Virus record (IMG/VR): IMGVR_UViG_3300020180_000014
Location: 27,396 to 91,395 of that record
Origin: a virus
Strand: one strand, 5' to 3'
Length of the DNA stretch: 64,000 nt
Of this stretch, positions 1 through 64,000 are shown one piece after another (position 1 is the first letter of the stretch; every line of letters begins with the position of its first letter). Under the pieces are notes generated by a model. It made no database searches. It was given only the letters and a program-made list of their open reading frames with translations, and was not told the origin of the DNA. A program made the translations under genes and the position numbers.

Positions 1-240
1 CGGTCGCTTGTGGCCGCGTCGTTTGCCAGCGAGTGACTTCTTGTGGCGGCTCGGACGACGACGTTCGACTGCCGTGTAGAGGATCAGGAACAGCGACACG
101 AACGTCGAGCTGAGCAAGGCACCCGTGACCAGTCGCTTGTCACGGACGCCTGCGATCGCGAGGCCGGGCATCATCAGCGCCGAGCGCAGCATCCAGTGGC
201 CGATGACCTTCGGCACCGCCCCCGGTTCGCCGTTGAACAT
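1..240 (-). CDS. Membrane protein fragment, runs off left edge
   Basis: Reads leftward from ATG at 240 and leaves the window without a stop after 80 residues. Hydrophobic stretches (around residues 19-31 and 39-55) suggest two membrane segments, followed by a basic tail rich in R and K. A palindrome-type promoter (328-343) points toward it. An in-frame GTG further upstream could also be the start. I do not recognise the family. Confidence 0.55.
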   Translation of the reverse strand, partial: MFNGEPGAVPKVIGHWMLRSALMMPGLAIAGVRDKRLVTGALLSSTFVSLFLILYTAVERRRPSRHKKSLAGKRRGHKRP

Positions 241-327
241 GCCACAGACGGACGCCGAGGATGGGGCAGTAGGACAGCTGCGGATCGCCACGGAGTGAAC
301 GTACCACGCTGTCCTACTGCCCTACCA

Positions 328-343
328 GATCGCGTGCGCGATC
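328..343 (-). promoter_or_regulatory. Late-type palindrome promoter, copy 1
   Basis: A 16-bp dyad GATCGCGTGCGCGATC. On the minus strand it is followed at once by TGGTAGGGC, matching the palindrome plus extended -10 arrangement seen elsewhere in the window, and it points at the leftward membrane protein. Regulatory role is inferred from repetition and position. Confidence 0.6.
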
Positions 344-349
344 GCCCGA

Positions 350-2722
350 CTACTGTGCGTCGTCGGGCGCGTTCGGGTCGCCCGGCTCAACTTCATGGAT
401 CAGGATGCGCACGCACTCGGCCTTGAACTCGGAGTCAGCGGCCGGAAGCATCACGTCGATGAAGTCTGCCCACCGTTCGGTCTGGAACAGCACAAATGCC
501 GGGATGACCAGTTGGTTCGTCACCACGTGCTCGACGCCCTGCAGGATCGCGTCGATGGTCTTGTCGGCCGTGAGCTTGCCCTCGGCGACACCACGACGTA
601 GACGGTGCACGCTTTCGAGCGCGATGCCGAACACCTCTTCTTCGCTCGGGCCGGTGTGGTTCGGCGGTGCTGGCGGTGCCGGGTACGGATCGATCGGACC
701 CACAGTTGGGACCGGCGTCGCAGCGGTTACAGCTGCAGCGGCATCCGCGTACGGATCGATCGGACCGGTTGTCTTCTTCTTCGCTGCACCGTTGCCGTTG
801 GCAGCCGGTGTTGCACCGTTCAGACCGCCACCCGTGTTGGGCTGCTGCTGAGCGGGCCGTGCCTGCTGTGCCTGCGTGTTCGCGACCGGCGGGGGCGGTG
901 CCCAGCCAGCTGGCGCACGTCCCTGCGCTGCGGCGATGTTCTGCGCGCGGATCGCGACTTCGGCTTGGATGCGCGTCTGATCACGCATCGCCTCGGCGGT
1001 CTTCACCTTGCCCTCGCTGATCACCTGGTCGCGCTTGACTGCGAGGAACCGCTCGGCGACTTCGCTCGCGCGACCGATACCTTCCTGGATCAGGCGCGCA
1101 GCCGGGGGATCGCCGCCGCCACCCGACATGTTCATGATCGTCTCGGCAGCGTTCTTGTACAGGTTGCCGATCTCGCCGACCGACCGGACGAGACCCTGCA
1201 TCATGCCGTCTGCGCCGCCCGCGTTGTCCTTCATGAGCTGCGCCAACTGAACGGGCGAGACCATGAACTGCGACATCTTGCCGTTCGACTCGTTCTGCAT
1301 GCGCGCGATCTCGCGCTGCGTGTCAGCGTTGATACGCGCATTCTCCTTCATCATCTCGACGACTGGATCCTGGCGGTTCGAGAGCGACGCCTGCTGCAGC
1401 TGCTCGAAGCGGCGCTCCGAAGCCTCGCGCGTCTCCTTCATCTCGCGCTGCAGCATCTCGTCGCGACGGATCTGCTCGTAGCGCTCGCGCTCACGCTCAC
1501 GCTCGGACCGCTCCGCTTCGAGACGCCGCTCCTGCTCCTGGCGCTGGCGCTCGAACTCGGAGGCCTGACGCGTCTGCTCCTCGCGAATGCGACGGAACTC
1601 GTCGGTCTCACCTTTCGGCGTCTCGGCCATGCGCGCGAGGTCGGCGCGGAGTTGGAGCATCGACTGCTCGCTCTGCTGGCGAATCGCGAGCAGCTGCTGC
1701 TGCATCAGCTCGCGCTGGGAGTTCTCGTGCTGTGCGCGTGCACGCTCGCGCTCGACTTCACGCTCTTCGCGGAGACGCCGAACCTCATCGTCTTCGTTCT
1801 TGTTGCGACCCTCACCGAGACGCCGGATCTCTTCGCGCATCGCTGCCATCGCCTGCTCGTGCGCGGTCTGGTTCCGTTCGAGTGCCTGCTTGTACTCCAG
1901 CTCCTTGCGATCGAGATCGGCCTGCTGGAGCCGACGCTCCAGCTCCTTCTTCTCCTTGTCGTCGCTGTCGTCGAAGAAGCGTGCGCCACGGCGCGCGTTG
2001 CGATCGTCGTCGTCGTGACTGAAACGCGTGCGGCCACCGTACGGCGGCTGCTGCGGGTAGCCGTAGCCGGGCTGTGGACCGTAGCCGGGTGGCGGGTAGC
2101 CGTTGTACGGCTGCTGCTGCGGGTAGCCCTGCTGCTGCGGGTAGCCCCACGGCTGCGGCCCGGTCGCCCACATCGGCGGCGACTGCGGCTGCTGCATCTG
2201 CGGCGCAGGCTGCTGCGGGATCTGCCCCATCACGGGACCACTGTGCGGCGGGTTGCCGTAGCCGAGTTGCGCGCCACTCGGTGGCCAGCCGGTCTGCTGC
2301 ATGCCGAGCGGCTGAGCGTTCTGCGGGATGTTCATAGGACCGCCGACCTGTTGAACGTTCGTCGCGGCGCCTACGAGCGCGGCTTCCGCCGTGTTCGGCG
2401 GAACCTTCTCGGGGTACATGCGCGGATCCCACACGCCCTGCCAGCGCATCGTCTCGTTCTTCGCGTCGGTGACGGTGAACTCGTAGTAGCCACCGCCCGC
2501 CCACTTCGTGAGGATGAAGTTCTCCAGCTGCAGAACCTCATCACGCGTCCAGTTCGTACCCGGTGGGGAGAAGCCCTGCTGCTCGCTGCCTTTCGCAGGC
2601 AGTTCGATCGGTTGACGCACGTTGCCGCGCATCTTCTCGACGCGAACGGTCAACGGTTCGTGCATCGATTGCAGCTTCACCTGATCGAAGCGCTGCTCCT
2701 TTTCGGACTTGGGCGCGGCCAT
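350..2722 (-). CDS. Large Pro/Gln-rich coiled-coil protein
   Basis: 790 residues, start ATG preceded by GAGGAG. Three parts are visible: an N-terminal globular region of about 110 residues, a Pro/Gln/Gly/Tyr-rich low-complexity linker (about 120-230), a long highly charged E/R-rich coiled coil (about 255-480), then an Ala/Pro-rich stretch and an acidic C-terminal domain of about 110 residues. The coiled coil and linker suggest a structural or scaffolding role, but no family is recognised. A long open frame on the opposite strand is only its shadow: its translation is arginine- and leucine-rich with no recognisable domain. Confidence 0.85.
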   Translation of the reverse strand: MAAPKSEKEQRFDQVKLQSMHEPLTVRVEKMRGNVRQPIELPAKGSEQQGFSPPGTNWTRDEVLQLENFILTKWAGGGYYEFTVTDAKNETMRWQGVWDPRMYPEKVPPNTAEAALVGAATNVQQVGGPMNIPQNAQPLGMQQTGWPPSGAQLGYGNPPHSGPVMGQIPQQPAPQMQQPQSPPMWATGPQPWGYPQQQGYPQQQPYNGYPPPGYGPQPGYGYPQQPPYGGRTRFSHDDDDRNARRGARFFDDSDDKEKKELERRLQQADLDRKELEYKQALERNQTAHEQAMAAMREEIRRLGEGRNKNEDDEVRRLREEREVERERARAQHENSQRELMQQQLLAIRQQSEQSMLQLRADLARMAETPKGETDEFRRIREEQTRQASEFERQRQEQERRLEAERSERERERERYEQIRRDEMLQREMKETREASERRFEQLQQASLSNRQDPVVEMMKENARINADTQREIARMQNESNGKMSQFMVSPVQLAQLMKDNAGGADGMMQGLVRSVGEIGNLYKNAAETIMNMSGGGGDPPAARLIQEGIGRASEVAERFLAVKRDQVISEGKVKTAEAMRDQTRIQAEVAIRAQNIAAAQGRAPAGWAPPPPVANTQAQQARPAQQQPNTGGGLNGATPAANGNGAAKKKTTGPIDPYADAAAAVTAATPVPTVGPIDPYPAPPAPPNHTGPSEEEVFGIALESVHRLRRGVAEGKLTADKTIDAILQGVEHVVTNQLVIPAFVLFQTERWADFIDVMLPAADSEFKAECVRILIHEVEPGDPNAPDDAQ

Positions 2723-2745
2723 GTAGAATCTCCTCGGAAGTGGTC

Positions 2746-2761
2746 GATCGCTCGCGCGATC
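2746..2761. promoter_or_regulatory. GATC palindrome, copy 2
   Basis: GATCGCTCGCGCGATC lies 24 bases upstream of the leftward coiled-coil gene and in front of a rightward gene on the other side. No TGGTAGNNT box abuts it here, so this copy may act as an operator rather than a core promoter. Confidence 0.45.
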
Positions 2762-2878
2762 GAACTCCGATCGCTGACGCGACTCATTGAAAGGTCGAGG
2801 CCACTCTAAGGGTGCGATACGTGGTTGTCAACGCGAGGTCACGCAGGGATACGAGGTTCGATCGCATGAGCGATTGAC

Positions 2879-3355
2879 GTGCCTCGCATCGCTGTGTACG
2901 ACAACGATATGGGACTTCCGATCGTTGCGCCCGAGCGTACGTTCACCCGCGCACGTCGCTGCGCCAACTGCACCTCGTTCGAGTGCGGAGCGATGTCGCA
3001 CCAGCAATGGAACGCGCATCGTAAGGCGCGCCAGGACGACTACCTGAAGACGATGCCGATCAGTCGGCTTGCCGACATGGAGAAGCCGGAATGGTCGCCG
3101 AACGAGCAGAAGGATGCACGGCTCCAGCAGCTGATGCAGATGGACCACATGATCGCCCACGGCATGGCCGGGCTGTGCATGAAGGGTGCGCGATCGGCGA
3201 AGGACGGTGGTCCCGAGGGCGACTTCGTTCACGCGGAGTTCCTGTGCGACCGGTGGACGGGTATCGAGGGTGTCGGCGAGATGACTCGCGGTCATGAGGA
3301 CAAGCTCGGCGGTGAACTGCACGAGATCGCGGACGACCGCGCTGAGAAGGTGTAG
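2879..3355 (+). CDS. Cys-rich small protein
   Basis: 158 residues from GTG at 2879; an ATG at 2909 is an alternative and neither has a clear ribosome site. Cysteines at 28, 31, 36, 100 and 123 suggest a bound zinc ion. The rest is hydrophilic with many Met and Lys. Family not recognised. It begins a rightward run of closely packed genes that ends with the lysin. Confidence 0.7.
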   Translation: MPRIAVYDNDMGLPIVAPERTFTRARRCANCTSFECGAMSHQQWNAHRKARQDDYLKTMPISRLADMEKPEWSPNEQKDARLQQLMQMDHMIAHGMAGLCMKGARSAKDGGPEGDFVHAEFLCDRWTGIEGVGEMTRGHEDKLGGELHEIADDRAEKV

Positions 3356-3363
3356 GTTCGCGC

Positions 3364-3729
3364 GTGACGTCGCTCGTCCTCTACATGCTCCTGTCGACCG
3401 CGCTGTACTATCTGTTCGCGCGGGCCATGATCACGAAATCGTTGTGGTCGCGCTATCCCGGGTGGCTCGACTACTACACGTCGTGCGCCGCCTGTTCGGG
3501 CTTCCTCTACGGTGGCGCAGTCGCTCTTGCGATCGGATGGACGCAAGATCTGCCGTTTCTAGGCCTGGACGGCCGTTTTTGGGTCACACCCATCGTTGTC
3601 GGGCTGGGATCCATGGTCTGGACCCCCATTTTGGCTGAGATTCACGTACGGGCCCTGTTGCAGCTAGGCGTAGCTGATCCGCAGGGTGATACGGCATCGG
3701 ATCCGGCTGTGGAGAGCACAAATGCCTAA
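3364..3729 (+). CDS. Integral membrane protein, possible holin-like
   Basis: 121 residues from GTG. Three to four hydrophobic segments are visible (about 3-22, 45-62, 72-95), with a CAAC motif near residue 42 and a polar tail. The position in a cassette ending with a holin-like protein and a lysin suggests a role in lysis or in membrane modification; this is inference. Its stop overlaps the next start. Confidence 0.75.
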   Translation: MTSLVLYMLLSTALYYLFARAMITKSLWSRYPGWLDYYTSCAACSGFLYGGAVALAIGWTQDLPFLGLDGRFWVTPIVVGLGSMVWTPILAEIHVRALLQLGVADPQGDTASDPAVESTNA

Positions 3730-4183
3730 GCGTCGAGATGAACAGGCCCCGTACTGGCAGCAACTCCGTGTGGCCGAGCGCGGCATCATCGAATATGCGC
3801 TCGAACACGGAATCACCATCCGTGGTACCGCGACCATCCTAGGGATCTCGCCGAATTACCTCGGAGAGCGTCTACGCCTGCTCGGGATCCCCGTCCCGGA
3901 TGTTCGCCCGGGTCCCAAGCCGGGCACCAAGCGGCCCACGACACCCAAGCTACGCGTCGTGGAAGAGACCGCCGTTCCGTCACCCGAGACCCTGGACGAG
4001 GACGAGGACGAGGACACGGCTGAAGCCACGAACGAAGGCGAAGACGACGACGTGCTGGAAGATGAGGCCGAAGAGGGCCAGGAGGACGACGATGAAGAAG
4101 GCGACCCCTGGGACACGGACGAGGCCGACGACGAAGACGACGGCGATGACAAGAACGAAGACGCCAGCGCGCAAGGGAACTAG
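3722..4183 (+). CDS. Helix-turn-helix protein with acidic tail
   Basis: 153 residues. Residues about 17-52 resemble a Fis-type helix-turn-helix (IIEYALEHG...TATILGIS...). The C-terminal 70 residues are almost entirely Asp and Glu. A DNA-binding head with an acidic tail suggests a regulator or a protein that displaces DNA-bound factors. Start ATG overlaps the previous stop by 8 bases. Role not known. Confidence 0.75.
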   Translation: MPKRRDEQAPYWQQLRVAERGIIEYALEHGITIRGTATILGISPNYLGERLRLLGIPVPDVRPGPKPGTKRPTTPKLRVVEETAVPSPETLDEDEDEDTAEATNEGEDDDVLEDEAEEGQEDDDEEGDPWDTDEADDEDDGDDKNEDASAQGN

Positions 4184-4187
4184 CCAG

Positions 4188-4532
4188 GTGCCTCGGCGCC
4201 GGAAGGCGTCCGCGCGTACGTGGCGCCGCCCAGCGGGGGGCCTGCTCAAGCCCGGTGAGGCGATCGTTCTTGTGATCGAACCGCCAATGGGTCCGAACGA
4301 ACAGCCTGTGGCGATTACGCCGAACGCGGGCGACATCGTCCTGCTCGATGCCCAGCCCGATCGTGTGACCGTGCACAACCCGACCGATCGTGTAGTCGCC
4401 TACATGATGTCGGTCGTGCCGAGCGTGTTCGTGAAGGCGGCTACGGTGCCGTGGCGACGTATCGCGGGGGACCTCGGTCACGCGGTGCGCGAGAGCGGGT
4501 TGCTCGATCGATTCGCCCGTCTGCTGCGTTGA
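4188..4532 (+). CDS. Hypothetical protein, basic N-terminus, beta-rich
   Basis: 114 residues from GTG with AAGGGA upstream; an in-frame ATG at 4146 inside the previous gene is possible. A basic N-terminus is followed by beta-rich sequence containing VVPSVFVKA. No family recognised. Confidence 0.65.
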   Translation: MPRRRKASARTWRRPAGGLLKPGEAIVLVIEPPMGPNEQPVAITPNAGDIVLLDAQPDRVTVHNPTDRVVAYMMSVVPSVFVKAATVPWRRIAGDLGHAVRESGLLDRFARLLR

Positions 4533-4573
4533 TCGCGCACGCGATCCGATCGCTGCAGTGATCTGGTAGGCTG
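4531..4573 (+). promoter_or_regulatory. Late-type palindrome promoter, copy 3 (double)
   Basis: GATCGCGCACGCGATC at 4531-4546 is followed by a second degenerate dyad GATCGCTGCAGTGATC at 4548-4563, which runs straight into TGGTAGGCT, an extended -10 (TGnTANNNT). The holin-like gene starts about 7 bases after the box. This is the clearest example of the palindrome plus extended -10 unit. Confidence 0.7.
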
Positions 4574-4579
4574 CAGGCC

Positions 4580-4846
4580 ATGGGTGCACTAACTGATTTT
4601 TGGAGAAGCGAACGCGGCTTTTACGCGCTCGTGCTCGTCATCGCATCGACCGTTCTGACCGCGCTCGGTCAGATGACGATCGACATGTGGAAGGAGTTCA
4701 ACCTCTACATCTTCGGCATCTACGTCACCGGCAAGTCGCTGACTGGTGCTGTCGCGCTGTTCAAGGGCGGTACGTCCGAGCCTGAATCGTCGGCTCCTGC
4801 GCCGGTTCCAGCTCCTGCGCCGACCCCTGAAGCACCGAAGGCGTAA
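4580..4846 (+). CDS. Holin-like small membrane protein
   Basis: 88 residues. Two hydrophobic segments (about 14-34 and 42-62) are followed by a Pro/Ala-rich, acidic C-terminal tail. Size, two-segment topology and location two genes ahead of a peptidoglycan-binding lysin fit a holin, which would form the inner-membrane lesion that lets the lysin out. Expression probably depends on the palindrome promoter just upstream. Confidence 0.65.
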   Translation: MGALTDFWRSERGFYALVLVIASTVLTALGQMTIDMWKEFNLYIFGIYVTGKSLTGAVALFKGGTSEPESSAPAPVPAPAPTPEAPKA

Positions 4847-4849
4847 TCC

Positions 4850-5140
4850 GTGGCGGTGGACGCTCAAGCGCTCATTGACGCGATCCACACAGACGCTCAA
4901 GCCCTGATCGCGGCAATCGACACGATTCGGAAGTTCGCGCGGACGAACACGGATCGACCGCACGACGTGCTGCAGACCGTCGAGGTGATGCTCGCGAGCT
5001 TGCGTGATGCGCTCAACGGCAAGATGACACTCGACATGCTCACAGCGGAACTCGCTGCGCTCGTGGACGTCCACGGACGTGAAGTCTCGAAGCAACCCAC
5101 ACCGATCGACGACAAGTTCGATCCGGAGCGCGATCAATGA
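4850..5140 (+). CDS. Small helical protein of lysis cassette
   Basis: 96 residues from GTG, 4 bases after the holin-like stop. Mostly amphipathic helix with no membrane segment or signal peptide. Its stop overlaps the lysin start (ATGA). It may be an accessory of lysis or a virion component; not recognised. Confidence 0.7.
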   Translation: MAVDAQALIDAIHTDAQALIAAIDTIRKFARTNTDRPHDVLQTVEVMLASLRDALNGKMTLDMLTAELAALVDVHGREVSKQPTPIDDKFDPERDQ

Positions 5141-6135
5141 TTCTTCGTCCAGGTGACAAGGGCCCCGACGTCGAGATGCTGCAGCTCAAGCTGAAGGCGT
5201 GCGGTTACGATCCCGGTGACGTCGACGGCGACTACGGCAAGCTGACGACTGCCGCAGTACTTGCGTTCCAGATCGATCGTCCTGACATCGACGACGACGG
5301 CATCGCCGGTCCACAGACGCTCGGTGCGCTCGACGCAGCCATCGCGAAGCACAAGCGCGACGAGGACACGACGCAGCCGCCGACGCTGTACACGCCGTGC
5401 AATGCACCCACGTGGGCGGCGTTCCAGTTGCTCGTCGAAGCAATCACGAAGAAACCCGTGCGCTACGGACCGGGGCGCGGGTTGTGGCGGAACGATCAGT
5501 TCCTCATCACGTATGGCGCTGGCCAGACGAACGGTACCGTGAAGCAGTGGCCGAACGTCCTCAACCGGACGTATCCGGCGTTCCACTGCACGAGCTTCAC
5601 GAACTTCTTCATGTCGTGGCTGGAGCGTCGCAATCAGGACTTCACGCACGCAGGCAATATCCCATCGCTGTTCGACCTGCTCGAAAGTTCGCCGGACCTG
5701 CACCAAAACCCTGGCGCGGGACCGTGGCGCGGCTTCGGCGACGTGTGCTTCCGCATTCTGCCCGACGGATCCAGCATCCGTCGCATGGGCATCCCGAACA
5801 TCATCGACATCAGGGAGCTGCTCGATCGTCGAGACACGCTCCCGACGTTCCTCGTGTGGGGCCAGTCGACGAAGCTCGCGAACGGCTCGTGGCGGTGGTG
5901 GCACCACACTGGTCTGTTCTGCGTACGCGACCACAAGCTCTTCCGGATCGCCGCCGACGGTACACGTGGACCGAGCGGCTACTCAGCGACGCCGATGCGC
6001 TACATCGAGATCACGACGGCGAACATGTCGCAGTTCTCGAACGTCGCGTACCGCGTGTACGGCGTACGTGCGGCAGCTGACGGCTCATACGGTGATCAGA
6101 GCCAACCGATCGCGCCCATCACGTTCGAGGCGTGA
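5137..6135 (+). CDS. Peptidoglycan-binding lysin with papain-like domain
   Basis: 332 residues. Residues 3-70 form a PG_binding_1 repeat (LRPGDKGPDVEMLQ, DGDYGKLTTAAV, GIAGPQTLGAL). The rest has C151 in FHCTSF and H256/H257 in WWHHTGLF, an arrangement like NlpC/P60 or CHAP cysteine amidases, so the enzyme probably cuts the peptide part of peptidoglycan. Binding domain first and catalytic domain second is usual for endolysins. No signal peptide, so it needs a holin. Catalytic assignment is inferred from residue order only. Confidence 0.75.
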   Translation: MILRPGDKGPDVEMLQLKLKACGYDPGDVDGDYGKLTTAAVLAFQIDRPDIDDDGIAGPQTLGALDAAIAKHKRDEDTTQPPTLYTPCNAPTWAAFQLLVEAITKKPVRYGPGRGLWRNDQFLITYGAGQTNGTVKQWPNVLNRTYPAFHCTSFTNFFMSWLERRNQDFTHAGNIPSLFDLLESSPDLHQNPGAGPWRGFGDVCFRILPDGSSIRRMGIPNIIDIRELLDRRDTLPTFLVWGQSTKLANGSWRWWHHTGLFCVRDHKLFRIAADGTRGPSGYSATPMRYIEITTANMSQFSNVAYRVYGVRAAADGSYGDQSQPIAPITFEA

Positions 6136-6149
6136 TCGCGCACGCGATC
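6134..6149. promoter_or_regulatory. GATC palindrome, copy 4
   Basis: GATCGCGCACGCGATC overlaps the lysin stop codon. No extended -10 abuts it. It sits 45 bases upstream of the sigma70-like promoter of the Ro gene, so it may be an operator on that promoter. Confidence 0.4.
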
Positions 6150-6193
6150 AGCGTCGTGTGCTCGTCGGAGATCGCGTTGCGCGCAAATCGCTC

Positions 6194-6223
6194 TTGACTT
6201 GTCAGGGGCGTGAACGCTAGAAC
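6194..6223 (+). promoter_or_regulatory. Sigma70-like promoter of the Ro block
   Basis: TTGACT at 6194-6199 and TAGAAC at 6218-6223, spaced 18. The surrounding CTCTTGACTTG is nearly repeated ahead of the promoter at 11616, suggesting one promoter class. The leader to the Ro start is about 75 bases and carries GAGGAG at the ribosome site. Confidence 0.55.
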
Positions 6224-6306
6224 GACAGCTGCCCGTACGTGCTGCGTTGTGTCAGCTCGTTACGACTGAAGGCGCGGCGTACAGCCGTGTCCGGCGAGGA
6301 GCTGTC

Positions 6307-8253
6307 ATGGTCAACGTCAACAACCGCGAGAACCTGGGTCCGGCCGAGCGCATCATCGCGTCGGTCCTCACGTACACCGATCACCTCTATCACGGTCGCC
6401 CCGGCGTTGTGGTCGAGGACAAGCGTACCAACATCGGTGTCCGTTGGGAGCCGGTGACGCCGAAGACGGAAGAGATCAACGGCGCCAAGCGCGAGGTCAT
6501 CTACAAGCTGTCGAAGAGCGGCAAGAAGACGCTCAAGACGAAGATCGGCGTGGTCACGCAAGCTGTTGGTACGCATGGCGTGATCAAGCATGTGCGCACG
6601 GACGTGAGCCCAAACCATCCGATCGTCGGTGAGTACCGTGACGCGGGCATCTTCCCCGAAGTCGCAGCGTGGATGTATCGCCAGATCGTCGAGGTCTACA
6701 AGCTCGACAACGAGTTCGCCGCGAAGTGGGCATCGTTCGCGTACGCGCAGGATCACCGTGACCTCAAGGTCGTGCTCGCTGCGTTCATGCTCGTGCAGGC
6801 GCGCCGTGGTGACGCCGTGCTCGACGGCGGTAAGGTCGCGTTCCACGACGATGACTTCCGTGACGTCGGCGAGGCCATGATGCTGATCCGTCGCAAGGAC
6901 GGTAAGGATCTGAACCCGAAGCTGCTGCTCCGCATCCGCGAGGTGCTGATGCTGCCCGAGATTGCAGCGATCAACCTGGAGCTGGGCTTCGGCAAGTCGA
7001 CGCGTCATCCGTTCCTCGGTCGTTGGCCGGAGGTCACGGAGAAGTGGCTGCGCTATCGCGAGGAGAATCGTCCGCTGCTCATCGGTCTCGTCAAGGCCGG
7101 TTTCCGCAAGACGGTCATCCAGCTCGCGCGCCGCGTGCACTACAAGCCGAACACGCAGTGGTTCTTTGAGGAGCTGCGCTGGAAGCAGGTGCAGTCGGAT
7201 ACGGGTCACCGCACGATGGTCGACATCAACATCGTGCAGGCCGAGTCGTGGAACGAGCTGACCGAGGCACAGGTCTGCGAGAAGATCGTCGCCGAGAAGC
7301 CGGACTGGAAGCGCATCACGGGCATGCTGCCGAAGGGCCTCATGACGCGTGCTGTGGTCGCAGCGGCCATCGAGGCGAAGGCGCTCTCGGACCGTGACCT
7401 CGTCATCGCGACGCCGACGCTGGAAGAGCTGGGGCTGCTCGACGTACCGACGATCAAGGCACGTTGGGAGAAGGCGCTCAAGCACGCCGAAGATTCCCGC
7501 GCGGTCAACATCGCGAAGAACGTCCAGTCCAAGGAGGTGAAGGAGAAGCTCGTCGAGGCATCGGACAACGCCATCAAGAAGGCCGTCGAGGAGGTCTCGA
7601 AGAACATCCGCGTCTACTTCTTCGTCGACATCTCGGGCTCGATGAAGTCGTCGATCGAGGCTGCGAAGTTGCACGTCGCGAAGTTTCTCCAGGGCTTTCC
7701 ACCGGACCGCACGCACATCGCCGTGTTCAACACGGTGGGCCGCGAAATCAAGCTCAAGCACGCATCGGCGGTGGGCGTCGCCAACGCGTTCCAGGGTATT
7801 GCTGCGAGCGGTGGCACCGACTATGGCGCGGGCGTGCGCGAGCTGATGCAGTACAAGCCTCTGCCGGAAGAGGATGTGCTGTTCATCTTCGTCGGTGACG
7901 AGGAGGCACACGCGTTCGATCAGCAGGTTGTCGCATCGAGGCTCAACCCGATGGCGTTCGGCTTCGTGAAGACGATCCCGGACAACGGTGCAGCGGCGTA
8001 TCGCCATGGTCTGCACAACGGCGAGAACAACATCGCGGTTCGCGAAACGGCGAACCGTCTGAAGATTCCGTGCTTCATGATCGACGAGAAGACGTTCGAT
8101 GACGCGTACGCGATCCCGCGCACGATCAGGAACCTGATCGCGGCAACGCCCGTCAACATGGCGCGTGTGGCGGCAGTCGCTGCGGCACCGCGTCTGACGT
8201 TTGTCGATCAGATCCTCAAGACGGACCTGCTGAAGAAGCCTGTCTGGGCGTGA
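6307..8253 (+). CDS. Ro60/TROVE-like RNA-binding protein with vWA domain
   Basis: 648 residues from ATG with GAGGAG upstream. The N-terminal two thirds are helical (HEAT-like, as in TROVE); residues about 430-620 form a von Willebrand A domain. MIDAS residues are visible: DISGSM (D441, S443, S445), GGTD (T504) and a late acidic VGDEEA. The stretch leading into the MIDAS (helix, then a short strand) and GGTD resemble bacterial Ro (Rsr) and metazoan Ro60. Ro proteins are ring-shaped and hold misfolded RNA and Y RNA; in Deinococcus Rsr works with an exoribonuclease. Here an exoribonuclease lies 1.9 kb downstream and a tRNA-like RNA cluster 7 kb downstream on the same strand. The family call rests on motifs only. 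Confidence 0.75.
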   Translation: MVNVNNRENLGPAERIIASVLTYTDHLYHGRPGVVVEDKRTNIGVRWEPVTPKTEEINGAKREVIYKLSKSGKKTLKTKIGVVTQAVGTHGVIKHVRTDVSPNHPIVGEYRDAGIFPEVAAWMYRQIVEVYKLDNEFAAKWASFAYAQDHRDLKVVLAAFMLVQARRGDAVLDGGKVAFHDDDFRDVGEAMMLIRRKDGKDLNPKLLLRIREVLMLPEIAAINLELGFGKSTRHPFLGRWPEVTEKWLRYREENRPLLIGLVKAGFRKTVIQLARRVHYKPNTQWFFEELRWKQVQSDTGHRTMVDINIVQAESWNELTEAQVCEKIVAEKPDWKRITGMLPKGLMTRAVVAAAIEAKALSDRDLVIATPTLEELGLLDVPTIKARWEKALKHAEDSRAVNIAKNVQSKEVKEKLVEASDNAIKKAVEEVSKNIRVYFFVDISGSMKSSIEAAKLHVAKFLQGFPPDRTHIAVFNTVGREIKLKHASAVGVANAFQGIAASGGTDYGAGVRELMQYKPLPEEDVLFIFVGDEEAHAFDQQVVASRLNPMAFGFVKTIPDNGAAAYRHGLHNGENNIAVRETANRLKIPCFMIDEKTFDDAYAIPRTIRNLIAATPVNMARVAAVAAAPRLTFVDQILKTDLLKKPVWA

Positions 8254-8261
8254 GGTGAACC

Positions 8262-9209
8262 GTGAGCTGGCGAGATCTACTGCACCAGGACGACGAGCGC
8301 ATCGTACTGCCGTGGATCGGTGGTCGCGAGGTGCGGTCGTTCTCGCGCACGTGGACGCTCGTCGGTGACGTACCGGCTGAGCACGGCTGGTACAGCTTCA
8401 CGCTGCTCAAAGGCCGAAGCGTAACACTGCACGCAGTTGCAGAACTGCACGCTGCGACGCTCGGTCAGGTGCACTTCGGTTACCTCGTCGGTGATCACTT
8501 CGCGACTGAGTCTTTCATCGAGCGCGTTGTAATCGATCCAAAGGACGTCGCCAAGCGTCTGCCGCGCGTGCACCTGATCAACGACGACGTCGATCGGTTT
8601 GCACGCGTCAGCATCGGTTCGGTGACGTCCGACGGTCCACTGTTCTTTCGTCAGGTCGAGATGCCGCTGGGTCCCGAGGACGACGTACTGCGTGCGTACG
8701 AGGACCAGGCTGCCGACGTCAACGCCATCAAGGGCGTCACGCCCGCACTCGATGCGGCGTTTCGGATGGCAGCGTGGCAGCGTACGGAGGCTGTTCGTCG
8801 TCGCGCGGAACTCGAACGGCTGCGCGTCGAGGAAGAGGCCAAGCGTGCAGCCGAGGAGCGTCGCCAGAACCTGGTCAAGCAGCTCGGTGACGGTGCCGGG
8901 CGTCGCGAGATGGCGAAGGTCGACTTCGAGGCTGCCGCACGTGCTGCACTTACGGTTGGCGGTGCTGAGCTGCTCGACTGGAACAAGGTACGCAACCGCA
9001 ACGAGTGGGTCGTGCGCTATCGCCTCGATCGTCGTCGGTTCGAGTGCGTCTGCGACGAGCGGCTGCACATCGTCGACGCCGGAATTTGCTTGGTCGATCA
9101 CCGTACCGGTATCAAGGGCGACACGCGCTTCACGTTGGAGTCGCTACCGGCGGTTGTTCGTCAAGCCATGCGCGAGGGCGTGCTGGTTGTTTTCAGGAAC
9201 GTCAACTAG
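8262..9209 (+). CDS. Hypothetical protein with Cys-containing C-terminal domain
   Basis: 315 residues from GTG, 8 bases after the Ro stop, so almost surely co-translated. N-terminal half is beta-rich; about 160-215 is a charged coiled-coil helix; the last 75 residues hold CVCDERL and GICLVDH and end in a conserved-looking LESLP helix. No family recognised. Tight linkage to Ro suggests a partner in the same process. Confidence 0.8.
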   Translation: MSWRDLLHQDDERIVLPWIGGREVRSFSRTWTLVGDVPAEHGWYSFTLLKGRSVTLHAVAELHAATLGQVHFGYLVGDHFATESFIERVVIDPKDVAKRLPRVHLINDDVDRFARVSIGSVTSDGPLFFRQVEMPLGPEDDVLRAYEDQAADVNAIKGVTPALDAAFRMAAWQRTEAVRRRAELERLRVEEEAKRAAEERRQNLVKQLGDGAGRREMAKVDFEAAARAALTVGGAELLDWNKVRNRNEWVVRYRLDRRRFECVCDERLHIVDAGICLVDHRTGIKGDTRFTLESLPAVVRQAMREGVLVVFRNVN

Positions 9210-9216
9210 GAGTGTT

Positions 9217-9396
9217 ATGGCGAAGAAGATCGAAGGTACGTTTCACATCTGCACACGCGATCAGGCTGGGCGGTACTGCATCAAGGGCGAAGGGCGTGTC
9301 GACGAGCACAACAAAGTCGACGTCGAGATCATCGTGCACGATCACGAAGCGACGAAGCCGTACACGGGACGCAAGTTCACACTCATCATCGAATAG
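9217..9396 (+). CDS. Small 59-residue beta-rich protein
   Basis: Start ATG follows TAGGAG. 59 residues, alternating strand pattern with two cysteines (in HIC and RYC). Gap of 7 bases from the upstream gene. Not recognised. Confidence 0.65.
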   Translation: MAKKIEGTFHICTRDQAGRYCIKGEGRVDEHNKVDVEIIVHDHEATKPYTGRKFTLIIE

Positions 9397-9400
9397 CACT

Positions 9401-9754
9401 ATGGACGTCGAAAAACTGCAAGCTGACATGCGAGCCGCTGCTGAAGCAGGCCTCAAGCGCGATGCTGCAACGGTGCGCGCGAAGATCAACGAACGGAAGC
9501 CGCCGACGCCCCACCTGTTCGACGCGCTCGAATCGATCGGCGCAACGATGGATCCGATGTGGGAAGGCGAGTGGGAGGGCCCGGTCCTGTTCAACGATCC
9601 CAAAGGCGCCTCGCGGTTGATCCTCGTCACGCCTGCCGACCACGACGAGTTCCTGACGTGGGCGACAGCGCATCCGAACTTCACCGACGAAGAATTGCAG
9701 GAGCAAGGCCGTGCGTTCCTCGTGCGCATGTGCGCGAGGCCAGTCAACCCGTGA
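9401..9754 (+). CDS. Hypothetical protein
   Basis: 117 residues from ATG, 4 bases after the previous stop; its own stop overlaps the next start as GTGA. N-terminal helices then a mixed domain with DPMWEGEWEGP. No motif recognised. Confidence 0.7.
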   Translation: MDVEKLQADMRAAAEAGLKRDAATVRAKINERKPPTPHLFDALESIGATMDPMWEGEWEGPVLFNDPKGASRLILVTPADHDEFLTWATAHPNFTDEELQEQGRAFLVRMCARPVNP

Positions 9755-10182
9755 GCGTTGAATGGTCGATGGAGAAGGTCGCCGAACAGTTCCGGCTCGA
9801 CGTTCGCGCACGCTTCGAGGCTGAGAACGCAGAGTGGCTCGCCGAAGAGCGTACAGGCATCGCGAAGATCAAAGCCGACTGCGATGCGGCAGGCGAGGCG
9901 TACCCGGACTGGCTTACGCCCGAGCGCAACAGCTTCTACTGGGAGATCTACAGCACCAGTGAGATCGCGATCGTCAACAACTCGGTCGACGTGCTGTTGC
10001 CGACGAACTTCGCGGTCTACCCCAACTTCATTGCGATGTTCGGCAAGACGTCAGTCGGTTGGTCGATCCCGTCGGTCGAGGCGAAAATCGTCGACGGTGA
10101 AGCGCGCCTGTTCGTGCACTTGATCCTGATCGACTACTGGGATGACGAACGCCACGCGAAGTGGCTGAAAGAGAACCCGTGA
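9751..10182 (+). CDS. Hypothetical protein
   Basis: 143 residues from GTG overlapping the previous stop. Helical N-terminus (about 1-50), then a strand-rich part rich in aromatic residues (YWEIY, YPNFIAMFG, LIDYWDDE). Stop overlaps the next GTG. Not recognised. Confidence 0.75.
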   Translation: MSVEWSMEKVAEQFRLDVRARFEAENAEWLAEERTGIAKIKADCDAAGEAYPDWLTPERNSFYWEIYSTSEIAIVNNSVDVLLPTNFAVYPNFIAMFGKTSVGWSIPSVEAKIVDGEARLFVHLILIDYWDDERHAKWLKENP

Positions 10183-10919
10183 CAACACCACCCCGCTACT
10201 ACCTCGACACTGAGTTCATCGACGACGGCGTGACCGAGACGTTGCAGCTGATCTCGATCGGTATCATCTGCGACGACGGCCGCGAGCTGTACCTCGTCAA
10301 CAGTGAGTTCGACGAGAGCCGCTGCGACGACTGGCTCAAGGAGAACGTCCTCAAGCAGCTACCGCTGTGCACGTGTCCGGGCGGGGGCGCGTTGGATCAT
10401 CTCGGCCACAACGCGCCGGACTGCAAGTGGCGTACGCGCAATCAGATCCGGGATGCGATCATCGCGTTCGTTCCCGATCCCGGCAACGAAGTGAAGCCCG
10501 AGTTCTGGGCGTTCTTCGCGAGCTACGACTGGGTACTGTTCGCACAGCTGTTCGGCAAGATGATCAACTTGCCGAAGCACTTCCCGTGGCTCGTCAACGA
10601 CCTCAAGACGTGGGCCAAGCACCTGGGCTACACCGGCAAGTTCAAGGAGCTGTTGCCGAACACCGGTCATCATGATGCTCTCGCGGATGCGCGCTGGAAC
10701 CGCGACGTGCACAAGATCCTGATGGAGAAGCTCACGTCCACGCAGAAGCTGTTGGGGACGACACTCGTCGAAGCGATGGCGCTCTACGACGAGAAGTGCA
10801 CCGGTTGCAACCTGCAGACGTCCTGCGAATGTCCGAGCAGTGGACACGGCGCAGACTGCCGTCGCGATCGTGAAGCGGCCGTGCGCAAGGTCATAACCGA
10901 TCTGGGGCTGACGTCGTGA
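10179..10919 (+). CDS. DEDDh 3'-5' exoribonuclease, Rv2179c-like
   Basis: 246 residues from GTG overlapping the previous stop. Exonuclease residues: D10 and E12 in LDTEF, D117 in ASYDW, H165 and D170 in HHDALAD. The opening DTEFIDDG and the phrase ISIGII closely recall the Mycobacterium Rv2179c family, which trims RNA 3' ends. Two additions are unusual: a Cys/His insert between residues 64 and 82, and a Cys-rich C-terminal segment (residues 207-227), both likely metal-binding. Located in the same operon as the Ro-like protein, it is a good candidate for its degradative partner. Confidence 0.8.
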   Translation: MTTPPRYYLDTEFIDDGVTETLQLISIGIICDDGRELYLVNSEFDESRCDDWLKENVLKQLPLCTCPGGGALDHLGHNAPDCKWRTRNQIRDAIIAFVPDPGNEVKPEFWAFFASYDWVLFAQLFGKMINLPKHFPWLVNDLKTWAKHLGYTGKFKELLPNTGHHDALADARWNRDVHKILMEKLTSTQKLLGTTLVEAMALYDEKCTGCNLQTSCECPSSGHGADCRRDREAAVRKVITDLGLTS

Positions 10920-11194
10920 ATCCGGTCATCGAGAAGCTCATGCCAGATGCACGCGATACGTACTGCACGGGCGCATTGTTCAAGTACGTCCAGCACAAGT
11001 ACAACTGCGACTGGCTGCAGCCGATGTGGCACAAGGGTCCGTGCGACTGCGGACTCAAGGAGTTGATCCAGCAACTGCCTGAAGGTTTGCTGCGAATCCT
11101 CGTCGAAGCGAGCGAACACGTGCGCGCGACCGTCGAGGGTATCAAGCAGGACAAGGAACGCGACGAGCGAGAAGCCACGGAGAAAGCACCATGA
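10916..11194 (+). CDS. Small Cys-containing protein
   Basis: 92 residues from GTG overlapping the exonuclease stop. Contains CDWLQPMWHKGPCDCGL, which may bind metal, followed by a charged helix. The pattern partly echoes the Cys-rich tail of the upstream exonuclease. Not recognised beyond that. Confidence 0.7.
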   Translation: MNPVIEKLMPDARDTYCTGALFKYVQHKYNCDWLQPMWHKGPCDCGLKELIQQLPEGLLRILVEASEHVRATVEGIKQDKERDEREATEKAP

Positions 11195-11595
11195 TGGAGA
11201 CCGGAGTCGTCGTCAGCATTCACCACGAGCCCATCTTCTGGCACGAACCCGGTGGACGTTCGAGCGGCGCGTTGCCGGATAGTCGCATGCTGTGGGACGT
11301 GTTGTGGCAGGCGAACCGCGACGGTTGGCTTTCGGGTTTCGCGCACACGCATCCAGGTGGCGGTCTGCCGGGTCCATCGCGCGAGGACATCTCGTCGTTC
11401 GTCGCGATCGAGAACGCGATCGGTCGGCCGCTCAACTGGTGGATCGTCAGCTCGGACATGACCGTGCTCGTGCGCAAGTCGACGATGGACAGCATACCGG
11501 GTCGCGAGATTTTCGGTACGACACGCATCGACGATCCTGTGTGGACGCCGGATCTGCGTCGTCGCTCGGGCATGGGCCGGACGCCGTATCGCTGA
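11191..11595 (+). CDS. JAMM/JAB-domain metalloprotease
   Basis: 134 residues. The JAMM zinc motif is visible: H52, H54 and P55 in HTHPGG, then S63 and D66. The family removes ubiquitin-like or sulfur-carrier tails by isopeptidase or peptidase cleavage. An E1-like ThiF protein is encoded 2.6 kb downstream in the same block; JAB plus E1-like pairs mark prokaryotic ubiquitin-like systems. Start ATG overlaps the upstream stop. Phage tail JAB proteins usually carry a second NlpC domain, which is absent here. Confidence 0.8.
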   Translation: MMETGVVVSIHHEPIFWHEPGGRSSGALPDSRMLWDVLWQANRDGWLSGFAHTHPGGGLPGPSREDISSFVAIENAIGRPLNWWIVSSDMTVLVRKSTMDSIPGREIFGTTRIDDPVWTPDLRRRSGMGRTPYR

Positions 11596-11615
11596 TCCCT
11601 GCTGCGACGTAGCTC

Positions 11616-11644
11616 TTGACTTGCCGAGCCTTCGTCGTTAGGGT
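11616..11644 (+). promoter_or_regulatory. Sigma70-like promoter
   Basis: TTGACT at 11616-11621, 17-base spacer, TAGGGT at 11639-11644. It lies in the 74-base gap after the JAB gene and reads into the next gene; the context AGCTCTTGACT recurs at 17031. Confidence 0.65.
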
Positions 11645-11669
11645 CAGGGTTCATCGAGAGGACTGTGCC

Positions 11670-12113
11670 ATGGCTGATAACGAGCTGATGCGTGTGATCA
11701 AGGACGACGAGGCCCGCGTGAACGTCACGTGGAAGAACGCGAACGGCGACCTGCCGGATCCGGTGTTCCGTGACTCGTCCGAGGGTGACGTCCGTGGTTG
11801 GGTGACCGAGGCCGTCCGTAACGGTGGCGTGCCCGGTATCACTGCAGACCGCGATGCGAACTTCGCCGACTACATCGTGGATCGCTTCCCGCCGACGGAA
11901 GCGCGCCCGTACAACCTGATCCAGGTGCGCCCGAAGACGGCGTTCGGCGCTGACATCGAGGATGACGGTCCGAGCGACGCCGAGATCGAAGACCAAGAGA
12001 TCGAACGGCAGATCGAGGCTCAAGAAGAGGCTGCGATCGAGCAGCGTGCCGAGGATCAAGAGATCGAACGGCAGATCGAGGCTCAAGAAGAGGCCGCGAT
12101 CGAACAGGTCTAG
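11670..12113 (+). CDS. Hypothetical protein with C-terminal tandem repeat
   Basis: 147 residues from ATG. Residues 1-100 have a strand-helix-strand pattern with NGGVPGI and end in a probable strand (NLIQVRP), compatible with a beta-grasp fold but not proof of one. The last 42 residues are two near-identical copies of an acidic Gln/Glu helix (EDQEIERQIEAQEEAAIEQ). It follows its own promoter. Next to JAB and E1-like genes, a ubiquitin-like substrate is one possibility; no terminal Gly-Gly is present. Confidence 0.75.
   Translation: MADNELMRVIKDDEARVNVTWKNANGDLPDPVFRDSSEGDVRGWVTEAVRNGGVPGITADRDANFADYIVDRFPPTEARPYNLIQVRPKTAFGADIEDDGPSDAEIEDQEIERQIEAQEEAAIEQRAEDQEIERQIEAQEEAAIEQV
11982..12108 (+). 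repeat. Tandem direct repeat inside gene
   Basis: Two copies of a unit of about 60 bases, nearly identical at DNA level, encode the repeated acidic helix at the end of the upstream-described protein. Recent duplication is the simplest reading. Confidence 0.75.
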
Positions 12114-12115
12114 TC

Positions 12116-12616
12116 GTGCTGCGCGTCGTCTCAGGTGCACTGATCCGCGACGGCTACGTGCTGATGGGTTTGCGTAAGAAGAGCGCATACCGACCTGACC
12201 TCTGGGAACTTCCCGGAGGAAAGATCGATCCGGGCGAGTCGCCGCACCAAGCGCTTGTCCGCGAGTGGAGTGAGGAGTGTGGTTGCCGCGTCGAGCCCGG
12301 CCAGTTTCTCTCGATGGCGATACTGCACGTCGACATCTCGTTCGTCATCGAGCTGTACACGATTCGGCTCGTCATGGGCACGCCGATGGCGCTCGACCAT
12401 CAGGAGCTGCGTTGGGTCAATCCGTTGTACGCCGTCCAGCGGCTGCCGTGCTCGCCTGCATTCTACCTGCACTACCCGCAGCTCGTGAAACACATCGAAG
12501 CCAGCTGGTCGATGTCGACGTGCGACGTCGTCGGAGACAGCGGTTGCACGAACGATGAGTGTTCGCGTTGCCACCCTCTCGCGAAACCTGTACGGGCTCT
12601 TCACGAGTCGTGGTGA
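12116..12616 (+). CDS. Nudix hydrolase
   Basis: 166 residues from GTG. The Nudix box is complete at residues 35-57 (GKIDPGE, then REWSEECG), which binds metal and cleaves nucleoside diphosphate linkages. The N-terminus is MutT-like (VVSGALIRDG). A C-terminal extension carries four cysteines (CDVVGDSGCTNDECSRC), likely zinc-binding and not usual for MutT. Substrate unknown; oxidised nucleotides, NAD-type or capped RNA are all possible for the family. Confidence 0.85.
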   Translation: MLRVVSGALIRDGYVLMGLRKKSAYRPDLWELPGGKIDPGESPHQALVREWSEECGCRVEPGQFLSMAILHVDISFVIELYTIRLVMGTPMALDHQELRWVNPLYAVQRLPCSPAFYLHYPQLVKHIEASWSMSTCDVVGDSGCTNDECSRCHPLAKPVRALHESW

Positions 12617-12954
12617 TGCCGACCGTCGGTTGGTCCGGTATTCGTCGTGCCGTCGTATGGGCGTTCGAAGCGAAGACGCTCTGGGGCAAGCTGCTGTATG
12701 CGGTCGACGAGCGCGGTTACGACGCTGTCGATGCAATTTCGGCGGCGCTGATCGTGAAGCATCCGGCAATCGCGCGAGAGATCCGACTCACCAGTACGCT
12801 GACCGCACGCACGACGAAGTCGATGGACTTCCACTCAACGTCGGTACATGGCATCGGCTCGACGGACAATTGGCCCTGGAAGGGTCAACTTGTTGAGGTG
12901 CACTTGAACGATGATCAACGACTCGTTGCCGTGTGGTACCAGGAGAAAGGATGA
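12616..12954 (+). CDS. Hypothetical protein
   Basis: 112 residues from ATG in a TGATG overlap. Hydrophobic helical N-terminal half, then a polar region with NWPWKGQLVEV strands. No family recognised. Stop overlaps next start. Confidence 0.65.
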   Translation: MPTVGWSGIRRAVVWAFEAKTLWGKLLYAVDERGYDAVDAISAALIVKHPAIAREIRLTSTLTARTTKSMDFHSTSVHGIGSTDNWPWKGQLVEVHLNDDQRLVAVWYQEKG

Positions 12955-13151
12955 CCGTGCAGCTCAGTCTCAGTGAAGTTCAGGTCGCCGTCGCTGACTA
13001 TCTTCGCAAGCGTGGCGTGGTCGTCGAGGACGCTGACCAGGTGCAGCTCGTCAACTTCAGCACGCATACCGGCTACGTCAACATTGCTCATGTCACGCCG
13101 ATGGTCGTGGTCCGTGATGCCAAACTGCCGGAGGGCGGGCCGTACCGATGA
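12951..13151 (+). CDS. Small protein ending near a Gly-Gly
   Basis: 66 residues from ATG after AGGAGAAAGG. N-terminal helix (SEVQVAVADYLRKRG) then strands. The tail reads LPEGGPYR, a Gly-Gly followed by three residues. This would suit JAB processing only if the protein were ubiquitin-like, and the helix-first order argues against it. Confidence 0.6.
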   Translation: MTVQLSLSEVQVAVADYLRKRGVVVEDADQVQLVNFSTHTGYVNIAHVTPMVVVRDAKLPEGGPYR

Positions 13152-13456
13152 TCGAGACCGTGTTCCATACCGTGGTCTGGACCGAGACACCGACGAACAT
13201 CACGATGTCGCTCGGGCTCGAAGGTGCGCTCACGACCCGTGAAGCAGCCGAACGCGTGGCGACTGCGTACCGTGAGTTTCTGCAAGCCGACTCCGACGAC
13301 GGGCTCGTACAGGCGTACTTCGCGCGTGTGGGCATCCTGGAGATTTCGCGCGCACACCCACAGCTCAAGCACCCCGAACCGCGCGTGGACGTCGACGCGA
13401 TCGTCGCCGAGATCGAAGCGCGAACAGCACGCAAACGCGAAAAGAGGCTCTCGTGA
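13148..13456 (+). CDS. Hypothetical protein
   Basis: 102 residues from ATG overlapping the previous stop; strand-rich start, helical middle, very basic end (RTARKREKRLS). Overlaps the deaminase start by GTGA. Not recognised. Confidence 0.7.
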   Translation: MIETVFHTVVWTETPTNITMSLGLEGALTTREAAERVATAYREFLQADSDDGLVQAYFARVGILEISRAHPQLKHPEPRVDVDAIVAEIEARTARKREKRLS

Positions 13457-13950
13457 GACCGGACTGGGATACGTACTTCATGATCATCGCCGACGCGGTG
13501 TCGATGCGTGCGAGCTGCGACCGTGCGCGCGTTGGTGCGGTGATCGTCGTCGATAAGCGCATCATGTCGACCGGCTACAACGGCGCACCGAGCGGCGTGT
13601 CGTCGTGCGACGAGGTCGGCCATGACCTGGTCGACATCAACGGTCGTCAGAGCTGTGTGCGTGTCATCCACTCTGAGAAGAACGCCATCATCACGGCGGC
13701 GCGGCACGGGGTTCGTCTGGCAGGTGCGACGCTCTACACGACCGCGAGCACGTGCCGCGACTGCTACATGGCGGCGCTGCAGACCGGCATCGTTCGGATC
13801 GTCTACGGCTCCGAGTACATCGGCGGCAAGTCGTTCGATTTCGTTTCGGCGGCGCAAGCGAACGGCATAGAGCTGCGGCACTTACCGATCGCGGATGCGA
13901 TCAAGAACTGGACGCCGCCGCCACACGCGGTCTCTGTCAAGGCGCCATGA
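13453..13950 (+). CDS. Deoxycytidylate deaminase
   Basis: 165 residues from GTG. Zinc site visible: H73 and E75 in HSEKNAI, C101 and C104 in STCRDC; NGAPSG and the large insert between are typical of dCMP deaminase. It converts dCMP to dUMP, feeding the phage thymidylate synthase (ThyX) and thymidylate kinase encoded elsewhere in the window. Length is normal. Confidence 0.92.
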   Translation: MRPDWDTYFMIIADAVSMRASCDRARVGAVIVVDKRIMSTGYNGAPSGVSSCDEVGHDLVDINGRQSCVRVIHSEKNAIITAARHGVRLAGATLYTTASTCRDCYMAALQTGIVRIVYGSEYIGGKSFDFVSAAQANGIELRHLPIADAIKNWTPPPHAVSVKAP

Positions 13951-14180
13951 AGTTCGGGGCGTACCACTGCGAGCGTGGTTGGGTCGTAGACACGGGCGTG
14001 GGCGGTACGTACGCATGGGACGTGGAGCAGGCTCAGTGGCATGACAGTGTTGAAGCGGGGATCGATGAATTGGTTGCGACTGACATCGTCGATGCAGTGG
14101 ATGCGTCAAGGTTCCCGGATGAACCAGCGACGGCAAAGTCTCTCGAACAGGGCGGCTGGCGATTCTTGCGATTGCTCTAG
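13947..14180 (+). CDS. Small hypothetical protein
   Basis: 77 residues from ATG overlapping the deaminase stop (ATGA). Acidic, with YHCERGWVVDTGVGGTYAWD at the start. No family recognised. Confidence 0.6.
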   Translation: MKFGAYHCERGWVVDTGVGGTYAWDVEQAQWHDSVEAGIDELVATDIVDAVDASRFPDEPATAKSLEQGGWRFLRLL

Positions 14181-14192
14181 GGGAAAACAACC

Positions 14193-14789
14193 ATGAAGAC
14201 CGTAACCATCGTTGGTGTCGGCGCGCTCGGCTCGCACGTCACGCAGTTTCTCCGCAACGAGGCGAACCTGCGCGTGATCGACTTCGATCGCGTCGAGGCT
14301 AAGAACATCCTGTCGCAGTTTCATGGCAAACCGGGCGGCGGCAAGCTCAAGGTCGAGGCACTCAAGGGTGCGATGCAGTTCCTGTGGGGAACGAAGCTCG
14401 ACGTGCGCAGTGCGAAGCTGGAGTCGAACAACGTGATCACGATGCTGGCGGGCAGCGACCTGATCATCGATTGTCTCGACAACGGTGCTGGCCGTCGTGT
14501 GCTTCAGGCGTACGCACGCGGTGACGTTGCACATGCACCGGGGCATCGCGAGCAGACGCCGTTGCTCCACGGCGCACTTGCTGCTGACGGTGCGTTCGGC
14601 CGTGTGATCTGGGATGAGAACTTCGTAATCGACGAGAACGACGGCGGTGCCGCGACATGCGAGGACGGCGAGCACCTGCCGTTCATCGTGATGGTGTCGA
14701 GCTTGATCGCACAGTCCGCGAAGGTCTACCTGAAGACGGGCAAGAAGCTCGGCTGGTCGATCGCACCTACGAACATCGTCGGGGTGTAG
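14193..14789 (+). CDS. E1-like ThiF/MoeB-family adenylyltransferase
   Basis: 198 residues after AGGGGA. Rossmann ATP-binding loop GVGALGS (8-14), DFDRVEAKN (30-38, acidic and Arg residues for ATP), Lys around 51-53, and DCLDN (93-97). C156 in ATCEDGE could be the thiol-forming residue. The family adenylates the C-terminus of ubiquitin-like or sulfur-carrier proteins. It is shorter than MoeB/ThiF and lacks CxxC zinc pairs. A JAMM protease is encoded upstream in the same block. Confidence 0.85.
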   Translation: MKTVTIVGVGALGSHVTQFLRNEANLRVIDFDRVEAKNILSQFHGKPGGGKLKVEALKGAMQFLWGTKLDVRSAKLESNNVITMLAGSDLIIDCLDNGAGRRVLQAYARGDVAHAPGHREQTPLLHGALAADGAFGRVIWDENFVIDENDGGAATCEDGEHLPFIVMVSSLIAQSAKVYLKTGKKLGWSIAPTNIVGV

Positions 14790-14801
14790 TAGGCTCGCTA
14801 C

Positions 14802-15011
14802 GTGAATGAGATCGTGATCAGATCGACGTGGATCGTCGGTAACGGTGACTGCATCGAAGCTGGTGCGCGCAAGCTGAGTGGCAAGAAGATGAAGCCCCGC
14901 AAGAAGCGTGGCAAGCCGATCTCGCCTGCAGCACGGTTGGAGATGCAGGCGAACATCGCTGCAGCTCGCGAACGCCGTCGTTGTGGGAGCGAGATCACGC
15001 GAAGGAGCTGA
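14802..15011 (+). CDS. Small basic protein
   Basis: 69 residues from GTG. Strand-like N-terminus then a Lys/Arg-rich tail (KKMKPRKKRGKP). Basic tail suggests nucleic acid binding. TGATG-type overlap with the next gene. Confidence 0.55.
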   Translation: MNEIVIRSTWIVGNGDCIEAGARKLSGKKMKPRKKRGKPISPAARLEMQANIAAARERRRCGSEITRRS

Positions 15012-15394
15012 TGCCGCTCCCCGCCGGTAAGCCTCGGACGTTGACAGGTCGTGTCGCCTATCGCATGGTCGACGCGCTCGAAGAAGCATTCAAGCGGGTT
15101 AACCAGGCCGACTTCGAGTACATCCTCATGCTCGGTGCAGCGCAGGCGACAAAGACAGCGCTCACGCCCGAGGACTTCGACAACGATCAGGGCATCGACG
15201 CGTTGACAGCGATCTTCGCGATGCTGACGAAGGAACACGATCGCGACGTGATCCACGTGACGCCGGAGTGGCGACGCGTCGTGGTCTCCGCGCGGCGGTT
15301 GATGCCGCAACGAACAGGTGAACGGTTCTGGCGTTGGAAGGCGAACGGCGAGGCAAACCTGGTGCACGTCGTCGTGATCCCGGGTTTGCCATGA
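15011..15394 (+). CDS. Hypothetical protein
   Basis: 127 residues from ATG (an in-frame GTG lies at 14981). Mostly helical with a strand-rich end (LVHVVVIPG). Last protein before the RNA cluster. Not recognised. Confidence 0.7.
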   Translation: MPLPAGKPRTLTGRVAYRMVDALEEAFKRVNQADFEYILMLGAAQATKTALTPEDFDNDQGIDALTAIFAMLTKEHDRDVIHVTPEWRRVVVSARRLMPQRTGERFWRWKANGEANLVHVVVIPGLP

Positions 15395-15399
15395 ACCTC

Positions 15400-15428
15400 T
15401 TGACAAGGTCAGAACCCTTCGCTAGGGT
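15400..15428 (+). promoter_or_regulatory. Near-consensus promoter of RNA cluster
   Basis: TTGACA at 15400-15405, 17-base spacer, TAGGGT at 15423-15428. Transcription would start near 15435, at the first hairpin of the noncoding RNA region, with no protein frame immediately downstream. Confidence 0.75.
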
Positions 15429-15436
15429 GCTTTTCA

Positions 15437-15516
15437 GCTGGTCACCACCAGCGTCGAGCTTACAAGCGCCCGCATGGGCATCATTCCTACCATCTGGAAA
15501 GAAACCAGCTCGACGC
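15437..15516 (+). ncRNA. Structured RNA domain upstream of tRNA-like elements
   Basis: A hairpin GCTGGT-CACC-ACCAGC (15437-15452) is followed by a perfect 10-bp stem between 15451-15460 (GCGTCGAGCT) and 15507-15516 (AGCTCGACGC). Inside are two small hairpins, GCCC/GGGC (15468-15479) and TTCC/GGAA (15484-15499), giving a three-way junction. There is no T-loop, so it is not a tRNA. The first hairpin and the long stem overlap by two bases and may compete. Confidence 0.5.
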
Positions 15517-15536
15517 ACTCGGTGACCGGTCATCAC

Positions 15537-15661
15537 GAAGGATAAGGAGACTGGGTCTCCGCTTCCCTTACCCGGAAAGTTACCCTCACAGTAACAACTC
15601 GCTGCTTCGGCAGCACCCGCGACTGTGCACACGCTGGTTGGTTCGATTCCAACATCCTTCA
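15537..15661 (+). tRNA. tRNA-like element with anticodon TAC and long insert
   Basis: Acceptor strands GAAGGAT (15537-15543) and ATCCTTC (15654-15660) pair perfectly. D-stem GGAG/CTCC, T-arm GTTGG-TTCGATT-CCAAC is canonical. The anticodon arm TTCC-CTTACCC-GGAA would give TAC (Val), but C at 37 and 38 is abnormal. Between the anticodon and T arms lie about 59 bases instead of 5, holding hairpins GTTAC/GTAAC and GCTGC-TTCG-GCAGC. It may be a tRNA with an unremoved insert, a degenerate tRNA, or a tRNA mimic. No CCA is encoded. Confidence 0.45.
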
Positions 15662-15697
15662 CGACGCTCTGTTTGCGACACTGACAACTGAAGACTC

Positions 15698-15827
15698 GGG
15701 GATTTACCGCCGGTCGGTTCCGGCACTTGAATACGGATCAAGCTATCCAACAGCGGCACTCGGCGCCTTCAAAACACGCCACCAGTCGATTGTTTACAAG
15801 CCCGAGGTTCGACTCCTCAAATCCCCA
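15698..15827 (+). tRNA. tRNA-like element with anticodon ACG and long insert
   Basis: Acceptor GGGGATT (15698-15704) pairs perfectly with AATCCCC (15820-15826); TA follows the acceptor as in normal tRNA. D-arm CCG...CGG; anticodon arm CTTGA-ATACGGA-TCAAG is a perfect 5-bp stem with T33 and anticodon ACG (Arg). T-arm CGAGG-TTCGACT-CCTCA. About 60 bases separate the anticodon and T arms, where 4-5 are normal. Such an insert at the same place in two neighbouring elements is hard to explain as chance. Confidence 0.5.
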
Positions 15828-15829
15828 CC

Positions 15830-15951
15830 GAGACCGTCACCGCATACGCGCTCACACGCAAGCTCAATTGGTAGAGCAACGGCCTTATAAGCCGTAGGAT
15901 TCGGTTCAAATCCGAAGCTACACAACACAGCGCGTATCACTCGACGGTTTC
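15830..15951 (+). ncRNA. Y RNA-like hairpin with tRNA-mimic domain
   Basis: The core looks like tRNA-Ile(TAT): D-arm GCTC/GAGC (15862-15877), anticodon arm ACGGC-CTTATAA-GCCGT (15879-15895), T-arm TTCGG-TTCAAAT-CCGAA (15900-15916). It has no acceptor stem. Instead the flanks form a long closing stem: ATACGCGCT (15844-15852) with AGCGCGTAT (15929-15937), perfect over 9 bp, then GAGACCGT (15830-15837) with ACGGTTTC (15944-15951), 8 bp with one wobble. Bacterial Y RNAs (YrlA) have a tRNA-mimic module on a Ro-binding stem. With a Ro-like gene in the same block this is the best reading, though not proven. Confidence 0.55.
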
Positions 15952-15976
15952 ACTATGACCCCGAAGTCCAAGCGAC

Positions 15977-16019
15977 ACTGCATTGCAGTCTAGCCCACAC
16001 GGAGGGGTCAACCCTTTTT
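15977..16019 (+). terminator. Weak intrinsic terminator of RNA cluster
   Basis: A short dyad ACTGCA-T-TGCAGT (15977-15989) is followed by AGGG-GTCAA-CCCT (16003-16015) and five T residues. The stem is short, so termination may be partial. Confidence 0.4.
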
Positions 16020-16031
16020 CGGAGAAGTGTC

Positions 16032-16478
16032 ATGCGTACCAGCGATCCCAAGCCGTACACGGCACCGCACGAACGCATCGCAGCGCACAAGCAGTGGAAC
16101 ATCGAGTACAACGCACACGTCGCGGCGCTCGAAGCGGAGTACGGTGTTCCGTACGAGAAGCTGCCGATGGCGTTGAAGCACGGGGCGCCGAAGCATCCAC
16201 GCCGGACGAAGGCTCGCCGTTTCGACTACCGCGTGTATGACCGCACGTGGCGCATCCGCTCGCTCATCGAGCAGCGTCGTCGCGGTGTCGAGCGCAATGG
16301 CTGGCGCACTGAGCGTCGTACGTTCCTCGCCGACGTCGAGCGGTTCCGCCGCGCCGAGGTCGAGGTCCGCAAGCAGCGCGCTGTGAAGAAGGGCCGTGGC
16401 AAGCCGCTACCGAAGAACCACTTCGCGTCGCGGCGTAATGCCGTCGAGAAGCGTGAGTTCCGCGAGAAGAGCTGGTGA
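16032..16478 (+). CDS. Basic hypothetical protein
   Basis: 148 residues from ATG with GGAGAAG upstream. Highly basic and helical, rich in Arg and Lys throughout, with KKGRGKPLPKNHF near the end. It follows the RNA cluster directly, and the basic character fits RNA or DNA binding. No family recognised. Confidence 0.75.
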   Translation: MRTSDPKPYTAPHERIAAHKQWNIEYNAHVAALEAEYGVPYEKLPMALKHGAPKHPRRTKARRFDYRVYDRTWRIRSLIEQRRRGVERNGWRTERRTFLADVERFRRAEVEVRKQRAVKKGRGKPLPKNHFASRRNAVEKREFREKSW

Positions 16479-16696
16479 AGCGCGGAACCCGGCGGTGGCG
16501 ACGCTTTCTGCGTCGCGAACCACACAACGCGAGCTGGTGCGACTCGATGTGCGATGCGCACAGCGGCCGTGGTGATCGTCGACACGCACGCGCACGCGGT
16601 GATCGTATAACGGATCACGAAATCGCATCTGGCATCGAAGTCCACGCGATCGAGCACGTCGACACCGTCATCGCGTGTATCGTACCGGCGTGTTGA
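16475..16696 (+). CDS. Small Arg/His-rich protein
   Basis: 73 residues from GTG overlapping the previous stop (GTGA). Very basic N-terminus (RGTRRWRRFLRRE) and two Cys in WCDSMCDAH. Coding status is supported only by the overlap arrangement. Confidence 0.45.
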   Translation: MKRGTRRWRRFLRREPHNASWCDSMCDAHSGRGDRRHARARGDRITDHEIASGIEVHAIEHVDTVIACIVPAC

Positions 16697-17031
16697 TTCA
16701 AGGTGGAATCGTCCTCTGCAAGTGCGGCGAGAACGCTGCACGCTACATCAACGAGCGTGGCGAGCTGTGCTGCGGGATCTGCCCGATCAAGCAGGGTCTT
16801 GATGCGATCAAGCTCGACGACGTGCCGCAGCTGCTCGGTTGGGCGCGTATCACGCTGGAGTACCTGCACGGGCAGCACGTACCGGCGGGCGATTCGATCC
16901 GGAAGATGCTCGGTGAACGTGCTGCTGTCGTGTGCACGGATCTCGAATGCAACAAGAAGTGCAACTGTCACAACCGAGGCTGGGGCGGTCACAGTGAATC
17001 GATGTGCGTGCACTTGACGGCTGCGTTGTAG
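16675..17031 (+). CDS. Cys-rich zinc-binding protein
   Basis: 118 residues from GTG at 16675; a GTG at 16690 fits better with the upstream stop. Ten or so cysteines in clusters: CKC near the start, CCGIC at 32-36, and CNKKCNC with later His residues. Likely binds two zinc ions. Not recognised. Confidence 0.65.
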   Translation: MYRTGVLIQGGIVLCKCGENAARYINERGELCCGICPIKQGLDAIKLDDVPQLLGWARITLEYLHGQHVPAGDSIRKMLGERAAVVCTDLECNKKCNCHNRGWGGHSESMCVHLTAAL

Positions 17032-17034
17032 CTC

Positions 17035-17051
17035 TTGACTCGTGGTAGCGT
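17035..17051 (+). promoter_or_regulatory. Possible promoter with TGGTAGCGT box
   Basis: CTCTTGACT (as in two other promoters) ends at 17040, and TGGTAGCGT (17043-17051) follows with no room for a normal spacer. If the latter is an extended -10, the transcript would begin almost at the ATG at 17059, making the next gene nearly leaderless. Confidence 0.35.
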
Positions 17052-17058
17052 CGCGCGC

Positions 17059-17571
17059 ATGGACGAGCCCACCGTCAGCATCAAGTACTCCGACTACAAC
17101 AAGCTCCGTGAAGATCTGCGAACCGTGCAGAACCAGAACTACGAGCTGGAAAAGAAGCTCGCAGCGGCGGCACTCGGTGACGACACCGTCGCGAAGCTGC
17201 TCCACAGCGCGTTCCACTCCGCGATCAAGGTCGTGCAGTTCGCCGTCGGCAACCTGGAACCCTCGACGGTGGCAGGCTGGCCGCACGCCGCACTCGTCGA
17301 GATCGCTGACGCGATCGAGAAGATCCCGGGCATCGATCAGCACGTCGCGGAGATGCCGCCCGAGCTGAAGCACTTCGCGGCGCTCGCGGCGAGCCTCGAA
17401 GAGATGCGCAAGGAGCGCGACAAGAACAAGGTCGTCACGATGGCGACGGCGGCTGACTTCGGTCCGAAGACACCCGAGGCACAGGCAGTTCACGACGCGT
17501 ACGATGCGAAGCGCAACGCACAGAACGAAGAGTCGAAGCTGTCCGACGCCGAGTCAACCACGTTGACGTAG
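17059..17571 (+). CDS. Coiled-coil hypothetical protein
   Basis: 170 residues from ATG at 17059. Short coiled coil at about 12-40 (YNKLREDLRTVQNQNYELEK), helical body, second charged helix near 115-130 and acidic tail. No family recognised. It is the last gene of the rightward Ro block. Confidence 0.75.
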   Translation: MDEPTVSIKYSDYNKLREDLRTVQNQNYELEKKLAAAALGDDTVAKLLHSAFHSAIKVVQFAVGNLEPSTVAGWPHAALVEIADAIEKIPGIDQHVAEMPPELKHFAALAASLEEMRKERDKNKVVTMATAADFGPKTPEAQAVHDAYDAKRNAQNEESKLSDAESTTLT

Positions 17572-17717
17572 ACGTAGGCGTTGACAGCGAAAACGCAGTT
17601 CGGTACACGTAGAGGGTCGGCGGGCGTTGTAGCTCCAGCGTCCGTAGCTCTCTGCTCGACAAAGTCCCCATCAGGAAGACGGTCCCCTAGCCGCCCTGAT
17701 GGGGCCACACAGCTTTC
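17572..17717. other. Gap between converging genes with hairpin
   Basis: Holds TTGACA at 17581-17586 with TACACG 17 bases on, a possible promoter. A perfect 10-bp stem pairs CCCCATCAGG (17666-17675) with CCTGATGGGG (17695-17704) over a 19-base loop. There is no T-run. It lies between converging genes, so a two-way terminator is likely; a small RNA is an alternative. Confidence 0.45.
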
Positions 17718-18059
17718 CTAGAGCTTCTGGGTGATGCCGGTCGCGAGCAACGTGAGCTTGCACAACGGACACACCGAGCCCCAGCTCGACATGATGCCGA
17801 GGTCGGACAGCGCCGTGCGTGGTGCAGCATCGTAGCGAACGCCGTTGGTGGGATGGTCAATGAACTGTCGCGCACACCGAACGCAGACATCGAGCGCGTA
17901 CTGCACGCTGAGCTGGTGCGCGAGCAGATAATTGCCGATGATGCCTGCAGCTGCGATCGCGTCGACGACGTCACCGAGCACGACACCGTCGGGGAACATG
18001 TGATCCCGGCGGTGACCGTGCACGCGCTGATCAGCAAATGCGACACTCATCGCGCTCAC
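17718..18059 (-). CDS. Small zinc-ribbon protein, paralogue A
   Basis: 113 residues from GTG overlapping the upstream stop (GTGA). Contains PDGVVLGDVVDAIAAAG followed by CVRCAR and CPLCK. The same order, (D)DG(V/I)xxxxVxxAIxAA then two CxxC pairs, occurs at 21567-21878 and 57912-58187, so these are probably paralogues. Zinc binding is inferred. Confidence 0.75.
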   Translation of the reverse strand: MSAMSVAFADQRVHGHRRDHMFPDGVVLGDVVDAIAAAGIIGNYLLAHQLSVQYALDVCVRCARQFIDHPTNGVRYDAAPRTALSDLGIMSSWGSVCPLCKLTLLATGITQKL

Positions 18060-18787
18060 GAGAGCGTCCCGTCATCGTCGGGGTCCGGATCCAGGCGCAT
18101 CGGCGTAGGTGTTGACTCGCGCCGGTAGAGCGTTTTCGACGGCCGATCGATCAGCGGCGTCGATGCGTCGATCGATGGGCCTTCGGGACGCACGCTCAGC
18201 GGTGCGTCGAGCACCGTCGCGGCGGGCTGTTGCTGCTGCCACTGCTTCCACTCGATGTCGTTGAGCTGGCGCCCGCTCGCGAACTGTTCGATGAACGGCG
18301 CGTTGGTCTGCGCAGCGGTGTCGCCCGGACCGGGAAAGTTCACGGCTGCGTTCGGATCGCCGGTCTGCGCGATCAGGTACGCATCGTACGCGCGTGCAGC
18401 GGCCTCGGCGGTGTCGTAGACGCCCAAGCGCTGACGTCGGCCACCGACGTACGCGACAGCTTCCCAGCGCTTGCCGTACGCGTAGACGCCCTTGTAACCG
18501 CTGCGCGAGGCGCGCGGACCCTGCGTGACCGTGGGTCCGGCGGCGACGGTCTGTGGCCCGCGTTTACTTGCGATCAGGTACTGCCGTAGATACTCAGCTA
18601 CGCCCGTATATAGATGGCTTGCATCGTCGCCGTACTCGGCGAGAATGTCATCTGGTAGTGAAATCACTACCTTGGACTCTTTCCACGGACGCTTCGCCAC
18701 ATCTACGTCGTAGCGTGATCCGTTCGATCTCGTCAATGATCGAGCGCGATCGTGCGTAATTGGTTTGCGATCCCACCCCGTTTGCAC
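18056..18787 (-). CDS. AP2-domain DNA-binding protein
   Basis: 243 residues from GTG (start uncertain; GTG at residue 30 is possible). Residues 96-151 match an AP2/ERF fold: SGYKGVYAYGKRWEA, then a strand, then TAEAAARAYDAYLI and a final Asn-Phe. Residues about 38-75 look like a ribbon-helix-helix or short helical domain. In phages AP2 domains occur in homing endonucleases and regulators; no nuclease motif is seen here, so a regulator is more likely. It faces the AT-rich island immediately upstream. Confidence 0.75.
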   Translation of the reverse strand: MQTGWDRKPITHDRARSLTRSNGSRYDVDVAKRPWKESKVVISLPDDILAEYGDDASHLYTGVAEYLRQYLIASKRGPQTVAAGPTVTQGPRASRSGYKGVYAYGKRWEAVAYVGGRRQRLGVYDTAEAAARAYDAYLIAQTGDPNAAVNFPGPGDTAAQTNAPFIEQFASGRQLNDIEWKQWQQQQPAATVLDAPLSVRPEGPSIDASTPLIDRPSKTLYRRESTPTPMRLDPDPDDDGTLS

Positions 18788-19098
18788 GGTTTTAGAAAGG
18801 GGTCTAGGTGCCGATCCCGGGTCATTCGAATTGGTATAGCCACTGAACCACGAATGATCTTCCGAAGATAACGTAGGGGGATTCTCCTCCTAGTTCCAAG
18901 AGAGTCTTTGTAAATTTGCTATAGATATAGATAGCAAATCTACGGGCACTAAGCAGGAACTGGGCAGGAGGAACCAACTGATTTAGTAGTGTCAACTACT
19001 AAATGTATCAGTAACTCTGCGTAGTCTCGTCGCACTCCAGAACGTAGGCTTGCCTACATTCGAGCGGCTTGACGAGAAATCAACTATTTACGTCGCGT
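18788..19098. other. AT-rich intergenic island with nested inverted repeats
   Basis: No gene. Far more AT-rich than its neighbours. Dyads: ATTTGCTAT-AGATATAG-ATAGCAAAT (18914-18939), flanked by TTCTCCTCCTAGTTCC (18882-18897) and an imperfect complement (18956-18973); ATTTAGTAG-TGTCAA-CTACTAAAT (18981-19004); GTAGGC-TT-GCCTAC (19044-19057). The combination suggests an origin, a protein-binding control region, or a strong boundary between transcription units. Confidence 0.6.
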
Positions 19099-19857
19099 CT
19101 ACGCGTAGCCGTCGCGTGCGAGGGCGTTCGCGAACTCATTCGCGCCCGCGATCAGGGCCGCTTCGAACGCCGCCAGGAGGTCATCGTCGATTCCCTTCAC
19201 CGGCATGCGCCCAGCGGCCACCACGAAGCGCCAGACGCGTTCCACGCCCCCCGCCTGCTCGCGCGTCACAGCGGCCTCGTCGACCTCGGCCAGTGTACCC
19301 AGCACCGCATCGTGGGCGTAACTGCCGCTGTACCGGCCCGTGCCAGCGTCGATCTCCTTCTCGGTGCCGCCAGCGAACTTCTCCGCGAGGTTCGCGGCGT
19401 ACCAGGCAGCGCGTGCGGCGCGCATGGACCGTGAAACCGCCTCACCCTGGTAGCGCTCGGCGTCGTAGTAGCTGTCGCCACTCCCGTCGCAGCGCTCCTT
19501 CCACGCACGCCCCCACCAGTCTTGACGCTGCAGGAACACGCCGTCGTCGACGATCCGCGTGAGCTTCTGCTTCGCCTCCTTCGCCTTCCAGTACGCGTCG
19601 GAGATCACCGCGCCGAGTTCAAGGCCCTCGGGTCCGAACCGCGCGATACGCGGGATACCGGCGAGCCCAGCTGCTGCTTCGGTCGCGAGCGCGATCGCCG
19701 CGTCTTGACCTTCGGGCGGCGTGCGCCGTGGACGCTTCTCGTTCAAGAAGTTCGCGAGACCTGCGATCGTACCGATTGCCGGTCGCGGATCGTCCCAGAC
19801 GTCACCCGTCAGCGGCGAACGATACTTCGACATGTCCGTATCATGCGCTCCGCGCAT
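19099..19857 (-). CDS. Hypothetical helical protein
   Basis: 252 residues; ATG at 19833 (MSKYRSPL) is an alternative start. Ala-rich helices throughout; the last 30 residues (AAFEAALIAGANEFANAL) resemble the end of the protein at 27617-28336 (AAFEAAWSAGEYEFAYRL), suggesting a shared small C-terminal domain. Function unknown. Confidence 0.75.
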   Translation of the reverse strand: MRGAHDTDMSKYRSPLTGDVWDDPRPAIGTIAGLANFLNEKRPRRTPPEGQDAAIALATEAAAGLAGIPRIARFGPEGLELGAVISDAYWKAKEAKQKLTRIVDDGVFLQRQDWWGRAWKERCDGSGDSYYDAERYQGEAVSRSMRAARAAWYAANLAEKFAGGTEKEIDAGTGRYSGSYAHDAVLGTLAEVDEAAVTREQAGGVERVWRFVVAAGRMPVKGIDDDLLAAFEAALIAGANEFANALARDGYA

Positions 19858-19886
19858 GGCCCTGTCGAGCCTCCGTAGGCGAACCT

Positions 19887-19902
19887 GATCGCTCGCGCGA
19901 TC
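19887..19902. promoter_or_regulatory. Late-type palindrome, copy 5 (between divergent genes)
   Basis: GATCGCTCGCGCGATC between divergent genes. Rightward it runs into GATGATAGATT, 18 bases before the next ATG; leftward the following sequence matches the box poorly. Confidence 0.6.
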
Positions 19903-19919
19903 GATGATAGATTCTCAGG

Positions 19920-21566
19920 ATGCTGATCGCGAACTTCGGCGCCATCAACCCGGCGATGATGGCGACCGTCAACACGGCGATGTTCAGGCCAGGTGGTGCG
20001 CAGCCGCTGGTCTCGACCGGTGCAGCACCGGGCTACAGCATCAAGCAGCACACGCTCTACCAAGTCTGGCGCGAGCAGCTGCCGCCCGACTTCGGTTGGT
20101 TCAGCGAGATGGGTGTCACTCCGGTCACGATGACTGGCGGCACGACCGATCAAGCTGTCATCTCTGCACGCGCCGACGCGTGGCGCGACAAAGTCCGCGC
20201 TGCCGCCGCGTCGCTGCCTGAGTGTCCTCCAGGCTCCGTCACCGATGGCGGTTCGAGCTGCTACTACGGCCGCGCGGGCATGGGCGCATATCAAGAGATG
20301 GCTGACGGCGCGATTCAGCTGATGGCGCCGGGCACGTTCCACGTCTACGGCGTGACGTTCACGGTCAACGATCTGCAGAACGGTCGGTTCACGAAGGCGT
20401 TCAAGCCGGACGCGACGCAGCGCAAGCGCATCGAGTGGGCTGTCATCAAGCGTTCGATCGGACGGTTCTTCGGCGATCGCGCAGGTCGCTACAGCGGCGC
20501 ACCGCCGGTCATCGGCGACGGCATGATCAAAGATGCGATCATGAAAGAGGTCCAGGCGGGCCGAAAGAAGTCCGGTTGGGATCCGTCTGTCGACGAGATC
20601 CTCGCGATCGTCCCGGACATGGCGCTCTACTGGGTCAACTTCGATCGCAATCCGATCCAGCCGACGCCGACCGAGCGCACGCAGCCTGGCGGCTGGGTCT
20701 CGTGGATCCGCAAGGGCGGCTATCCGCTCTCGCGCGCGATTCTCCAGAGCAAGGTCTCGGTCAGCGACGGCGCACTCGGCATCGAGTTCTGCTCGTCGAT
20801 CCTCTGTCGTTGTCCGACGTCGATGGGCAAGGAGCCCGGCACCGGCCGCGCGATGAAGATCGGCGGTTTCCCGTCGTGTGTGCCGATGGGCTTCACGAAG
20901 AACGGCGTCGGGCAAGAAGAAGGATCCGGATCGTTCTTCCCGTTCGTATCTGTCCATCAGGGCATCAATGATCCCGTCTTCGAGGTGACCCTCATCCACG
21001 ACGACCCGTCGTGGATCGAGAAGATCGGGATGGCGGGCCGCGACTGGATGATGAAGATCGTCGACACGGCGTGCTCGAACGAGAGCATCAACACGAACGC
21101 ACAAGCGAAGATCATGTGCGCCGCATGGGGCGTCGGAAAGGTTCTGCAGGCGAAAGAGAACCTGCCGAGCGCGAACCTGATGCCAGCGCCCGAAGCGCCG
21201 ATCGTCCCACCGACGATGGATCAGTCACTTCCTGCGTCGCCGAACACACAAACGCGCCGCTACGCGGGTTGTGTCGCGCGCTTCAATACGTCGCGCAAGA
21301 GGTTCGTGATCTACTGCCCGACGGTATTCGCTGGCTGGGGAGGCAATTTCGGCTCGGCCGATGCCGTCACGCCGCCACCGCCGATCGGCTTCATGCGTAC
21401 GACGGAACTCGACGTTCTGCCGAATGAAGGCGAACAGGTCGTCGGCCAGGAGCGCGACAACTTTTTCCGGCTCGACAACCCATGGATGTGGGCCGCGATC
21501 GCCGGAGCAACAGCTGTTGCGGGGGGCGGCGGGTACGCGTTGTACCGTCGCAAGCGCGCTGCGTAG
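19920..21566 (+). CDS. Large membrane-anchored protein, putative virion
   Basis: 548 residues. No signal peptide; a single C-terminal membrane segment (about 522-540) ends in YRRKRAA, a cytoplasmic-type basic stop. The ectodomain has several Cys (PECPPG, SSCYY, FCSSILCRCP, PSCVP) that could form disulfides, and a Pro-rich region near 420-440. The layout recurs in proteins at 22941, 23915 and 63048. Late-type promoter suggests a virion or host-envelope protein. Family not recognised. Confidence 0.8.
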   Translation: MLIANFGAINPAMMATVNTAMFRPGGAQPLVSTGAAPGYSIKQHTLYQVWREQLPPDFGWFSEMGVTPVTMTGGTTDQAVISARADAWRDKVRAAAASLPECPPGSVTDGGSSCYYGRAGMGAYQEMADGAIQLMAPGTFHVYGVTFTVNDLQNGRFTKAFKPDATQRKRIEWAVIKRSIGRFFGDRAGRYSGAPPVIGDGMIKDAIMKEVQAGRKKSGWDPSVDEILAIVPDMALYWVNFDRNPIQPTPTERTQPGGWVSWIRKGGYPLSRAILQSKVSVSDGALGIEFCSSILCRCPTSMGKEPGTGRAMKIGGFPSCVPMGFTKNGVGQEEGSGSFFPFVSVHQGINDPVFEVTLIHDDPSWIEKIGMAGRDWMMKIVDTACSNESINTNAQAKIMCAAWGVGKVLQAKENLPSANLMPAPEAPIVPPTMDQSLPASPNTQTRRYAGCVARFNTSRKRFVIYCPTVFAGWGGNFGSADAVTPPPPIGFMRTTELDVLPNEGEQVVGQERDNFFRLDNPWMWAAIAGATAVAGGGGYALYRRKRAA

Positions 21567-21878
21567 CTACTGCACGTCGCGCTTGAACAAGCCCTGCGTG
21601 TACATCTTCACGTCGCTGAAGCTCACGTTGCGCTCGGCGAGCTGGTGAAAGCACGTGATGCAGACGCGCCGAATGATATTGTCGCGATCGTAGTGTGCCG
21701 TCGTCGCGCTCTTGATCGCACAGCACAGGCAGAGCCCGGTCAGCCCGTGGCGGTCGGCGATCTCTTCGGCGATACCGAACTCGTCCGCGATCGCAGCCGC
21801 CTGAATCGCCGCGACGATGTCATCTACCAGAATGCCGTCACGGATCGCACGACCGTTCGCGTCGTAGAGCAGCGCCAC
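21567..21878 (-). CDS. Small zinc-ribbon protein, paralogue B
   Basis: 103 residues from GTG. IRDGILVDDIVAAIQAAAI, then CLCC and CITC. Same pattern as the proteins at 17718-18059 and 57912-58187. Its stop abuts the stop of the rightward gene with no gap. Confidence 0.75.
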   Translation of the reverse strand: MALLYDANGRAIRDGILVDDIVAAIQAAAIADEFGIAEEIADRHGLTGLCLCCAIKSATTAHYDRDNIIRRVCITCFHQLAERNVSFSDVKMYTQGLFKRDVQ

Positions 21879-21890
21879 ACCCGAACAGTA

Positions 21891-22313
21891 CTACGTCTCG
21901 GGCTTAGGAATCGGCACCTCGACGGGTGTCTTCTCGTCGTCGGTTTCCGGCGTCCGAATCACGTCGCGCGTCGTCGTCCGGCCGACTGGTAGTTCATCGA
22001 GTGGAATCCGAACGAGCGGTGCTGACCAGTCTTCGTTCGTGTTGAGCGGCACACGTACGGGCGTCACGTCGTCGTCGTTGATGAACGGCGGAATGATCAG
22101 GTGCAGTTTGCGCTCCGGGTGTTCCGCAACATCGACGAGGATCAACAGGTCACGTCCAGCCTTCGGACGTAGACCCGGCAGCTCGCCGATCTGGCGCAAC
22201 TGGACAATCTCGGCCCAAATGTCGATGAGCGTCTCGCGATTGATCGTCGTGCTCGCGTATGCCAGAAACCGCCCTGTCGGACGAAAGTACGCGAGATGCA
22301 CCAGGTACGACAT
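21891..22313 (-). CDS. Hypothetical protein
   Basis: 140 residues from ATG. Mixed fold at the N-terminus (SYLVHLAYFRPTGRFLAYA), C-terminal 60 residues Pro/Glu/Thr-rich and probably disordered. Not recognised. Confidence 0.7.
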   Translation of the reverse strand: MSYLVHLAYFRPTGRFLAYASTTINRETLIDIWAEIVQLRQIGELPGLRPKAGRDLLILVDVAEHPERKLHLIIPPFINDDDVTPVRVPLNTNEDWSAPLVRIPLDELPVGRTTTRDVIRTPETDDEKTPVEVPIPKPET

Positions 22314-22345
22314 TCGCTCAACCGTAGCGAGCGGATGCCCGCCGG

Positions 22346-22882
22346 TCAGCTCTTCTTCTTGCGCTTCTTCTTCGACTTCGCGGCCGGACCATCTGGCATT
22401 GTCGTCGCTGCTGACGCAGCCTCGGCACCTTCAGGGATCGGTGTCGCCTCGACTTCATCGAACGAGATTTCGACCTCATCATCGTCATCGATTGCCTTCG
22501 CGTAGCCGACCACGACGGCTGGCCCCAAAGCCGCGCTGAGGATCGGCTCGGACACGGGCTCGGACTGCGTGGCCGGTGGGATCGTGACCGTCGCGAACGA
22601 CGTGGGCACAGGTGCTGGCGGTGGCGACGGCAACGGCAACGGCGACGGAACTGGTCGCGGAATCGGCCGTGGCGGTGCCATGGCCTCGACCGCAGCGGTC
22701 AGGTCGTCGACGGTCATCTTGCAGTAGCGCGCGACCTCTTCGAGCACTGCACCGTCGATCGTCGCGCTCACGCCGTCGTGCGACAGCTGCCACATCTTCA
22801 AGATCTTCCCGAGCGTCACGGGCGCGCCCGCAAACCTCAGGTTGCGGCTCTGGACGTACGCGGCTAGCGCGGCTGTCTGCAT
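22346..22882 (-). CDS. Pro-rich protein with basic tail
   Basis: 178 residues from ATG at 22882, chosen because the frame further upstream runs through the palindrome promoter. N-terminal 70 residues helical, then a Pro/Ser linker, an acidic stretch and a tail SKKKRKKKS. Probably nucleic-acid binding through the tail. Not recognised. Confidence 0.7.
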   Translation of the reverse strand: MQTAALAAYVQSRNLRFAGAPVTLGKILKMWQLSHDGVSATIDGAVLEEVARYCKMTVDDLTAAVEAMAPPRPIPRPVPSPLPLPSPPPAPVPTSFATVTIPPATQSEPVSEPILSAALGPAVVVGYAKAIDDDDEVEISFDEVEATPIPEGAEAASAATTMPDGPAAKSKKKRKKKS

Positions 22883-22906
22883 GCCGCAACCGTAACACGA
22901 TCCCTG

Positions 22907-22937
22907 GATCGCTCGCGCGATCGATGGTTTACTAGGC
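22907..22937. promoter_or_regulatory. Late-type palindrome, copy 6 (bidirectional)
   Basis: GATCGCTCGCGCGATC at 22907-22922. Rightward: GATGGTTTACT then TAGGCT, with the ATG at 22941, so the leader is very short. Leftward: a second GATC and GTGTTACGG precede the ATG at 22882. Confidence 0.6.
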
Positions 22938-22940
22938 TCC

Positions 22941-23915
22941 ATGTTCATCGCGACGTCGTCCGGCGCGTTCGGTCGTGCCCAGTTCGGCCAGGTCACGGCT
23001 ACGTCTGCTGAAGAGGCGCAAGTTCCACGTCTCACCAACGCAGTGAGTACACTCACGCAAGCCGAGACCCAGCTCCGCACGACGTTCGCGAAGCTGATCC
23101 CCGATCTGACGACGCTGCAGGTCGCGGGCAAGGATATTCCCGCGCCGCTGCTCGACCTGCTGCAGCGCTACAACGCGGCCGTCGGCAGCCTCATGGAGGC
23201 ATCGCAGATCTGGCTACAGGCACGCGCGCAGACGCCTGCCAGTGACCTGCCCGATCCGAACTCGCAGGCGATCGCCGTCCCGACATTCGATCTGCCAGCA
23301 CCGAGCGGGTTCGGATGGTTCGGCGGCGTCGCAGCCAGCGCGGTCAAGGTCCGGCACGGCATCGTCGGCAAGGAGATCACGACGTCGCTCTCAGGCTACA
23401 TGAACAGCCCATTCGCCGGTTACTTCACGGGCGGTCAGCTCGGGCTCGGTCCACTCGGCATCGTGGTCGCCATCCTGCTCGGACTCGCGATCGTTGGCGC
23501 GACGATCATCCTGACCGCGAAGCTCACACAGACCAGTGACACAGCTGCCGCGAATCAAGCGATCACCGAGCAGGCACGCACGCGTGTCGAAGAGGTCAAG
23601 AGCGATCGCGATCTGTTCGTGTCGACGCGCGACTCGTGCATGGGCAACTCGACGGATCAGACCGTGCGTCTGCAGTGCATCGCTGCTGCCAAGGACGTGC
23701 TCAAGGCCGCGAAGGAGGGTCGACCGCAAATCCAACGGCCGATCTCGCCGATCGTGATCAGTACGGTTGCGGTGCTCAGTGTACTCGCTGTCGCGGGTGG
23801 CGTCGGCTATGTGATTTACCGCAAGCACCGGAACGGTTCGTTGCTGCCACCGGCACATGCCCGTTCACGTGCACGTAGCGGCTACGACGTGGACGTTGAC
23901 GACACGGAGTCCTGA
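22941..23915 (+). CDS. Membrane-anchored helical protein, putative virion
   Basis: 324 residues. Helical N-terminal domain (25-90), a Gly/hydrophobic segment near 180-200, a helical stretch with two Cys, then a second membrane segment (about 276-296) followed by YRKHRNG and a basic tail. Overlaps the next gene by TGATG. Likely virion or envelope-associated, by analogy with the other anchored proteins. Not recognised. Confidence 0.75.
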   Translation: MFIATSSGAFGRAQFGQVTATSAEEAQVPRLTNAVSTLTQAETQLRTTFAKLIPDLTTLQVAGKDIPAPLLDLLQRYNAAVGSLMEASQIWLQARAQTPASDLPDPNSQAIAVPTFDLPAPSGFGWFGGVAASAVKVRHGIVGKEITTSLSGYMNSPFAGYFTGGQLGLGPLGIVVAILLGLAIVGATIILTAKLTQTSDTAAANQAITEQARTRVEEVKSDRDLFVSTRDSCMGNSTDQTVRLQCIAAAKDVLKAAKEGRPQIQRPISPIVISTVAVLSVLAVAGGVGYVIYRKHRNGSLLPPAHARSRARSGYDVDVDDTES

Positions 23916-24727
23916 TGCTCGTCGTCTCTGGTGCCAACGCGCTGGGCGGTTTCGGCGCAGCGATGCCCGAGCTGACGACGCTCAAGAAGCGCGTCGATCA
24001 GTGCGTCAAGTCGTTCCCGATCGTGAGCGCGACTGACAGCGGCGCGAGTCAGGCGCTCACGTGCGCGATGTTCGTCGGTGGCCAGAACGGTGAAGAAGGT
24101 ATTCGCGCCTTCGAGAAGGTCACGCTGCTCGAAGCCGTCGACAACGCGCTGCTGTTCAACATCGCACAGACCCTCATCACGAACTGGCGCAACACCGATC
24201 TCGGTCCGGCGGTCAGCTCGACCGAAGTCAACGTTCGGCGTATCGCAGCGCAGAAGCTCGGTGAAGCGAGTGTCTTCGACGTTGTGTCACCGACACTCGC
24301 GGTGCAGGCATTGTCGTCTGCTGGCCGTGTCGAATCGAACGACAAGGTCAAGCTCGCCATCGTGCAGAGCCTGCACGTGCTGCTCAAGAACCGCGACATT
24401 CCACCGAGCGTCCGCACCGAAGCGATCACGACGCTCAAGATCTTTGCCGATCCGTTCACCCAAAACGACGTCTTCGTGCTCAACGCCGCGAACGGTGCCT
24501 TGAAAGATCTCGCCCCGAAGATCAACATCGGCCCAGTCACGACCACGCCGGTTCCGTCTGCAGTCTCGAAGTACAAGATCCCGCTGATCGCCGCCGGGAT
24601 CACGGCTGCTGTGGCGACGACTGGGCTCGTGCTGTTCTTTCGACACCAGCACGCGACCGGGCTCAGCGCTGCAGGGCCTTTGCGGCGCCGAGCAGAAGCA
24701 GCACTGCGACGACGAAGAGCCCGATGA
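23915..24727 (+). CDS. Helical-repeat protein with membrane anchor
   Basis: 270 residues. Residues about 60-200 look like HEAT-type helical repeats (VRRIAAQKLGEASVFD, VKLAIVQSLHVLLKNRDIP, ALKDLAPK). A membrane segment at about 223-241 is followed by a very basic tail (RRRAEAALRRRRAR). Co-translated with the previous anchored protein. Confidence 0.75.
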   Translation: MLVVSGANALGGFGAAMPELTTLKKRVDQCVKSFPIVSATDSGASQALTCAMFVGGQNGEEGIRAFEKVTLLEAVDNALLFNIAQTLITNWRNTDLGPAVSSTEVNVRRIAAQKLGEASVFDVVSPTLAVQALSSAGRVESNDKVKLAIVQSLHVLLKNRDIPPSVRTEAITTLKIFADPFTQNDVFVLNAANGALKDLAPKINIGPVTTTPVPSAVSKYKIPLIAAGITAAVATTGLVLFFRHQHATGLSAAGPLRRRAEAALRRRRAR

Positions 24728-24949
24728 TCACTGGCACAGTCGCGCGCGTTTCCGCAACCAGCGGACCTGCGCCGCTGCCGTACCGCGCGCAGCTTGCTTG
24801 TCAGACTCGAACGCGCCGCCGTCTTTGCCGCCCTGAACCTTGCCGCCGATGACGGTCTTGACGACGTACTCGCCCCACTCGTAGTTGCGGTAGATGCGCA
24901 CGGCGCAGCTCGCACCGACGCGTGTTTCGTGGATCTTCTTGAGCGCCAT
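24728..24949 (-). CDS. Small basic protein
   Basis: 73 residues from ATG, driven by palindrome copy 7. Strand-rich N-terminus, Lys/Arg-rich overall, two Cys. Its stop abuts that of the converging gene. Not recognised. Confidence 0.65.
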   Translation of the reverse strand: MALKKIHETRVGASCAVRIYRNYEWGEYVVKTVIGGKVQGGKDGGAFESDKQAARGTAAAQVRWLRKRARLCQ

Positions 24950-24956
24950 GAGGTCG

Positions 24957-24982
24957 AAACTACCACGATCCCTTGCGCGATC
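24957..24982 (-). promoter_or_regulatory. Late-type palindrome promoter, copy 7
   Basis: GATCCCTTGCGCGATC (degenerate) at 24967-24982. On the minus strand it runs into GTGGTAGTTT, fitting TGGTAGNNT, about 10 bases before the ATG at 24949. Confidence 0.6.
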
Positions 24983-24997
24983 GGGTCAGGTTCGGGA

Positions 24998-25345
24998 CTA
25001 GCGACGGCGCCGTTTCGTGCGTCGCGCCGTCAGATCTTTGCCTGGATACGGATCATCGGTCCACGGCGAGAGCTTGACGCTCGTGCAGCTGACGCGATTG
25101 CCCTTGTCGGTGAGTCGCAGCGTCTTGCCGTAGCGCTGACCGCCGACTTCCAGTTTGCCCTCGCGGACCAGCGCACGCTCAGCCGCGTTGATCTGCTTGG
25201 GCGTGAAGCCCTGTTTCCGTACGACATGACGCACACCGCTCGAAAGTGTGGGCGTCGCGTTGTTACGCTCGCGCCAGCCTGTCGACCAGAAGCGCGTAGC
25301 GCACAGAAGGGTCGTCTTTGCGCTGGCCTTGCGACGGGGTGGCAT
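24998..25345 (-). CDS. Basic winged-helix-like protein
   Basis: 115 residues from ATG. Middle part (VVRKQGFTPKQINAAERALVREGKLE, then TLRLTDKG) has the order of a winged helix; ends are strongly basic (TARRTKRRRR). Possible DNA-binding regulator under a late-type promoter. Assignment tentative. Confidence 0.65.
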   Translation of the reverse strand: MPPRRKASAKTTLLCATRFWSTGWRERNNATPTLSSGVRHVVRKQGFTPKQINAAERALVREGKLEVGGQRYGKTLRLTDKGNRVSCTSVKLSPWTDDPYPGKDLTARRTKRRRR

Positions 25346-25351
25346 AGGCCA

Positions 25352-25387
25352 AGTTTACCAGATCGCGCGAGCGATCGTGTTAGCTTG
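25352..25387. promoter_or_regulatory. Late-type palindrome, copy 8 (bidirectional)
   Basis: GATCGCGCGAGCGATC at 25361-25376. Rightward it runs into GTGTTAGCTT, leftward into TGGTAAACTT. Genes start 15-17 bases beyond the palindrome on both sides, so one dyad seems to serve two divergent promoters. Confidence 0.65.
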
Positions 25388-25392
25388 AGGTC

Positions 25393-25779
25393 ATGAAGCT
25401 CATCGTCGCACTCGCGCTCGTCTTCGGTCTCAGCGTCACGCAGCCCAGTTGCCCCGGACCGGGTCCGGGACCTGTCGTCATCGGCGCCGTCGTCGACTGC
25501 ACCGTCCAGAACCGTGACCAGATCACGTCGCTGATTGCCGAGTTTCAGACGCTGCTCCACGGGCAGATGCCGGACTGGGCTGCGATCTACCAGCGCGCGA
25601 AGAACGCGGGCAAGGCGATCGGCGGTTGCGCGCTCGCCGAGATCGTCCAGAGCTACCTCGGCAACCGCACGGCACCGCCGCCCCAGGCCGACAGCTGGAA
25701 CGCGTACAACGCTCTGGAGAGGTTCAGGCGCGAGGAAGCGGGCAACGCGACGTTCAAGACCTCGGCAGGCGACATCTAG
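25393..25779 (+). CDS. Secreted small protein, possible spanin-like
   Basis: 128 residues. Classic signal peptide (MKLIVALALVFGLSVTQPSC), Cys at 20 after a weak lipobox, then Pro-rich PGPGPGP and a helical domain with two more Cys. Could be an outer-membrane lipoprotein of the o-spanin kind, but the lipobox is not canonical. Under a late-type promoter. Confidence 0.65.
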   Translation: MKLIVALALVFGLSVTQPSCPGPGPGPVVIGAVVDCTVQNRDQITSLIAEFQTLLHGQMPDWAAIYQRAKNAGKAIGGCALAEIVQSYLGNRTAPPPQADSWNAYNALERFRREEAGNATFKTSAGDI

Positions 25780-25781
25780 TC

Positions 25782-26561
25782 ATGCAAATCGGCAAGCTCG
25801 GACGCTCGCAGCTCTCGCCGCGTGAGTTGCGCACGCCGTGGTTCGCGCGCTACGCCGCGACCGAATCGACGCCGGGCTACACGGCGCCGCCGCCGATCGA
25901 CGACTGGACCGGCCCGACGTCCGACTACACGTTCCTCGGCAATGATCGCGTCGGCAACTGCACGCGGGCATCCTACGGTCACGTCGTGCAGCAGCGTTGT
26001 GCACTGCTCGGCGTGAAGTGCGAGCTGCAAGCCGACGACGTCAACAAGTCGTACAAGGACGGCACGGGCTGGGATGGTGTCCCCGGGTCGTCGAGCGATC
26101 GCGGCGACATGATCGTCAACGCGCTCACGCAGCTGCGCAAGGTCGGGTTCCGCGACGGTCAGTACAAGCTCCGTGGCTTTGGCCGCGTCAATCACAACGA
26201 CACACTGGAGATGCGCGCGGCACTGCGCTTGTTCGGCTCGGTGATCGTCGGCGCGAGCTTGCCAGCGTCGATCAGTCGACAAAACACGATCTGGGATGTC
26301 AGTCCCGTCGGACAGCGCAAGCCTGATGAAGCGCCGGGCTCGGCCGGTGGCCATGCGTTCATCCTAACGAAGCATCAGCGCGGGCGCTGGGCAGGTATGC
26401 CGTGGATCCACAAGACGGATATCACGTACGCGTGGGATGACCTCTACATCGAGGAGGCCTGGTTCGTCGTCGATGACCTGTGGATTACGCACATGCGCAA
26501 CGCTCCGAACGGGTTCGACCTCGAACGGTTCGAGCACGATGTCGCGCTGATCGCTGCCTGA
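25782..26561 (+). CDS. Papain-like cysteine peptidase candidate
   Basis: 259 residues from ATG, 3 bases after the previous stop. C60 in NDRVGNCTRAS and H191 in GGHAF have the order and context of the papain superfamily, followed by an aromatic region (WFVVDDLWITH). Possible jobs are cell-wall cleavage or virion maturation. No signal peptide. Assignment rests on the two motifs. Confidence 0.65.
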   Translation: MQIGKLGRSQLSPRELRTPWFARYAATESTPGYTAPPPIDDWTGPTSDYTFLGNDRVGNCTRASYGHVVQQRCALLGVKCELQADDVNKSYKDGTGWDGVPGSSSDRGDMIVNALTQLRKVGFRDGQYKLRGFGRVNHNDTLEMRAALRLFGSVIVGASLPASISRQNTIWDVSPVGQRKPDEAPGSAGGHAFILTKHQRGRWAGMPWIHKTDITYAWDDLYIEEAWFVVDDLWITHMRNAPNGFDLERFEHDVALIAA

Positions 26562-26563
26562 AC

Positions 26564-27061
26564 ATGTTCGAGCTAGAAGGATGGCGCGACATCACACCCG
26601 CCATGCGGAAGCGGGTAGGGCGCGTGCTACGCGATTGGCGGCAACACCACCGGCCGTTTGAGGACACCGAATACTGGGCTGCGCGATTTTTGCCGTTCGA
26701 CGACGTGTTTGCACACACGCGAGGAACACAACCCGTTCGACTGTGGCGTAGCGAGCGCACCGACATCGACAACCGCTACACGACGCGGTTCACGTCATGG
26801 GCACGCAGTGCAGCCGCGATTCACAGCTTCGGTTGGGGCACGCGCCGCATGGTCACGGCAGTCTTCGAGCCTGACGACATCTTGGTCGACTTCGTGAACC
26901 TGGATCTCGACCCCGAGCAGATGCAAGAGGTCATCGTCCGACCGGGCGACTACCAGATCTGGCCGTGGCGGGAGATCTGGGACCGCAACGGCCACTTCAA
27001 TCTGTATGAGCAGCCTGAGCGTGCTCGCGCTGCGGGCTATACGCTTGGTCGACAGCGCTAG
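26564..27061 (+). CDS. ADP-ribosyltransferase candidate
   Basis: 165 residues from ATG, 3 bases after the peptidase stop. Order of motifs recalls mono-ADP-ribosyltransferases: RLWRSER (Arg motif), RFTSWARS (STS-like), and QMQEVIVRPGDYQIW (Glu motif before a Gly). The second-to-last position of the ExE motif is Met, so arginine specificity is not predicted. Phage enzymes of this fold (T4 Alt and Mod) modify host proteins. Inference; no alignment was run. Confidence 0.5.
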   Translation: MFELEGWRDITPAMRKRVGRVLRDWRQHHRPFEDTEYWAARFLPFDDVFAHTRGTQPVRLWRSERTDIDNRYTTRFTSWARSAAAIHSFGWGTRRMVTAVFEPDDILVDFVNLDLDPEQMQEVIVRPGDYQIWPWREIWDRNGHFNLYEQPERARAAGYTLGRQR

Positions 27062-27324
27062 GTAACACGCTCGAAGCGCTGGACGAGCGTCTCGCCGACC
27101 AGTGCCTTGCCCGTGAACGCGGCCAGTGCGCGCGTCCACACCGTCGCGTACTCGTCTTCGGCGTCACGGTAGTGCACGAGCGGTTCAAGGTCAGGCTCGT
27201 TCAAGCCGACCGCGACGACGAGGTACACACCGCCGTCCATCTTGTAGTGCTTGTACGTCTGCCCCGGCAGCACGCCGCAGTCACGGAGCTTCGCGAGCGC
27301 TTCGACGACATCCTTGAAACTCAT
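27058..27324 (-). CDS. DUF1653-family protein
   Basis: 88 residues from ATG at 27324. The signature YKHYKMDGGVYLVV, then LEPLVHYRD and a Trp-containing strand, fits DUF1653, a small beta domain of unknown function found in bacteria and phages. Last gene of the long leftward operon. Confidence 0.85.
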   Translation of the reverse strand: MSFKDVVEALAKLRDCGVLPGQTYKHYKMDGGVYLVVAVGLNEPDLEPLVHYRDAEDEYATVWTRALAAFTGKALVGETLVQRFERVT

Positions 27325-27620
27325 GACGGTCCTTCCCCGAGCTTCACCATCTCGGCGATCAGCCATGCGCCACAGGCCTCTTCGCTCGGTGGCTCGACGT
27401 TCTGCCGGAACCGCGACAGCGGCTGGTCGTGCGCTGCGAGCCACATCTCGTCGGGCCCAAGGCCACCACGCGACACGAGCACTTCGAGCGTTTGACTGTG
27501 GTTGCTCTCGGCACGCTCGCGGAACGTCTCCGCGAAGCTCCACGGGACATCGCGCGGCCATCGCGCAGTGACCTCGCGCGGGCACCGACTCTGGCCTCGG
27601 ATGACGGGGAAACGCTTCAC
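27321..27620 (-). CDS. Hypothetical protein
   Basis: 99 residues from ATG; stop overlaps the DUF1653 start. Contains ETFRERAESNHS and ends in a helix. The pattern is common in small phage proteins with no assigned role. Confidence 0.7.
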   Translation of the reverse strand: MKRFPVIRGQSRCPREVTARWPRDVPWSFAETFRERAESNHSQTLEVLVSRGGLGPDEMWLAAHDQPLSRFRQNVEPPSEEACGAWLIAEMVKLGEGPS

Positions 27621-28336
27621 GGCCCGGCGATCGTATCAAGATCGTCGAGCAGACGGTATGCGAACTCGTATTCCCCGGCCGACCACGCTGCCTCGAACGC
27701 CGCGCGCAAGTTCGCGTTCAGGTCCGTGGGCAGCGCCTTGCCTTTGAGCGCGTCTTTCACGCGCCAATAGAACATGTGCCCGATAATCTCGTCGGTCGGT
27801 TTTCCCGCGTACGCGAGCAGACCGCCGATGCGATTGAGTGTCCCACTCGCAGAGCCGTCAGCGGCACCGATCACCGGGTTGCTCGTCGCGAACTTGCGAA
27901 TGAACTCGGTCGCGCACTTCGCCGCTTCGCCGAGCCCGCTCCAGCTGAGCTGCGTACTTGCACCTTTGGGTGTACTCGCCGCACGATTGCACGCTTCGAC
28001 GGTCCTGGAGCCCAAATATCCCGCGTACCAGTAGAGCCGCGTCAGCGGATGTTCGTCGGGTTGCCCGAAGTCTTCCGGTGGATCGGGCACGCGTCCTTCG
28101 ACGAACGCGGTGATGTAATCACACACGAACGACACATGGTCACGCGCGTTGGTGATCTCGGGCGAGTCCGCATTCAGTACAGGCATCGCCCAGTGCAGCA
28201 GCTCACACGCCAGCGCAGCGGCGTTCATCGCGTCGTGCCAGGCCCACCGGAGCGCCATGTGCTCGATGGACAGCTCGACACGACGTTCCTGGATACGCAC
28301 GACACCGTGCGGGTTGCGAATGCCGTGCAGTGCCAT
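27617..28336 (-). CDS. Hypothetical helical protein
   Basis: 239 residues from ATG. Strongly helical, rich in Ala, Trp and Tyr. C-terminal 30 residues resemble those of the protein at 19099-19857. Not recognised. Confidence 0.75.
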   Translation of the reverse strand: MALHGIRNPHGVVRIQERRVELSIEHMALRWAWHDAMNAAALACELLHWAMPVLNADSPEITNARDHVSFVCDYITAFVEGRVPDPPEDFGQPDEHPLTRLYWYAGYLGSRTVEACNRAASTPKGASTQLSWSGLGEAAKCATEFIRKFATSNPVIGAADGSASGTLNRIGGLLAYAGKPTDEIIGHMFYWRVKDALKGKALPTDLNANLRAAFEAAWSAGEYEFAYRLLDDLDTIAGP

Positions 28337-28693
28337 CTACTTCGCGGTCTCGCGGTTCTTGATCGCGTACAAGACAACCGGTTGGATGTCCATGCCCGGC
28401 TGCACGACGCAGATGAAGTCCTCGTATGCTTCGACGTCCTCGACCTGACCGAACTCGTCGACCACCATCGGACGAATCGCGCGTGCCGGGATCTGTGCGA
28501 CCTCGGGGTTCTGCGGAACGAACTCGACGAGCGCGAAGCATGCAAGCCCGAGCACGCGCTGCGGATCCTTGCCGTCCTGGAACACGGCGCGCCAGCCCTC
28601 AGCAGGGATGATCTGCGCGATCACGTACTCCGCGCCCTCGTCGTCACCTTCGCCCATTCCGAATAGATCCTGCTTCGCGTCTTGCTTGGCCAT
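28337..28693 (-). CDS. Hypothetical acidic protein
   Basis: 118 residues from ATG at 28693. Acidic, mixed alpha/beta, with AQIIPAEGWRAVF and CFALVEF. No family recognised. The following start is one base from its stop. Confidence 0.7.
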   Translation of the reverse strand: MAKQDAKQDLFGMGEGDDEGAEYVIAQIIPAEGWRAVFQDGKDPQRVLGLACFALVEFVPQNPEVAQIPARAIRPMVVDEFGQVEDVEAYEDFICVVQPGMDIQPVVLYAIKNRETAK

Positions 28694-28735
28694 ATAGTCT
28701 CGCTTTGTAGCTCGGGGTGGACCCGAACTCAAGCC

Positions 28736-29128
28736 TTAGCGCTTCGCGACTGTGATGTAGCTCTGCTTGATCTCTACGGCAACGGTCTTGACGCCGGGCC
28801 CACGCGTGGTCTGTACGACGCGTTGCTTGGGACCTTCCATGTAGACCTCGCCGCTGCTGTTCATGTCGTTCATGAACTGTCGATCGGCCGCTAGAATCGT
28901 CGCGCACGCCGGACAGACGTGGAACGTGCCCTCGCTCGTGTTCACACGCCACAGTTCTTCTTCCATCGCCGAGCACCGCATGCAGCAGAACTCGCCGTTG
29001 GGGTCGATGTAGCGCCGGATCAACTCGCGCGCGAGCTTGTGGTCACAGGCAAGCCACGCTGCCTGTGCTGCAGCCAGCACGTCCATGAACCCGGTGCCGT
29101 CGGGCAGCGCGTCAGGCTCACGATGCAC
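28736..29128 (-). CDS. Zinc-ribbon protein
   Basis: 130 residues from GTG, overlapping the next gene by 11 bases. Helical first 45 residues (VLAAAQAAWLACDHKLARELI), then CCMRC and CPAC pairs, then a basic strand-rich end. Distantly like the paralogue family with the DG...AI helix, but the first motif is weaker. Confidence 0.7.
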   Translation of the reverse strand: MHREPDALPDGTGFMDVLAAAQAAWLACDHKLARELIRRYIDPNGEFCCMRCSAMEEELWRVNTSEGTFHVCPACATILAADRQFMNDMNSSGEVYMEGPKQRVVQTTRGPGVKTVAVEIKQSYITVAKR

Positions 29129-29471
29129 GGTAGCGCTCCCAGTTCACGGGCAGTATGCAGTTCTGCGGTGCACGCGCGAACATCGGACCGATCTGAGCAT
29201 CCTGGTAGCCAGCAAGCCCGCAGCCTACGCGGGTCACCTCGTATGTCAGCTCGGGCGTGTCGCGCGCGAAGTCGAGGAACACCTCGACGCTGGCCTTGAT
29301 GTCATCGAGCGTTCTGGGACGCAGCTCGCGATCTTTCGTCGCGATGCCGTACGCGTTGCCCATCAGGCCCTCGGCAACGCCGTAGACGGCGCCGTGCTTG
29401 CGCCGTGCTTCGAGCGCAGCACCCGCACCGTGGCGTCCCGCGAGGTTGGATCCGAAGACGAAGATTTTCAA
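29118..29471 (-). CDS. A1S_2505-type macro-like phage protein
   Basis: 117 residues. FVFGSNLAGRHGAGAAL, GNAYGIATKD and RVGCGLAGY match the family known as A1S_2505 phage non-structural protein, whose Gly-rich loops resemble macro domains that bind ADP-ribose. Function in phage unknown. An ADP-ribosyltransferase candidate lies 2 kb away, so a link to ADP-ribose chemistry is possible. Confidence 0.8.
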   Translation of the reverse strand: MKIFVFGSNLAGRHGAGAALEARRKHGAVYGVAEGLMGNAYGIATKDRELRPRTLDDIKASVEVFLDFARDTPELTYEVTRVGCGLAGYQDAQIGPMFARAPQNCILPVNWERYRAS

Positions 29472-29917
29472 TCAACACCTCCGGCTATCTTGATAGCGCA
29501 TGCACGTTGGACAGCGAGCGCGTTTCGCTTGTTCTTGTACAACACTGTCTGTGCAAGATAGCGTTTGCGGCCCCGCAAACTTTGCAAGTTGTCCCCGGTC
29601 CACTCGATGCCGTCGGCAGCTAACGCTAAGGTTGCAACCTGCGCACTATAGTGCGGACCTTCACGACGAATGTTGCACACAGTTTCAATGATCTGTGCGG
29701 ACATCTTGAACCACTCGCCATGCAACCGTTCAGCTGCGAACAGCTCATGGAAATGTTTTTCTACGTACGTGTACCCTGCGACGTCGGCGATCAACATCAA
29801 GTGATGCGCATTCTGATTTTGTAGTTCGTAGACGCGCTGTTCCAGGTTACGTGTCTTGCCGATTTTGACACGCTGTAGATCACCGGTTGCGACGAAATAC
29901 ACACGGTCCGCGTTCAC
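29468..29917 (-). CDS. GIY-YIG-type (T5orf172-like) protein
   Basis: 149 residues. VYFVATGDLQRVKIGKT, LEQRVYELQ, then VEKHFHELF and GEWF follow the T5orf172 branch of the GIY-YIG nuclease fold. Base composition is clearly more AT-rich than neighbours, suggesting recent entry. Such proteins may be mobile endonucleases. Confidence 0.8.
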   Translation of the reverse strand: MNADRVYFVATGDLQRVKIGKTRNLEQRVYELQNQNAHHLMLIADVAGYTYVEKHFHELFAAERLHGEWFKMSAQIIETVCNIRREGPHYSAQVATLALAADGIEWTGDNLQSLRGRKRYLAQTVLYKNKRNALAVQRACAIKIAGGVD

Positions 29918-30447
29918 GGCGTCGCGCTCTTCATGAGTTCGTCGTACTTGAACTTGTCGCCGAGCGCGTCCTTGATCGTCGTCATCTCTTCGGACAATCG
30001 CAGCAGCAGTTGGTTGTACAGGTACACGTAGCGCGGCACCGCCACACGACCCTCGACGAACTGCTTGCCCAGATCTGTGATCTTGTAGCGGCCGACGCGG
30101 TCACTACCATCGTCGCGATCACCGGCCGCACGTTCGAGCAAGCCCCAGTAGCGGAGCTTGACGACGTCGCCGCCTGCGATCGAGCTGTCGCGCTTGACCT
30201 TCACCAAGAACGCCGCGACGTGCAGCCAGTCGGCGCGCGGGTGCGTCTTGAAGTACTGGTAGATCAGCACGAGCGCGAGCGCCATCGTCGAGTTCAGCTT
30301 GCGCTTGTAGACTTTCGCAAACTGTCCGCAACACGGACACGTGACGCCGTCGCGCAGGTTCGTTTGCACGAACGCCTTGGCGCTTTCGAGTTCTGTGCCC
30401 TGAAAGCTCGTCGGGATCGGTCCGTCTTCGTCGTCGTCGGTGTCCAT
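29914..30447 (-). CDS. Zinc and winged-helix-like protein
   Basis: 177 residues from ATG at 30447. CPCCGQF near residue 40 suggests zinc; the region KLRYWGLLERA...GRYKITDLGKQFV looks like a winged helix with its beta wing. Likely DNA-binding; not further recognised. Confidence 0.75.
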   Translation of the reverse strand: MDTDDDEDGPIPTSFQGTELESAKAFVQTNLRDGVTCPCCGQFAKVYKRKLNSTMALALVLIYQYFKTHPRADWLHVAAFLVKVKRDSSIAGGDVVKLRYWGLLERAAGDRDDGSDRVGRYKITDLGKQFVEGRVAVPRYVYLYNQLLLRLSEEMTTIKDALGDKFKYDELMKSATP

Positions 30448-30449
30448 GG

Positions 30450-31148
30450 TTACCTCGTCGTGTAGCGCCAACCCTCGATCGCGATCAGCACGGTCGACGG
30501 CGATTCGTCTTCTAGCTGTTGCCGCGTCATCAGGACTTCGAGCAGTGTGTACCCAGGGAACCACCAGAAGCATGGCATCGCATCAACGGTGAGTGCCCAC
30601 AGCTTGCCGTCGTGCAGGATGCGATTCTCGCCGATGTTGGTGAATCGAATGCGTGTCGCCTTGAGCATCTTCGGAATCACGCGTGCCCACACTGTTGTGA
30701 CGAGCCACGTCTCGCCGCCGTGCGGCTTCACTTCCCAGCGATTCTCTTCGCCGATCAGTCCTCGGGTGTCGATAGCCTCGGCGAGGCTGAGCGAGTGCAG
30801 GTTCCGTGGATCGAACTGCCCACCCGGTGCGAGCGCGCGTAGCAGCGCGAACGGCACGGAGAACGGCGATACGCGACCGGGTCGCGCGCGATCGACGAGC
30901 CTGCGATCGGCTGGTCGTTCGCCGTAGAGTGCCTGCACCGCGAAGTCGCGGAGCGCATCGACGGACTTCCACGGCCCGACGGCCGACTGCAGTACAGCTT
31001 CAGCGGCTTCGAGAAACTTCTGATCGTCGAGCGTCCGCGTGACCAACGTCGTCGTGTCGAGCCCGAAGAAGTCACGGATGAAGTGAAACAGCTCGGTGAC
31101 GACCTCTTGACGCTGTTCGATCGTCTCGTTCGTGCGCGCGACCCTCAC
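30450..31148 (-). CDS. Hypothetical protein
   Basis: 232 residues from GTG overlapping the previous stop (GTGA). Helical N-terminal half, strand-rich C-terminal half with TWLVTTVWARVIPKML and AMPCFWWFPGYTLLEV. No family recognised. Confidence 0.75.
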   Translation of the reverse strand: MRVARTNETIEQRQEVVTELFHFIRDFFGLDTTTLVTRTLDDQKFLEAAEAVLQSAVGPWKSVDALRDFAVQALYGERPADRRLVDRARPGRVSPFSVPFALLRALAPGGQFDPRNLHSLSLAEAIDTRGLIGEENRWEVKPHGGETWLVTTVWARVIPKMLKATRIRFTNIGENRILHDGKLWALTVDAMPCFWWFPGYTLLEVLMTRQQLEDESPSTVLIAIEGWRYTTR

Positions 31149-31513
31149 GGTTCGCTCACTGCGATCTTCGCACCTGTCACGAGTGCCTGCATGACCATGT
31201 TGCGCAGGTCGGGCCGACAGTTCTCGCACGTCAAACCGTGGCGCCAGTCCAGTTTCTCGTCGGTGATCGTCGCATCGAGCAGGTCGTGCGCCGTCTTCGT
31301 GCGTAGGAACAGATCAACACGATCGGGCGCATCGAAGCTGTCACGAGCCTGAAAGTGCACACCGAAGCACAGCTCGACGCAGAACACGCGCGAGCAGACC
31401 GGGCACTCGATCGCCTCGTTCGCCTCGCCACAGAGCGCGCAGAGTGGTTCGAGGATGACACCTTGGCCGTTCGCCAGCTCGCCGATGACACGATGGGGCT
31501 GGTGCGGGTTCAC
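31145..31513 (-). CDS. Zinc-finger protein
   Basis: 122 residues from GTG overlapping the upstream stop. CALCGEA, CPVC, CVELC and later TCENC give four knuckles, likely two zinc sites. Mixed fold. Possibly interacts with nucleic acid or protein; not recognised. Confidence 0.7.
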   Translation of the reverse strand: MNPHQPHRVIGELANGQGVILEPLCALCGEANEAIECPVCSRVFCVELCFGVHFQARDSFDAPDRVDLFLRTKTAHDLLDATITDEKLDWRHGLTCENCRPDLRNMVMQALVTGAKIAVSEP

Positions 31514-32028
31514 GATGCAACTCCAGGCGCCAGCAGACGTCGCAGCTCGTTCGGGTTGATCCTGTGAATCGGGCGCCGCAGCTTGTCCGCGTAGTTCACC
31601 GTGCCTGCCGTTCCGCCCTGTGAACCGTCGAAGCACGCGATCAGATCGCTGCAGTGATCGACCATCCACTCGTTGCGGGCCTGCATCTTCCACCGCTCGT
31701 ACGAACCCGGCGTCACCATCACGACCTCGTACGCGAGCTTGAGCAGCTTCTGGTAGTACGCCCGCGCCTCCGGGGGCCACTGGCTATCCTGGCCTTCGCA
31801 CGGCACCGCTGCGATGAACGGGATGCCCATGTCGACGCAGACATCGGCCAGATCCTGGTCGAATCCGAGCGCCATGCCGCTGATCACGTGGATCGGCTGC
31901 AGTGCGAGCAGCTTGGTGCGCGTCTGTGCCTTCACCCAAGCGCGCAACGGGTTCAGCTTGTGATGCCCCGAATAGTCGCCGATCCAGAGCTTGTCGGGTC
32001 GATGTCCTGTACCTGCGACGATGCTCAT
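31510..32028 (-). CDS. SLOG-superfamily (DUF1273/YpsA-like) protein
   Basis: 172 residues. TGHRPDKLW at the start, ISGMALGFDQDLA, ARNEWMVDHCSDLIA, and GGTAGTVNYA match the YpsA/DUF1273 branch of the SLOG superfamily, Rossmann-like proteins that bind nucleotides or their derivatives. Phage members are common and their function is unsettled. Confidence 0.85.
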   Translation of the reverse strand: MSIVAGTGHRPDKLWIGDYSGHHKLNPLRAWVKAQTRTKLLALQPIHVISGMALGFDQDLADVCVDMGIPFIAAVPCEGQDSQWPPEARAYYQKLLKLAYEVVMVTPGSYERWKMQARNEWMVDHCSDLIACFDGSQGGTAGTVNYADKLRRPIHRINPNELRRLLAPGVAS

Positions 32029-32369
32029 GCTTCTCCCCTAGGTGCGTACAGCGCATCGGCCATGTCATCACGGTCGATGATGCGCAAGAACAGCTCAGCG
32101 GCGAACCGCGACTCACGAGCATCACAAGCAGCTTCGAGTGCGAGCCGCTCGTCTTCGTTGACGACGGTCGAGAACTTGAGCGACACCCACTCGGGCGGGT
32201 GATTGAACTGGATCTGCGCTTCACGTGCGCGCAGGTCAACCGCGAGCGCAAACTTGCCCCACTCGTTGTGGACGAACCGGTTCAGGTCACGGATGACATC
32301 GCTCGACCACCAGTCGACTTGGTTGCCGTTCGCACAGCGCCAGCTGAACCATCGCTCGCCGCCGCTCAT
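32025..32369 (-). CDS. Hypothetical protein
   Basis: 114 residues from ATG at 32369 (ATGA overlap). Trp-rich N-terminus, helices later. Not recognised. Confidence 0.7.
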   Translation of the reverse strand: MSGGERWFSWRCANGNQVDWWSSDVIRDLNRFVHNEWGKFALAVDLRAREAQIQFNHPPEWVSLKFSTVVNEDERLALEAACDARESRFAAELFLRIIDRDDMADALYAPRGEA

Positions 32370-32740
32370 GCTGCAGCTCGCTGTCGCCATGCGGTTAGCA
32401 CAGCTTCGAGCGCCGAGAGTACGTTGTCGGCCGTTGCGTCACCGCGAACGCCGACATCGATCAGCTCGTAGAGCTTGTCGATCGTCCGCTCGTCGAATGC
32501 GCCATCCGGTGGCGCCTGCCCGGTCTGCGATGGGTAGCCCATGACCGCTGAGTGCTTGTTGCACGCATAGCTGCAGAACACACTGACGTTGCCGTGTCCG
32601 CGTGACTCGTAGAGCAGCCAGCCCTCGGGCAACTTCCACGTGAAGCTCGTCTTGTTCCATGCCTCGCCGATGTACGCCGATGCGTTCACGGACCTTTTGC
32701 AACCGTTGCAAACGAGGTAGCCACGGACGTACGCGGGCAT
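32366..32740 (-). CDS. Zinc-binding hypothetical protein
   Basis: 124 residues from ATG at 32740. CNGC near the start and CSYAC later are consistent with one zinc site; an all-helical C-terminal half follows. Overlaps both neighbours by ATGA. Confidence 0.7.
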   Translation of the reverse strand: MPAYVRGYLVCNGCKRSVNASAYIGEAWNKTSFTWKLPEGWLLYESRGHGNVSVFCSYACNKHSAVMGYPSQTGQAPPDGAFDERTIDKLYELIDVGVRGDATADNVLSALEAVLTAWRQRAAA

Positions 32741-33069
32741 CAGCGCTTCCTCTTCTTGAGCTTGCGTACGCGGTCGAGCTTGAGTGTCGACGCCCGACGA
32801 CGAATGACCGTCGCCGCGCTGTAACGGTTCGCAGCGAACGCGAGCGCCTTCGCGACTGGACAATCGAGGTAGACCTTGCATGCGCAGTTCGCGACCCAGA
32901 TGATCGCGCCGCCGTCACTCTCCGGTGCTGGTCCAACGAACGCGAGCCCGGAGTCACCGTTGTCACGAACCCAACGACCGTCGTGCTCACGAAGACGTAG
33001 GATCGATCCGTGAACCGACGGTGGCCGACACTTTGGATGCGTCTTGCGTGGTACGCAGCGAGCCTTCAC
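32740..33069 (-). CDS. Basic hypothetical protein
   Basis: 109 residues from GTG at 33069 (GTGA overlap). Central CACKVYLDCP; C-terminus strongly basic (KLDRVRKLKKRKR). Not recognised. Confidence 0.65.
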   Translation of the reverse strand: MKARCVPRKTHPKCRPPSVHGSILRLREHDGRWVRDNGDSGLAFVGPAPESDGGAIIWVANCACKVYLDCPVAKALAFAANRYSAATVIRRRASTLKLDRVRKLKKRKR

Positions 33070-33695
33070 GCGAAGTAGTCCTTGTGCGCGAGCTTGTGCA
33101 CCTCGTTGATGACCTCGCGATCCTCGGGCAGGTGCGTCGTTGCACGCTCGCAGGCAGTGTGAATCCCCCGCTGCAGCTCCTTGATCGCCTCGTACAGCGT
33201 CTTCACACCGCCGATCACACCGCTGACGGTGCGCTTCGTCGCGCGTGGCATGAACGGTCCGATGCCCGCGAGCACATCGTCGAGGAATTGCCGATCCGTG
33301 AGCGCTTGCTGGAACAGTGGTTCGTGCTCGGCGATCGCAGCCTTCAGTGTCCCGACCTCGGCGAGTAGTACACCGCGCTGGTTCAACGCCTCGCCGACCT
33401 CGGAGTCGAGCGGAACGCTCTGCGAGAGCTTGGCGACCATCTCCAGCAGCTCGTCGCGGCGTTTGCGACAAGGCATGTGCAGGTCGACGCCGACCGTACC
33501 GACCGTATACGGCTGCCAGATGTGCCCGCAGTTGTGGCAGAGGTGTTTGCGGTGCGAGATCGTGGTTGCCCACTCGTCCTGGTCGACGTGCTGTGCCTTG
33601 CACTCCGGGCAGTGGATCTCGACGGGCACGAATGCGTCGCGAGCCTGTTGAACGGCTTCACGCAGTCGGGTCAGTTCATAATCGACGTCACTCAT
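33066..33695 (-). CDS. Zinc-ribbon coiled-coil protein
   Basis: 209 residues from ATG at 33695. CPEC and CHNC form a zinc ribbon at about 30-60, after a short coiled coil; long helices follow (LLEMVAKLSQSV, LLAEVGTLKAAIAEH). Not recognised. Confidence 0.75.
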   Translation of the reverse strand: MSDVDYELTRLREAVQQARDAFVPVEIHCPECKAQHVDQDEWATTISHRKHLCHNCGHIWQPYTVGTVGVDLHMPCRKRRDELLEMVAKLSQSVPLDSEVGEALNQRGVLLAEVGTLKAAIAEHEPLFQQALTDRQFLDDVLAGIGPFMPRATKRTVSGVIGGVKTLYEAIKELQRGIHTACERATTHLPEDREVINEVHKLAHKDYFA

Positions 33696-34075
33696 GCTGC
33701 AGACTCCTGTACGGCAGGTTCTTCGTCGTCGGGTGGGAAGATGTTGTCGCCAGCGGATTCGATCGCTCCGTCGCATTCTTGTAGTAGGTCGACTTGCCCC
33801 GCGACGGACTCTTCGATCACGGTCATCGCGCGGCGCAACAGCGTGCACAGCTCCGTGACCTGTTCGTACGATTCCTTCTGTAACTCTTTCAGGCGTTGTT
33901 CCGGCGTCGGCAACGGCGCCGACACCACGACCGTGAAGTTCTTCTCGACGATCACGCTCGCGAACCGTGCTTCACGCGGTCCGTACAAGTTCAACTTGAT
34001 CATCTCCTGCGCCGGGCGCGCGTACAGCTGAAGCACCTCGCGAGCTTCGCGAAGCAGTGATGCGTCGATCGTCAT
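33692..34075 (-). CDS. Hypothetical helical protein
   Basis: 127 residues from ATG at 34075. N-terminal helix, strand pair, then long helix (TPEQRLKELQKESYEQV) and acidic tail. Not recognised. Confidence 0.7.
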   Translation of the reverse strand: MTIDASLLREAREVLQLYARPAQEMIKLNLYGPREARFASVIVEKNFTVVVSAPLPTPEQRLKELQKESYEQVTELCTLLRRAMTVIEESVAGQVDLLQECDGAIESAGDNIFPPDDEEPAVQESAA

Positions 34076-34449
34076 GTGAGAATTGCTCGGAGCTTCTCGG
34101 GAACGAGCAAAGGTGGCTCGTTGCCGATCCACGTCAAGTCGAAGATGCGGAGCTGTGCAGCGATCGCGACAACAGACTCGTCCTGCATACCGTTCGACAC
34201 ACGACCACCGCACATCCAGAACTCCTTACAGCACGGGATGATCGCCTTGTTCATTTCCATGCCGTGCTTGCGGTGTTCGGGGTTGAAGTCGTCGAGGACT
34301 TCCACGGTGATCAGCCAGTCGGCGACGACGGCAACGTCCGGGAAGTTGTCGTAGATCCACCGGACCCAACGTTTTGCACGCGCAATGTTGGCGGTAACAC
34401 CTTCAGGTGTCGGTGCTCCAAGTGGATGCGCGAAGTAGATAACTCTCAT
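34072..34449 (-). CDS. Nucleoside 2-deoxyribosyltransferase-like protein
   Basis: 125 residues from ATG at 34449. YFAHPLG at the start, NIARAKRWVRWI, and CGGRVSNGMQDE resemble DUF4406/NDT-like proteins, which share a fold with enzymes that exchange bases on deoxyribose. Could supply or salvage nucleosides, or sense nucleotide derivatives. The catalytic Glu is probably that in GMQDE, which is inference. Confidence 0.75.
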   Translation of the reverse strand: MRVIYFAHPLGAPTPEGVTANIARAKRWVRWIYDNFPDVAVVADWLITVEVLDDFNPEHRKHGMEMNKAIIPCCKEFWMCGGRVSNGMQDESVVAIAAQLRIFDLTWIGNEPPLLVPEKLRAILT

Positions 34450-35561
34450 GCGACGTTTCCTTCTGTGTTGCGCTTGCTGCGCTTGGGGGTGTTTTCCAAG
34501 CCAGCGGTCGGTGTGGGGTTCGATTCTTCGGTGACTTCCCAGAGCGTCTCGACGCCGCCGAACTCGCGATAGCACTCGTCATAGATCGCCTGCACGGCAC
34601 GACCTGCAGGTGACAGGTCTGGCGCCGGGATACGAAAACGCCACGGGTAGCTCTCATCCGATACGGCGTATTCGGCGCTCTCGATCTTGTGCATCAGCTC
34701 CTCGTGCGACCACGACGGGATGCACAGCGGGTTGTAGACGCTCCAGAGCAAATCGAAGGCCTCGTCGCTGTAGAGGCAGTAGCCGCGAATCAGCAAGATC
34801 GTCGTCTTCAGGCACGCGCCGTGGCCGTTCTGTCCCGAGATCGCGGGCTTCGCCTCGCGGATCATCGTGTCGCGCGCGACGAGTACGCGACGCCAGCGTG
34901 GCCAGCCGTCAGCTTCGAGCGCTGTCTCTGTCGGACGGCCCGCATTCGGATCGATCGCGATCTGGCGCGTCTTCTGCGACGTCGCGAGCTTGATCAACCA
35001 CGATGGCATCGAGGCGACGGGGGTGCTCGGGTTGCGCCACGCGTACTGCGCACCCGTCGGGTGAATGCTTGGCGCCGCGACGATCAGACCGCCCTCGGCG
35101 CGGATGTCGATCCCCGGCGCCATCTTGGTGCGGTTGCGGATCTTGTCCATCTCGAAGTCGTCGTCGACGATGAACAGGAAGTGCTCGCCGCCGCCTTCGC
35201 GGCCCGTAGTCTGGCGTAGCGTCTCGGGCAACGGCTCGTACATCTGTTCGAGCGCAGCGAGGCTCTCACGGCCGATCTCACCGTCGATGTCGATCGCGAC
35301 CAAGCGCACGAGCCCCCCAGTTACGAGCCCGACATTGGCGCGGGGCCAGACCCGCCACCACTGTGCGACGAGCACGACGTCGTTCGACGCTGTCTCGCGC
35401 CAGTTCTTGATCATCGGATGCTTGCCGGGCGTGCCGCAGTCCGCACGCTTCCAGCAACCACACACAGGCTGCTCGCCGGTCTCGCGCACGTTGTACAGCG
35501 GGATCACGCGCCAGTTCCGGCGCGCGTACTCCACTGCAACCATGCCGAACGGCGAGAGCAT
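34446..35561 (-). CDS. Primase-polymerase (prim-pol) domain protein
   Basis: 371 residues. GLVTGG (78-83) and AIDID (D91, D93) are the metal-binding strand of archaeo-eukaryotic primases; H127 in GGEHFLF and APSIHPTG follow as in the bifunctional primase/polymerase N-terminal family. C34, C36, C42 and H48 may bind zinc. It probably makes primers for the phage replisome together with the AAA+ helicase encoded 4 kb upstream in the same operon. Confidence 0.85.
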   Translation of the reverse strand: MLSPFGMVAVEYARRNWRVIPLYNVRETGEQPVCGCWKRADCGTPGKHPMIKNWRETASNDVVLVAQWWRVWPRANVGLVTGGLVRLVAIDIDGEIGRESLAALEQMYEPLPETLRQTTGREGGGEHFLFIVDDDFEMDKIRNRTKMAPGIDIRAEGGLIVAAPSIHPTGAQYAWRNPSTPVASMPSWLIKLATSQKTRQIAIDPNAGRPTETALEADGWPRWRRVLVARDTMIREAKPAISGQNGHGACLKTTILLIRGYCLYSDEAFDLLWSVYNPLCIPSWSHEELMHKIESAEYAVSDESYPWRFRIPAPDLSPAGRAVQAIYDECYREFGGVETLWEVTEESNPTPTAGLENTPKRSKRNTEGNVA

Positions 35562-35564
35562 GAG

Positions 35565-36953
35565 CTAGGCCGTTTTCTCCGTGATCGTCTGCTCGCCGCG
35601 ACGGACACTCCAGTCGTCCGGATCCATGTCGACATGGAGTGCGACCGTGGGGTACTCGTGCTGGAACTTCTTGACCATCGCGTGGATGACCTTGCGCAGG
35701 CTCGGATGCACCGTCTTGCCTGAGCGCAGCTCCAACACGTAGAGCAGTGCTGGTAGCGCGTACGTCACCGAGCACGGCACGCGGAACCCGAGTGCGATGT
35801 AGTACTGGCGCATCACCTCGCGGCTCGGTTCACCGGCACCGAGCTTGATGATCGCGAAGCGCTGTTCGTCGATCAACGTCTCAGCCTCCGCACGCAGGTC
35901 ACCAAGCTGTTCGAGGTACCACGGCTCGAAGCCCCAACTCTCGTCGAGCAGTGGCATGCGGCACACGCCGTTGCGGTGACGCTGGATGTCTCTGAACGAA
36001 CCGAAGTCGAGCAGGAAGTCCCACGTGAACGAGCACAGGTCGCTCATGAAGTGCGGCAGCACGGCGCCCTTGGGGCGCGTCTTGAGCAGCTCGTTGTAGC
36101 GCGTACCGTCCTGCATGATCTCCGAGAGCGGCATCCCCGGGCGGTTCCACGCCGGGTACATCTTCACGCCACCCTCGTCGTGGAAGTGGTGATAACGACG
36201 ATCAACGGAATACGTGAACTGCTTCGCGACGCGATGTTCCCAGTCCTGACGTACGTCGCGCGCGACCTCGTCCTTGTTGCTGACGCCACTGACCGATGCG
36301 AGGTTGAGCCCGAGCCCACTCGACGGATAGCGCTCCTTGAGCTGTCCGCGCAGTGCAACTGCAAGCTGCGAGATCTCGGGCGACGGGTGCGCGTAGAGCC
36401 CTGTCAGGTGATCGCCAGCCTGACGCAGGTTGGTGTGCCACGACAGCTGCGTCGTGATGCCTGCAGGCAGGAACCCGCGCAGGATGTCGAACGTACGGGC
36501 CTTGATGGCACCGTCGTACGCCGTCTGCTTCTCGGTCTCGCGCTTCGGGTACTTCGCGCGCAGGATCTCACCGACGATGTTCTGCTTGCCCGTGTAGAAC
36601 GCCATCCAACGTTCGAGGATCAGACCCGATGCAGCCGTACCGAACGGATCGACGATGTCACGCTTGCTCATGTCGATGTAGCGCGTGCTGGTTTCCTGGC
36701 CGCTGTAGAGCGGCCAGTCCTGGACGGCCTTCGCGGCGAGCAGTGACACGTCCTCGATGAACATGGTCGTCGAGCCGCAGTCGGCGATGCTCTTGTGTGA
36801 GTACCCGACGTAGTACTTCTCCATGAACTTGCTCGAACCGGTGCTCCTGACCTTTTCGAGGTGAACGTCCACGGATTCAGCGCTGCGCGAATACAGCGCT
36901 TGAAGCATCGCCACGTCTTCAGGGTTGAGATCGTCGATAACACGAAGTTTCAT
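35565..36953 (-). CDS. thyX: ThyX-family flavin-dependent thymidylate synthase, two-domain
   Basis: 462 residues from ATG. Second half has QRHRNGV (RHR at 325-327), the FAD/dUMP motif of ThyX; first half has FIEDVS and YSGQETSTRY, like the same region without RHR. So it looks like a tandem ThyX with one degenerate domain, twice the usual 220-250 residues. It would make dTMP from dUMP with folate and FAD. The classical RHRxxS motif is altered after RHR. A copy of its 5' end sits 1.4 kb upstream. Confidence 0.8.
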   Translation of the reverse strand: MKLRVIDDLNPEDVAMLQALYSRSAESVDVHLEKVRSTGSSKFMEKYYVGYSHKSIADCGSTTMFIEDVSLLAAKAVQDWPLYSGQETSTRYIDMSKRDIVDPFGTAASGLILERWMAFYTGKQNIVGEILRAKYPKRETEKQTAYDGAIKARTFDILRGFLPAGITTQLSWHTNLRQAGDHLTGLYAHPSPEISQLAVALRGQLKERYPSSGLGLNLASVSGVSNKDEVARDVRQDWEHRVAKQFTYSVDRRYHHFHDEGGVKMYPAWNRPGMPLSEIMQDGTRYNELLKTRPKGAVLPHFMSDLCSFTWDFLLDFGSFRDIQRHRNGVCRMPLLDESWGFEPWYLEQLGDLRAEAETLIDEQRFAIIKLGAGEPSREVMRQYYIALGFRVPCSVTYALPALLYVLELRSGKTVHPSLRKVIHAMVKKFQHEYPTVALHVDMDPDDWSVRRGEQTITEKTA

Positions 36954-36955
36954 GA

Positions 36956-38215
36956 TTAGTCCTTCACGCACTGCCACGTGGCGCCATGGCTGATGAAACG
37001 GATGGTTGATTCAGACACCGCGAAGCGACGCGCCAGTGCGGCCTTCGAAGTGCCGTCGACGAGAGCAGCGCGAATCTGTTGAACGGCTTCTTCGGTCAGC
37101 TTGGCGCGACCGTTCAGCGTCCCACGACGCGGCGCTTTGTGAACACCGTTGGCGGCGCCGCGTGCCGCACGTTCAGGGTGTTTGCGTAGACCGTGAGCGT
37201 TCCCACGCGCGAGACGTTCCGGTGATTGCCGCGCCCAGTGGCCGTCTCCGCGAGGACGCGCTTCTGGACACGTCCGAGAGCCGCTACGGTCGCCTGTTGG
37301 CCCGCGGACATGATGTTTCAGAACGCGCTTGATGCCTACTGCTGAACCGGCAACGGTAGCTGCTACCGCGTCCTTAGCCGCGTCACGAAACGCGCGCTGC
37401 ACGACGAGATCACGTGGCGGCAACATGTTCATGATGCGCGGTCGCCGTTGCACATCCGGTGATGCAGGCGTGACTGATCCAGGTTGTGCCTCGTTCAGGT
37501 ACGCAAGCGTATTCGCGAGGAACCGCATGCTGAGCAAGTTGATACCGACATGGAACGGATCCAGGTGCGTCGGGATGTTCTCTTGCATCTTGCGCAGGTT
37601 GGCTTCCTCAAAATCGAGAACGTCCTCGACGACCTGTGCGAGTTCCGTCTGTGAAAGTCGCCCAAACAGTGCGTCACCTTTCATGCGCGCAGCCAACTCG
37701 GGGCGCATACCGTCACGGTCCATCTTCGCGGTACGAAGATCCGCTGCAGCCTGTTTGGGTGTCACCCGTTCGAAGTAACTGGCCGTCCCTGGCTTATCAG
37801 CGTTCGACATCCACGAATAGGCGGTCGTGTCATAGTCCGCAACGATGAGGATCTGACCTTTCGTGACGAAGAGGTATGACGATTCCGGTTCGATGGTCCC
37901 CGGTAGCGGAAGATACGCGCGCGGCACTTGAACGATGAACGCTGCGTGAGGAAGGTGCTCCCAGTCGATCTCGGGTGCGCCGGTCAACGCAAACAACGCT
38001 GCCAGGCTGTGCGACAAGTTGTAGACGATCTCACCGGCTTGGACCCATCGATCCGCGAAGACGTTTTCCAACTGCGCCATGCGATGCGACTCCATAGACC
38101 AGTTGACTCGTTGAGCCATCGCGGCGTGAAGCTGCGCCACCTTCAGCGCGTCGTGCTTGATGTGACCGAAGACCGTGCCGATCTTCCGCAGGTTGTCGAA
38201 CATTTTTGTGCTCAT
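36956..38215 (-). CDS. Unknown protein with homing-type DNA-binding tail
   Basis: 419 residues. The first 290 residues are helical and unrecognised. From about 320 come short repeats (ERLARGNAHGLRKHPERAARG) and a helix-turn-helix (TEEAVQQIRAALVDG, KAALARRFAVSESTIRF) of the kind that ends HNH homing endonucleases, but no HNH motif is seen. It lies between a truncated copy of thyX and the full thyX, as if inserted there. Confidence 0.7.
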   Translation of the reverse strand: MSTKMFDNLRKIGTVFGHIKHDALKVAQLHAAMAQRVNWSMESHRMAQLENVFADRWVQAGEIVYNLSHSLAALFALTGAPEIDWEHLPHAAFIVQVPRAYLPLPGTIEPESSYLFVTKGQILIVADYDTTAYSWMSNADKPGTASYFERVTPKQAAADLRTAKMDRDGMRPELAARMKGDALFGRLSQTELAQVVEDVLDFEEANLRKMQENIPTHLDPFHVGINLLSMRFLANTLAYLNEAQPGSVTPASPDVQRRPRIMNMLPPRDLVVQRAFRDAAKDAVAATVAGSAVGIKRVLKHHVRGPTGDRSGSRTCPEARPRGDGHWARQSPERLARGNAHGLRKHPERAARGAANGVHKAPRRGTLNGRAKLTEEAVQQIRAALVDGTSKAALARRFAVSESTIRFISHGATWQCVKD

Positions 38216-38361
38216 GGCGTCCTCGTCGACATGAACTTGCCAGAGCCAGACTGCTTCACCTTCTCCAGGTGGGCGTCGACGCTCTCAGCGGAACGCGAGT
38301 AGAGCGCCTGCAGCATGGCGACGTCTTCGGGGTTCAGATCATCAACGATGCGTAGCTTCAC
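38212..38361 (-). pseudogene. Truncated duplicate of thyX 5' end
   Basis: 49 residues from GTG. The first 43 match the thyX N-terminus with few changes (KLRIVDDLNPEDVAML against KLRVIDDLNPEDVAML), then the frame ends in MSTRTP and overlaps the next start (ATGA). DNA identity over about 130 bases looks high but is not total. It could still be translated as a leader for the next gene. Confidence 0.75.
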
Positions 38362-38506
38362 GATATGTCCTCGCGTTGGATGTTGCTGATCGGTTCGCTC
38401 CAACAGCTTCGCCGTTTGTGCGTCTCGTCTTTTCTGTTGCTGTCGTCACCCTGCACTCCTTGGCCTGCACGCTCGCGCGTCCCTACGCAGGCCGGTCATC
38501 ATGTTG
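38362..38506. other. Short intergenic gap
   Basis: 145 bases between the thyX fragment and a small gene. No gene, hairpin or promoter that I can support; only GAGGAC ahead of the GTG at 38361. Confidence 0.5.
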
Positions 38507-38710
38507 CTAGCCGAGTAGCTCAGCTCCGGTCAACTTCAACGGGCCACCGTTGAGCTGAATGATCTGATCAGCGACTCGCTTCTGTTGCTTGCGGATGCCC
38601 GCAGCTAGATCGAGGCTGCCGTGGTTGCGCGCGATGTTGAACGCACGCGCCAGCGCAGCCGAGGCCTGGTTCAGCTCCTTGGTCAGGAGCGCTCGATGTG
38701 CCGGTGTCAC
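38507..38710 (-). CDS. Small helical protein
   Basis: 67 residues from GTG overlapping the previous stop. Two helices (ALLTKELNQASAALARAF, AAGIRKQQKRVADQIIQL) forming a likely helical hairpin. Not recognised. Confidence 0.65.
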   Translation of the reverse strand: MTPAHRALLTKELNQASAALARAFNIARNHGSLDLAAGIRKQQKRVADQIIQLNGGPLKLTGAELLG

Positions 38711-39003
38711 GTGGACTGTCCTTGCGTCTCGACGTACTCGGCGATGATCATGCCGTGGCACGGCTGTGGCGCGCACCAACAACCAAGGCGCTTGCCCCGC
38801 AGCTGCATCACACGTCGACGGAACTCGGGATCCTTCTCGCAGCGTGCGTAGAAGTACTCCCTGTACTTCTGCAGCACGACCTGCCGATCCCCATCCTTGC
38901 CGAGGTGGTACGGATTGCCGAACGGCGACGAGCGATCGATCGCGACGTCGTAGTTGCTGGTCGTGCGCATGTTAACGACGACCGTGTCGACGATGGTCAC
39001 CAC
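38707..39003 (-). CDS. DUF4326-family protein
   Basis: 98 residues. VVVNMR, IDRSSPFGNPYHLG, LRGKRLGCWCAPQPCHG match DUF4326, a short domain with conserved Cys/His often found in phages and of unknown role. Confidence 0.88.
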   Translation of the reverse strand: MVTIVDTVVVNMRTTSNYDVAIDRSSPFGNPYHLGKDGDRQVVLQKYREYFYARCEKDPEFRRRVMQLRGKRLGCWCAPQPCHGMIIAEYVETQGQST

Positions 39004-39006
39004 GAG

Positions 39007-39273
39007 CTACGCCGCCGATTCGGTCTTGCGCGACTTGTGATACGCCTCGACGAGCTTCTTGGGATCGCCGCCGGGTCCGAGTACGCCGAGGTAGTTGGCG
39101 GCGATCGTCGCGTCACAGACGTCGCCACCCAACGCGCACACTGGATGCACTTCCTCGATCGTGTTGACGATGGTCGCCATCCAACATGCGATCGGCTCGG
39201 TTGTGTACCCGTCACCGTCGACCTGATGAAACACCGCTACCCAGCCGGGCTGACACGCGATCAGATTGCTCAT
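39007..39273 (-). CDS. Hypothetical protein
   Basis: 88 residues from ATG. Mixed sequence with PGWVAVFHQVDGDGY and two Cys. It follows the helicase gene by 37 bases. Not recognised. Confidence 0.7.
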   Translation of the reverse strand: MSNLIACQPGWVAVFHQVDGDGYTTEPIACWMATIVNTIEEVHPVCALGGDVCDATIAANYLGVLGPGGDPKKLVEAYHKSRKTESAA

Positions 39274-39309
39274 TGTCTGCTGCTTCCCCTAGTGCTCGTG
39301 CTCGTTGAA

Positions 39310-41010
39310 CTACGTCCGGCGGAACGTGTACAGCATGACGTCGCCCGCCCCGGTTTGCCGAGTGACGTCGAAGTGTCGTCCGAGGGCACCGCCCGCTTCA
39401 CGCAGTCGTGCAGCGAGCCCCTTGGGCGACTTGAAGAACGTCTGGTTGCCCGTCACCTTCGCGATCATCGCTAGCTCACGATGAAGGTCAGCGACACGCA
39501 CCTCGCGTCCCTGATTCGAGACATGGTCGAGCCACTTGTCGAGCAGCTCGATCAACTGATCACCTTCGCCGATGACGAGTGCATCACGCTCGGCTTGCAT
39601 CGCGGCCAGCATCTCGTCGATAGCCTCGGGCGACCAGTCACCGGGCGGTCCTGCAGGCTGGTCGAGCACGCGGCCGATCACGTGCGCGACGCGTGCGAAG
39701 TCGGCCATGCGATACGGCGACATCGACATCGGCTGAGGCTTCCGTAGCTCGCGGACGATCTCGTTGAGCCAGTAGAGCCACTCACCCTGCAGTTGTGGAC
39801 GCCAGCTTTGTGCGCGTTCGAGGAGCTGATCAGCCGAACCGAAGTTGTCGGTGCGCCGTTCGAGGCGAATGATCAAACAGCGATCTGCGAGCTGCCCTTG
39901 ACGGAACGTCGTAGGGTTGTTGCTCGTGATCTGCAAGAAACTGTGCGGCCGGATCACGTGTTCGGCGTCGTCGGTGAACAGTTTGCGCTTGGACCACGTA
40001 CCGCCGGTCGCGTACGAGCACAGCGTATCCTGGAGCCATTCGATCGTCGTGTTGACGTCGTCGATGATCGCGAGCGGTGAGCGCAAGATCTTGACACCGA
40101 AGTCCGGATCCTCTTTCTTGGGAATCGTCAGCGGCGCACTCTTACCGTGCAGTGTCATCGCAATGCGTTGCAGCGCGAACGTCTTGCCGGAGCCGGGCTC
40201 GCCCTCGACGAGCATCAGCGGCTTGGTCGGCATCAGGTCCGGGAACGCCATCGCGAACAACCAAATGCCGAGGCATGTCTTCTGGATTGCCGGTGACATG
40301 CTGCCCGATGTCGTTGGCACGTAGTTGAGGTCGTCGATCAACTGCTTCATCAGCTCGTGGTGATTGCCAACGATGGGACCGTCATCTGGCGGCGTATCGC
40401 AGTTGAACCCGCCATCGTCGTCGAGGAACACCGCTGAGCCATACCCGTTGTTGCGGATCTTCACCTCGTCGCCGTCGATCTCGTAGCAGGTACCGTCGTA
40501 GCGCGAGATGTAGAGTGTCTGGCGGCTACGATCCCAGTACGAGAACCGCCGCACGTCGCGCAGCAGACCTGTTGCGATCGTCGCGTTCTGAAGCGCGGAC
40601 ATCACGTGCCGCGTGAGCTGCTCGCTGGAGTTGAGCCCGTACGCGAGCTGCATGTAGCCCCGGAACTCGGGGTCCTTCTCGTCGATGCGGTAGAGCTTGC
40701 ACTGGCGTCCGTCGAACAGGTACCCGCGCTTGTCGGGTGTCTTCAGGAACGCGCCGTGGGGTGTCTTCCGGTTCTCGTGGAACGTGATGAAGTTGAACAG
40801 GATCCGGCGCTTCTGATCCTCGTTGTACTTCTTGTGGTAGCGGATGGCCCAGACCTGCGCACGCGTCCATGAATGCGGATCGCTGTTGGGACTGCTACCG
40901 CCACCGCCGCCACCACCCGGTGCTGGTGCGACGCTCGTACCGGTGCTCGCGTTAGCTGCAGCGTTCGCGGACGTTCCCGGAAACGGGATGATGTTGTTGC
41001 CGCCAGCCAT
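39310..41010 (-). CDS. AAA+/SF3-like replicative helicase
   Basis: 566 residues from ATG at 41010. Walker A GEPGSGKT (270-277), Walker B IIDD (315-318), ITSNN (361-365, sensor 1). N-terminal 45 residues are Gly/Ala-rich and disordered. Layout fits helicases paired with a separate prim-pol, here encoded downstream in the same operon. An additional C-terminal domain (about 500-566) looks like a winged helix. Confidence 0.8.
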   Translation of the reverse strand: MAGGNNIIPFPGTSANAAANASTGTSVAPAPGGGGGGGSSPNSDPHSWTRAQVWAIRYHKKYNEDQKRRILFNFITFHENRKTPHGAFLKTPDKRGYLFDGRQCKLYRIDEKDPEFRGYMQLAYGLNSSEQLTRHVMSALQNATIATGLLRDVRRFSYWDRSRQTLYISRYDGTCYEIDGDEVKIRNNGYGSAVFLDDDGGFNCDTPPDDGPIVGNHHELMKQLIDDLNYVPTTSGSMSPAIQKTCLGIWLFAMAFPDLMPTKPLMLVEGEPGSGKTFALQRIAMTLHGKSAPLTIPKKEDPDFGVKILRSPLAIIDDVNTTIEWLQDTLCSYATGGTWSKRKLFTDDAEHVIRPHSFLQITSNNPTTFRQGQLADRCLIIRLERRTDNFGSADQLLERAQSWRPQLQGEWLYWLNEIVRELRKPQPMSMSPYRMADFARVAHVIGRVLDQPAGPPGDWSPEAIDEMLAAMQAERDALVIGEGDQLIELLDKWLDHVSNQGREVRVADLHRELAMIAKVTGNQTFFKSPKGLAARLREAGGALGRHFDVTRQTGAGDVMLYTFRRT

Positions 41011-41018
41011 CTCCGGTC

Positions 41019-41225
41019 TCAGCCCGCCGCCATCTGTCGACGCTTGCGCGCTACAGTTTCGACCTCCGTCCGAAGGAACACGGTGCGCCCGAGGACGCGC
41101 TTCGCTGTTAGTGTTCCCAGGTTTCGCCATCGCCACAACGTGGCGAGCGAAATGTCAAGGGCTGCCGCCGTCTGGGCGGGAGTCATGATGTCGCTGAGGC
41201 GCTTCGTGAGACTCACGGTGGTCAT
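41019..41225 (-). CDS. MerR/excisionase-like helix-turn-helix protein
   Basis: 68 residues. Residues 15-50 (TPAQTAAALDISLATLWRW, RVLGRTVFLRTEVE) fit the small HTH_17 excisionase family. First gene of the leftward operon; likely regulates the divergent control region in front of it. Confidence 0.8.
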   Translation of the reverse strand: MTTVSLTKRLSDIMTPAQTAAALDISLATLWRWRNLGTLTAKRVLGRTVFLRTEVETVARKRRQMAAG

Positions 41226-41237
41226 GACGGTCCGCTC

Positions 41238-41266
41238 GAATTACATGAGCCAAACGCATACGTCAA
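41238..41266 (-). promoter_or_regulatory. Leftward promoter of replication operon
   Basis: On the minus strand TTGACG (41266-41261), 17-base spacer, TAATTC (41243-41238). It points at the HTH and helicase operon 12 bases on. Confidence 0.65.
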
Positions 41267-41277
41267 GAGCCCGAAAG

Positions 41278-41362
41278 TTATGCACAGGGATCTCTCGTCG
41301 AGAAGTTCAAATCGATCACGAAGATCCGCGTGATCAATTCACAGCTGTGCACAGCCTGTGAA
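41278..41362. promoter_or_regulatory. DnaA-box-like site and dyad operator
   Basis: TTATGCACA at 41278-41286 equals the DnaA consensus TTATNCACA. At 41338-41362 a near-perfect dyad reads TTCACAG, CTGTGCACAG, CCTGTGAA. Lying between divergent promoters, these may bind host DnaA or the HTH protein, and may mark an origin. Confidence 0.5.
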
Positions 41363-41404
41363 GATCTCCATCCGGATCTGCGCGGTGTTGGCGCCCGATC
41401 CGGC

Positions 41405-41433
41405 TTGACAGATCTGCGCGACACTCTTAGCGT
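41405..41433 (+). promoter_or_regulatory. Rightward promoter of replication genes
   Basis: TTGACA at 41405-41410, spacer of 17, TAGCGT at 41428-41433. The gene starts at 41479. Confidence 0.7.
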
Positions 41434-41478
41434 GCGGCTTCGAGTTTCGAGCACGGTCTGAGCACTAGGGGCTGAAAA

Positions 41479-43266
41479 ATGAGAGCTGCTACGGCGGGCC
41501 AGGGAAGAGCAACCCTGGTCGCGCACCCGACACGACGCGACTGGTTTGCGATCCCACCGGCATGGACGCCGGAGGTGTCGCCTGCGCCGTCTGTGCAGCT
41601 CGACGGACGCTGGGGTCCGCTGGTGCACCGTTCGCATCTGCCGATGCTTGCGAAGCAGCATCCCGACGTCTCACTTTTTTTGTCCGAGTACGGATCGCTC
41701 CAGCGACTAGATTCTGATCGCGACAGCGATCGAACCGTCTTCGACGCAACTACCGACGCCAACGGTTGGAAACTACGCGGCTATCAGCACGACGGCCGCG
41801 ACTTCATCCGCAACCGACGTGGCACGTTGCTCGCTGATCAGATGCGACTCGGCAAGACAGCACAGCTCGTCGCCGCGCATGAGCCCGACGACGGACCGTT
41901 GATTGTCGTCGCACCGCTCGCGACACGCGAGGTCTGGCTAGGCTGGTTCCGCCGTCGCTGGCCGGACATTCGCCCGACGGTGCTGCAAGGCAAGCGCGTC
42001 GCGTACCTCGATCCGAAGACGAAGAAGCCGTCGACGCGTCGAAAAGATCGCGGCTACGATCTACTCGAAGGCGAGTTCTTCGACGAGGAACAGCTCAAGA
42101 ACGCGCAGCTCGTGTTCATGAACTACGACATCCTTGCGGGCTGGAAGAACTTCGGCAACCGCCGCATCGGCACGCTGATCTTCGACGAGATCCACTTGCT
42201 CTCGAACAAGTCGAGTCATCGCAGCAAAGCCGCGCTGTACATGTCGACGGTCGCATCGCGCGTGATCGGCGCGACGGGCACACCTGTATGGAACAAGCCC
42301 GCCGGGCTCTACACGACGCTTGCTGCCATCTGTCCCGGTGCGTGGGGCAAGTACTTCGAGTACGCAACGCGCTACGCCGGAGGCCGCACGGGCGCGCACG
42401 GCTTCATTGCTGATGGCGCGTCGCACGAAGAAGAGTTCCGCCTGCGCATGCAGGAGGTGATGATCCGGCGCACGTGGCAGAGTGTCATTGGTCAGGTTCC
42501 GCCGATCACGCGCACCGTCGAAGTCGTTGAGATCACCGAGCGTCAGGCGTTCGCTGTCGAAAAAGAAGCCGAGCGCGTTCGCGTTCACGCCCACAAATCG
42601 ACGGTGATTGGCGCAACCGCGCGGTTCCGTCGCCTGCTCGCCAATCTCAAGCTCGACAGCTCCGTCGACGTCGCCAAGCGCGTGCTCGATGGCGGCGAGC
42701 GTGTGATCGTTTGGACGTGGCACCGCGACGTCGCGCTTCGAATCGAAGAGTCGCTCGCGAAGCAGGGTTACCCCGGCTTCGTCGTCTCAGGCGGCACGCA
42801 TCAGGACATCCGCGAGACGATCTACAACCGGTGGCGCGCCCACCCGTGTTCGCCGCTGTGCATCACACTCTCCGTCGGTCAAGTCGGCATCGACCTCAGC
42901 GCTGCACGTCAGGAAGTCTTCGCCGAGCTGGACTACACGCCCGCGATTGTTGCGCAGGCTGAGATGCGTCCGTTCAATGGCATTCAGCCCATCGCGGCGA
43001 CGTACGTGATCATCGATCACGACATCGAACGGAAGATCCTCGAAGCGCTACAGACCAAGTGCGAGCTTGCTTTCCGCCTGGGTGTACCGGCAGCCGAAAG
43101 CGCGATCGATGTCATCGCTAGCGGCTTCACCGGCATCGGTGGCGGCGATCTCACACCCGACGATCTCACGGCACTCGCATCAGCCGTCCTCGCGGATCAC
43201 CCCGAGGATGAAGACGACAACGACTACCACGGCACGCTGTGGAACTTCGACTGGGAGAAGGAATGA
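41479..43266 (+). CDS. SNF2-type (SF2) DNA helicase
   Basis: 595 residues. LADQMRLGKT (motif I, GKT at 125-127), FDEIH (motif II), GATGTP (motif III), and VIVWTWHRDV, VGQVGIDL and AQAEMRP (motifs IV-VI). The alternative DEIH/Q-type pattern fits SNF2-family translocases seen in phage replication modules. Overlaps the next gene by ATGA. First gene after the divergent promoter. Confidence 0.85.
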   Translation: MRAATAGQGRATLVAHPTRRDWFAIPPAWTPEVSPAPSVQLDGRWGPLVHRSHLPMLAKQHPDVSLFLSEYGSLQRLDSDRDSDRTVFDATTDANGWKLRGYQHDGRDFIRNRRGTLLADQMRLGKTAQLVAAHEPDDGPLIVVAPLATREVWLGWFRRRWPDIRPTVLQGKRVAYLDPKTKKPSTRRKDRGYDLLEGEFFDEEQLKNAQLVFMNYDILAGWKNFGNRRIGTLIFDEIHLLSNKSSHRSKAALYMSTVASRVIGATGTPVWNKPAGLYTTLAAICPGAWGKYFEYATRYAGGRTGAHGFIADGASHEEEFRLRMQEVMIRRTWQSVIGQVPPITRTVEVVEITERQAFAVEKEAERVRVHAHKSTVIGATARFRRLLANLKLDSSVDVAKRVLDGGERVIVWTWHRDVALRIEESLAKQGYPGFVVSGGTHQDIRETIYNRWRAHPCSPLCITLSVGQVGIDLSAARQEVFAELDYTPAIVAQAEMRPFNGIQPIAATYVIIDHDIERKILEALQTKCELAFRLGVPAAESAIDVIASGFTGIGGGDLTPDDLTALASAVLADHPEDEDDNDYHGTLWNFDWEKE

Positions 43267-44378
43267 CCAAAGCAGGAGAGCTAGAAGACTTCGAGGTCGA
43301 GGGTGGTACGCGCGAGCCCAACATGATCGTCCCGCCACCGATCGCGCAGCCAGACTACTTCACGATGAACGGCGATCCCAACCGCGTCCGCTTCGAGGAT
43401 GCGATGAACGAGATCTTCGGCCACCACAACATCGAGAAGATGGGTGGTGCATCTGGTCGTGGGTGGTCGAGTCACGCAACGTTCCAACGTTGTCCATACC
43501 TGTTCAACCTGACGTACCTTGAAGGTCAACGCGGGCCTGCATCACCGGCACTCGAAACCGGTTCGGCGTTCCATACGTTCCTCGCGCTCCACTACACGTG
43601 GATGCTCAACGGTGATCTGACGCTGACGCCATTCGTCGCGAAAGATTCGCTGCTTGCAATGAACGTCGACGCGAAGGCCGTGATCGAAGCGTTCCGTCTC
43701 TACGAGGCATACGCCGATCGCTACGACGGTGACTACCTCACGCCGATCGAGATGGAAGCGTGGGCACAAGATCCCGACGGCAACACGTGCCGCTTCGATA
43801 TGATCGCTGAGATCAAAGAAGCGCAGCCCGGTCTCATGCCGGGTGTCTACATCGTCGAGCACAAGACCGCTGCACGCTTCACCGCTGACGCACTCGAAGG
43901 CTGGCGCAACGACGGCGAAATCTTGGGCCAGATCATGGTCTGGAAGCGCGCGAAGCTCGACAAGAAGTACGGCAAGCTGCGCGGCACGATTGTCAACATC
44001 GTTGGCAAGCAGAAGGTCATCCAGTTCCATCGCACGATCGTGCCTGCACAGAAGTGGCACGTGCAGCAGCACATGGAAGACCTCAAGATGTGGTCCGCAC
44101 TACAGCAGATGTACGCGGCGGCGGGAGTTTGGCCGAAGGCACGCGCGAACTGCGTGACCAAGTTCGGTATGTGCAGTTTTTTCGATCACTGTGCTGAGAA
44201 TCAGAAACTCGTGCCGATTCGCAAGCGTGAGTGGGCTCCGCAGGCGCGTCCAGCGATCGCTGATCCGACTACGTCGCAAGTGGGACTTGCGATTACGAAC
44301 CCGATCGGGCAAACGTCGTCAGCTCCGGCTGGCGGCGTGAGTGACAACGCAGCAAAGAGCGAAGGGAGCATCGCATGA
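43263..44378 (+). CDS. PD-(D/E)XK nuclease, RecB/Cas4-like
   Basis: 371 residues from ATG at 43263. CRFDMIAEI and YIVEHKTAA are the D...EXK catalytic strands; SHATFQRCPYLF at the start and a C-terminal cluster NCVTKFGMCSFFDHC give four Cys that may bind an iron-sulfur cluster as in Cas4 and AddB. Next to a Sak4-like ATPase, it probably takes part in recombination-dependent replication. Confidence 0.85.
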   Translation: MTKAGELEDFEVEGGTREPNMIVPPPIAQPDYFTMNGDPNRVRFEDAMNEIFGHHNIEKMGGASGRGWSSHATFQRCPYLFNLTYLEGQRGPASPALETGSAFHTFLALHYTWMLNGDLTLTPFVAKDSLLAMNVDAKAVIEAFRLYEAYADRYDGDYLTPIEMEAWAQDPDGNTCRFDMIAEIKEAQPGLMPGVYIVEHKTAARFTADALEGWRNDGEILGQIMVWKRAKLDKKYGKLRGTIVNIVGKQKVIQFHRTIVPAQKWHVQQHMEDLKMWSALQQMYAAAGVWPKARANCVTKFGMCSFFDHCAENQKLVPIRKREWAPQARPAIADPTTSQVGLAITNPIGQTSSAPAGGVSDNAAKSEGSIA

Positions 44379-45265
44379 AGGTCATCGACGTCAGCAAGCC
44401 CGGTAAGATCCAGCGCGTCACCGCGCTCTCGTACGGGCAATCTCGCGCGGGTAAGACGCGCTTCGCCGGTTCGTGGCCGCGTCCGCTGTTTCTGAGCGAT
44501 GCGACGGAATCTGGTTGGACCACCCTCTCGAACATGGATCGCAACGCGTTGTTCGAGGTCGAGCGCTCGCCGATCGTGTGGTCGATCGAGAAAGCCTCCG
44601 ACATGATGCAAGGTGTCCACGACGCTGAAGCACTCGTCAAGCGCGGCGAAGTTCACACCGTCGTCGTCGACTCGCTCACGTTCTACGCGGATCTGTTCTT
44701 CAACACGCTCGATGCTGCAGGTGGCAACCGCGCCGACGGTCGTCAGCTCTACCAGAAGCTCGGTCAGCACCTGAAGAACCTCCGCGAACAGATCCATCTA
44801 CTCGGCTGCAACGTCGTCTGGCTTGCGCTGGAGAAGCCGCCGGGCGAAGACACGCCGATCGGCGGGCCGATGTTGTCGGGTCAGAACGCCGCGAAGTTCG
44901 CCGCTGGCTGCGACTACGTGTTCTACCACCGCAGCTTCCAAGCACAGCCGAACCAGCCGCTGCAGTTCGAGATCCGTACGCGCAAGTACCAGCACTACCA
45001 AGCGGGCGGTCGCGACGAAGGTCGTCTGCCCGATCCGCTCGGCTACGTGCAAGCCGTCGAAGGTGGCAACGACATCTTCGTCGCCGACTGCACGTACCGC
45101 ACGCTCGCCGAAGCGTTGGGCATCTTGCCCATCGCTGACGGTGTATCGATCGCTGCTGCGACTGATGATCCAGTCGCTGTTGCGACCAACGGCAAAGGCA
45201 AGGCTCCACAAGCCCGCCCGACGCCGCCTCCCACGTCTCAACCTGGTCGGAGCACGACCAGGTAA
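44375..45265 (+). CDS. Sak4-like RecA-fold ATPase
   Basis: 296 residues. Walker A GQSRAGKT (21-28), Walker B HTVVVDS (95-101), and a Gln/His-containing later strand. Single-strand annealing and recombination ATPases of the Sak4 group have this short RecA core. Pro-rich tail. ATGA overlap with the nuclease and close to an SSB-like gene, the usual partnership. Confidence 0.82.
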   Translation: MKVIDVSKPGKIQRVTALSYGQSRAGKTRFAGSWPRPLFLSDATESGWTTLSNMDRNALFEVERSPIVWSIEKASDMMQGVHDAEALVKRGEVHTVVVDSLTFYADLFFNTLDAAGGNRADGRQLYQKLGQHLKNLREQIHLLGCNVVWLALEKPPGEDTPIGGPMLSGQNAAKFAAGCDYVFYHRSFQAQPNQPLQFEIRTRKYQHYQAGGRDEGRLPDPLGYVQAVEGGNDIFVADCTYRTLAEALGILPIADGVSIAAATDDPVAVATNGKGKAPQARPTPPPTSQPGRSTTR

Positions 45266-45304
45266 GTGTTCGAGTCACTGCAACCCTAGAAAGAGAGCAA
45301 TCCG

Positions 45305-45865
45305 ATGGCCGAATTTGTCGATTACATCAGCAACATGGGTCTCAACGACCCGAACCTCACCCCACACGACGGTCGCAACCAGCGCGTCGAGCCCGGCACC
45401 TACGACTGGGAGGTCACCAAGGCGATCTTCGATCAGTCGAAGAAGGGCAACCGCACGCTGCGTCTGACCGCGCAGGTGGCCACCGAGGACAGCCCGATGA
45501 AGGGTCGTTCGCTCGTGGGTACGTACGTGATCTCCGAGGATGACTTCGCGCGTCGTCGCATGAAGGCGATCGTCGAGGCAACCGGCGTGGAGATCGACGC
45601 AGCGGGCGGTCTCTCGAAGGACGCGTTCGTGGGCACGCGCTTCACGGCCGATGTCGTCGTCGACACGTTCGACGACATCGACTCGAAGACGGGCCAGCCG
45701 GTCACCAAGGACTTCACGAAGTGGATCGGCGAGCGTACCTACGAGGGTGCGGCACCGGTTGCTTCGACGAAGCCTGCGGCGGCTCCGGCGGCGGCTGGAA
45801 CGGCTCCGCGCCGTCCAGCTGCTCCGGCGCCCACCGGCAACGGTCGTCCGACCGCGCCCCGCTAG
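45305..45865 (+). CDS. SSB-like (DUF669-type) protein
   Basis: 186 residues. Strand-rich core with VEPGTYDWEVTKA, NRTLRLTAQVATED and GRSLVGTYVISE as in DUF669-type single-strand binding proteins, then an Ala/Pro-rich tail. Position after Sak4 supports it. OB fold not proven by sequence reading. Confidence 0.75.
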   Translation: MAEFVDYISNMGLNDPNLTPHDGRNQRVEPGTYDWEVTKAIFDQSKKGNRTLRLTAQVATEDSPMKGRSLVGTYVISEDDFARRRMKAIVEATGVEIDAAGGLSKDAFVGTRFTADVVVDTFDDIDSKTGQPVTKDFTKWIGERTYEGAAPVASTKPAAAPAAAGTAPRRPAAPAPTGNGRPTAPR

Positions 45866-46008
45866 TCGTGCAACGCCAGCAACGTGCTGGCGACTGCGGT
45901 TGTTTGCTAACAGTTGTCGCGCGCGACGCGACAACGCGGGCTAGCTGCTCGCACCGTGGTCCAACAGCGTCGACAGCAACAGTCCAACCAGACGGAGTTA
46001 CCGCACCC
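45866..46008 (+). promoter_or_regulatory. Leader with two strong hairpins before RNR
   Basis: 143 bases without a gene. CGCCAGCA-ACG-TGCTGGCG (45874-45892) and GTTGTCGCG-CGCGA-CGCGACAAC (45913-45935) are perfect stems of 8 and 9 bp. Neither has a T-run. They may attenuate transcription or protect RNA ends. Confidence 0.55.
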
Positions 46009-48428
<2,420 letters not shown>

Positions 48429-48435
<7 letters not shown>

Positions 48436-48866
48436 GCACACCGTGTACGGTTTGGCCGGGCGGCAAGGACCGTGACGGGTACGGAATCACGTCCCGTCGT
48501 GGGCAGTGGATGCGTGCACATCGCGCAGCCTGGTTCGACGTGCACGGCAAAATTCCGGAAGGTCTTCTGGTGCTGCACGAGTGTGACAATCCATCTTACA
48601 TCAACGTCGAACACCTCAAGCTCGGCACGCATCTCGACAACACACACGACGCGATCTCACGAGGACGTCGCGCCCGGTTTTCGGGTCGTCGTTTCGATTG
48701 CACAGGTGTTCGAGGCGAACGGCACCCACACTCGAAGGTCACGGACAAACAGCGCGGAGAGATTTTCACGCTGTACTACAGCAAGCGACTTTCACAGACC
48801 GAGATCGCCAAGCGGTACAACATCGGGCAGACCGGGATCTCGAAGATTCTTCGCACGTGGCACTAG
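48429..48866 (+). CDS. HNH homing endonuclease
   Basis: 145 residues from ATG overlapping the RNR stop. AHRAAWFDVHGKIP, LVLHECDNPSYINVEHL and LGTHLDN are the HNH_3 pattern; a helix-turn-helix tail (TEIAKRYNIGQTGISKI) follows. More AT-rich than its neighbours, consistent with a free-standing homing gene next to RNR, a common site. Confidence 0.88.
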
Positions 48867-48930
48867 TTGACACGCCGCTGAGCTAGGCGGCGTGCCGGTT
48901 CCACAACTCGTCAGTAGGGAGACGAGCAAC

Positions 48931-50634
48931 ATGACAAAACGCCACCCACTTCTAGGGGCAGACTGCCCGATCGACGTCGACAAGCTCATCGAGTCGAAGC
49001 TGCTGATCCAAGCGAACAGCGGCGCTGGCAAGAGCTGGTCGATCCGTCGTATCGCCGAGCAGACCTACGGGAAGGCTCAGCAGATCATCATCGATCACGA
49101 CGGCGAGTACCACACACTGCGTGAACAGTACGACTACGTGCTCGCGGGCAAGAACGGCGACTGTCCCGCTGACATCAAGAGCGCTGCGCTACTAGCGCGG
49201 CGGCTCCTGGAATTGCGCGTCAGCGTGATCATCGACATCTACGAGCTGGGTACGCAGCGCGCCGAGTTCGTCAAGCGCTTCCTCGAAGCGCTCGTCAACG
49301 CGCCTCGCGACCTCTGGCACTCGGTGATCGTCATCCTCGACGAGGCGCACCTGTACTGCCCGGAGAAGGGCAGTGCAGTCAGCTCCGACGCAGTCAAGAA
49401 CCTCATGGCGCTCGGCCGCAAGCGCGGGTTCTGCGGCGTGCTGGCAACCCAGCGCATCGCCAAGCTCGACAAGGATGCCGCTGCCGAGTGCAACAACAAG
49501 TTGATCGGCCGGTCTGCGCTCGACGTCGACATGAAGCGCGCCGCTGACGAGCTTGGCTTCACGACGAAGGAGGATGTTCGCTCCCTGCGCACGCTCAAGG
49601 CTGGCGAGTTCTATGTGTTCGGTCCGGCCTTCACCGACACCGTTACGCAGATCCAAGTCGGCGCTGTGAAGACGACGCACCTTCGCGCTGGGCAACGCGC
49701 AGCCCCACCTGTTCCACCCAGTGCCGAGGTGAAGAAGATGCTCAGCAAGCTCGCTGATCTCCCGCACGAGGCTGCAGAAGAGGCTAGGACGATCGTCGAG
49801 CTGCAGCTGCAGGTGAAGCAACTGCGTGGCGCGCTCAAGAAAGCTGAGAGCGCGCAGCCTGCATCTGTCGAGAAAATCGTCGAGAAGCCTGCACTCAAGG
49901 ACAGCGATATCAAGCGTATCGACGCAATCGCCAGCAAAGCACTCGCGCTCAGCGAAAAGCTGGCACCGCACATTGAGTCGTTTGTGGCACATGCGGGAAG
50001 TCTCAAGGCACACGTACTGAGCCTGCAGACGTTCACGTTGAGTCAGAATCGTGCACCCAACGGCATGCGCCCGATCGATCCGCTGATCAAGGGCACGGCG
50101 CAGCAGCTGCGAGATCGTAATCGCGTGCGGCTCAAGCCTGCACCGCTGCGTGCACCGGTCGACAATGACAGCGAGCTACCCAAGGGTGAGGTCGCGACGT
50201 TGCGTGCGCTGATCCAGTTCCCCAAGGGTTTGCAACGCTCGCAGTTGACCGTCTTGACCGGCTACAAGCGGAGCACGCGGGACGCGTACATCGCACGCTT
50301 GCGCGAGAAGGGGCTTGTCGAGACCAACCTCGTGTACGTCGTCGCGACCGACGCCGGTCGCGCAGCGTTGCCGAACGCCGAGCCGTTGCCGACGGGCGAG
50401 GCGCTACAGGAGTTCTGGTACCGCGAGCTGCCCGAGGGCGAGTGTGCGATCTTGAAGTACCTCGTCGGTCAGTACCCGGACAACGTCGAGCGTGGGACGA
50501 TCGAAGAGGCCACGGGCTACAAGCGCTCGACACGTGACGCGTACATCTCGCGCTTGACCGCGAAGGAACTCGTGAGTGACACCGGGCGCGGGACGGTCAA
50601 GGCAAGCGAGACGCTGTTCGAGGTCGATGCGTGA
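48931..50634 (+). CDS. HerA-like ATPase with tandem winged helices
   Basis: 567 residues from ATG at 48931. Walker A NSGAGKS (29-35), Walker B VILDEAH, and ATQRIAKLDKD fit the HerA/FtsK superfamily. The C-terminal 150 residues contain two related winged helices (GYKRSTRDAYIARLREKGLV and GYKRSTRDAYISRLTAKELV). Likely translocates DNA in repair or processing with nucleases. Confidence 0.82.
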   Translation: MTKRHPLLGADCPIDVDKLIESKLLIQANSGAGKSWSIRRIAEQTYGKAQQIIIDHDGEYHTLREQYDYVLAGKNGDCPADIKSAALLARRLLELRVSVIIDIYELGTQRAEFVKRFLEALVNAPRDLWHSVIVILDEAHLYCPEKGSAVSSDAVKNLMALGRKRGFCGVLATQRIAKLDKDAAAECNNKLIGRSALDVDMKRAADELGFTTKEDVRSLRTLKAGEFYVFGPAFTDTVTQIQVGAVKTTHLRAGQRAAPPVPPSAEVKKMLSKLADLPHEAAEEARTIVELQLQVKQLRGALKKAESAQPASVEKIVEKPALKDSDIKRIDAIASKALALSEKLAPHIESFVAHAGSLKAHVLSLQTFTLSQNRAPNGMRPIDPLIKGTAQQLRDRNRVRLKPAPLRAPVDNDSELPKGEVATLRALIQFPKGLQRSQLTVLTGYKRSTRDAYIARLREKGLVETNLVYVVATDAGRAALPNAEPLPTGEALQEFWYRELPEGECAILKYLVGQYPDNVERGTIEEATGYKRSTRDAYISRLTAKELVSDTGRGTVKASETLFEVDA

Positions 50635-53249
50635 CAGCTGTCGCTGAAGTCGCGCCCGCTGCGCCCGTCGAGGAAGTGTGGGAGCCGCCGCTGATCATCC
50701 GTGGCAAGACGGACGGTGCACAGTGCGCGATGTGTCCGTTCGCATCGAACGGCAAGCCACGCAATCCTGTCGTCGCTGAGGGTCCCGAGCGTCCGATCTG
50801 GATCGTCGTTGGTGAGGGTCCAGGCCACAACGAGGCGATCCAAGGTCGTCCGTTCGTCGGACAGACCGGACGCATGGTCAACGATGCGCTCGTGCGCATC
50901 AAGACGCGGCGTGAATCGGTCTGGATCACCAACGCGACCTTGTGCCAGCCACCGAGCGGTGCCACTGATACCCAGAAGAAGGACGCGCGCCGTTGCTGTG
51001 CGCCGCGTCTGCAGAAAGAGCTGTCCGAGTTCCCGGGCCGTCCGATCGCGGCGCTCGGTGCGATCGCAGCACAGGGCTTCTGCGGTGAGAAGTTCTCGAT
51101 CACGCAGATGGCAGGCGCGCTGCACAGCGTCGACTTCGACGGTACGGGTCCGCGCGACGTCATCCCGACCACACATCCCGCAGCGATTCTTCGCGGTGGT
51201 ACGGGTGGCGGTGGCGGTGCGCACACGAGCGACCTCGGCTTCTGGTCGCTGATGTACGACCTGCAGAAGGTCAACCTGCTCGCGCGCAACGTCGACATCC
51301 GATTCACCGACGACATCGAGTACGAGACGGCTGATCCCGTCCGTGCCGAGAAGCTCGTCGAGGAGATGGTCCGCGACATTCGGCGCAAGCGCGAGTTCGC
51401 GTGCGACACCGAAACGTACGTCGACGATCCGAAGCAGCACTCTGCCCTGCAGGCAGCGCACGCCAAGCTCAACGCGATCGGGCTCGCGACGGTCGACCGT
51501 GCCATCAGCGTCGCGTGGCAGATCCTGACGTCACGCGCGAAGCGTTTGATCGGCGCAGTGCTCTCCGACAGTGGTATCACGAAGTGGTTCCACAACGGCA
51601 TCTACGACGTCCCGGTGCTCAACCGACACGGGTTCGTCGTCGAGGGTCCACGCGAAGACACGCTGCTGATGCACCACAGCGCGTTCCCAGGCTTGCCGCA
51701 CGACCTGCAGCGCGTGACGACGCAGTTCCACGCGATCACACCGTGGAAGGCCGAGTACCGTCACGGGCAAGGCACGCTCGAAGATCTCCTGCCGTACAAC
51801 GCGCGCGACACCCTCGCGACGATGCGCGACGCAGCACCGCTGACCATCGCAATCAAGAGATCGAACTCGGAGAAGACGTACGAGGTCGACAAGGCGATGG
51901 CACGTGCCGCCGCGATCATGCACGTCAAAGGTGTGCCGATCGACCGCGAGGTTAACGAGCAGTTGCGCGTCGGCTTCAAGGCACACATCGACCGCACGCG
52001 TAGCGAGCTGAACGGCAAAGTCTTCGAGCCCGGCATCAACAACCGATTCCGCGAGCGGCTCGCACTTGAACAGGCACGTCGTCCACGCAAGCACGACTCT
52101 CTCGATCTCGACGAGCGCATCACCAAGCGCATGGCCGAGATGGACAACCCGAAGAAGCCGTTCAAGTTCATGTTGGACTCCGGCGATCACGTCGTCTCGT
52201 TCCTAAAGGCTTGCGGTGTCCCACTGTCGATCCAGACGGCCACCGGCAAGATCTCGACGAAGAAGGACATCCTAGAGAGCTTCGTGCACTACCCCGAGGT
52301 ACGCGCACTCCTGACCTATCGCGAGAACGCCAAGCTGCTGTCGACGTTCGTCGAGCGCATGTTCACGCGCCACTACGGCGAGAAAACAGTTTACGGCTTC
52401 GCAGACGACGACGACCGTGTGCACCCCCGCTGGAGTGTTCACAAGATCACCGGTCGCTGGGGTTCCGAAGCGCCGGGCTCGCAGAACTGGCCCAAGGCCG
52501 ACAAGAAGAAGGGTCGTCCGAACCTGCGCAGCCAGGTCATTGCGCGCCACGGTCGTGCACTTGTTGCATTCGACGCCAAGCAGCTCGAAGCGCGCATCAT
52601 CGCGCTGCTCTCGGCCGATCCGTTCCTCCTCGACATCTTCAACAGCGACAAGGACATTCACAGCGAGTTCGCCCGCATCGTGTGGCCAGACTTCGATACG
52701 CGCGCTGTCGACGAACGCAAAGTTCTTCGCGACATGATCAAGCGGCCCGAGTACGGCGCGTTCTACGGCGGTACTGTTGACACGCTGTGGAAGGCCGTCG
52801 TCCGCGACTACCCGAACGTCACGATCGGAATGATCGGCAAGATGGTCGCGACGATGAAAGTGAAGATGCCCGCCGTCACGGCATGGCACCAGCGCATGAT
52901 GCGTACCGCCGACGAAGTCGGCGAAGTTCGCAGCGCGATTCTTGGTCGTCGTCGCTGCTTCCCGCTCAAGCAGTTCGAGCTGTCCGAGGTCGTCAACTTC
53001 CCGGTCCAGTCGACCGGTGCCGACATCATCAACCTGGGCCTGATGGACGTCATGCCGCGCCTGCCCGCTGACGCGTTCCCGATCCTGCAGATCCACGACG
53101 CTGTCGTGTTCGAGTGCGACGAGGACGATCAGGAGCTGGTGAAGGAAATCGTCGTGAAGAGCTTCACGCGCGAGGTCACACACGAAGGCATCACGGTGAA
53201 TTTCCCCGTCGATGCGCGCAGCGGCAAATCTTGGGCAGAGGTGAACTGA
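50631..53249 (+). CDS. Family A DNA polymerase fused to uracil-DNA glycosylase
   Basis: 872 residues from GTG. Residues 20-230: family 4-like uracil-DNA glycosylase with C32, C35, C105 and C122/C123 for a 4Fe-4S cluster, GEGPGHNE (61-68) and THPAAIL. About 250-420: 3'-5' exonuclease (CDTETY, NGIYDVP). C-terminal half: PolA motifs A (FDAKQLEARI), B (RDMIKRPEYGAFYGG) and C (IHDAVVFE; Ala replaces the usual Glu). The replicative polymerase of the phage. UDG-polymerase fusions are uncommon; one like it is described in phage SPO1, from memory. Confidence 0.9.
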   Translation: MTAVAEVAPAAPVEEVWEPPLIIRGKTDGAQCAMCPFASNGKPRNPVVAEGPERPIWIVVGEGPGHNEAIQGRPFVGQTGRMVNDALVRIKTRRESVWITNATLCQPPSGATDTQKKDARRCCAPRLQKELSEFPGRPIAALGAIAAQGFCGEKFSITQMAGALHSVDFDGTGPRDVIPTTHPAAILRGGTGGGGGAHTSDLGFWSLMYDLQKVNLLARNVDIRFTDDIEYETADPVRAEKLVEEMVRDIRRKREFACDTETYVDDPKQHSALQAAHAKLNAIGLATVDRAISVAWQILTSRAKRLIGAVLSDSGITKWFHNGIYDVPVLNRHGFVVEGPREDTLLMHHSAFPGLPHDLQRVTTQFHAITPWKAEYRHGQGTLEDLLPYNARDTLATMRDAAPLTIAIKRSNSEKTYEVDKAMARAAAIMHVKGVPIDREVNEQLRVGFKAHIDRTRSELNGKVFEPGINNRFRERLALEQARRPRKHDSLDLDERITKRMAEMDNPKKPFKFMLDSGDHVVSFLKACGVPLSIQTATGKISTKKDILESFVHYPEVRALLTYRENAKLLSTFVERMFTRHYGEKTVYGFADDDDRVHPRWSVHKITGRWGSEAPGSQNWPKADKKKGRPNLRSQVIARHGRALVAFDAKQLEARIIALLSADPFLLDIFNSDKDIHSEFARIVWPDFDTRAVDERKVLRDMIKRPEYGAFYGGTVDTLWKAVVRDYPNVTIGMIGKMVATMKVKMPAVTAWHQRMMRTADEVGEVRSAILGRRRCFPLKQFELSEVVNFPVQSTGADIINLGLMDVMPRLPADAFPILQIHDAVVFECDEDDQELVKEIVVKSFTREVTHEGITVNFPVDARSGKSWAEVN

Positions 53250-53812
53250 TGAAGACTGACGAAGAGGCACGCGCAGCGATCGAGAAGGCGCACCGTGACG
53301 AGGCTACGTTCGCTATCTACCTGCGCAGCTACAGCCTCAACGTCAAGGAAAAATCACACGGCTTCCGTAAATCAATCGATGACATCGATGCGTACATACA
53401 CGACATCGACTACGAAATCGAAGGATGTACGTGTCAGTACAAGCACCGAACCAAGTGGCTTTGCGCGTTCACGCACGGCAACAACCCGATCGTCGACGAG
53501 AAAGTGAAAGCAGACCGAACGCCGGTCGATTTCTACATCCTTCGGTTCGCTGACGGCATCATCGTTGCGCCGTACGAACCTGCGACGTGGGGAATCGAAA
53601 CGATCCGTGATCGCAAGGATCGCGCGACGAAAGACTTCTACACCGTAAATCCAGCGGACTGTTTTCCGTTGCAAATCTGGATCGAGTCGTTCCTGTCAGA
53701 ACCAACAGGTCTTTTTCTAGGGGAGCATCATGAGCAAGAGCAACATCGAAGAGCTATTCGAGGACCAGACAGGGGCGCTCGCGCGAGCGATCCCCGGCTA
53801 CGAACGGCGTGA
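53249..53812 (+). CDS. Hypothetical protein overlapping helicase start
   Basis: 187 residues from ATG in a TGATG overlap. AT-richer than neighbours. Cys pair in GCTCQY plus a later Cys. The last 27 residues are read in a second frame over the start of the next gene (83 bases), so the true end could be earlier by frameshift, or the overlap is real. Confidence 0.65.
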   Translation: MKTDEEARAAIEKAHRDEATFAIYLRSYSLNVKEKSHGFRKSIDDIDAYIHDIDYEIEGCTCQYKHRTKWLCAFTHGNNPIVDEKVKADRTPVDFYILRFADGIIVAPYEPATWGIETIRDRKDRATKDFYTVNPADCFPLQIWIESFLSEPTGLFLGEHHEQEQHRRAIRGPDRGARASDPRLRTA

Positions 53813-55700
53813 AGGCCAGGTGCAGCTCGCGCGCGACATCTGGAACACCGCCAACAAGGGCGGCATCCTGCTTGCCGAGGGTCCGACAGGCATCGGCAAG
53901 TCGTTCGCGTACGCGATCCCGGCCATCATTCGCGCCGTCGCGACCGGAACACCGTCGCTGATCGTGACCGCGAACAAGGCGCTGCAGGATCAGCTCGCCG
54001 AGAAAGACCTGCCGTTGCTCGCCGAGATTCTCCAGGACACCGAAGCGAAGGGCTTCAAGTTCAAGCTGCTCAAGGGCCGTTCGAACTACATCTGCCAGCG
54101 TGAGCTGATGCTCCGCGACGCACGCAGCGTCAACTGGCCCTCCGGCAGCGAGAACGAAGGCGACGCACTTTCCGCGTGGGTGGCTGCGCCACCATGTTCT
54201 GGCGATCGCAACGACGCACCTGTGGTGAGCGACCAGACCTGGCGTGCGGTGTCGATCACAGGTGACGACTGTGACCACAGCGCGTGCGTGCACTACCAGA
54301 CGTGTTTCGCTGAGAACGCTGCTGAGGAGGCCGAGCAGGCGCACGTCGTGATCATCAACTACGACCTGTTCTACTCGAAGCTGCAGCACAGCAACGATCC
54401 GTTCTGGAGCAAGTTCGGCTTCGTCGTGTTCGACGAGGCGCACGAGGCCGCTGCGATCGCACGGCGGTGCTTCGGTACCGAGATCAGTGAGTGGGGCATT
54501 CGCCGTCTCGCAACGGCCGTGAGTGACAAGGTCGGCGACCGTGATCTCGCGAAGGCACTGCGCAACGTCGCCGCGCCCGTGTTCGAAAAGATCGCCGACT
54601 ACGCGCTGCAGTACCGCACCAACGGTCGCTTGAAAGACCCGGGCTTCGTCAATGTCGACGACCTCTGCGACACGCTCCGCGAAGTTGTCGCTGCGGCGGC
54701 GGGCGGCTGTGGCTCTTGTGTCGTCGACGAGATCTGCGCTGCGTGCAACAGCCGCAAGAAGATCCAGGAGCGGGCAACGGAGATGTCCGAGAACATCCGC
54801 GCGTTCGTCGATCAGGTCGATGACATGACCGCGTACTGGCTTGACAAGCCGATGGACACAGCGCGCGTCACAGGTGCGACGATCAAGCTGTGTGCGGCGC
54901 CGTACCACGTCGGTGACGTGCTCAAGAAGCTCGTATTCGAGCGGTATCCGTCGATCGTGTGTGTGTCGGCGACACTCGCAGCCGGTGGCAGCTTCGACTT
55001 CATTCGTGGCGAGCTGGGCCTGACCGATCCCGTGATGTCGGCGAAGACACAGGTCACGCGTGTCGCGAGCCCGTTCGACTTCGCCAAGCAGGCCAGGTTC
55101 GTCATCCCGCTCGGTATTCCGTTCCCGACCGGTGAGAACGAGGCCATCTTCGATGTGGCCGCGTCCAAGGCACTGATCCAGATCATCCAGGAGTGCAAGG
55201 GCCGCACGCTCGCGCTGTTCACGTCGTGGCGTCGGCTCAAGCACATTGCCGAGCAGATCCGCGATCACATCGACTACCCACTGCTCGTGCAGGGTGATGC
55301 GCCGAACAAGATGCTAGCGCAAATGTTCCGTGAGCAGACCGACAGCGTGCTGCTCGCGACGCGCAGCTTCTGGATGGGCCTCGATGTCTCGGGCGAGTCG
55401 CTGTCGTGCCTCGTGATCGACAAGCTGCCGTTCGAGAGCTTCGATGACCCGTTCATCGACATGATGAAGGAGAAGCACCCGGACACGTTCTACGAGGACT
55501 TCTACGTGCCGCGCGCGACGATCACGCTCGCGCAAGGTGCCGGGCGTCTCATCCGCAGTGTCACCGACCACGGCGTGTTCGTGCTACTTGACCAGCGCAT
55601 CAAGACCAAGCGCTACGGTCGGCAGTTTCTCGCGAGCTTGCCGTTCAAGGGCTACTCCCAAGATCTTGCCGACGCCGGTAAGTTTCTCGCAGATCGTTAA
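53730..55700 (+). CDS. DinG/XPD-like SF2 helicase
   Basis: 656 residues with AGGGGAGC before the ATG. EGPTGIGKS (50-58), VFDEAHE, and GAGRLIRS motifs, plus spaced Cys (ICQRE, CSGDRN, DDCDH, YQTCF) that fit the iron-sulfur cluster domain of DinG. Unwinds DNA or R-loops during replication and repair. Confidence 0.87.
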   Translation: MSKSNIEELFEDQTGALARAIPGYERREGQVQLARDIWNTANKGGILLAEGPTGIGKSFAYAIPAIIRAVATGTPSLIVTANKALQDQLAEKDLPLLAEILQDTEAKGFKFKLLKGRSNYICQRELMLRDARSVNWPSGSENEGDALSAWVAAPPCSGDRNDAPVVSDQTWRAVSITGDDCDHSACVHYQTCFAENAAEEAEQAHVVIINYDLFYSKLQHSNDPFWSKFGFVVFDEAHEAAAIARRCFGTEISEWGIRRLATAVSDKVGDRDLAKALRNVAAPVFEKIADYALQYRTNGRLKDPGFVNVDDLCDTLREVVAAAAGGCGSCVVDEICAACNSRKKIQERATEMSENIRAFVDQVDDMTAYWLDKPMDTARVTGATIKLCAAPYHVGDVLKKLVFERYPSIVCVSATLAAGGSFDFIRGELGLTDPVMSAKTQVTRVASPFDFAKQARFVIPLGIPFPTGENEAIFDVAASKALIQIIQECKGRTLALFTSWRRLKHIAEQIRDHIDYPLLVQGDAPNKMLAQMFREQTDSVLLATRSFWMGLDVSGESLSCLVIDKLPFESFDDPFIDMMKEKHPDTFYEDFYVPRATITLAQGAGRLIRSVTDHGVFVLLDQRIKTKRYGRQFLASLPFKGYSQDLADAGKFLADR

Positions 55701-55714
55701 CCAGGAGAATGCAC

Positions 55715-55933
55715 ATGGCGATGACCCCGACCAAGTATGAGTACACCCCGCCCGTCCAGATTGCCGGTGTGGCAAAGGACTTCACCACCAAGATCGAGGT
55801 CGCGCAGACCGCGGGAGGCTGGACCGCGACGCTGCACATCACGTCGAGTCCGCTCAGCACCGCAGGTGAGGTGCAGAGCAAGCTCGCGCAGCACCTGATC
55901 CGTCTCGCCGAGTCGCTGGGCAGTACCAAGTGA
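55715..55933 (+). CDS. Small hypothetical protein
   Basis: 72 residues from ATG at 55715 after AGGAG (an ATG at 55709 is in frame). Strand-rich then a helix (EVQSKLAQHLIRLAESL). Co-translated with thymidylate kinase by GTGA overlap. Confidence 0.7.
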   Translation: MAMTPTKYEYTPPVQIAGVAKDFTTKIEVAQTAGGWTATLHITSSPLSTAGEVQSKLAQHLIRLAESLGSTK

Positions 55934-56553
55934 GAGGCAAGTACGTCGTCTTCGAAGGCCCGGACGGTAGCGGCAAGACGACGCTCGCGAAGAAGTTCGC
56001 CGAGCTGCTTCGGTGCATCGAAGCAGACCATCGCGAGATGGCGTTCCCGAGCCGCGAGTCTGCTGTCGGATCGTTGATCCGCGATGTGTTCGAGGGCAAA
56101 GCCAACGTCAGCCCCACCGCCATGATGTGGCTGTTCGTTGCCGAGGGCAAAGACATGGAGCCGCAGATCTCACGTGCTGTCGGGGCTGGCAAATGGATCA
56201 TCTGCGATCGGCACACGATGGTCTCGGGCTACATCTACCAAGGTGAAGTCCATGGCCTCGAACGCGTAAGTCAGGTGACGGCGCCCGCGCACTTCACGGT
56301 GCCCGATCGCATCTATCTCGTCGACGTGCCCGCAGAGGTCGCGATGGAGCGTCGCAAGGCGCGCGGTGAAGCGCGCAACCTGCTCTACGAGCCGGAACAG
56401 CTCGATCGTCTCGATCGGATGTGCAAGGCCTACCGCGAGCTTCGTTCGCGTTTCGCAACCAGCGTGATCATCGACGGTACCAAGCCGTTCGAGCAGAACT
56501 TGCGCTGGATGTGGCAGGATCTCGGGCTTCCCGGCCAACCGCCTCTGCCATGA
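55930..56553 (+). CDS. tmk: Thymidylate kinase
   Basis: 207 residues from GTG. P-loop FEGPDGSGKTT (8-18), DRHTMVSGYIYQG (DRY/DRH motif) and a LID-type basic region. Phosphorylates dTMP to dTDP, the step after ThyX. Length is normal. Confidence 0.92.
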   Translation: MRGKYVVFEGPDGSGKTTLAKKFAELLRCIEADHREMAFPSRESAVGSLIRDVFEGKANVSPTAMMWLFVAEGKDMEPQISRAVGAGKWIICDRHTMVSGYIYQGEVHGLERVSQVTAPAHFTVPDRIYLVDVPAEVAMERRKARGEARNLLYEPEQLDRLDRMCKAYRELRSRFATSVIIDGTKPFEQNLRWMWQDLGLPGQPPLP

Positions 56554-56852
56554 CCACCAACTCCGACAACGTCAAACGCGCACACGAAGAACAACTCATG
56601 GCGGCATTTGCAGTGGTGCTCACACACCCTGCAGGCTTCGGCATCGAGTTATTCGCTGACCTTTGGATCGATCGTCTCGAAGATGGTCGATTCCGTGTGT
56701 CGCGCGAGAACGCTGCGGAGCACCCATACGCGCCGACGCCGCCCGAAGAGCTATTCGACGACGTTCGACAAGCTATCAACTACTACCTCGATCTGCGTGA
56801 TGAGCTGCAGCTCGGGACCGACTACGAAACGACCACGGATGCTAAAGCGTGA
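56550..56852 (+). CDS. Hypothetical acidic protein
   Basis: 100 residues from ATG overlapping the tmk stop. Helical start, acidic tail. AT-richer. Not recognised. Confidence 0.65.
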   Translation: MTTNSDNVKRAHEEQLMAAFAVVLTHPAGFGIELFADLWIDRLEDGRFRVSRENAAEHPYAPTPPEELFDDVRQAINYYLDLRDELQLGTDYETTTDAKA

Positions 56853-56985
56853 GACCCAGAAACAGCTGTGGCGCGATCTGCTCGCGCGCAGTGCAGCACC
56901 CGATGAACGTCGGGCGTCGTTGCTTGCCGTACCGGCAGCACTGCTTCTGATCAGCCTCGCGCTCTACCTGCTCGCGCAGATCTAG
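56839..56985 (+). CDS. Small membrane protein
   Basis: 48 residues from ATG inside the previous gene's end. A charged N-terminal half and one membrane segment at residues 28-46 (LLAVPAALLLISLALYLLA). Function unknown. Confidence 0.6.
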   Translation: MLKRETQKQLWRDLLARSAAPDERRASLLAVPAALLLISLALYLLAQI

Positions 56986-56994
56986 GGGAGCTAC

Positions 56995-57909
56995 ATGCCA
57001 TCGACTGACATCGATACTGAGACCGCCAACAACCATGCACCGCAGACCGAGCTACCGGAGACTGAACCGTTGCTACCACCGCGCGCACACTGCACGCCAC
57101 CGATCAAGTGGGTCGGCGGCAAGCGCTGGCTGATTCCGACGATCGCACCATCGATCTACGAACGTCTTGGTGCAACACAGGGCCGCTACATCGAACCGTT
57201 CATGGGCTCAGCCGCTGTTGCGCTCGACCTTGGATTGCCCGGCATGGTTCTCAGCGACGTCTGCAAGCCACTCGTTGCGATGTACACGACGATCCGCAAA
57301 AGCGCGGAAGCCGTCGCGTGGGCGCTCAAGACACTCGTCGAGAAAGGCACCGACAAGGACCGCTACCTTGCGGTGCGTGCATCGGAGCCGACGAGCGTCG
57401 TGTTCGCAGCAGCGCGCTTCATCTACCTCAACAAGTTCGGCTTCAACGGACTCTACCGCGAGAACAGTAAGGGCAAGTTCAACGTCCCGCACGGCGGTGA
57501 TCGTTCGAGCGCGGGTATCCCCGGGCTCGACGCACTTCACGCAGTCGCGAAAGCGCTCAAGGACACTGAGATCCGCGTCGCGGACTTCCGACAGACGATC
57601 CTGCGCGCTACGGCAGGCGACGTGCTCTACGTCGACTCGCCGTACTACGAGACGTTCAGCGACTACACGGCCGGTGGTTTCACCGACGAAGATCACCTCG
57701 CGCTGTCGTTGGCACTCAAAGAAGCGCACGAGCGCGGTGCGGTGTTCATCGCATCGAACAGTGACCATGAGCGGGTTCGCGAGCTGTACACGTGGGCCAC
57801 CATCGTGCCGGTGTCCGAGCGTCATGCGGTCGGCGCGACCGCAGAGCGGCGTGGTATGAAGGCAGCCGTGCTGATTCTGTCCGACGACACGATCCTGCGA
57901 GGAGCTTGA
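56995..57909 (+). CDS. Dam-type (D12) adenine-N6 methyltransferase
   Basis: 304 residues from ATG. IKWVGGKRW (37-45, motif I), EPFMGSAAV, KFGFNGLYREN and DSPYYETF (214-221, in place of DPPY) define the D12 class. Dam enzymes methylate GATC, which is frequent in this genome and ends every palindrome promoter, so methylation could affect their use. Specificity is not proven. Confidence 0.88.
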   Translation: MPSTDIDTETANNHAPQTELPETEPLLPPRAHCTPPIKWVGGKRWLIPTIAPSIYERLGATQGRYIEPFMGSAAVALDLGLPGMVLSDVCKPLVAMYTTIRKSAEAVAWALKTLVEKGTDKDRYLAVRASEPTSVVFAAARFIYLNKFGFNGLYRENSKGKFNVPHGGDRSSAGIPGLDALHAVAKALKDTEIRVADFRQTILRATAGDVLYVDSPYYETFSDYTAGGFTDEDHLALSLALKEAHERGAVFIASNSDHERVRELYTWATIVPVSERHAVGATAERRGMKAAVLILSDDTILRGA

Positions 57910-57911
57910 GC

Positions 57912-58187
57912 ATGAGCCGCAACAAGAAGTTGTTCACGTACACCCCCGATCACGTGTTCGACGACGGTGTCGCACTCAAGACGGTGCGTGACGCGATCAT
58001 TGCTGCGGGCGCAACCGGCATGTGGCACATCGGGTGGGACATGGCGAAGCGTTACAACCTGCAGGAGGCAATCTGCATGAAGTGCGCGAACCCGATCCAC
58101 GCAGCGCAGGGCACGTACCTGATGCGCAGCGGGATCGCGATGCGGTTCTGCAAGCGTTGCCCTTCCGAAATCCCGCGCAATCACTGA
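57912..58187 (+). CDS. Small zinc-ribbon protein, paralogue C
   Basis: 91 residues from ATG, 2 bases after the methylase stop. VFDDGVALKTVRDAIIAAGATG, then CMKCAN and CKRCP. The third member of the zinc-ribbon paralogue set. Its end overlaps the end of the leftward HNH gene by 7 bases. Confidence 0.75.
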   Translation: MSRNKKLFTYTPDHVFDDGVALKTVRDAIIAAGATGMWHIGWDMAKRYNLQEAICMKCANPIHAAQGTYLMRSGIAMRFCKRCPSEIPRNH

Positions 58188-58945
58188 CGACGGCGATCCT
58201 GGCGCAGCCACCAGAAGCTAGTGACGCTGTCGAGCGACGCCGGATTGAACTGTCCGCGCGACGCCGCTTGGCGCGTCCCGTCCTCAGACAGGTTGAACAG
58301 GTCAGCCAGTTCGCGGTAGCCGTACGACCAACGGCTGCGACGAGCGCTGCGCACGTGAACGTCTGCAGGCACCGCGAGATTGTCGGGATGATTGTTCCAC
58401 GGGTTCTGATCGATGTGCTCGACCGCACCACCGCCAATCACACCGAAGATGACGCGACAGATCGGTGTGTACTCGCGGCCTGTCCAGAACATGAAGTGGT
58501 CATCAACGATCTTCGCGAACGGCTGCAGTGGTCCACCGTGCTGATCACACAGCCCCGGCTGCAGCATCGTTGCTGCGCAGCTCGGGAACCCGCACCGATA
58601 GAGATCGAAACGCGGCCATCGGGCCCGCCATTGCGCGGGCGTCACATGCGGCAACAGCTGTGCGGCTTGCACGTCCGAGAGCCGGACCGAGCGCCCCGCC
58701 AGCGCATCTATAATGTAGCGCGCAGCTGCACGGGCATCCGTGGTCGTCCGCAGCTTCGAGCGCGTCGTGGCCGGTGCTTCGTCGGCCGCTGCAGCGAGAT
58801 CATCGAACGTGAACAACCGGCTCGGACCCCGCTCGCGGTGCTTTTGCCGGAACACCTTCCGTGGATTCTCGCCCTGTTTGAGGATAGGCATCGCGCGTTG
58901 ACCGCGAGTGTACTTCAAACATGGTCGAAACGCGTCTACGGTCAT
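58181..58945 (-). CDS. HNH endonuclease
   Basis: 254 residues from ATG (MPILKQ at residue 19 is an alternative). CGFPSC and CDQH are zinc ligands, VEHIDQNPWNNHPDNLAV is the HNH core. Divergent to the rightward gene after a palindrome. Likely a homing endonuclease or a packaging-related nuclease; the former is more likely, given its isolation. Confidence 0.8.
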   Translation of the reverse strand: MTVDAFRPCLKYTRGQRAMPILKQGENPRKVFRQKHRERGPSRLFTFDDLAAAADEAPATTRSKLRTTTDARAAARYIIDALAGRSVRLSDVQAAQLLPHVTPAQWRARWPRFDLYRCGFPSCAATMLQPGLCDQHGGPLQPFAKIVDDHFMFWTGREYTPICRVIFGVIGGGAVEHIDQNPWNNHPDNLAVPADVHVRSARRSRWSYGYRELADLFNLSEDGTRQAASRGQFNPASLDSVTSFWWLRQDRRRQ

Positions 58946-58951
58946 GACGAC

Positions 58952-58967
58952 GATCGCGGACGCGATC
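58952..58967. promoter_or_regulatory. GATC palindrome, copy 9
   Basis: GATCGCGGACGCGATC between divergent genes. Rightward CTTGACG follows within 6 bases, but no clear -10 lies 17 bases on. It may control either gene. Confidence 0.45.
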
Positions 58968-59066
58968 GTCTTGACGTTCGGGATCGCTCATGGGATCGTC
59001 TTGCTCACAACCCCGAGAGAAGGCATGCCGCCAACTTCAGGGTCAACTTCCACGAAGGACATGAAG

Positions 59067-59258
59067 ATGAGCAACGAGAACCTCTCGGGTGACGGTCTCG
59101 GCAAGCGCCGCCGCCGCAAGCGTCGGCTCGGTTCGAGCGGCGTGACCCTGGTCGGTCGCAAGCGTCGGGGCAAGCGGAAGGGTCGCAAGATCTGCATCCG
59201 CACCGCTGCGGGCAACAAGGCCTGTGGCGTGCGCTGGCGCCGCCGCAAGCGCAAGTAG
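59067..59258 (+). CDS. Very basic small protein 1
   Basis: 63 residues from ATG at 59067 with AAGGA upstream. After a short polar start nearly half of the residues are Arg or Lys (GKRRRRKRRLG, RKRRGKRKGRK), ending RWRRRKRK with two Cys between. First of a run of strongly basic proteins; probably binds nucleic acid. Confidence 0.65.
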   Translation: MSNENLSGDGLGKRRRRKRRLGSSGVTLVGRKRRGKRKGRKICIRTAAGNKACGVRWRRRKRK

Positions 59259-59286
59259 GCCCGCGCTCCGGCGCTAGCCTGAGAGA

Positions 59287-59320
59287 GGGCCGCGTGCGAT
59301 ATGTCGTACGCGGCCCTTTT
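59287..59320 (+). terminator. Intrinsic terminator
   Basis: GGGCCGCGT (59287-59295) pairs perfectly with ACGCGGCCC (59308-59316), extended by CGA/TCG inside, then TTTT. Strong rho-independent form. It separates the first basic protein from the next gene. Confidence 0.8.
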
Positions 59321-59348
59321 CGTCGACACCTCCTACTTCGAGGCCCCG

Positions 59349-59639
59349 ATGCCAGCCCAAAAAGTCTCTTCAGCCGATCGCCGCCACGCGGACTTCATGA
59401 TCAAGACGCTCGCGCCGGATCTGCGCGCGTCGGGTCGGAAGTACACCGCCAAGGATGTCGCGCGCTGCGGGCGCTTGATGAAGACGGGTGGACGTGACCG
59501 TGGGTACGCGAACTGGCTCAAGAGCACGTTGATCCCGGATCTGCGCGCGTCGGGTCAGAAGTACACAGCCAACGACCTCGCGCGGTGTGCACGCACGATC
59601 GCACCGCAGCGCAAGCGACGAAAGCGGAGGGCGCGCTGA
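59349..59639 (+). CDS. Basic protein with internal repeat
   Basis: 96 residues from ATG at 59349, chosen because an earlier ATG at 59301 lies inside the terminator hairpin. Contains two copies of PDLRASGxKYTAxDxARC, separated by about 36 residues, and ends in KRRKRRAR. TGATG overlap with the next gene. Repeated helices plus basic tail suggest DNA binding. Confidence 0.7.
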   Translation: MPAQKVSSADRRHADFMIKTLAPDLRASGRKYTAKDVARCGRLMKTGGRDRGYANWLKSTLIPDLRASGQKYTANDLARCARTIAPQRKRRKRRAR

Positions 59640-59824
59640 TGGCGAAGCAGCGCTGCCAGGACATGCTCGAAGATCTGCTCTACGAAGCCGTGGATGCTGG
59701 TGCTGCCAACCGCAACGTCAGTCCACGGAAGATCGGGCATTTCATCGACGTCTGCGTTCGGTCGAACGCAGCCGGACTCGGTCGCCGTAAGCGTCCCAAC
59801 GCGCGGCGCAGGAGTCGTCGGTGA
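59639..59824 (+). CDS. Basic small protein 3
   Basis: 61 residues from ATG in a TGATG overlap. Helical acidic first half, Arg-rich tail (RRKRPNARRRSRR). Overlaps next GTG. Confidence 0.6.
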   Translation: MAKQRCQDMLEDLLYEAVDAGAANRNVSPRKIGHFIDVCVRSNAAGLGRRKRPNARRRSRR

Positions 59825-60051
59825 GCAAAAAGATCGAGTTTGCTGACCTGCCCATCGGTGCGTGCTTCGCGTACGACGCGAACAGCTCCAAGGCCACGCG
59901 TCGCAAGGTCGACACACGGCACACCGTCGTCATCCCTGGTAGCAAGAAGCCGTTTCGCGTCGACGACGTCGAGACGCGCGTGTTCACGAAGGCTTGCCCT
60001 GTCAACTTCGGTCGTCGTCGCAAGCGGCGGCGCACCAAGAGGAGCCGCTAA
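59821..60051 (+). CDS. Basic small protein 4
   Basis: 76 residues from GTG. Strand-rich core (FADLPIGACFAYD, HTVVIPGSKKPFRV) and a tail RRRKRRRTKRSR. The core resembles short beta domains of several phage proteins but is not assigned. Confidence 0.65.
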   Translation: MSKKIEFADLPIGACFAYDANSSKATRRKVDTRHTVVIPGSKKPFRVDDVETRVFTKACPVNFGRRRKRRRTKRSR

Positions 60052-60734
60052 TGGCGAAAAGCAAGAAAAGGCGCAGGTCTCTGCGCGGCAGCGCTGATCG
60101 ATACGTCGTCACCGGGCCCGCCACGTGGCGGCGCAGCCTCCACACGACGAAGAACGCTGCCGTCGATCGTGCGAAGGAGTGCTCGAAGAAGCATCCCAAC
60201 GCGATCTGCAAGGTCACGTATGGGCTACCCGGCTTGCAGACCACCGTCGCCGAATGCAACCGCAGCGAGTGCTACGGAGGTAGATCATGGCGAAGCTCAA
60301 AGGTCGTGCGCCTTCCGACGGCGACGCTTGCCGACGCCGCCACCGACCGTAAGACGTGTTCGACGATGGCTAACGATGTTCATCGTCTTGCCAGTTCAGC
60401 GGCTGAATTAGCTGACGGCGCACGCATCAGCGGTTCTGTGTTCGGTCAAGGATCGTCCCAGATCTTCTACAACTACCGTTGTGCGCAGAAGGGCAAGTTC
60501 GGTCCCGGTCTGTGCTCGGTGTGGGAAATCGAACGCAGCGGCCCAGGCGTCGCGAAATTCGGGCTCAGGTCGAAAGACACTGTCGGCAATCTGCATGGAC
60601 TCACGCGGCAGATTTCGCGCGATCTCGCGCGTATGTGGTGTGGTGCACCGGAACCCACCCCCGGCTTTGAGGGTGGTCGCCGCAAGAAGCGAAAGAAGAA
60701 TGTCGCAGGCCGTCGGCGGAAGGCGCGGAGGTAA
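60051..60734 (+). CDS. Basic Cys-containing protein
   Basis: 227 residues from ATG in a TAATG overlap. Basic ends (KSKKRRRSLRG, KKRKKNVAGRRRKARR) around a core with seven Cys, including CSKKHPNAIC and CAQKGKFGPGLC. Possibly two related halves. Unknown function; likely nucleic-acid binding. Confidence 0.7.
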   Translation: MAKSKKRRRSLRGSADRYVVTGPATWRRSLHTTKNAAVDRAKECSKKHPNAICKVTYGLPGLQTTVAECNRSECYGGRSWRSSKVVRLPTATLADAATDRKTCSTMANDVHRLASSAAELADGARISGSVFGQGSSQIFYNYRCAQKGKFGPGLCSVWEIERSGPGVAKFGLRSKDTVGNLHGLTRQISRDLARMWCGAPEPTPGFEGGRRKKRKKNVAGRRRKARR

Positions 60735-60736
60735 TT

Positions 60737-61000
60737 ATGAGTCAACTACCTGGATCACCTCTCTACCGCCTACGTATTCACACCGGTCCGGTGCAAGACG
60801 CACGGCGTGGATTCGCGCGTGCGCTCAAGCGCGCCAAGCTGAAGGTCATCGACACGGGCACCGAGCACGTGACCGTCGACATCAAGGCCAACAGCTGCGA
60901 GGACGCCCAGATGCGTATCGCGAAGGCGCTACAGAAGAAAGGCCTTCGCCGCATGTCAACGATGGTATGGGGCGCCAGCTGTCAACGTAGGAAGCGGTAA
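60737..61000 (+). CDS. Basic small protein 6
   Basis: 87 residues from ATG, 2 bases after the previous stop. Compact alpha/beta (YRLRIHTGPVQDARRGFARALKR, TEHVTVDIKA) with a basic end. Not recognised. Confidence 0.65.
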   Translation: MSQLPGSPLYRLRIHTGPVQDARRGFARALKRAKLKVIDTGTEHVTVDIKANSCEDAQMRIAKALQKKGLRRMSTMVWGASCQRRKR

Positions 61001-61010
61001 GGTCCCGACC

Positions 61011-62315
61011 ATGGCCGCGATCATTCCACATCTCGAAGTTCCATCCGACGTGACACCTATCGAGCGCGCCTACGACATGTGCGTCGGTTCGCTCGCGGGC
61101 GACAGCCTCGGCGAAGATCACCCTGCGTGCCCTGCACCGCAGAGCGTCCTCGCGGACGCGCACGCTGGCCTACTCGGTATGGTGTTCGTGCGCGACGCTG
61201 TATTCGACAGCCTGCAAGGTCTGCAGTTCACCGTGCAGCCCGGCAATGCACAGAGCCTGGACGCCAAGAAAGTCTACCTCGTGCTCGATCGGCCGATCGG
61301 TGCGGGTCCTGCGTGGAACCCGGCGACGAATCCCGGCGTGCGTCAGTACAAGGCGCTGTCGTGGACATCGAAGATGAATGCACCGAGCTGGAGCATTCCG
61401 GCCGGTGCACCGCAGATCGGCGGCGCGTGTCCCGGTGCGACGGCGGGTCAGAGCATCGTCCCCGAGGGTGCACTTCGTGCGGGTGCGCGTCTCGTCAACA
61501 TCGGCCTCGGTCGCCCGTCCGATGCGCCCGTCAACCTCGCGCAGTCGATTTGCGAGCACTGCTACGCGACCGGCGGGCAGTACTCGACGGGTCAGGTGCA
61601 GTTCGCACAGATTCTCCGTTTTCTGTGGGCGCGTCAGGCAATCAACTTTCGCGTGAACACGCCGCATGGAATGTCCACTGCGTTCATCGAAGCGATGGTC
61701 TACGCGATCGACAACGCCGACTACAAGCTCGACGGCGGAACGATCAAGGCCGATCCGGAAACGGGTGAAGCTGCACAGGCGTTGCCGCCCGAGCCCACCG
61801 GTCGTCGGTTCTTTCGCATCCACGACAGTGGTGACTTCTTCGAAGAGGAGTACCTCGCGCAGTGGAAGGCAATCGCGGATCGCCTGCCCGACATCACGTT
61901 CTGGGCGCCGTCGCGGATCTGGGCGACGAGTTGGGGCATTGCTGCGGTCAATCGCATCAACCACGACCCGCGCAATTTCATCATCCGACCGAGCGCGTAC
62001 GAAGTGAACGAGGCAGGTCCACCGGATCTCGGCCCAGGTTGGGGCGGTGCAACGACGGTTCTGTCGGTGCAGCAGAACCTCGGCATGACACCCGAGCGCG
62101 AGCAATACGTCTACGATCGCGCGAAGCGGTTCCCGCCGAAGATGACCGGGCCCGATCCGCGCTACACCTGGAACTGCCAAGCGTACGCCACCGACGATCA
62201 AGGTCACACGTGCCGCAAGGCGGTCGCGCCGCCAGGCTACGGTGGTCCCGACGGCAAGGGTTGCCGTGCGTGCTGGATCGCTCCAGACGAGATCGTCAAC
62301 TACTCGTTGCACTGA
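61011..62315 (+). CDS. Gp88-family protein
   Basis: 434 residues from ATG. The second half has QSICEHCYATGGQY, RIHDSGDFFEEEY and later Cys (CQAY, CRACW), matching the Gene product 88 family first named in mycobacteriophage L5. Function unknown; conserved Cys suggest metal binding, possibly a radical or cofactor enzyme, which is inference. Confidence 0.75.
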   Translation: MAAIIPHLEVPSDVTPIERAYDMCVGSLAGDSLGEDHPACPAPQSVLADAHAGLLGMVFVRDAVFDSLQGLQFTVQPGNAQSLDAKKVYLVLDRPIGAGPAWNPATNPGVRQYKALSWTSKMNAPSWSIPAGAPQIGGACPGATAGQSIVPEGALRAGARLVNIGLGRPSDAPVNLAQSICEHCYATGGQYSTGQVQFAQILRFLWARQAINFRVNTPHGMSTAFIEAMVYAIDNADYKLDGGTIKADPETGEAAQALPPEPTGRRFFRIHDSGDFFEEEYLAQWKAIADRLPDITFWAPSRIWATSWGIAAVNRINHDPRNFIIRPSAYEVNEAGPPDLGPGWGGATTVLSVQQNLGMTPEREQYVYDRAKRFPPKMTGPDPRYTWNCQAYATDDQGHTCRKAVAPPGYGGPDGKGCRACWIAPDEIVNYSLH

Positions 62316-62326
62316 AGGAGCCTGCT

Positions 62327-62527
62327 GTGCCGAAAAAGAAAAAGTCCTCTACCTGCACTGTCGACTTCACGACGTCGGCACACGGCCCGTCCGCAGTGCT
62401 CTACGACAAGCGCGGGCGGTCTATCAATGTGATGAACTTCCCGAAGGGTCATCGGCTTACCGCGAAAGATCGAACGCGCGCTCGCAAACGTCTCCTCGCC
62501 GGTTGCGCTGAACTTTCTCGTCGCTAA
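62327..62527 (+). CDS. Basic small protein 7
   Basis: 66 residues from GTG after AAGGAG. Starts PKKKKSS and carries two Cys; strand-turn-strand core then Arg-rich helix. Similar leader (PKKK...) to the next gene. Confidence 0.65.
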   Translation: MPKKKKSSTCTVDFTTSAHGPSAVLYDKRGRSINVMNFPKGHRLTAKDRTRARKRLLAGCAELSRR

Positions 62528-62537
62528 GGAGCCTGCC

Positions 62538-62996
62538 GTGCCGAAGAAGAAAGCATCGACCGCGAAGAACGTCGTCAAGCAAGCCGACGTTCCATGCTTG
62601 CGTGTCGTCGTCGGCGCCAAGCCCGGCAAGACGGGGCAGAGCGATGCGAAGTCGTGTGCGATCGTCGGCGAGAGCCGTGGCGCAGCGACGAAGTTCGATC
62701 TTGGCCGCAAGTACAAGTCGACCAGCAGGACTGTCGCGACGCCCGGCAAGAACAAGCCGTGCCTCAGCGCGCTCAAGCGTTCTGGGTGTCCCGTGCAACT
62801 CGCGTTCGACGAGGGTCAACCGTTCCTACGGTTCTGTACGGCCAACAAACAGCCCGGCTACCGCGTCGACGTGAACAATCCCGCCGAAGCCGTCAAGCAG
62901 GCCGACGCTGCATGTGCGACGTGGAAAGCGACCGGCAAGTTCGAGTTCCCGCCCGGTACGCCACTGCGCGGTACCGGCAAGCGCAAGCGCAAGTAA
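62538..62996 (+). CDS. Basic protein 8
   Basis: 152 residues from GTG with AAGGAG upstream. Starts PKKKAST and ends TGKRKRK; six Cys in the core (e.g. CLSALKRSGC). Start and ribosome site resemble the previous gene, suggesting duplication. Confidence 0.7.
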   Translation: MPKKKASTAKNVVKQADVPCLRVVVGAKPGKTGQSDAKSCAIVGESRGAATKFDLGRKYKSTSRTVATPGKNKPCLSALKRSGCPVQLAFDEGQPFLRFCTANKQPGYRVDVNNPAEAVKQADAACATWKATGKFEFPPGTPLRGTGKRKRK

Positions 62997-62999
62997 CCC

Positions 63000-63025
63000 G
63001 ATCGCGCACGCGATCATGGTAGGCT
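63000..63025 (+). promoter_or_regulatory. Late-type palindrome promoter, copy 10
   Basis: GATCGCGCACGCGATC at 63000-63015 runs directly into ATGGTAGGCTG, an extended -10. The next gene starts at 63048 with AAGGAG. Confidence 0.7.
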
Positions 63026-63047
63026 GATTGCACCAAGGAGCTGCCCT

Positions 63048-63491
63048 GTGCCACATGTATTCACGCTTGAAGGCAACACCCCCGCGCAGCTCGCAGGCCT
63101 GAGCGCGAACGTCGTGAACTACCCGCCAGGTGGCTCCGCGATCTCGCCGAGCACCGTCGTCATCGGTCCCACGCGTGTTGCGACACAGGTGTTCGGACCG
63201 GGTGGCACGCCTGTCCAGTTCCGCCGTCGCTACCCCGCACGTGGCCCGGTCTGCGACTACTGCGACCCGAACTACTTCACCGTGATGGGTGGTGGTCTGC
63301 AAGTCATCCCGCCCCAGCAGCAGCAGCTCGGCGACGTCGTCGACTTCCTCCGCGAGCGCAATCCAGTCGTTGCCGGTCTCATGGTGCTCGGTGGCTCACT
63401 CGCGACGGGTGCAATCCTCGGCGGGCTCGCGATTTTCCTGATACGCAAAGCCGGTTACAGGACGCCGCACGCCTACGACCGCGACTGGTAG
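63048..63491 (+). CDS. Membrane-anchored protein, putative virion
   Basis: 147 residues from GTG. Strand-rich ectodomain with a CDYCDP motif, then a C-terminal membrane segment (about 108-132) and a short basic tail, like the larger anchored proteins at 19.9-24.7 kb. Own late-type promoter. Role unknown. Confidence 0.75.
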   Translation: MPHVFTLEGNTPAQLAGLSANVVNYPPGGSAISPSTVVIGPTRVATQVFGPGGTPVQFRRRYPARGPVCDYCDPNYFTVMGGGLQVIPPQQQQLGDVVDFLRERNPVVAGLMVLGGSLATGAILGGLAIFLIRKAGYRTPHAYDRDW

Positions 63492-63499
63492 CCAGCGTT

Positions 63500-63525
63500 G
63501 ATCGCGCGAGCGATCGATAGTAGCT
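63500..63525 (+). promoter_or_regulatory. Late-type palindrome promoter, copy 11
   Basis: GATCGCGCGAGCGATC at 63500-63515, then GATAGTAGCTTTG, a weaker extended -10. Followed by a gene at 63576 with GGAGG. Confidence 0.6.
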
Positions 63526-63575
63526 TTGGGGGACCTCGTCGCGTCACGCGGCCCGGTCACGGCTAGGAGGCCATC

Positions 63576-63965
63576 ATGGGTACGAAGGCAGGAGCACTTC
63601 TCTGGAATCGGCAACACCTCACGCTGCCCCCCGGTTTGACACCAGTCGACACTGGCCTCGCGCAGGTCGACAAGGCGTTCGGCAACATGTCGCTGAACGA
63701 GCCGCCACTGGGCGTCACCATCGCGCCTCCTGGCCCGCCTGATGGGACACTGCCCGCGTCCCGCATCATGGTGATCCCGCAAGCACCGACAGCGGCATGG
63801 ACCAACATCACGCACGGCGAGCCGTACCTGAATCCCGCGACCGGTACGATCTTCGTGACGTTCAGCAACAGCGACAAGACGCCAGCCACCGTCAACGTAC
63901 TGTTCTGGAATCCGCACTCGTTGGTGGGTCCCGGTGACGCTGATACGTACACGGAAGAGGACTGA
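63576..63965 (+). CDS. Putative virion protein, tandem paralogue 1
   Basis: 129 residues with AGGAGG before the ATG. Begins MGTKAGALLWN; beta-rich with TNITHGEPYLNPATGTIFVTF and Pro-rich turns. The next gene begins with nearly the same residues, so the two are probably tandem copies. Could be a decoration or fibre protein. Confidence 0.7.
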   Translation: MGTKAGALLWNRQHLTLPPGLTPVDTGLAQVDKAFGNMSLNEPPLGVTIAPPGPPDGTLPASRIMVIPQAPTAAWTNITHGEPYLNPATGTIFVTFSNSDKTPATVNVLFWNPHSLVGPGDADTYTEED

Positions 63966-63967
63966 TC

Positions 63968-64000
63968 ATGGGACTCAAGGCAGGCGCACTACTCTGGAAC
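63968..64000 (+). CDS. Start of second paralogue, runs off right edge
   Basis: Eleven residues (MGLKAGALLWN) are visible before the window ends, matching the start of the previous protein except for one residue. Confidence 0.5.
   Translation, partial: MGLKAGALLWN

What the first reader, a model, noticed from the sequence alone, without database searches (positions are those of the whole stretch)
50631..53249. Uracil-DNA glycosylase fused to replicative polymerase
A 4Fe-4S family UDG domain with intact GEGPG and HPA motifs precedes exonuclease and PolA domains. The phage also makes dUMP via dCMP deaminase and dTMP via ThyX, so uracil may be removed or sensed at the fork. In the polymerase motif C the usual Glu after HD is Ala.
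Basis: partly seen in the sequence, partly recalled or inferred. Interest (0 to 1): 0.6.

Follow-up and report, generated by a model that had tools for sequence, protein, structure and literature searches.

The report
Glycosylase-fused phage DNA polymerase
The phage copies its DNA with one protein that joins a uracil-removing repair domain to a proofreading polymerase; such fusions turn out to be common in phages, and what the repair domain does there is still untested.

Summary
Window 50631-53249 (+) encodes an 872-aa protein with an N-terminal Fe-S family-4-like uracil-DNA glycosylase (UDG) domain, a 3'-5' exonuclease and a family A polymerase. AlphaFold gives a confident full-length model (pLDDT 91.7). 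The fusion is not new: SPO1 gp31 carries a degenerate UDG-like domain, PDB 9qhs is the Thermus phage phiLo member, and hundreds of viral contigs match. The four Fe-S cysteines and the uracil pocket (E62, E68, F75, N101, H182, R188) are kept. The motif-3 Asn (Tth N89) is Gly here and never Asn in the close clade. In Tth that loss costs only 6- to 9-fold in rate, so weakened activity is likelier than none. The 'missing Glu' after HD is ordinary in these fused polymerases. A polymerase-anchored sample shows the pocket intact in 51 of 79 fusions and degenerate in 25; a tree needs at least 11 changes, while the Fe-S cysteines nearly always stay. The domain therefore likely has a role beyond catalysis, as in the poxvirus holoenzyme. 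Homologous inteins sit in the UDG domain at a cluster cysteine.

The parts
50631..53249 (+). UDG-exonuclease-PolA fusion protein, 872 aa, GTG start overlapping the upstream gene's TGA
50712..51200 (+). Family-4-like Fe-S uracil-DNA glycosylase domain (residues about 28-190)
   Evidence: PF03167 E 6.7e-18; best PDB match Tth UDGa 1ui0 E 3.3e-22
50724..50735 (+). Fe-S cysteines C32 and C35 (CxxC)
   Evidence: invariant in the clade, aligned with Tth C13/C16
50811..50855 (+). Motif A GEGPG (61-65) with E62, E68 and F75 = Tth E41, E47, F54
50931..50960 (+). Motif 3 region: N101 (Tth N80), C105 (Tth C84), and G110 in place of the catalytic Asn (Tth N89); in L011-L013 and L120 an intein sits directly before the residue matching C105
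50997..50999 (+). Fe-S cysteine C123 (Tth C100)
51174..51194 (+). Motif B HPAAILR (182-188): H182 = Tth H155, R188 = Tth R161
51333..51830 (+). 3'-5' exonuclease domain with D259/E261, N322/D326, Y389/D393
   Evidence: PF01612 E 1.1e-5; motif residues conserved
52107..53246 (+). Family A polymerase domain; motif A D648, motif B R700/K704/Y712, motif C H822-D823-A824
   Evidence: PF00476 E 3.9e-48; Klenow/Bst fold matches; HDA invariant in A3
13453..13950 (+). dCMP deaminase (source of dUMP)
   Evidence: PF00383 E 7e-22
35565..36977 (-). Divergent two-part ThyX-like thymidylate synthase, 470 aa
   Evidence: PF02511 E 2.6e-16; sequence
45721..48435 (+). Ribonucleotide reductase large chain
   Evidence: PF02867 E 1.7e-125
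48892..50634 (+). HerA-like (DUF87) ATPase gene that overlaps the polymerase start
   Evidence: PF01935 E 2.1e-11
53730..55700 (+). Superfamily 2 helicase downstream in the same replication cluster
   Evidence: PF13307 E 1.5e-37
55930..56553 (+). Thymidylate kinase
   Evidence: PF02223 E 1.7e-28

Best explanation
This is the phage's replicative family A polymerase with a tethered Fe-S family-4-like UDG domain that binds uracil in DNA and most likely still excises it, at a reduced rate. Shown by sequence or model: domain order, complete cluster cysteines, complete uracil pocket, intact proofreading and polymerase residues, purifying selection, loss of the water-positioning Asn. Inferred: uracil from cytosine deamination or dUTP incorporation is found in cis by the polymerase-bound domain (no PF00692 dUTPase or MazG was found in the 91-kb partial record) and is removed, or marked by stalling, for repair. 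The tethered domain probably also adds DNA binding or processivity, since in many relatives it is kept after the pocket is lost.
For: Pfam and PDB matches to family-4 UDG. Pocket residues invariant in the clade while neighbouring residues vary. In A2, ten fusions of which six share only 21-28% identity with the window, the invariant UDG columns are E62, P64, E68, G77, G80, N101, G143, A146, H182, P183. In 70 other fusions N80 is 70/70, F54 69/70 and H155 67/70, with an HP motif found in the remaining three. UDG dN/dS is 0.09-0.20, close to exo and pol. Tth N89A keeps a sixth to a ninth of the wild-type k2 (PMC5387724). dCMP deaminase and ThyX present; no trimeric dUTPase or MazG found. A homologous intein family sits in the UDG motif in L011 and L120. 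Confident full-length model.
Against: No activity was measured. The motif-3 Asn is absent and its position varies (G/S/D) in the clade. No AP endonuclease was found in the partial record, so repair after excision would depend on the host. E62/E68 conservation in the sample is biased by the search pattern. In the wider clade L122, L123 and L136 have lost N80 yet keep the domain. An abasic site made in single-stranded template ahead of the polymerase would be harmful.
Confidence: 0.5

Rival explanations
1. The UDG domain serves mainly as a structural, DNA-binding or processivity module of the polymerase, as UDG D4/E4 does in the poxvirus holoenzyme; glycosylase activity is a side function or vestigial.
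For: In a sample found through polymerase motifs, 25 of 79 fusions have a degenerate pocket, yet the cluster cysteines are kept in 74-78 of 79. The intact/degenerate state needs 14 changes on the polymerase tree, at least 11 forced by starred branches. SPO1 gp31 keeps the domain with N80 changed to Ser and the cysteines lost. Poxvirus precedent: UDG is part of the holoenzyme, is active in it and acts like a clamp (PMC10115419). The motif-3 Asn is lost in the window's clade.
Against: In the window's clade every uracil-contacting residue is invariant, which a pure scaffold would not require.
Confidence: 0.3
2. The domain is a sensor: it captures uracil in the template and stalls synthesis, like the read-ahead pocket of archaeal family B polymerases, with little or no excision.
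For: Pocket kept but water-positioning Asn lost. Read-ahead stalling exists in archaeal polymerases (PMC3950489).
Against: The leaving-group residue H182, the strongest catalytic residue in Tth UDGa, is kept. N89A in Tth still excises. No stalling data.
Confidence: 0.15
3. The UDG domain attacks host or rival DNA, or guards against foreign uracil-DNA, rather than serving the phage's own fork.
For: Only the general fact that glycosylases can act on any uracil-DNA.
Against: It is covalently part of the only family A polymerase found in the record, inside a replication gene cluster.
Confidence: 0.03

Closest known systems
Thermus phage phiLo DNA polymerase (PDB 9qhs, GenBank AYJ74010.1)
   Same: N-terminal Fe-S UDG domain with GEAPG, pocket Asn and HPS; family A polymerase C-terminal
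   Different: 1175 aa, about 21% identical to the window protein in the MAFFT alignment; no paper on 9qhs was found in the library
Bacillus phage SPO1 gp31 and relatives (LysYB1, EalM-132)
   Same: UDG-like N-terminal domain on a family A polymerase
   Different: SPO1 and EalM-132 have lost the Fe-S cysteines; SPO1, EalM-132 and LysYB1 have altered pockets; SPO1's TS-family gene is annotated as dUMP hydroxymethylase
Caudoviricetes sp. vir526 DNA polymerase (DBA35002.1)
   Same: Best annotated full-length hit (97% of query, 24% identity), all family-4 residues
   Different: Keeps the motif-3 Asn; motif C is HDQ
Thermus thermophilus UDGa (1ui0/1ui1)
   Same: Best family-4 UDG match; cysteines and pocket residues aligned
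   Different: Free-standing enzyme; has N89 where the window has Gly
Poxvirus D4/E4 UDG in the polymerase holoenzyme
   Same: UDG working as part of a replicative polymerase (PMC10115419)
   Different: Separate subunit, joined through A20/A22 to a family B polymerase
UdgX
   Same: Fe-S, close to family 4
   Different: GEQPG and the KRRIH R-loop with covalent His are absent here

Membership tests
Family 4 UDG (UDGa) | Motif A GE[AG]PG | tested here: met
   GEGPG at 61-65
Family 4 UDG (UDGa) | Motif B HPx...R | tested here: met
   HPAAILR 182-188
Family 4 UDG (UDGa) | Four Fe-S cysteines | tested here: met
   C32, C35, C105, C123 aligned with Tth C13, C16, C84, C100; cluster itself not observed
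Family 4 UDG (UDGa) | Uracil pocket E41, E47, F54, N80, H155 | tested here: met
   E62, E68, F75, N101, H182
Family 4 UDG (UDGa) | Motif-3 catalytic Asn (typical, not one of the class-defining motifs A and B) | tested here: not met
   G110; G/S/D in the close clade; hence 'family-4-like'
Family 4 UDG (UDGa) | Uracil excision activity | not testable with these tools
   Needs protein
UdgX | GEQPG and KRRIH R-loop | tested here: not met
   GEGPG; CQPPSGATD without R-loop
UDG-PolA phage polymerase fusions | UDG domain N-terminal to 3'-5' exo and PolA in one ORF | tested here: met
Family A DNA polymerase | Motifs A, B and C with the two catalytic Asp | tested here: met
   D648, R700/K704/Y712, H822-D823
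Family A DNA polymerase | Glu after HD in motif C (Pol I type) | tested here: not met
   A824; HDA/HDS is usual in fused phage polymerases, so this is not treated as excluding family A
DEDDy 3'-5' exonuclease | DxE, NxxxD, YxxxD | tested here: met
   D259/E261, N322/D326, Y389/D393

The most novel reading that the evidence does not exclude
In UDG-PolA phage polymerases the long-lived function of the UDG fold is DNA binding or processivity (convergent with poxvirus D4), with uracil chemistry an optional add-on that has been switched off many times; the window's clade is an intermediate that keeps the uracil pocket but has lost the water-positioning Asn.
Probability: 0.35. Interest if true: 0.7.

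Novelty: new member of a known kind. Interest (0 to 1): 0.42.

Why it matters
A glycosylase tied to a replicative polymerase should make dangerous abasic sites at the fork, so either the activity is controlled in cis or the domain does something else. The alignments give a ready set for testing this: intact, motif-3-less and fully degenerate versions, some in nearly identical polymerases (L188 versus L185). It would also bear on why poxviruses built a UDG into their polymerase.

Tried and rejected
Clean rule 'degenerate UDG = modified-thymine phage': rejected as a rule. A TS-family gene (HMMs built from the SPO1, LysYB1, PMBT14, Serbin, Zuko and Shrew genes) lies in the flanks of 20/25 degenerate but also 28/51 intact loci (Fisher p 0.04, not corrected for relatedness, unequal flank lengths). 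Gene-content difference that would explain L185/L180 degeneracy: none evident in the flanks. UdgX identity: rejected (no R-loop, no GEQPG). Search for the close clade in bacterial genomes: 16 pattern matches, none a relative, so no host inference. First motif regex for ThyX and dCMP deaminase found nothing; family searches then found both. Foldseek against PDB listed Klenow/Bst polymerases first and did not show 9qhs in the top 50; the phiLo link rests on sequence. The Aravind and Koonin 2000 paper is not held; that it notes the SPO1 fusion is memory only. An inactive UDG in the window: not favoured because all other pocket residues are kept.
Full report
What is there. The ORF at 50631-53249 (+) is a single open frame of 872 codons with coding-type GC3. 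Its GTG start overlaps the stop of a HerA-like ATPase gene, so the two are probably translationally coupled. Pfam places UDG at 50-189, a 3'-5' exonuclease at 237-399 and DNA_pol_A at 493-870. It carries the only PF00476 and the only PF03167 match in the 91,395-base viral record that contains the window. AlphaFold2 with 50 homologues gave pLDDT 91.7 and pTM 0.89; only residues 1-16 and 191-197 form low-confidence segments. Foldseek matched the exonuclease-polymerase part to Klenow/Bst-type enzymes.

The UDG domain. Its nearest solved relatives are Thermus thermophilus UDGa and Thermotoga TM0511. Mapped on Tth UDGa it has all four Fe-S cysteines (C32, C35, C105, C123) and the uracil pocket E62, G63, E68, F75, N101, H182, R188 = Tth E41, G42, E47, F54, N80, H155, R161. 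The motif-3 Asn that is proposed to position the attacking water in Tth (N89) is G110. In the close clade (L002-L013) this position is G, S or D, never Asn. Relatives further out have Y, K, E or gaps, and some still have Asn by inspection of the sequences (L118, L127, L128), so the loss is probably derived. In Tth, N89A lowers k2 by 'almost 6-fold' in the text and about 9-fold by Table 1, and k2/Km about 7-fold; H155S costs over three orders of magnitude (PMC5387724). Activity is thus predicted to be weakened, not abolished. This was not measured.

Selection. In the clade alignment the pocket residues and cysteines are invariant while neighbours vary. In A2, ten fusions of which six share 21-28% identity with the window, the invariant UDG columns are E62, P64, E68, G77, G80, N101, G143, A146, H182, P183. 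In the 50-row set G61, E62, P64, G65, E68, F75, G77, G80, N101, C105, C123, G143, H182, P183 are invariant. The loci, which make up much of that set, were found with the pattern [VI]GE[AG]PGx[NED]E, so E62 and E68 there are selected by the search, while N101, F75, H182 and the cysteines are not. dN/dS of the UDG domain against six close relatives is 0.09-0.20, similar to exonuclease (0.07-0.19) and polymerase (0.08-0.16).

How common and how variable. A scan with polymerase motifs of the window's subfamily again gave loci that nearly all carry the UDG domain. A second polymerase-anchored scan gave 79 fusions. By the criterion E41, N80, H155 and F/Y54, 51 have an intact pocket, 25 are degenerate and 3 are partial; each of the four cysteine positions is kept in 74-78 of the 79. 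On a tree of the polymerase part the state needs 14 changes, at least 11 forced by well-supported branches; it is a quick tree with some long branches, and a few rows were classed by eye. A striking pair is L188 (intact) and L185 (N80Q, N89D, H155D), 89% identical in exonuclease and polymerase but 71% in the UDG part. Within the window's wider clade L122, L123 and L136 have lost N80. The Fe-S fold is thus often kept after the pocket is lost, which points to a second, non-catalytic role. Poxviruses give a precedent: the UDG subunit is part of the holoenzyme, is active in it and acts like a clamp (PMC10115419).

The polymerase. Proofreading motifs and catalytic aspartates are intact. The residue after HD in motif C is Ala. 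This is the rule here: HDA/HDS in 52 of 75 and 78 of 79 sampled fusions, and HDA is invariant in the subfamily alignment. It is not a special lesion.

Uracil economy. The window encodes dCMP deaminase (13453-13950, +), a divergent 470-aa ThyX-like protein (35565-36977, -), ribonucleotide reductase and thymidylate kinase. No trimeric dUTPase, MazG or AP endonuclease of the families searched was found in the record, but the record is partial: records of close relatives reach 195,792 and 221,422 bases. Of 19 related records 2 have a dUTPase and 8 a Thy1 match, 7 of them above the family cut-off. The context fits a phage with dUMP in its pool, but does not prove uracil in its DNA.

Inteins. L011, L012 and L013 carry a 348-aa intein inside the UDG domain directly before the third cluster cysteine; L120, with only 46% polymerase identity to the window, carries a 61% identical intein at the same point. 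Others sit in polymerase motifs: L010, L032/L033, L081. Inteins usually settle in conserved functional motifs (general knowledge), so this is mild evidence that the UDG motif is functionally constrained.

Relation to what is known. UDG-PolA fusion is an established phage architecture: SPO1 gp31 has a UDG-like N-terminus, several family-4-like PDB chains are named 'Phage SPO1 DNA polymerase-related protein', and PDB 9qhs is the phiLo polymerase (2587 bits). No paper describing the biochemistry of such a fusion was found in the library; the library is incomplete. The window protein is a new member of this kind, with the motif-3 Asn replaced.

Verdict. Identity is near certain. That the domain binds and slowly excises uracil is the best single reading (0.5); scaffold/processivity (0.3) and stalling sensor (0.15) remain open. 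Interest lies less in this one gene than in the test set that the family offers.

Noticed in passing
L011:10001-13636, L012, L013, L120 (ORF 2005-7173): Homologous inteins of about 350 aa (61% identical, LAGLIDADG-like) inserted in the UDG domain exactly before the third Fe-S cysteine.
   Followed up: partly
L010:10001-13072; L032 and L033 ORF 5923-10797; L081 ORF 2725-6546: Inteins in polymerase motifs: mini-intein in motif B (L010), two in L032/L033, one in motif A (L081).
   Followed up: partly
L185 versus L188 (polymerase ORFs): Nearly identical polymerases, one with an intact and one with a triple-replaced UDG pocket (N80Q, N89D, H155D); cause unknown.
   Followed up: partly
L061, L074, L079, L085, L093, L096, L097, L099, L101: Fused UDG domains without the full set of Fe-S cysteines that still keep E41, E47, F54, N80 and H155, most also the motif-3 Asn.
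   Followed up: no
window 35565-36977 (-): ThyX-like protein of two apparent repeats in which the usual RHRxxSxNExSxRY motif looks split: SGQETSTRY in the first half, QRHR in the second.
   Followed up: partly
window 48354-48866 (+): HNH endonuclease with a sigma-70 region 4-like helix-turn-helix between the ribonucleotide reductase and HerA-like genes, probably a homing gene.
   Followed up: no
L144-L222 flanks; L019, L141, L142, L143: Many UDG-PolA genes of a second clade lie beside dCMP deaminase and a very divergent thymidylate-synthase-family gene, possibly a dUMP hydroxymethylase.
   Followed up: partly
window 56995-57909 (+): D12-class adenine DNA methyltransferase downstream of thymidylate kinase.
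   Followed up: no
L075, L100, L102, L046: Matches broken over more than one reading frame; introns, frameshifts or sequence errors not resolved.
   Followed up: no
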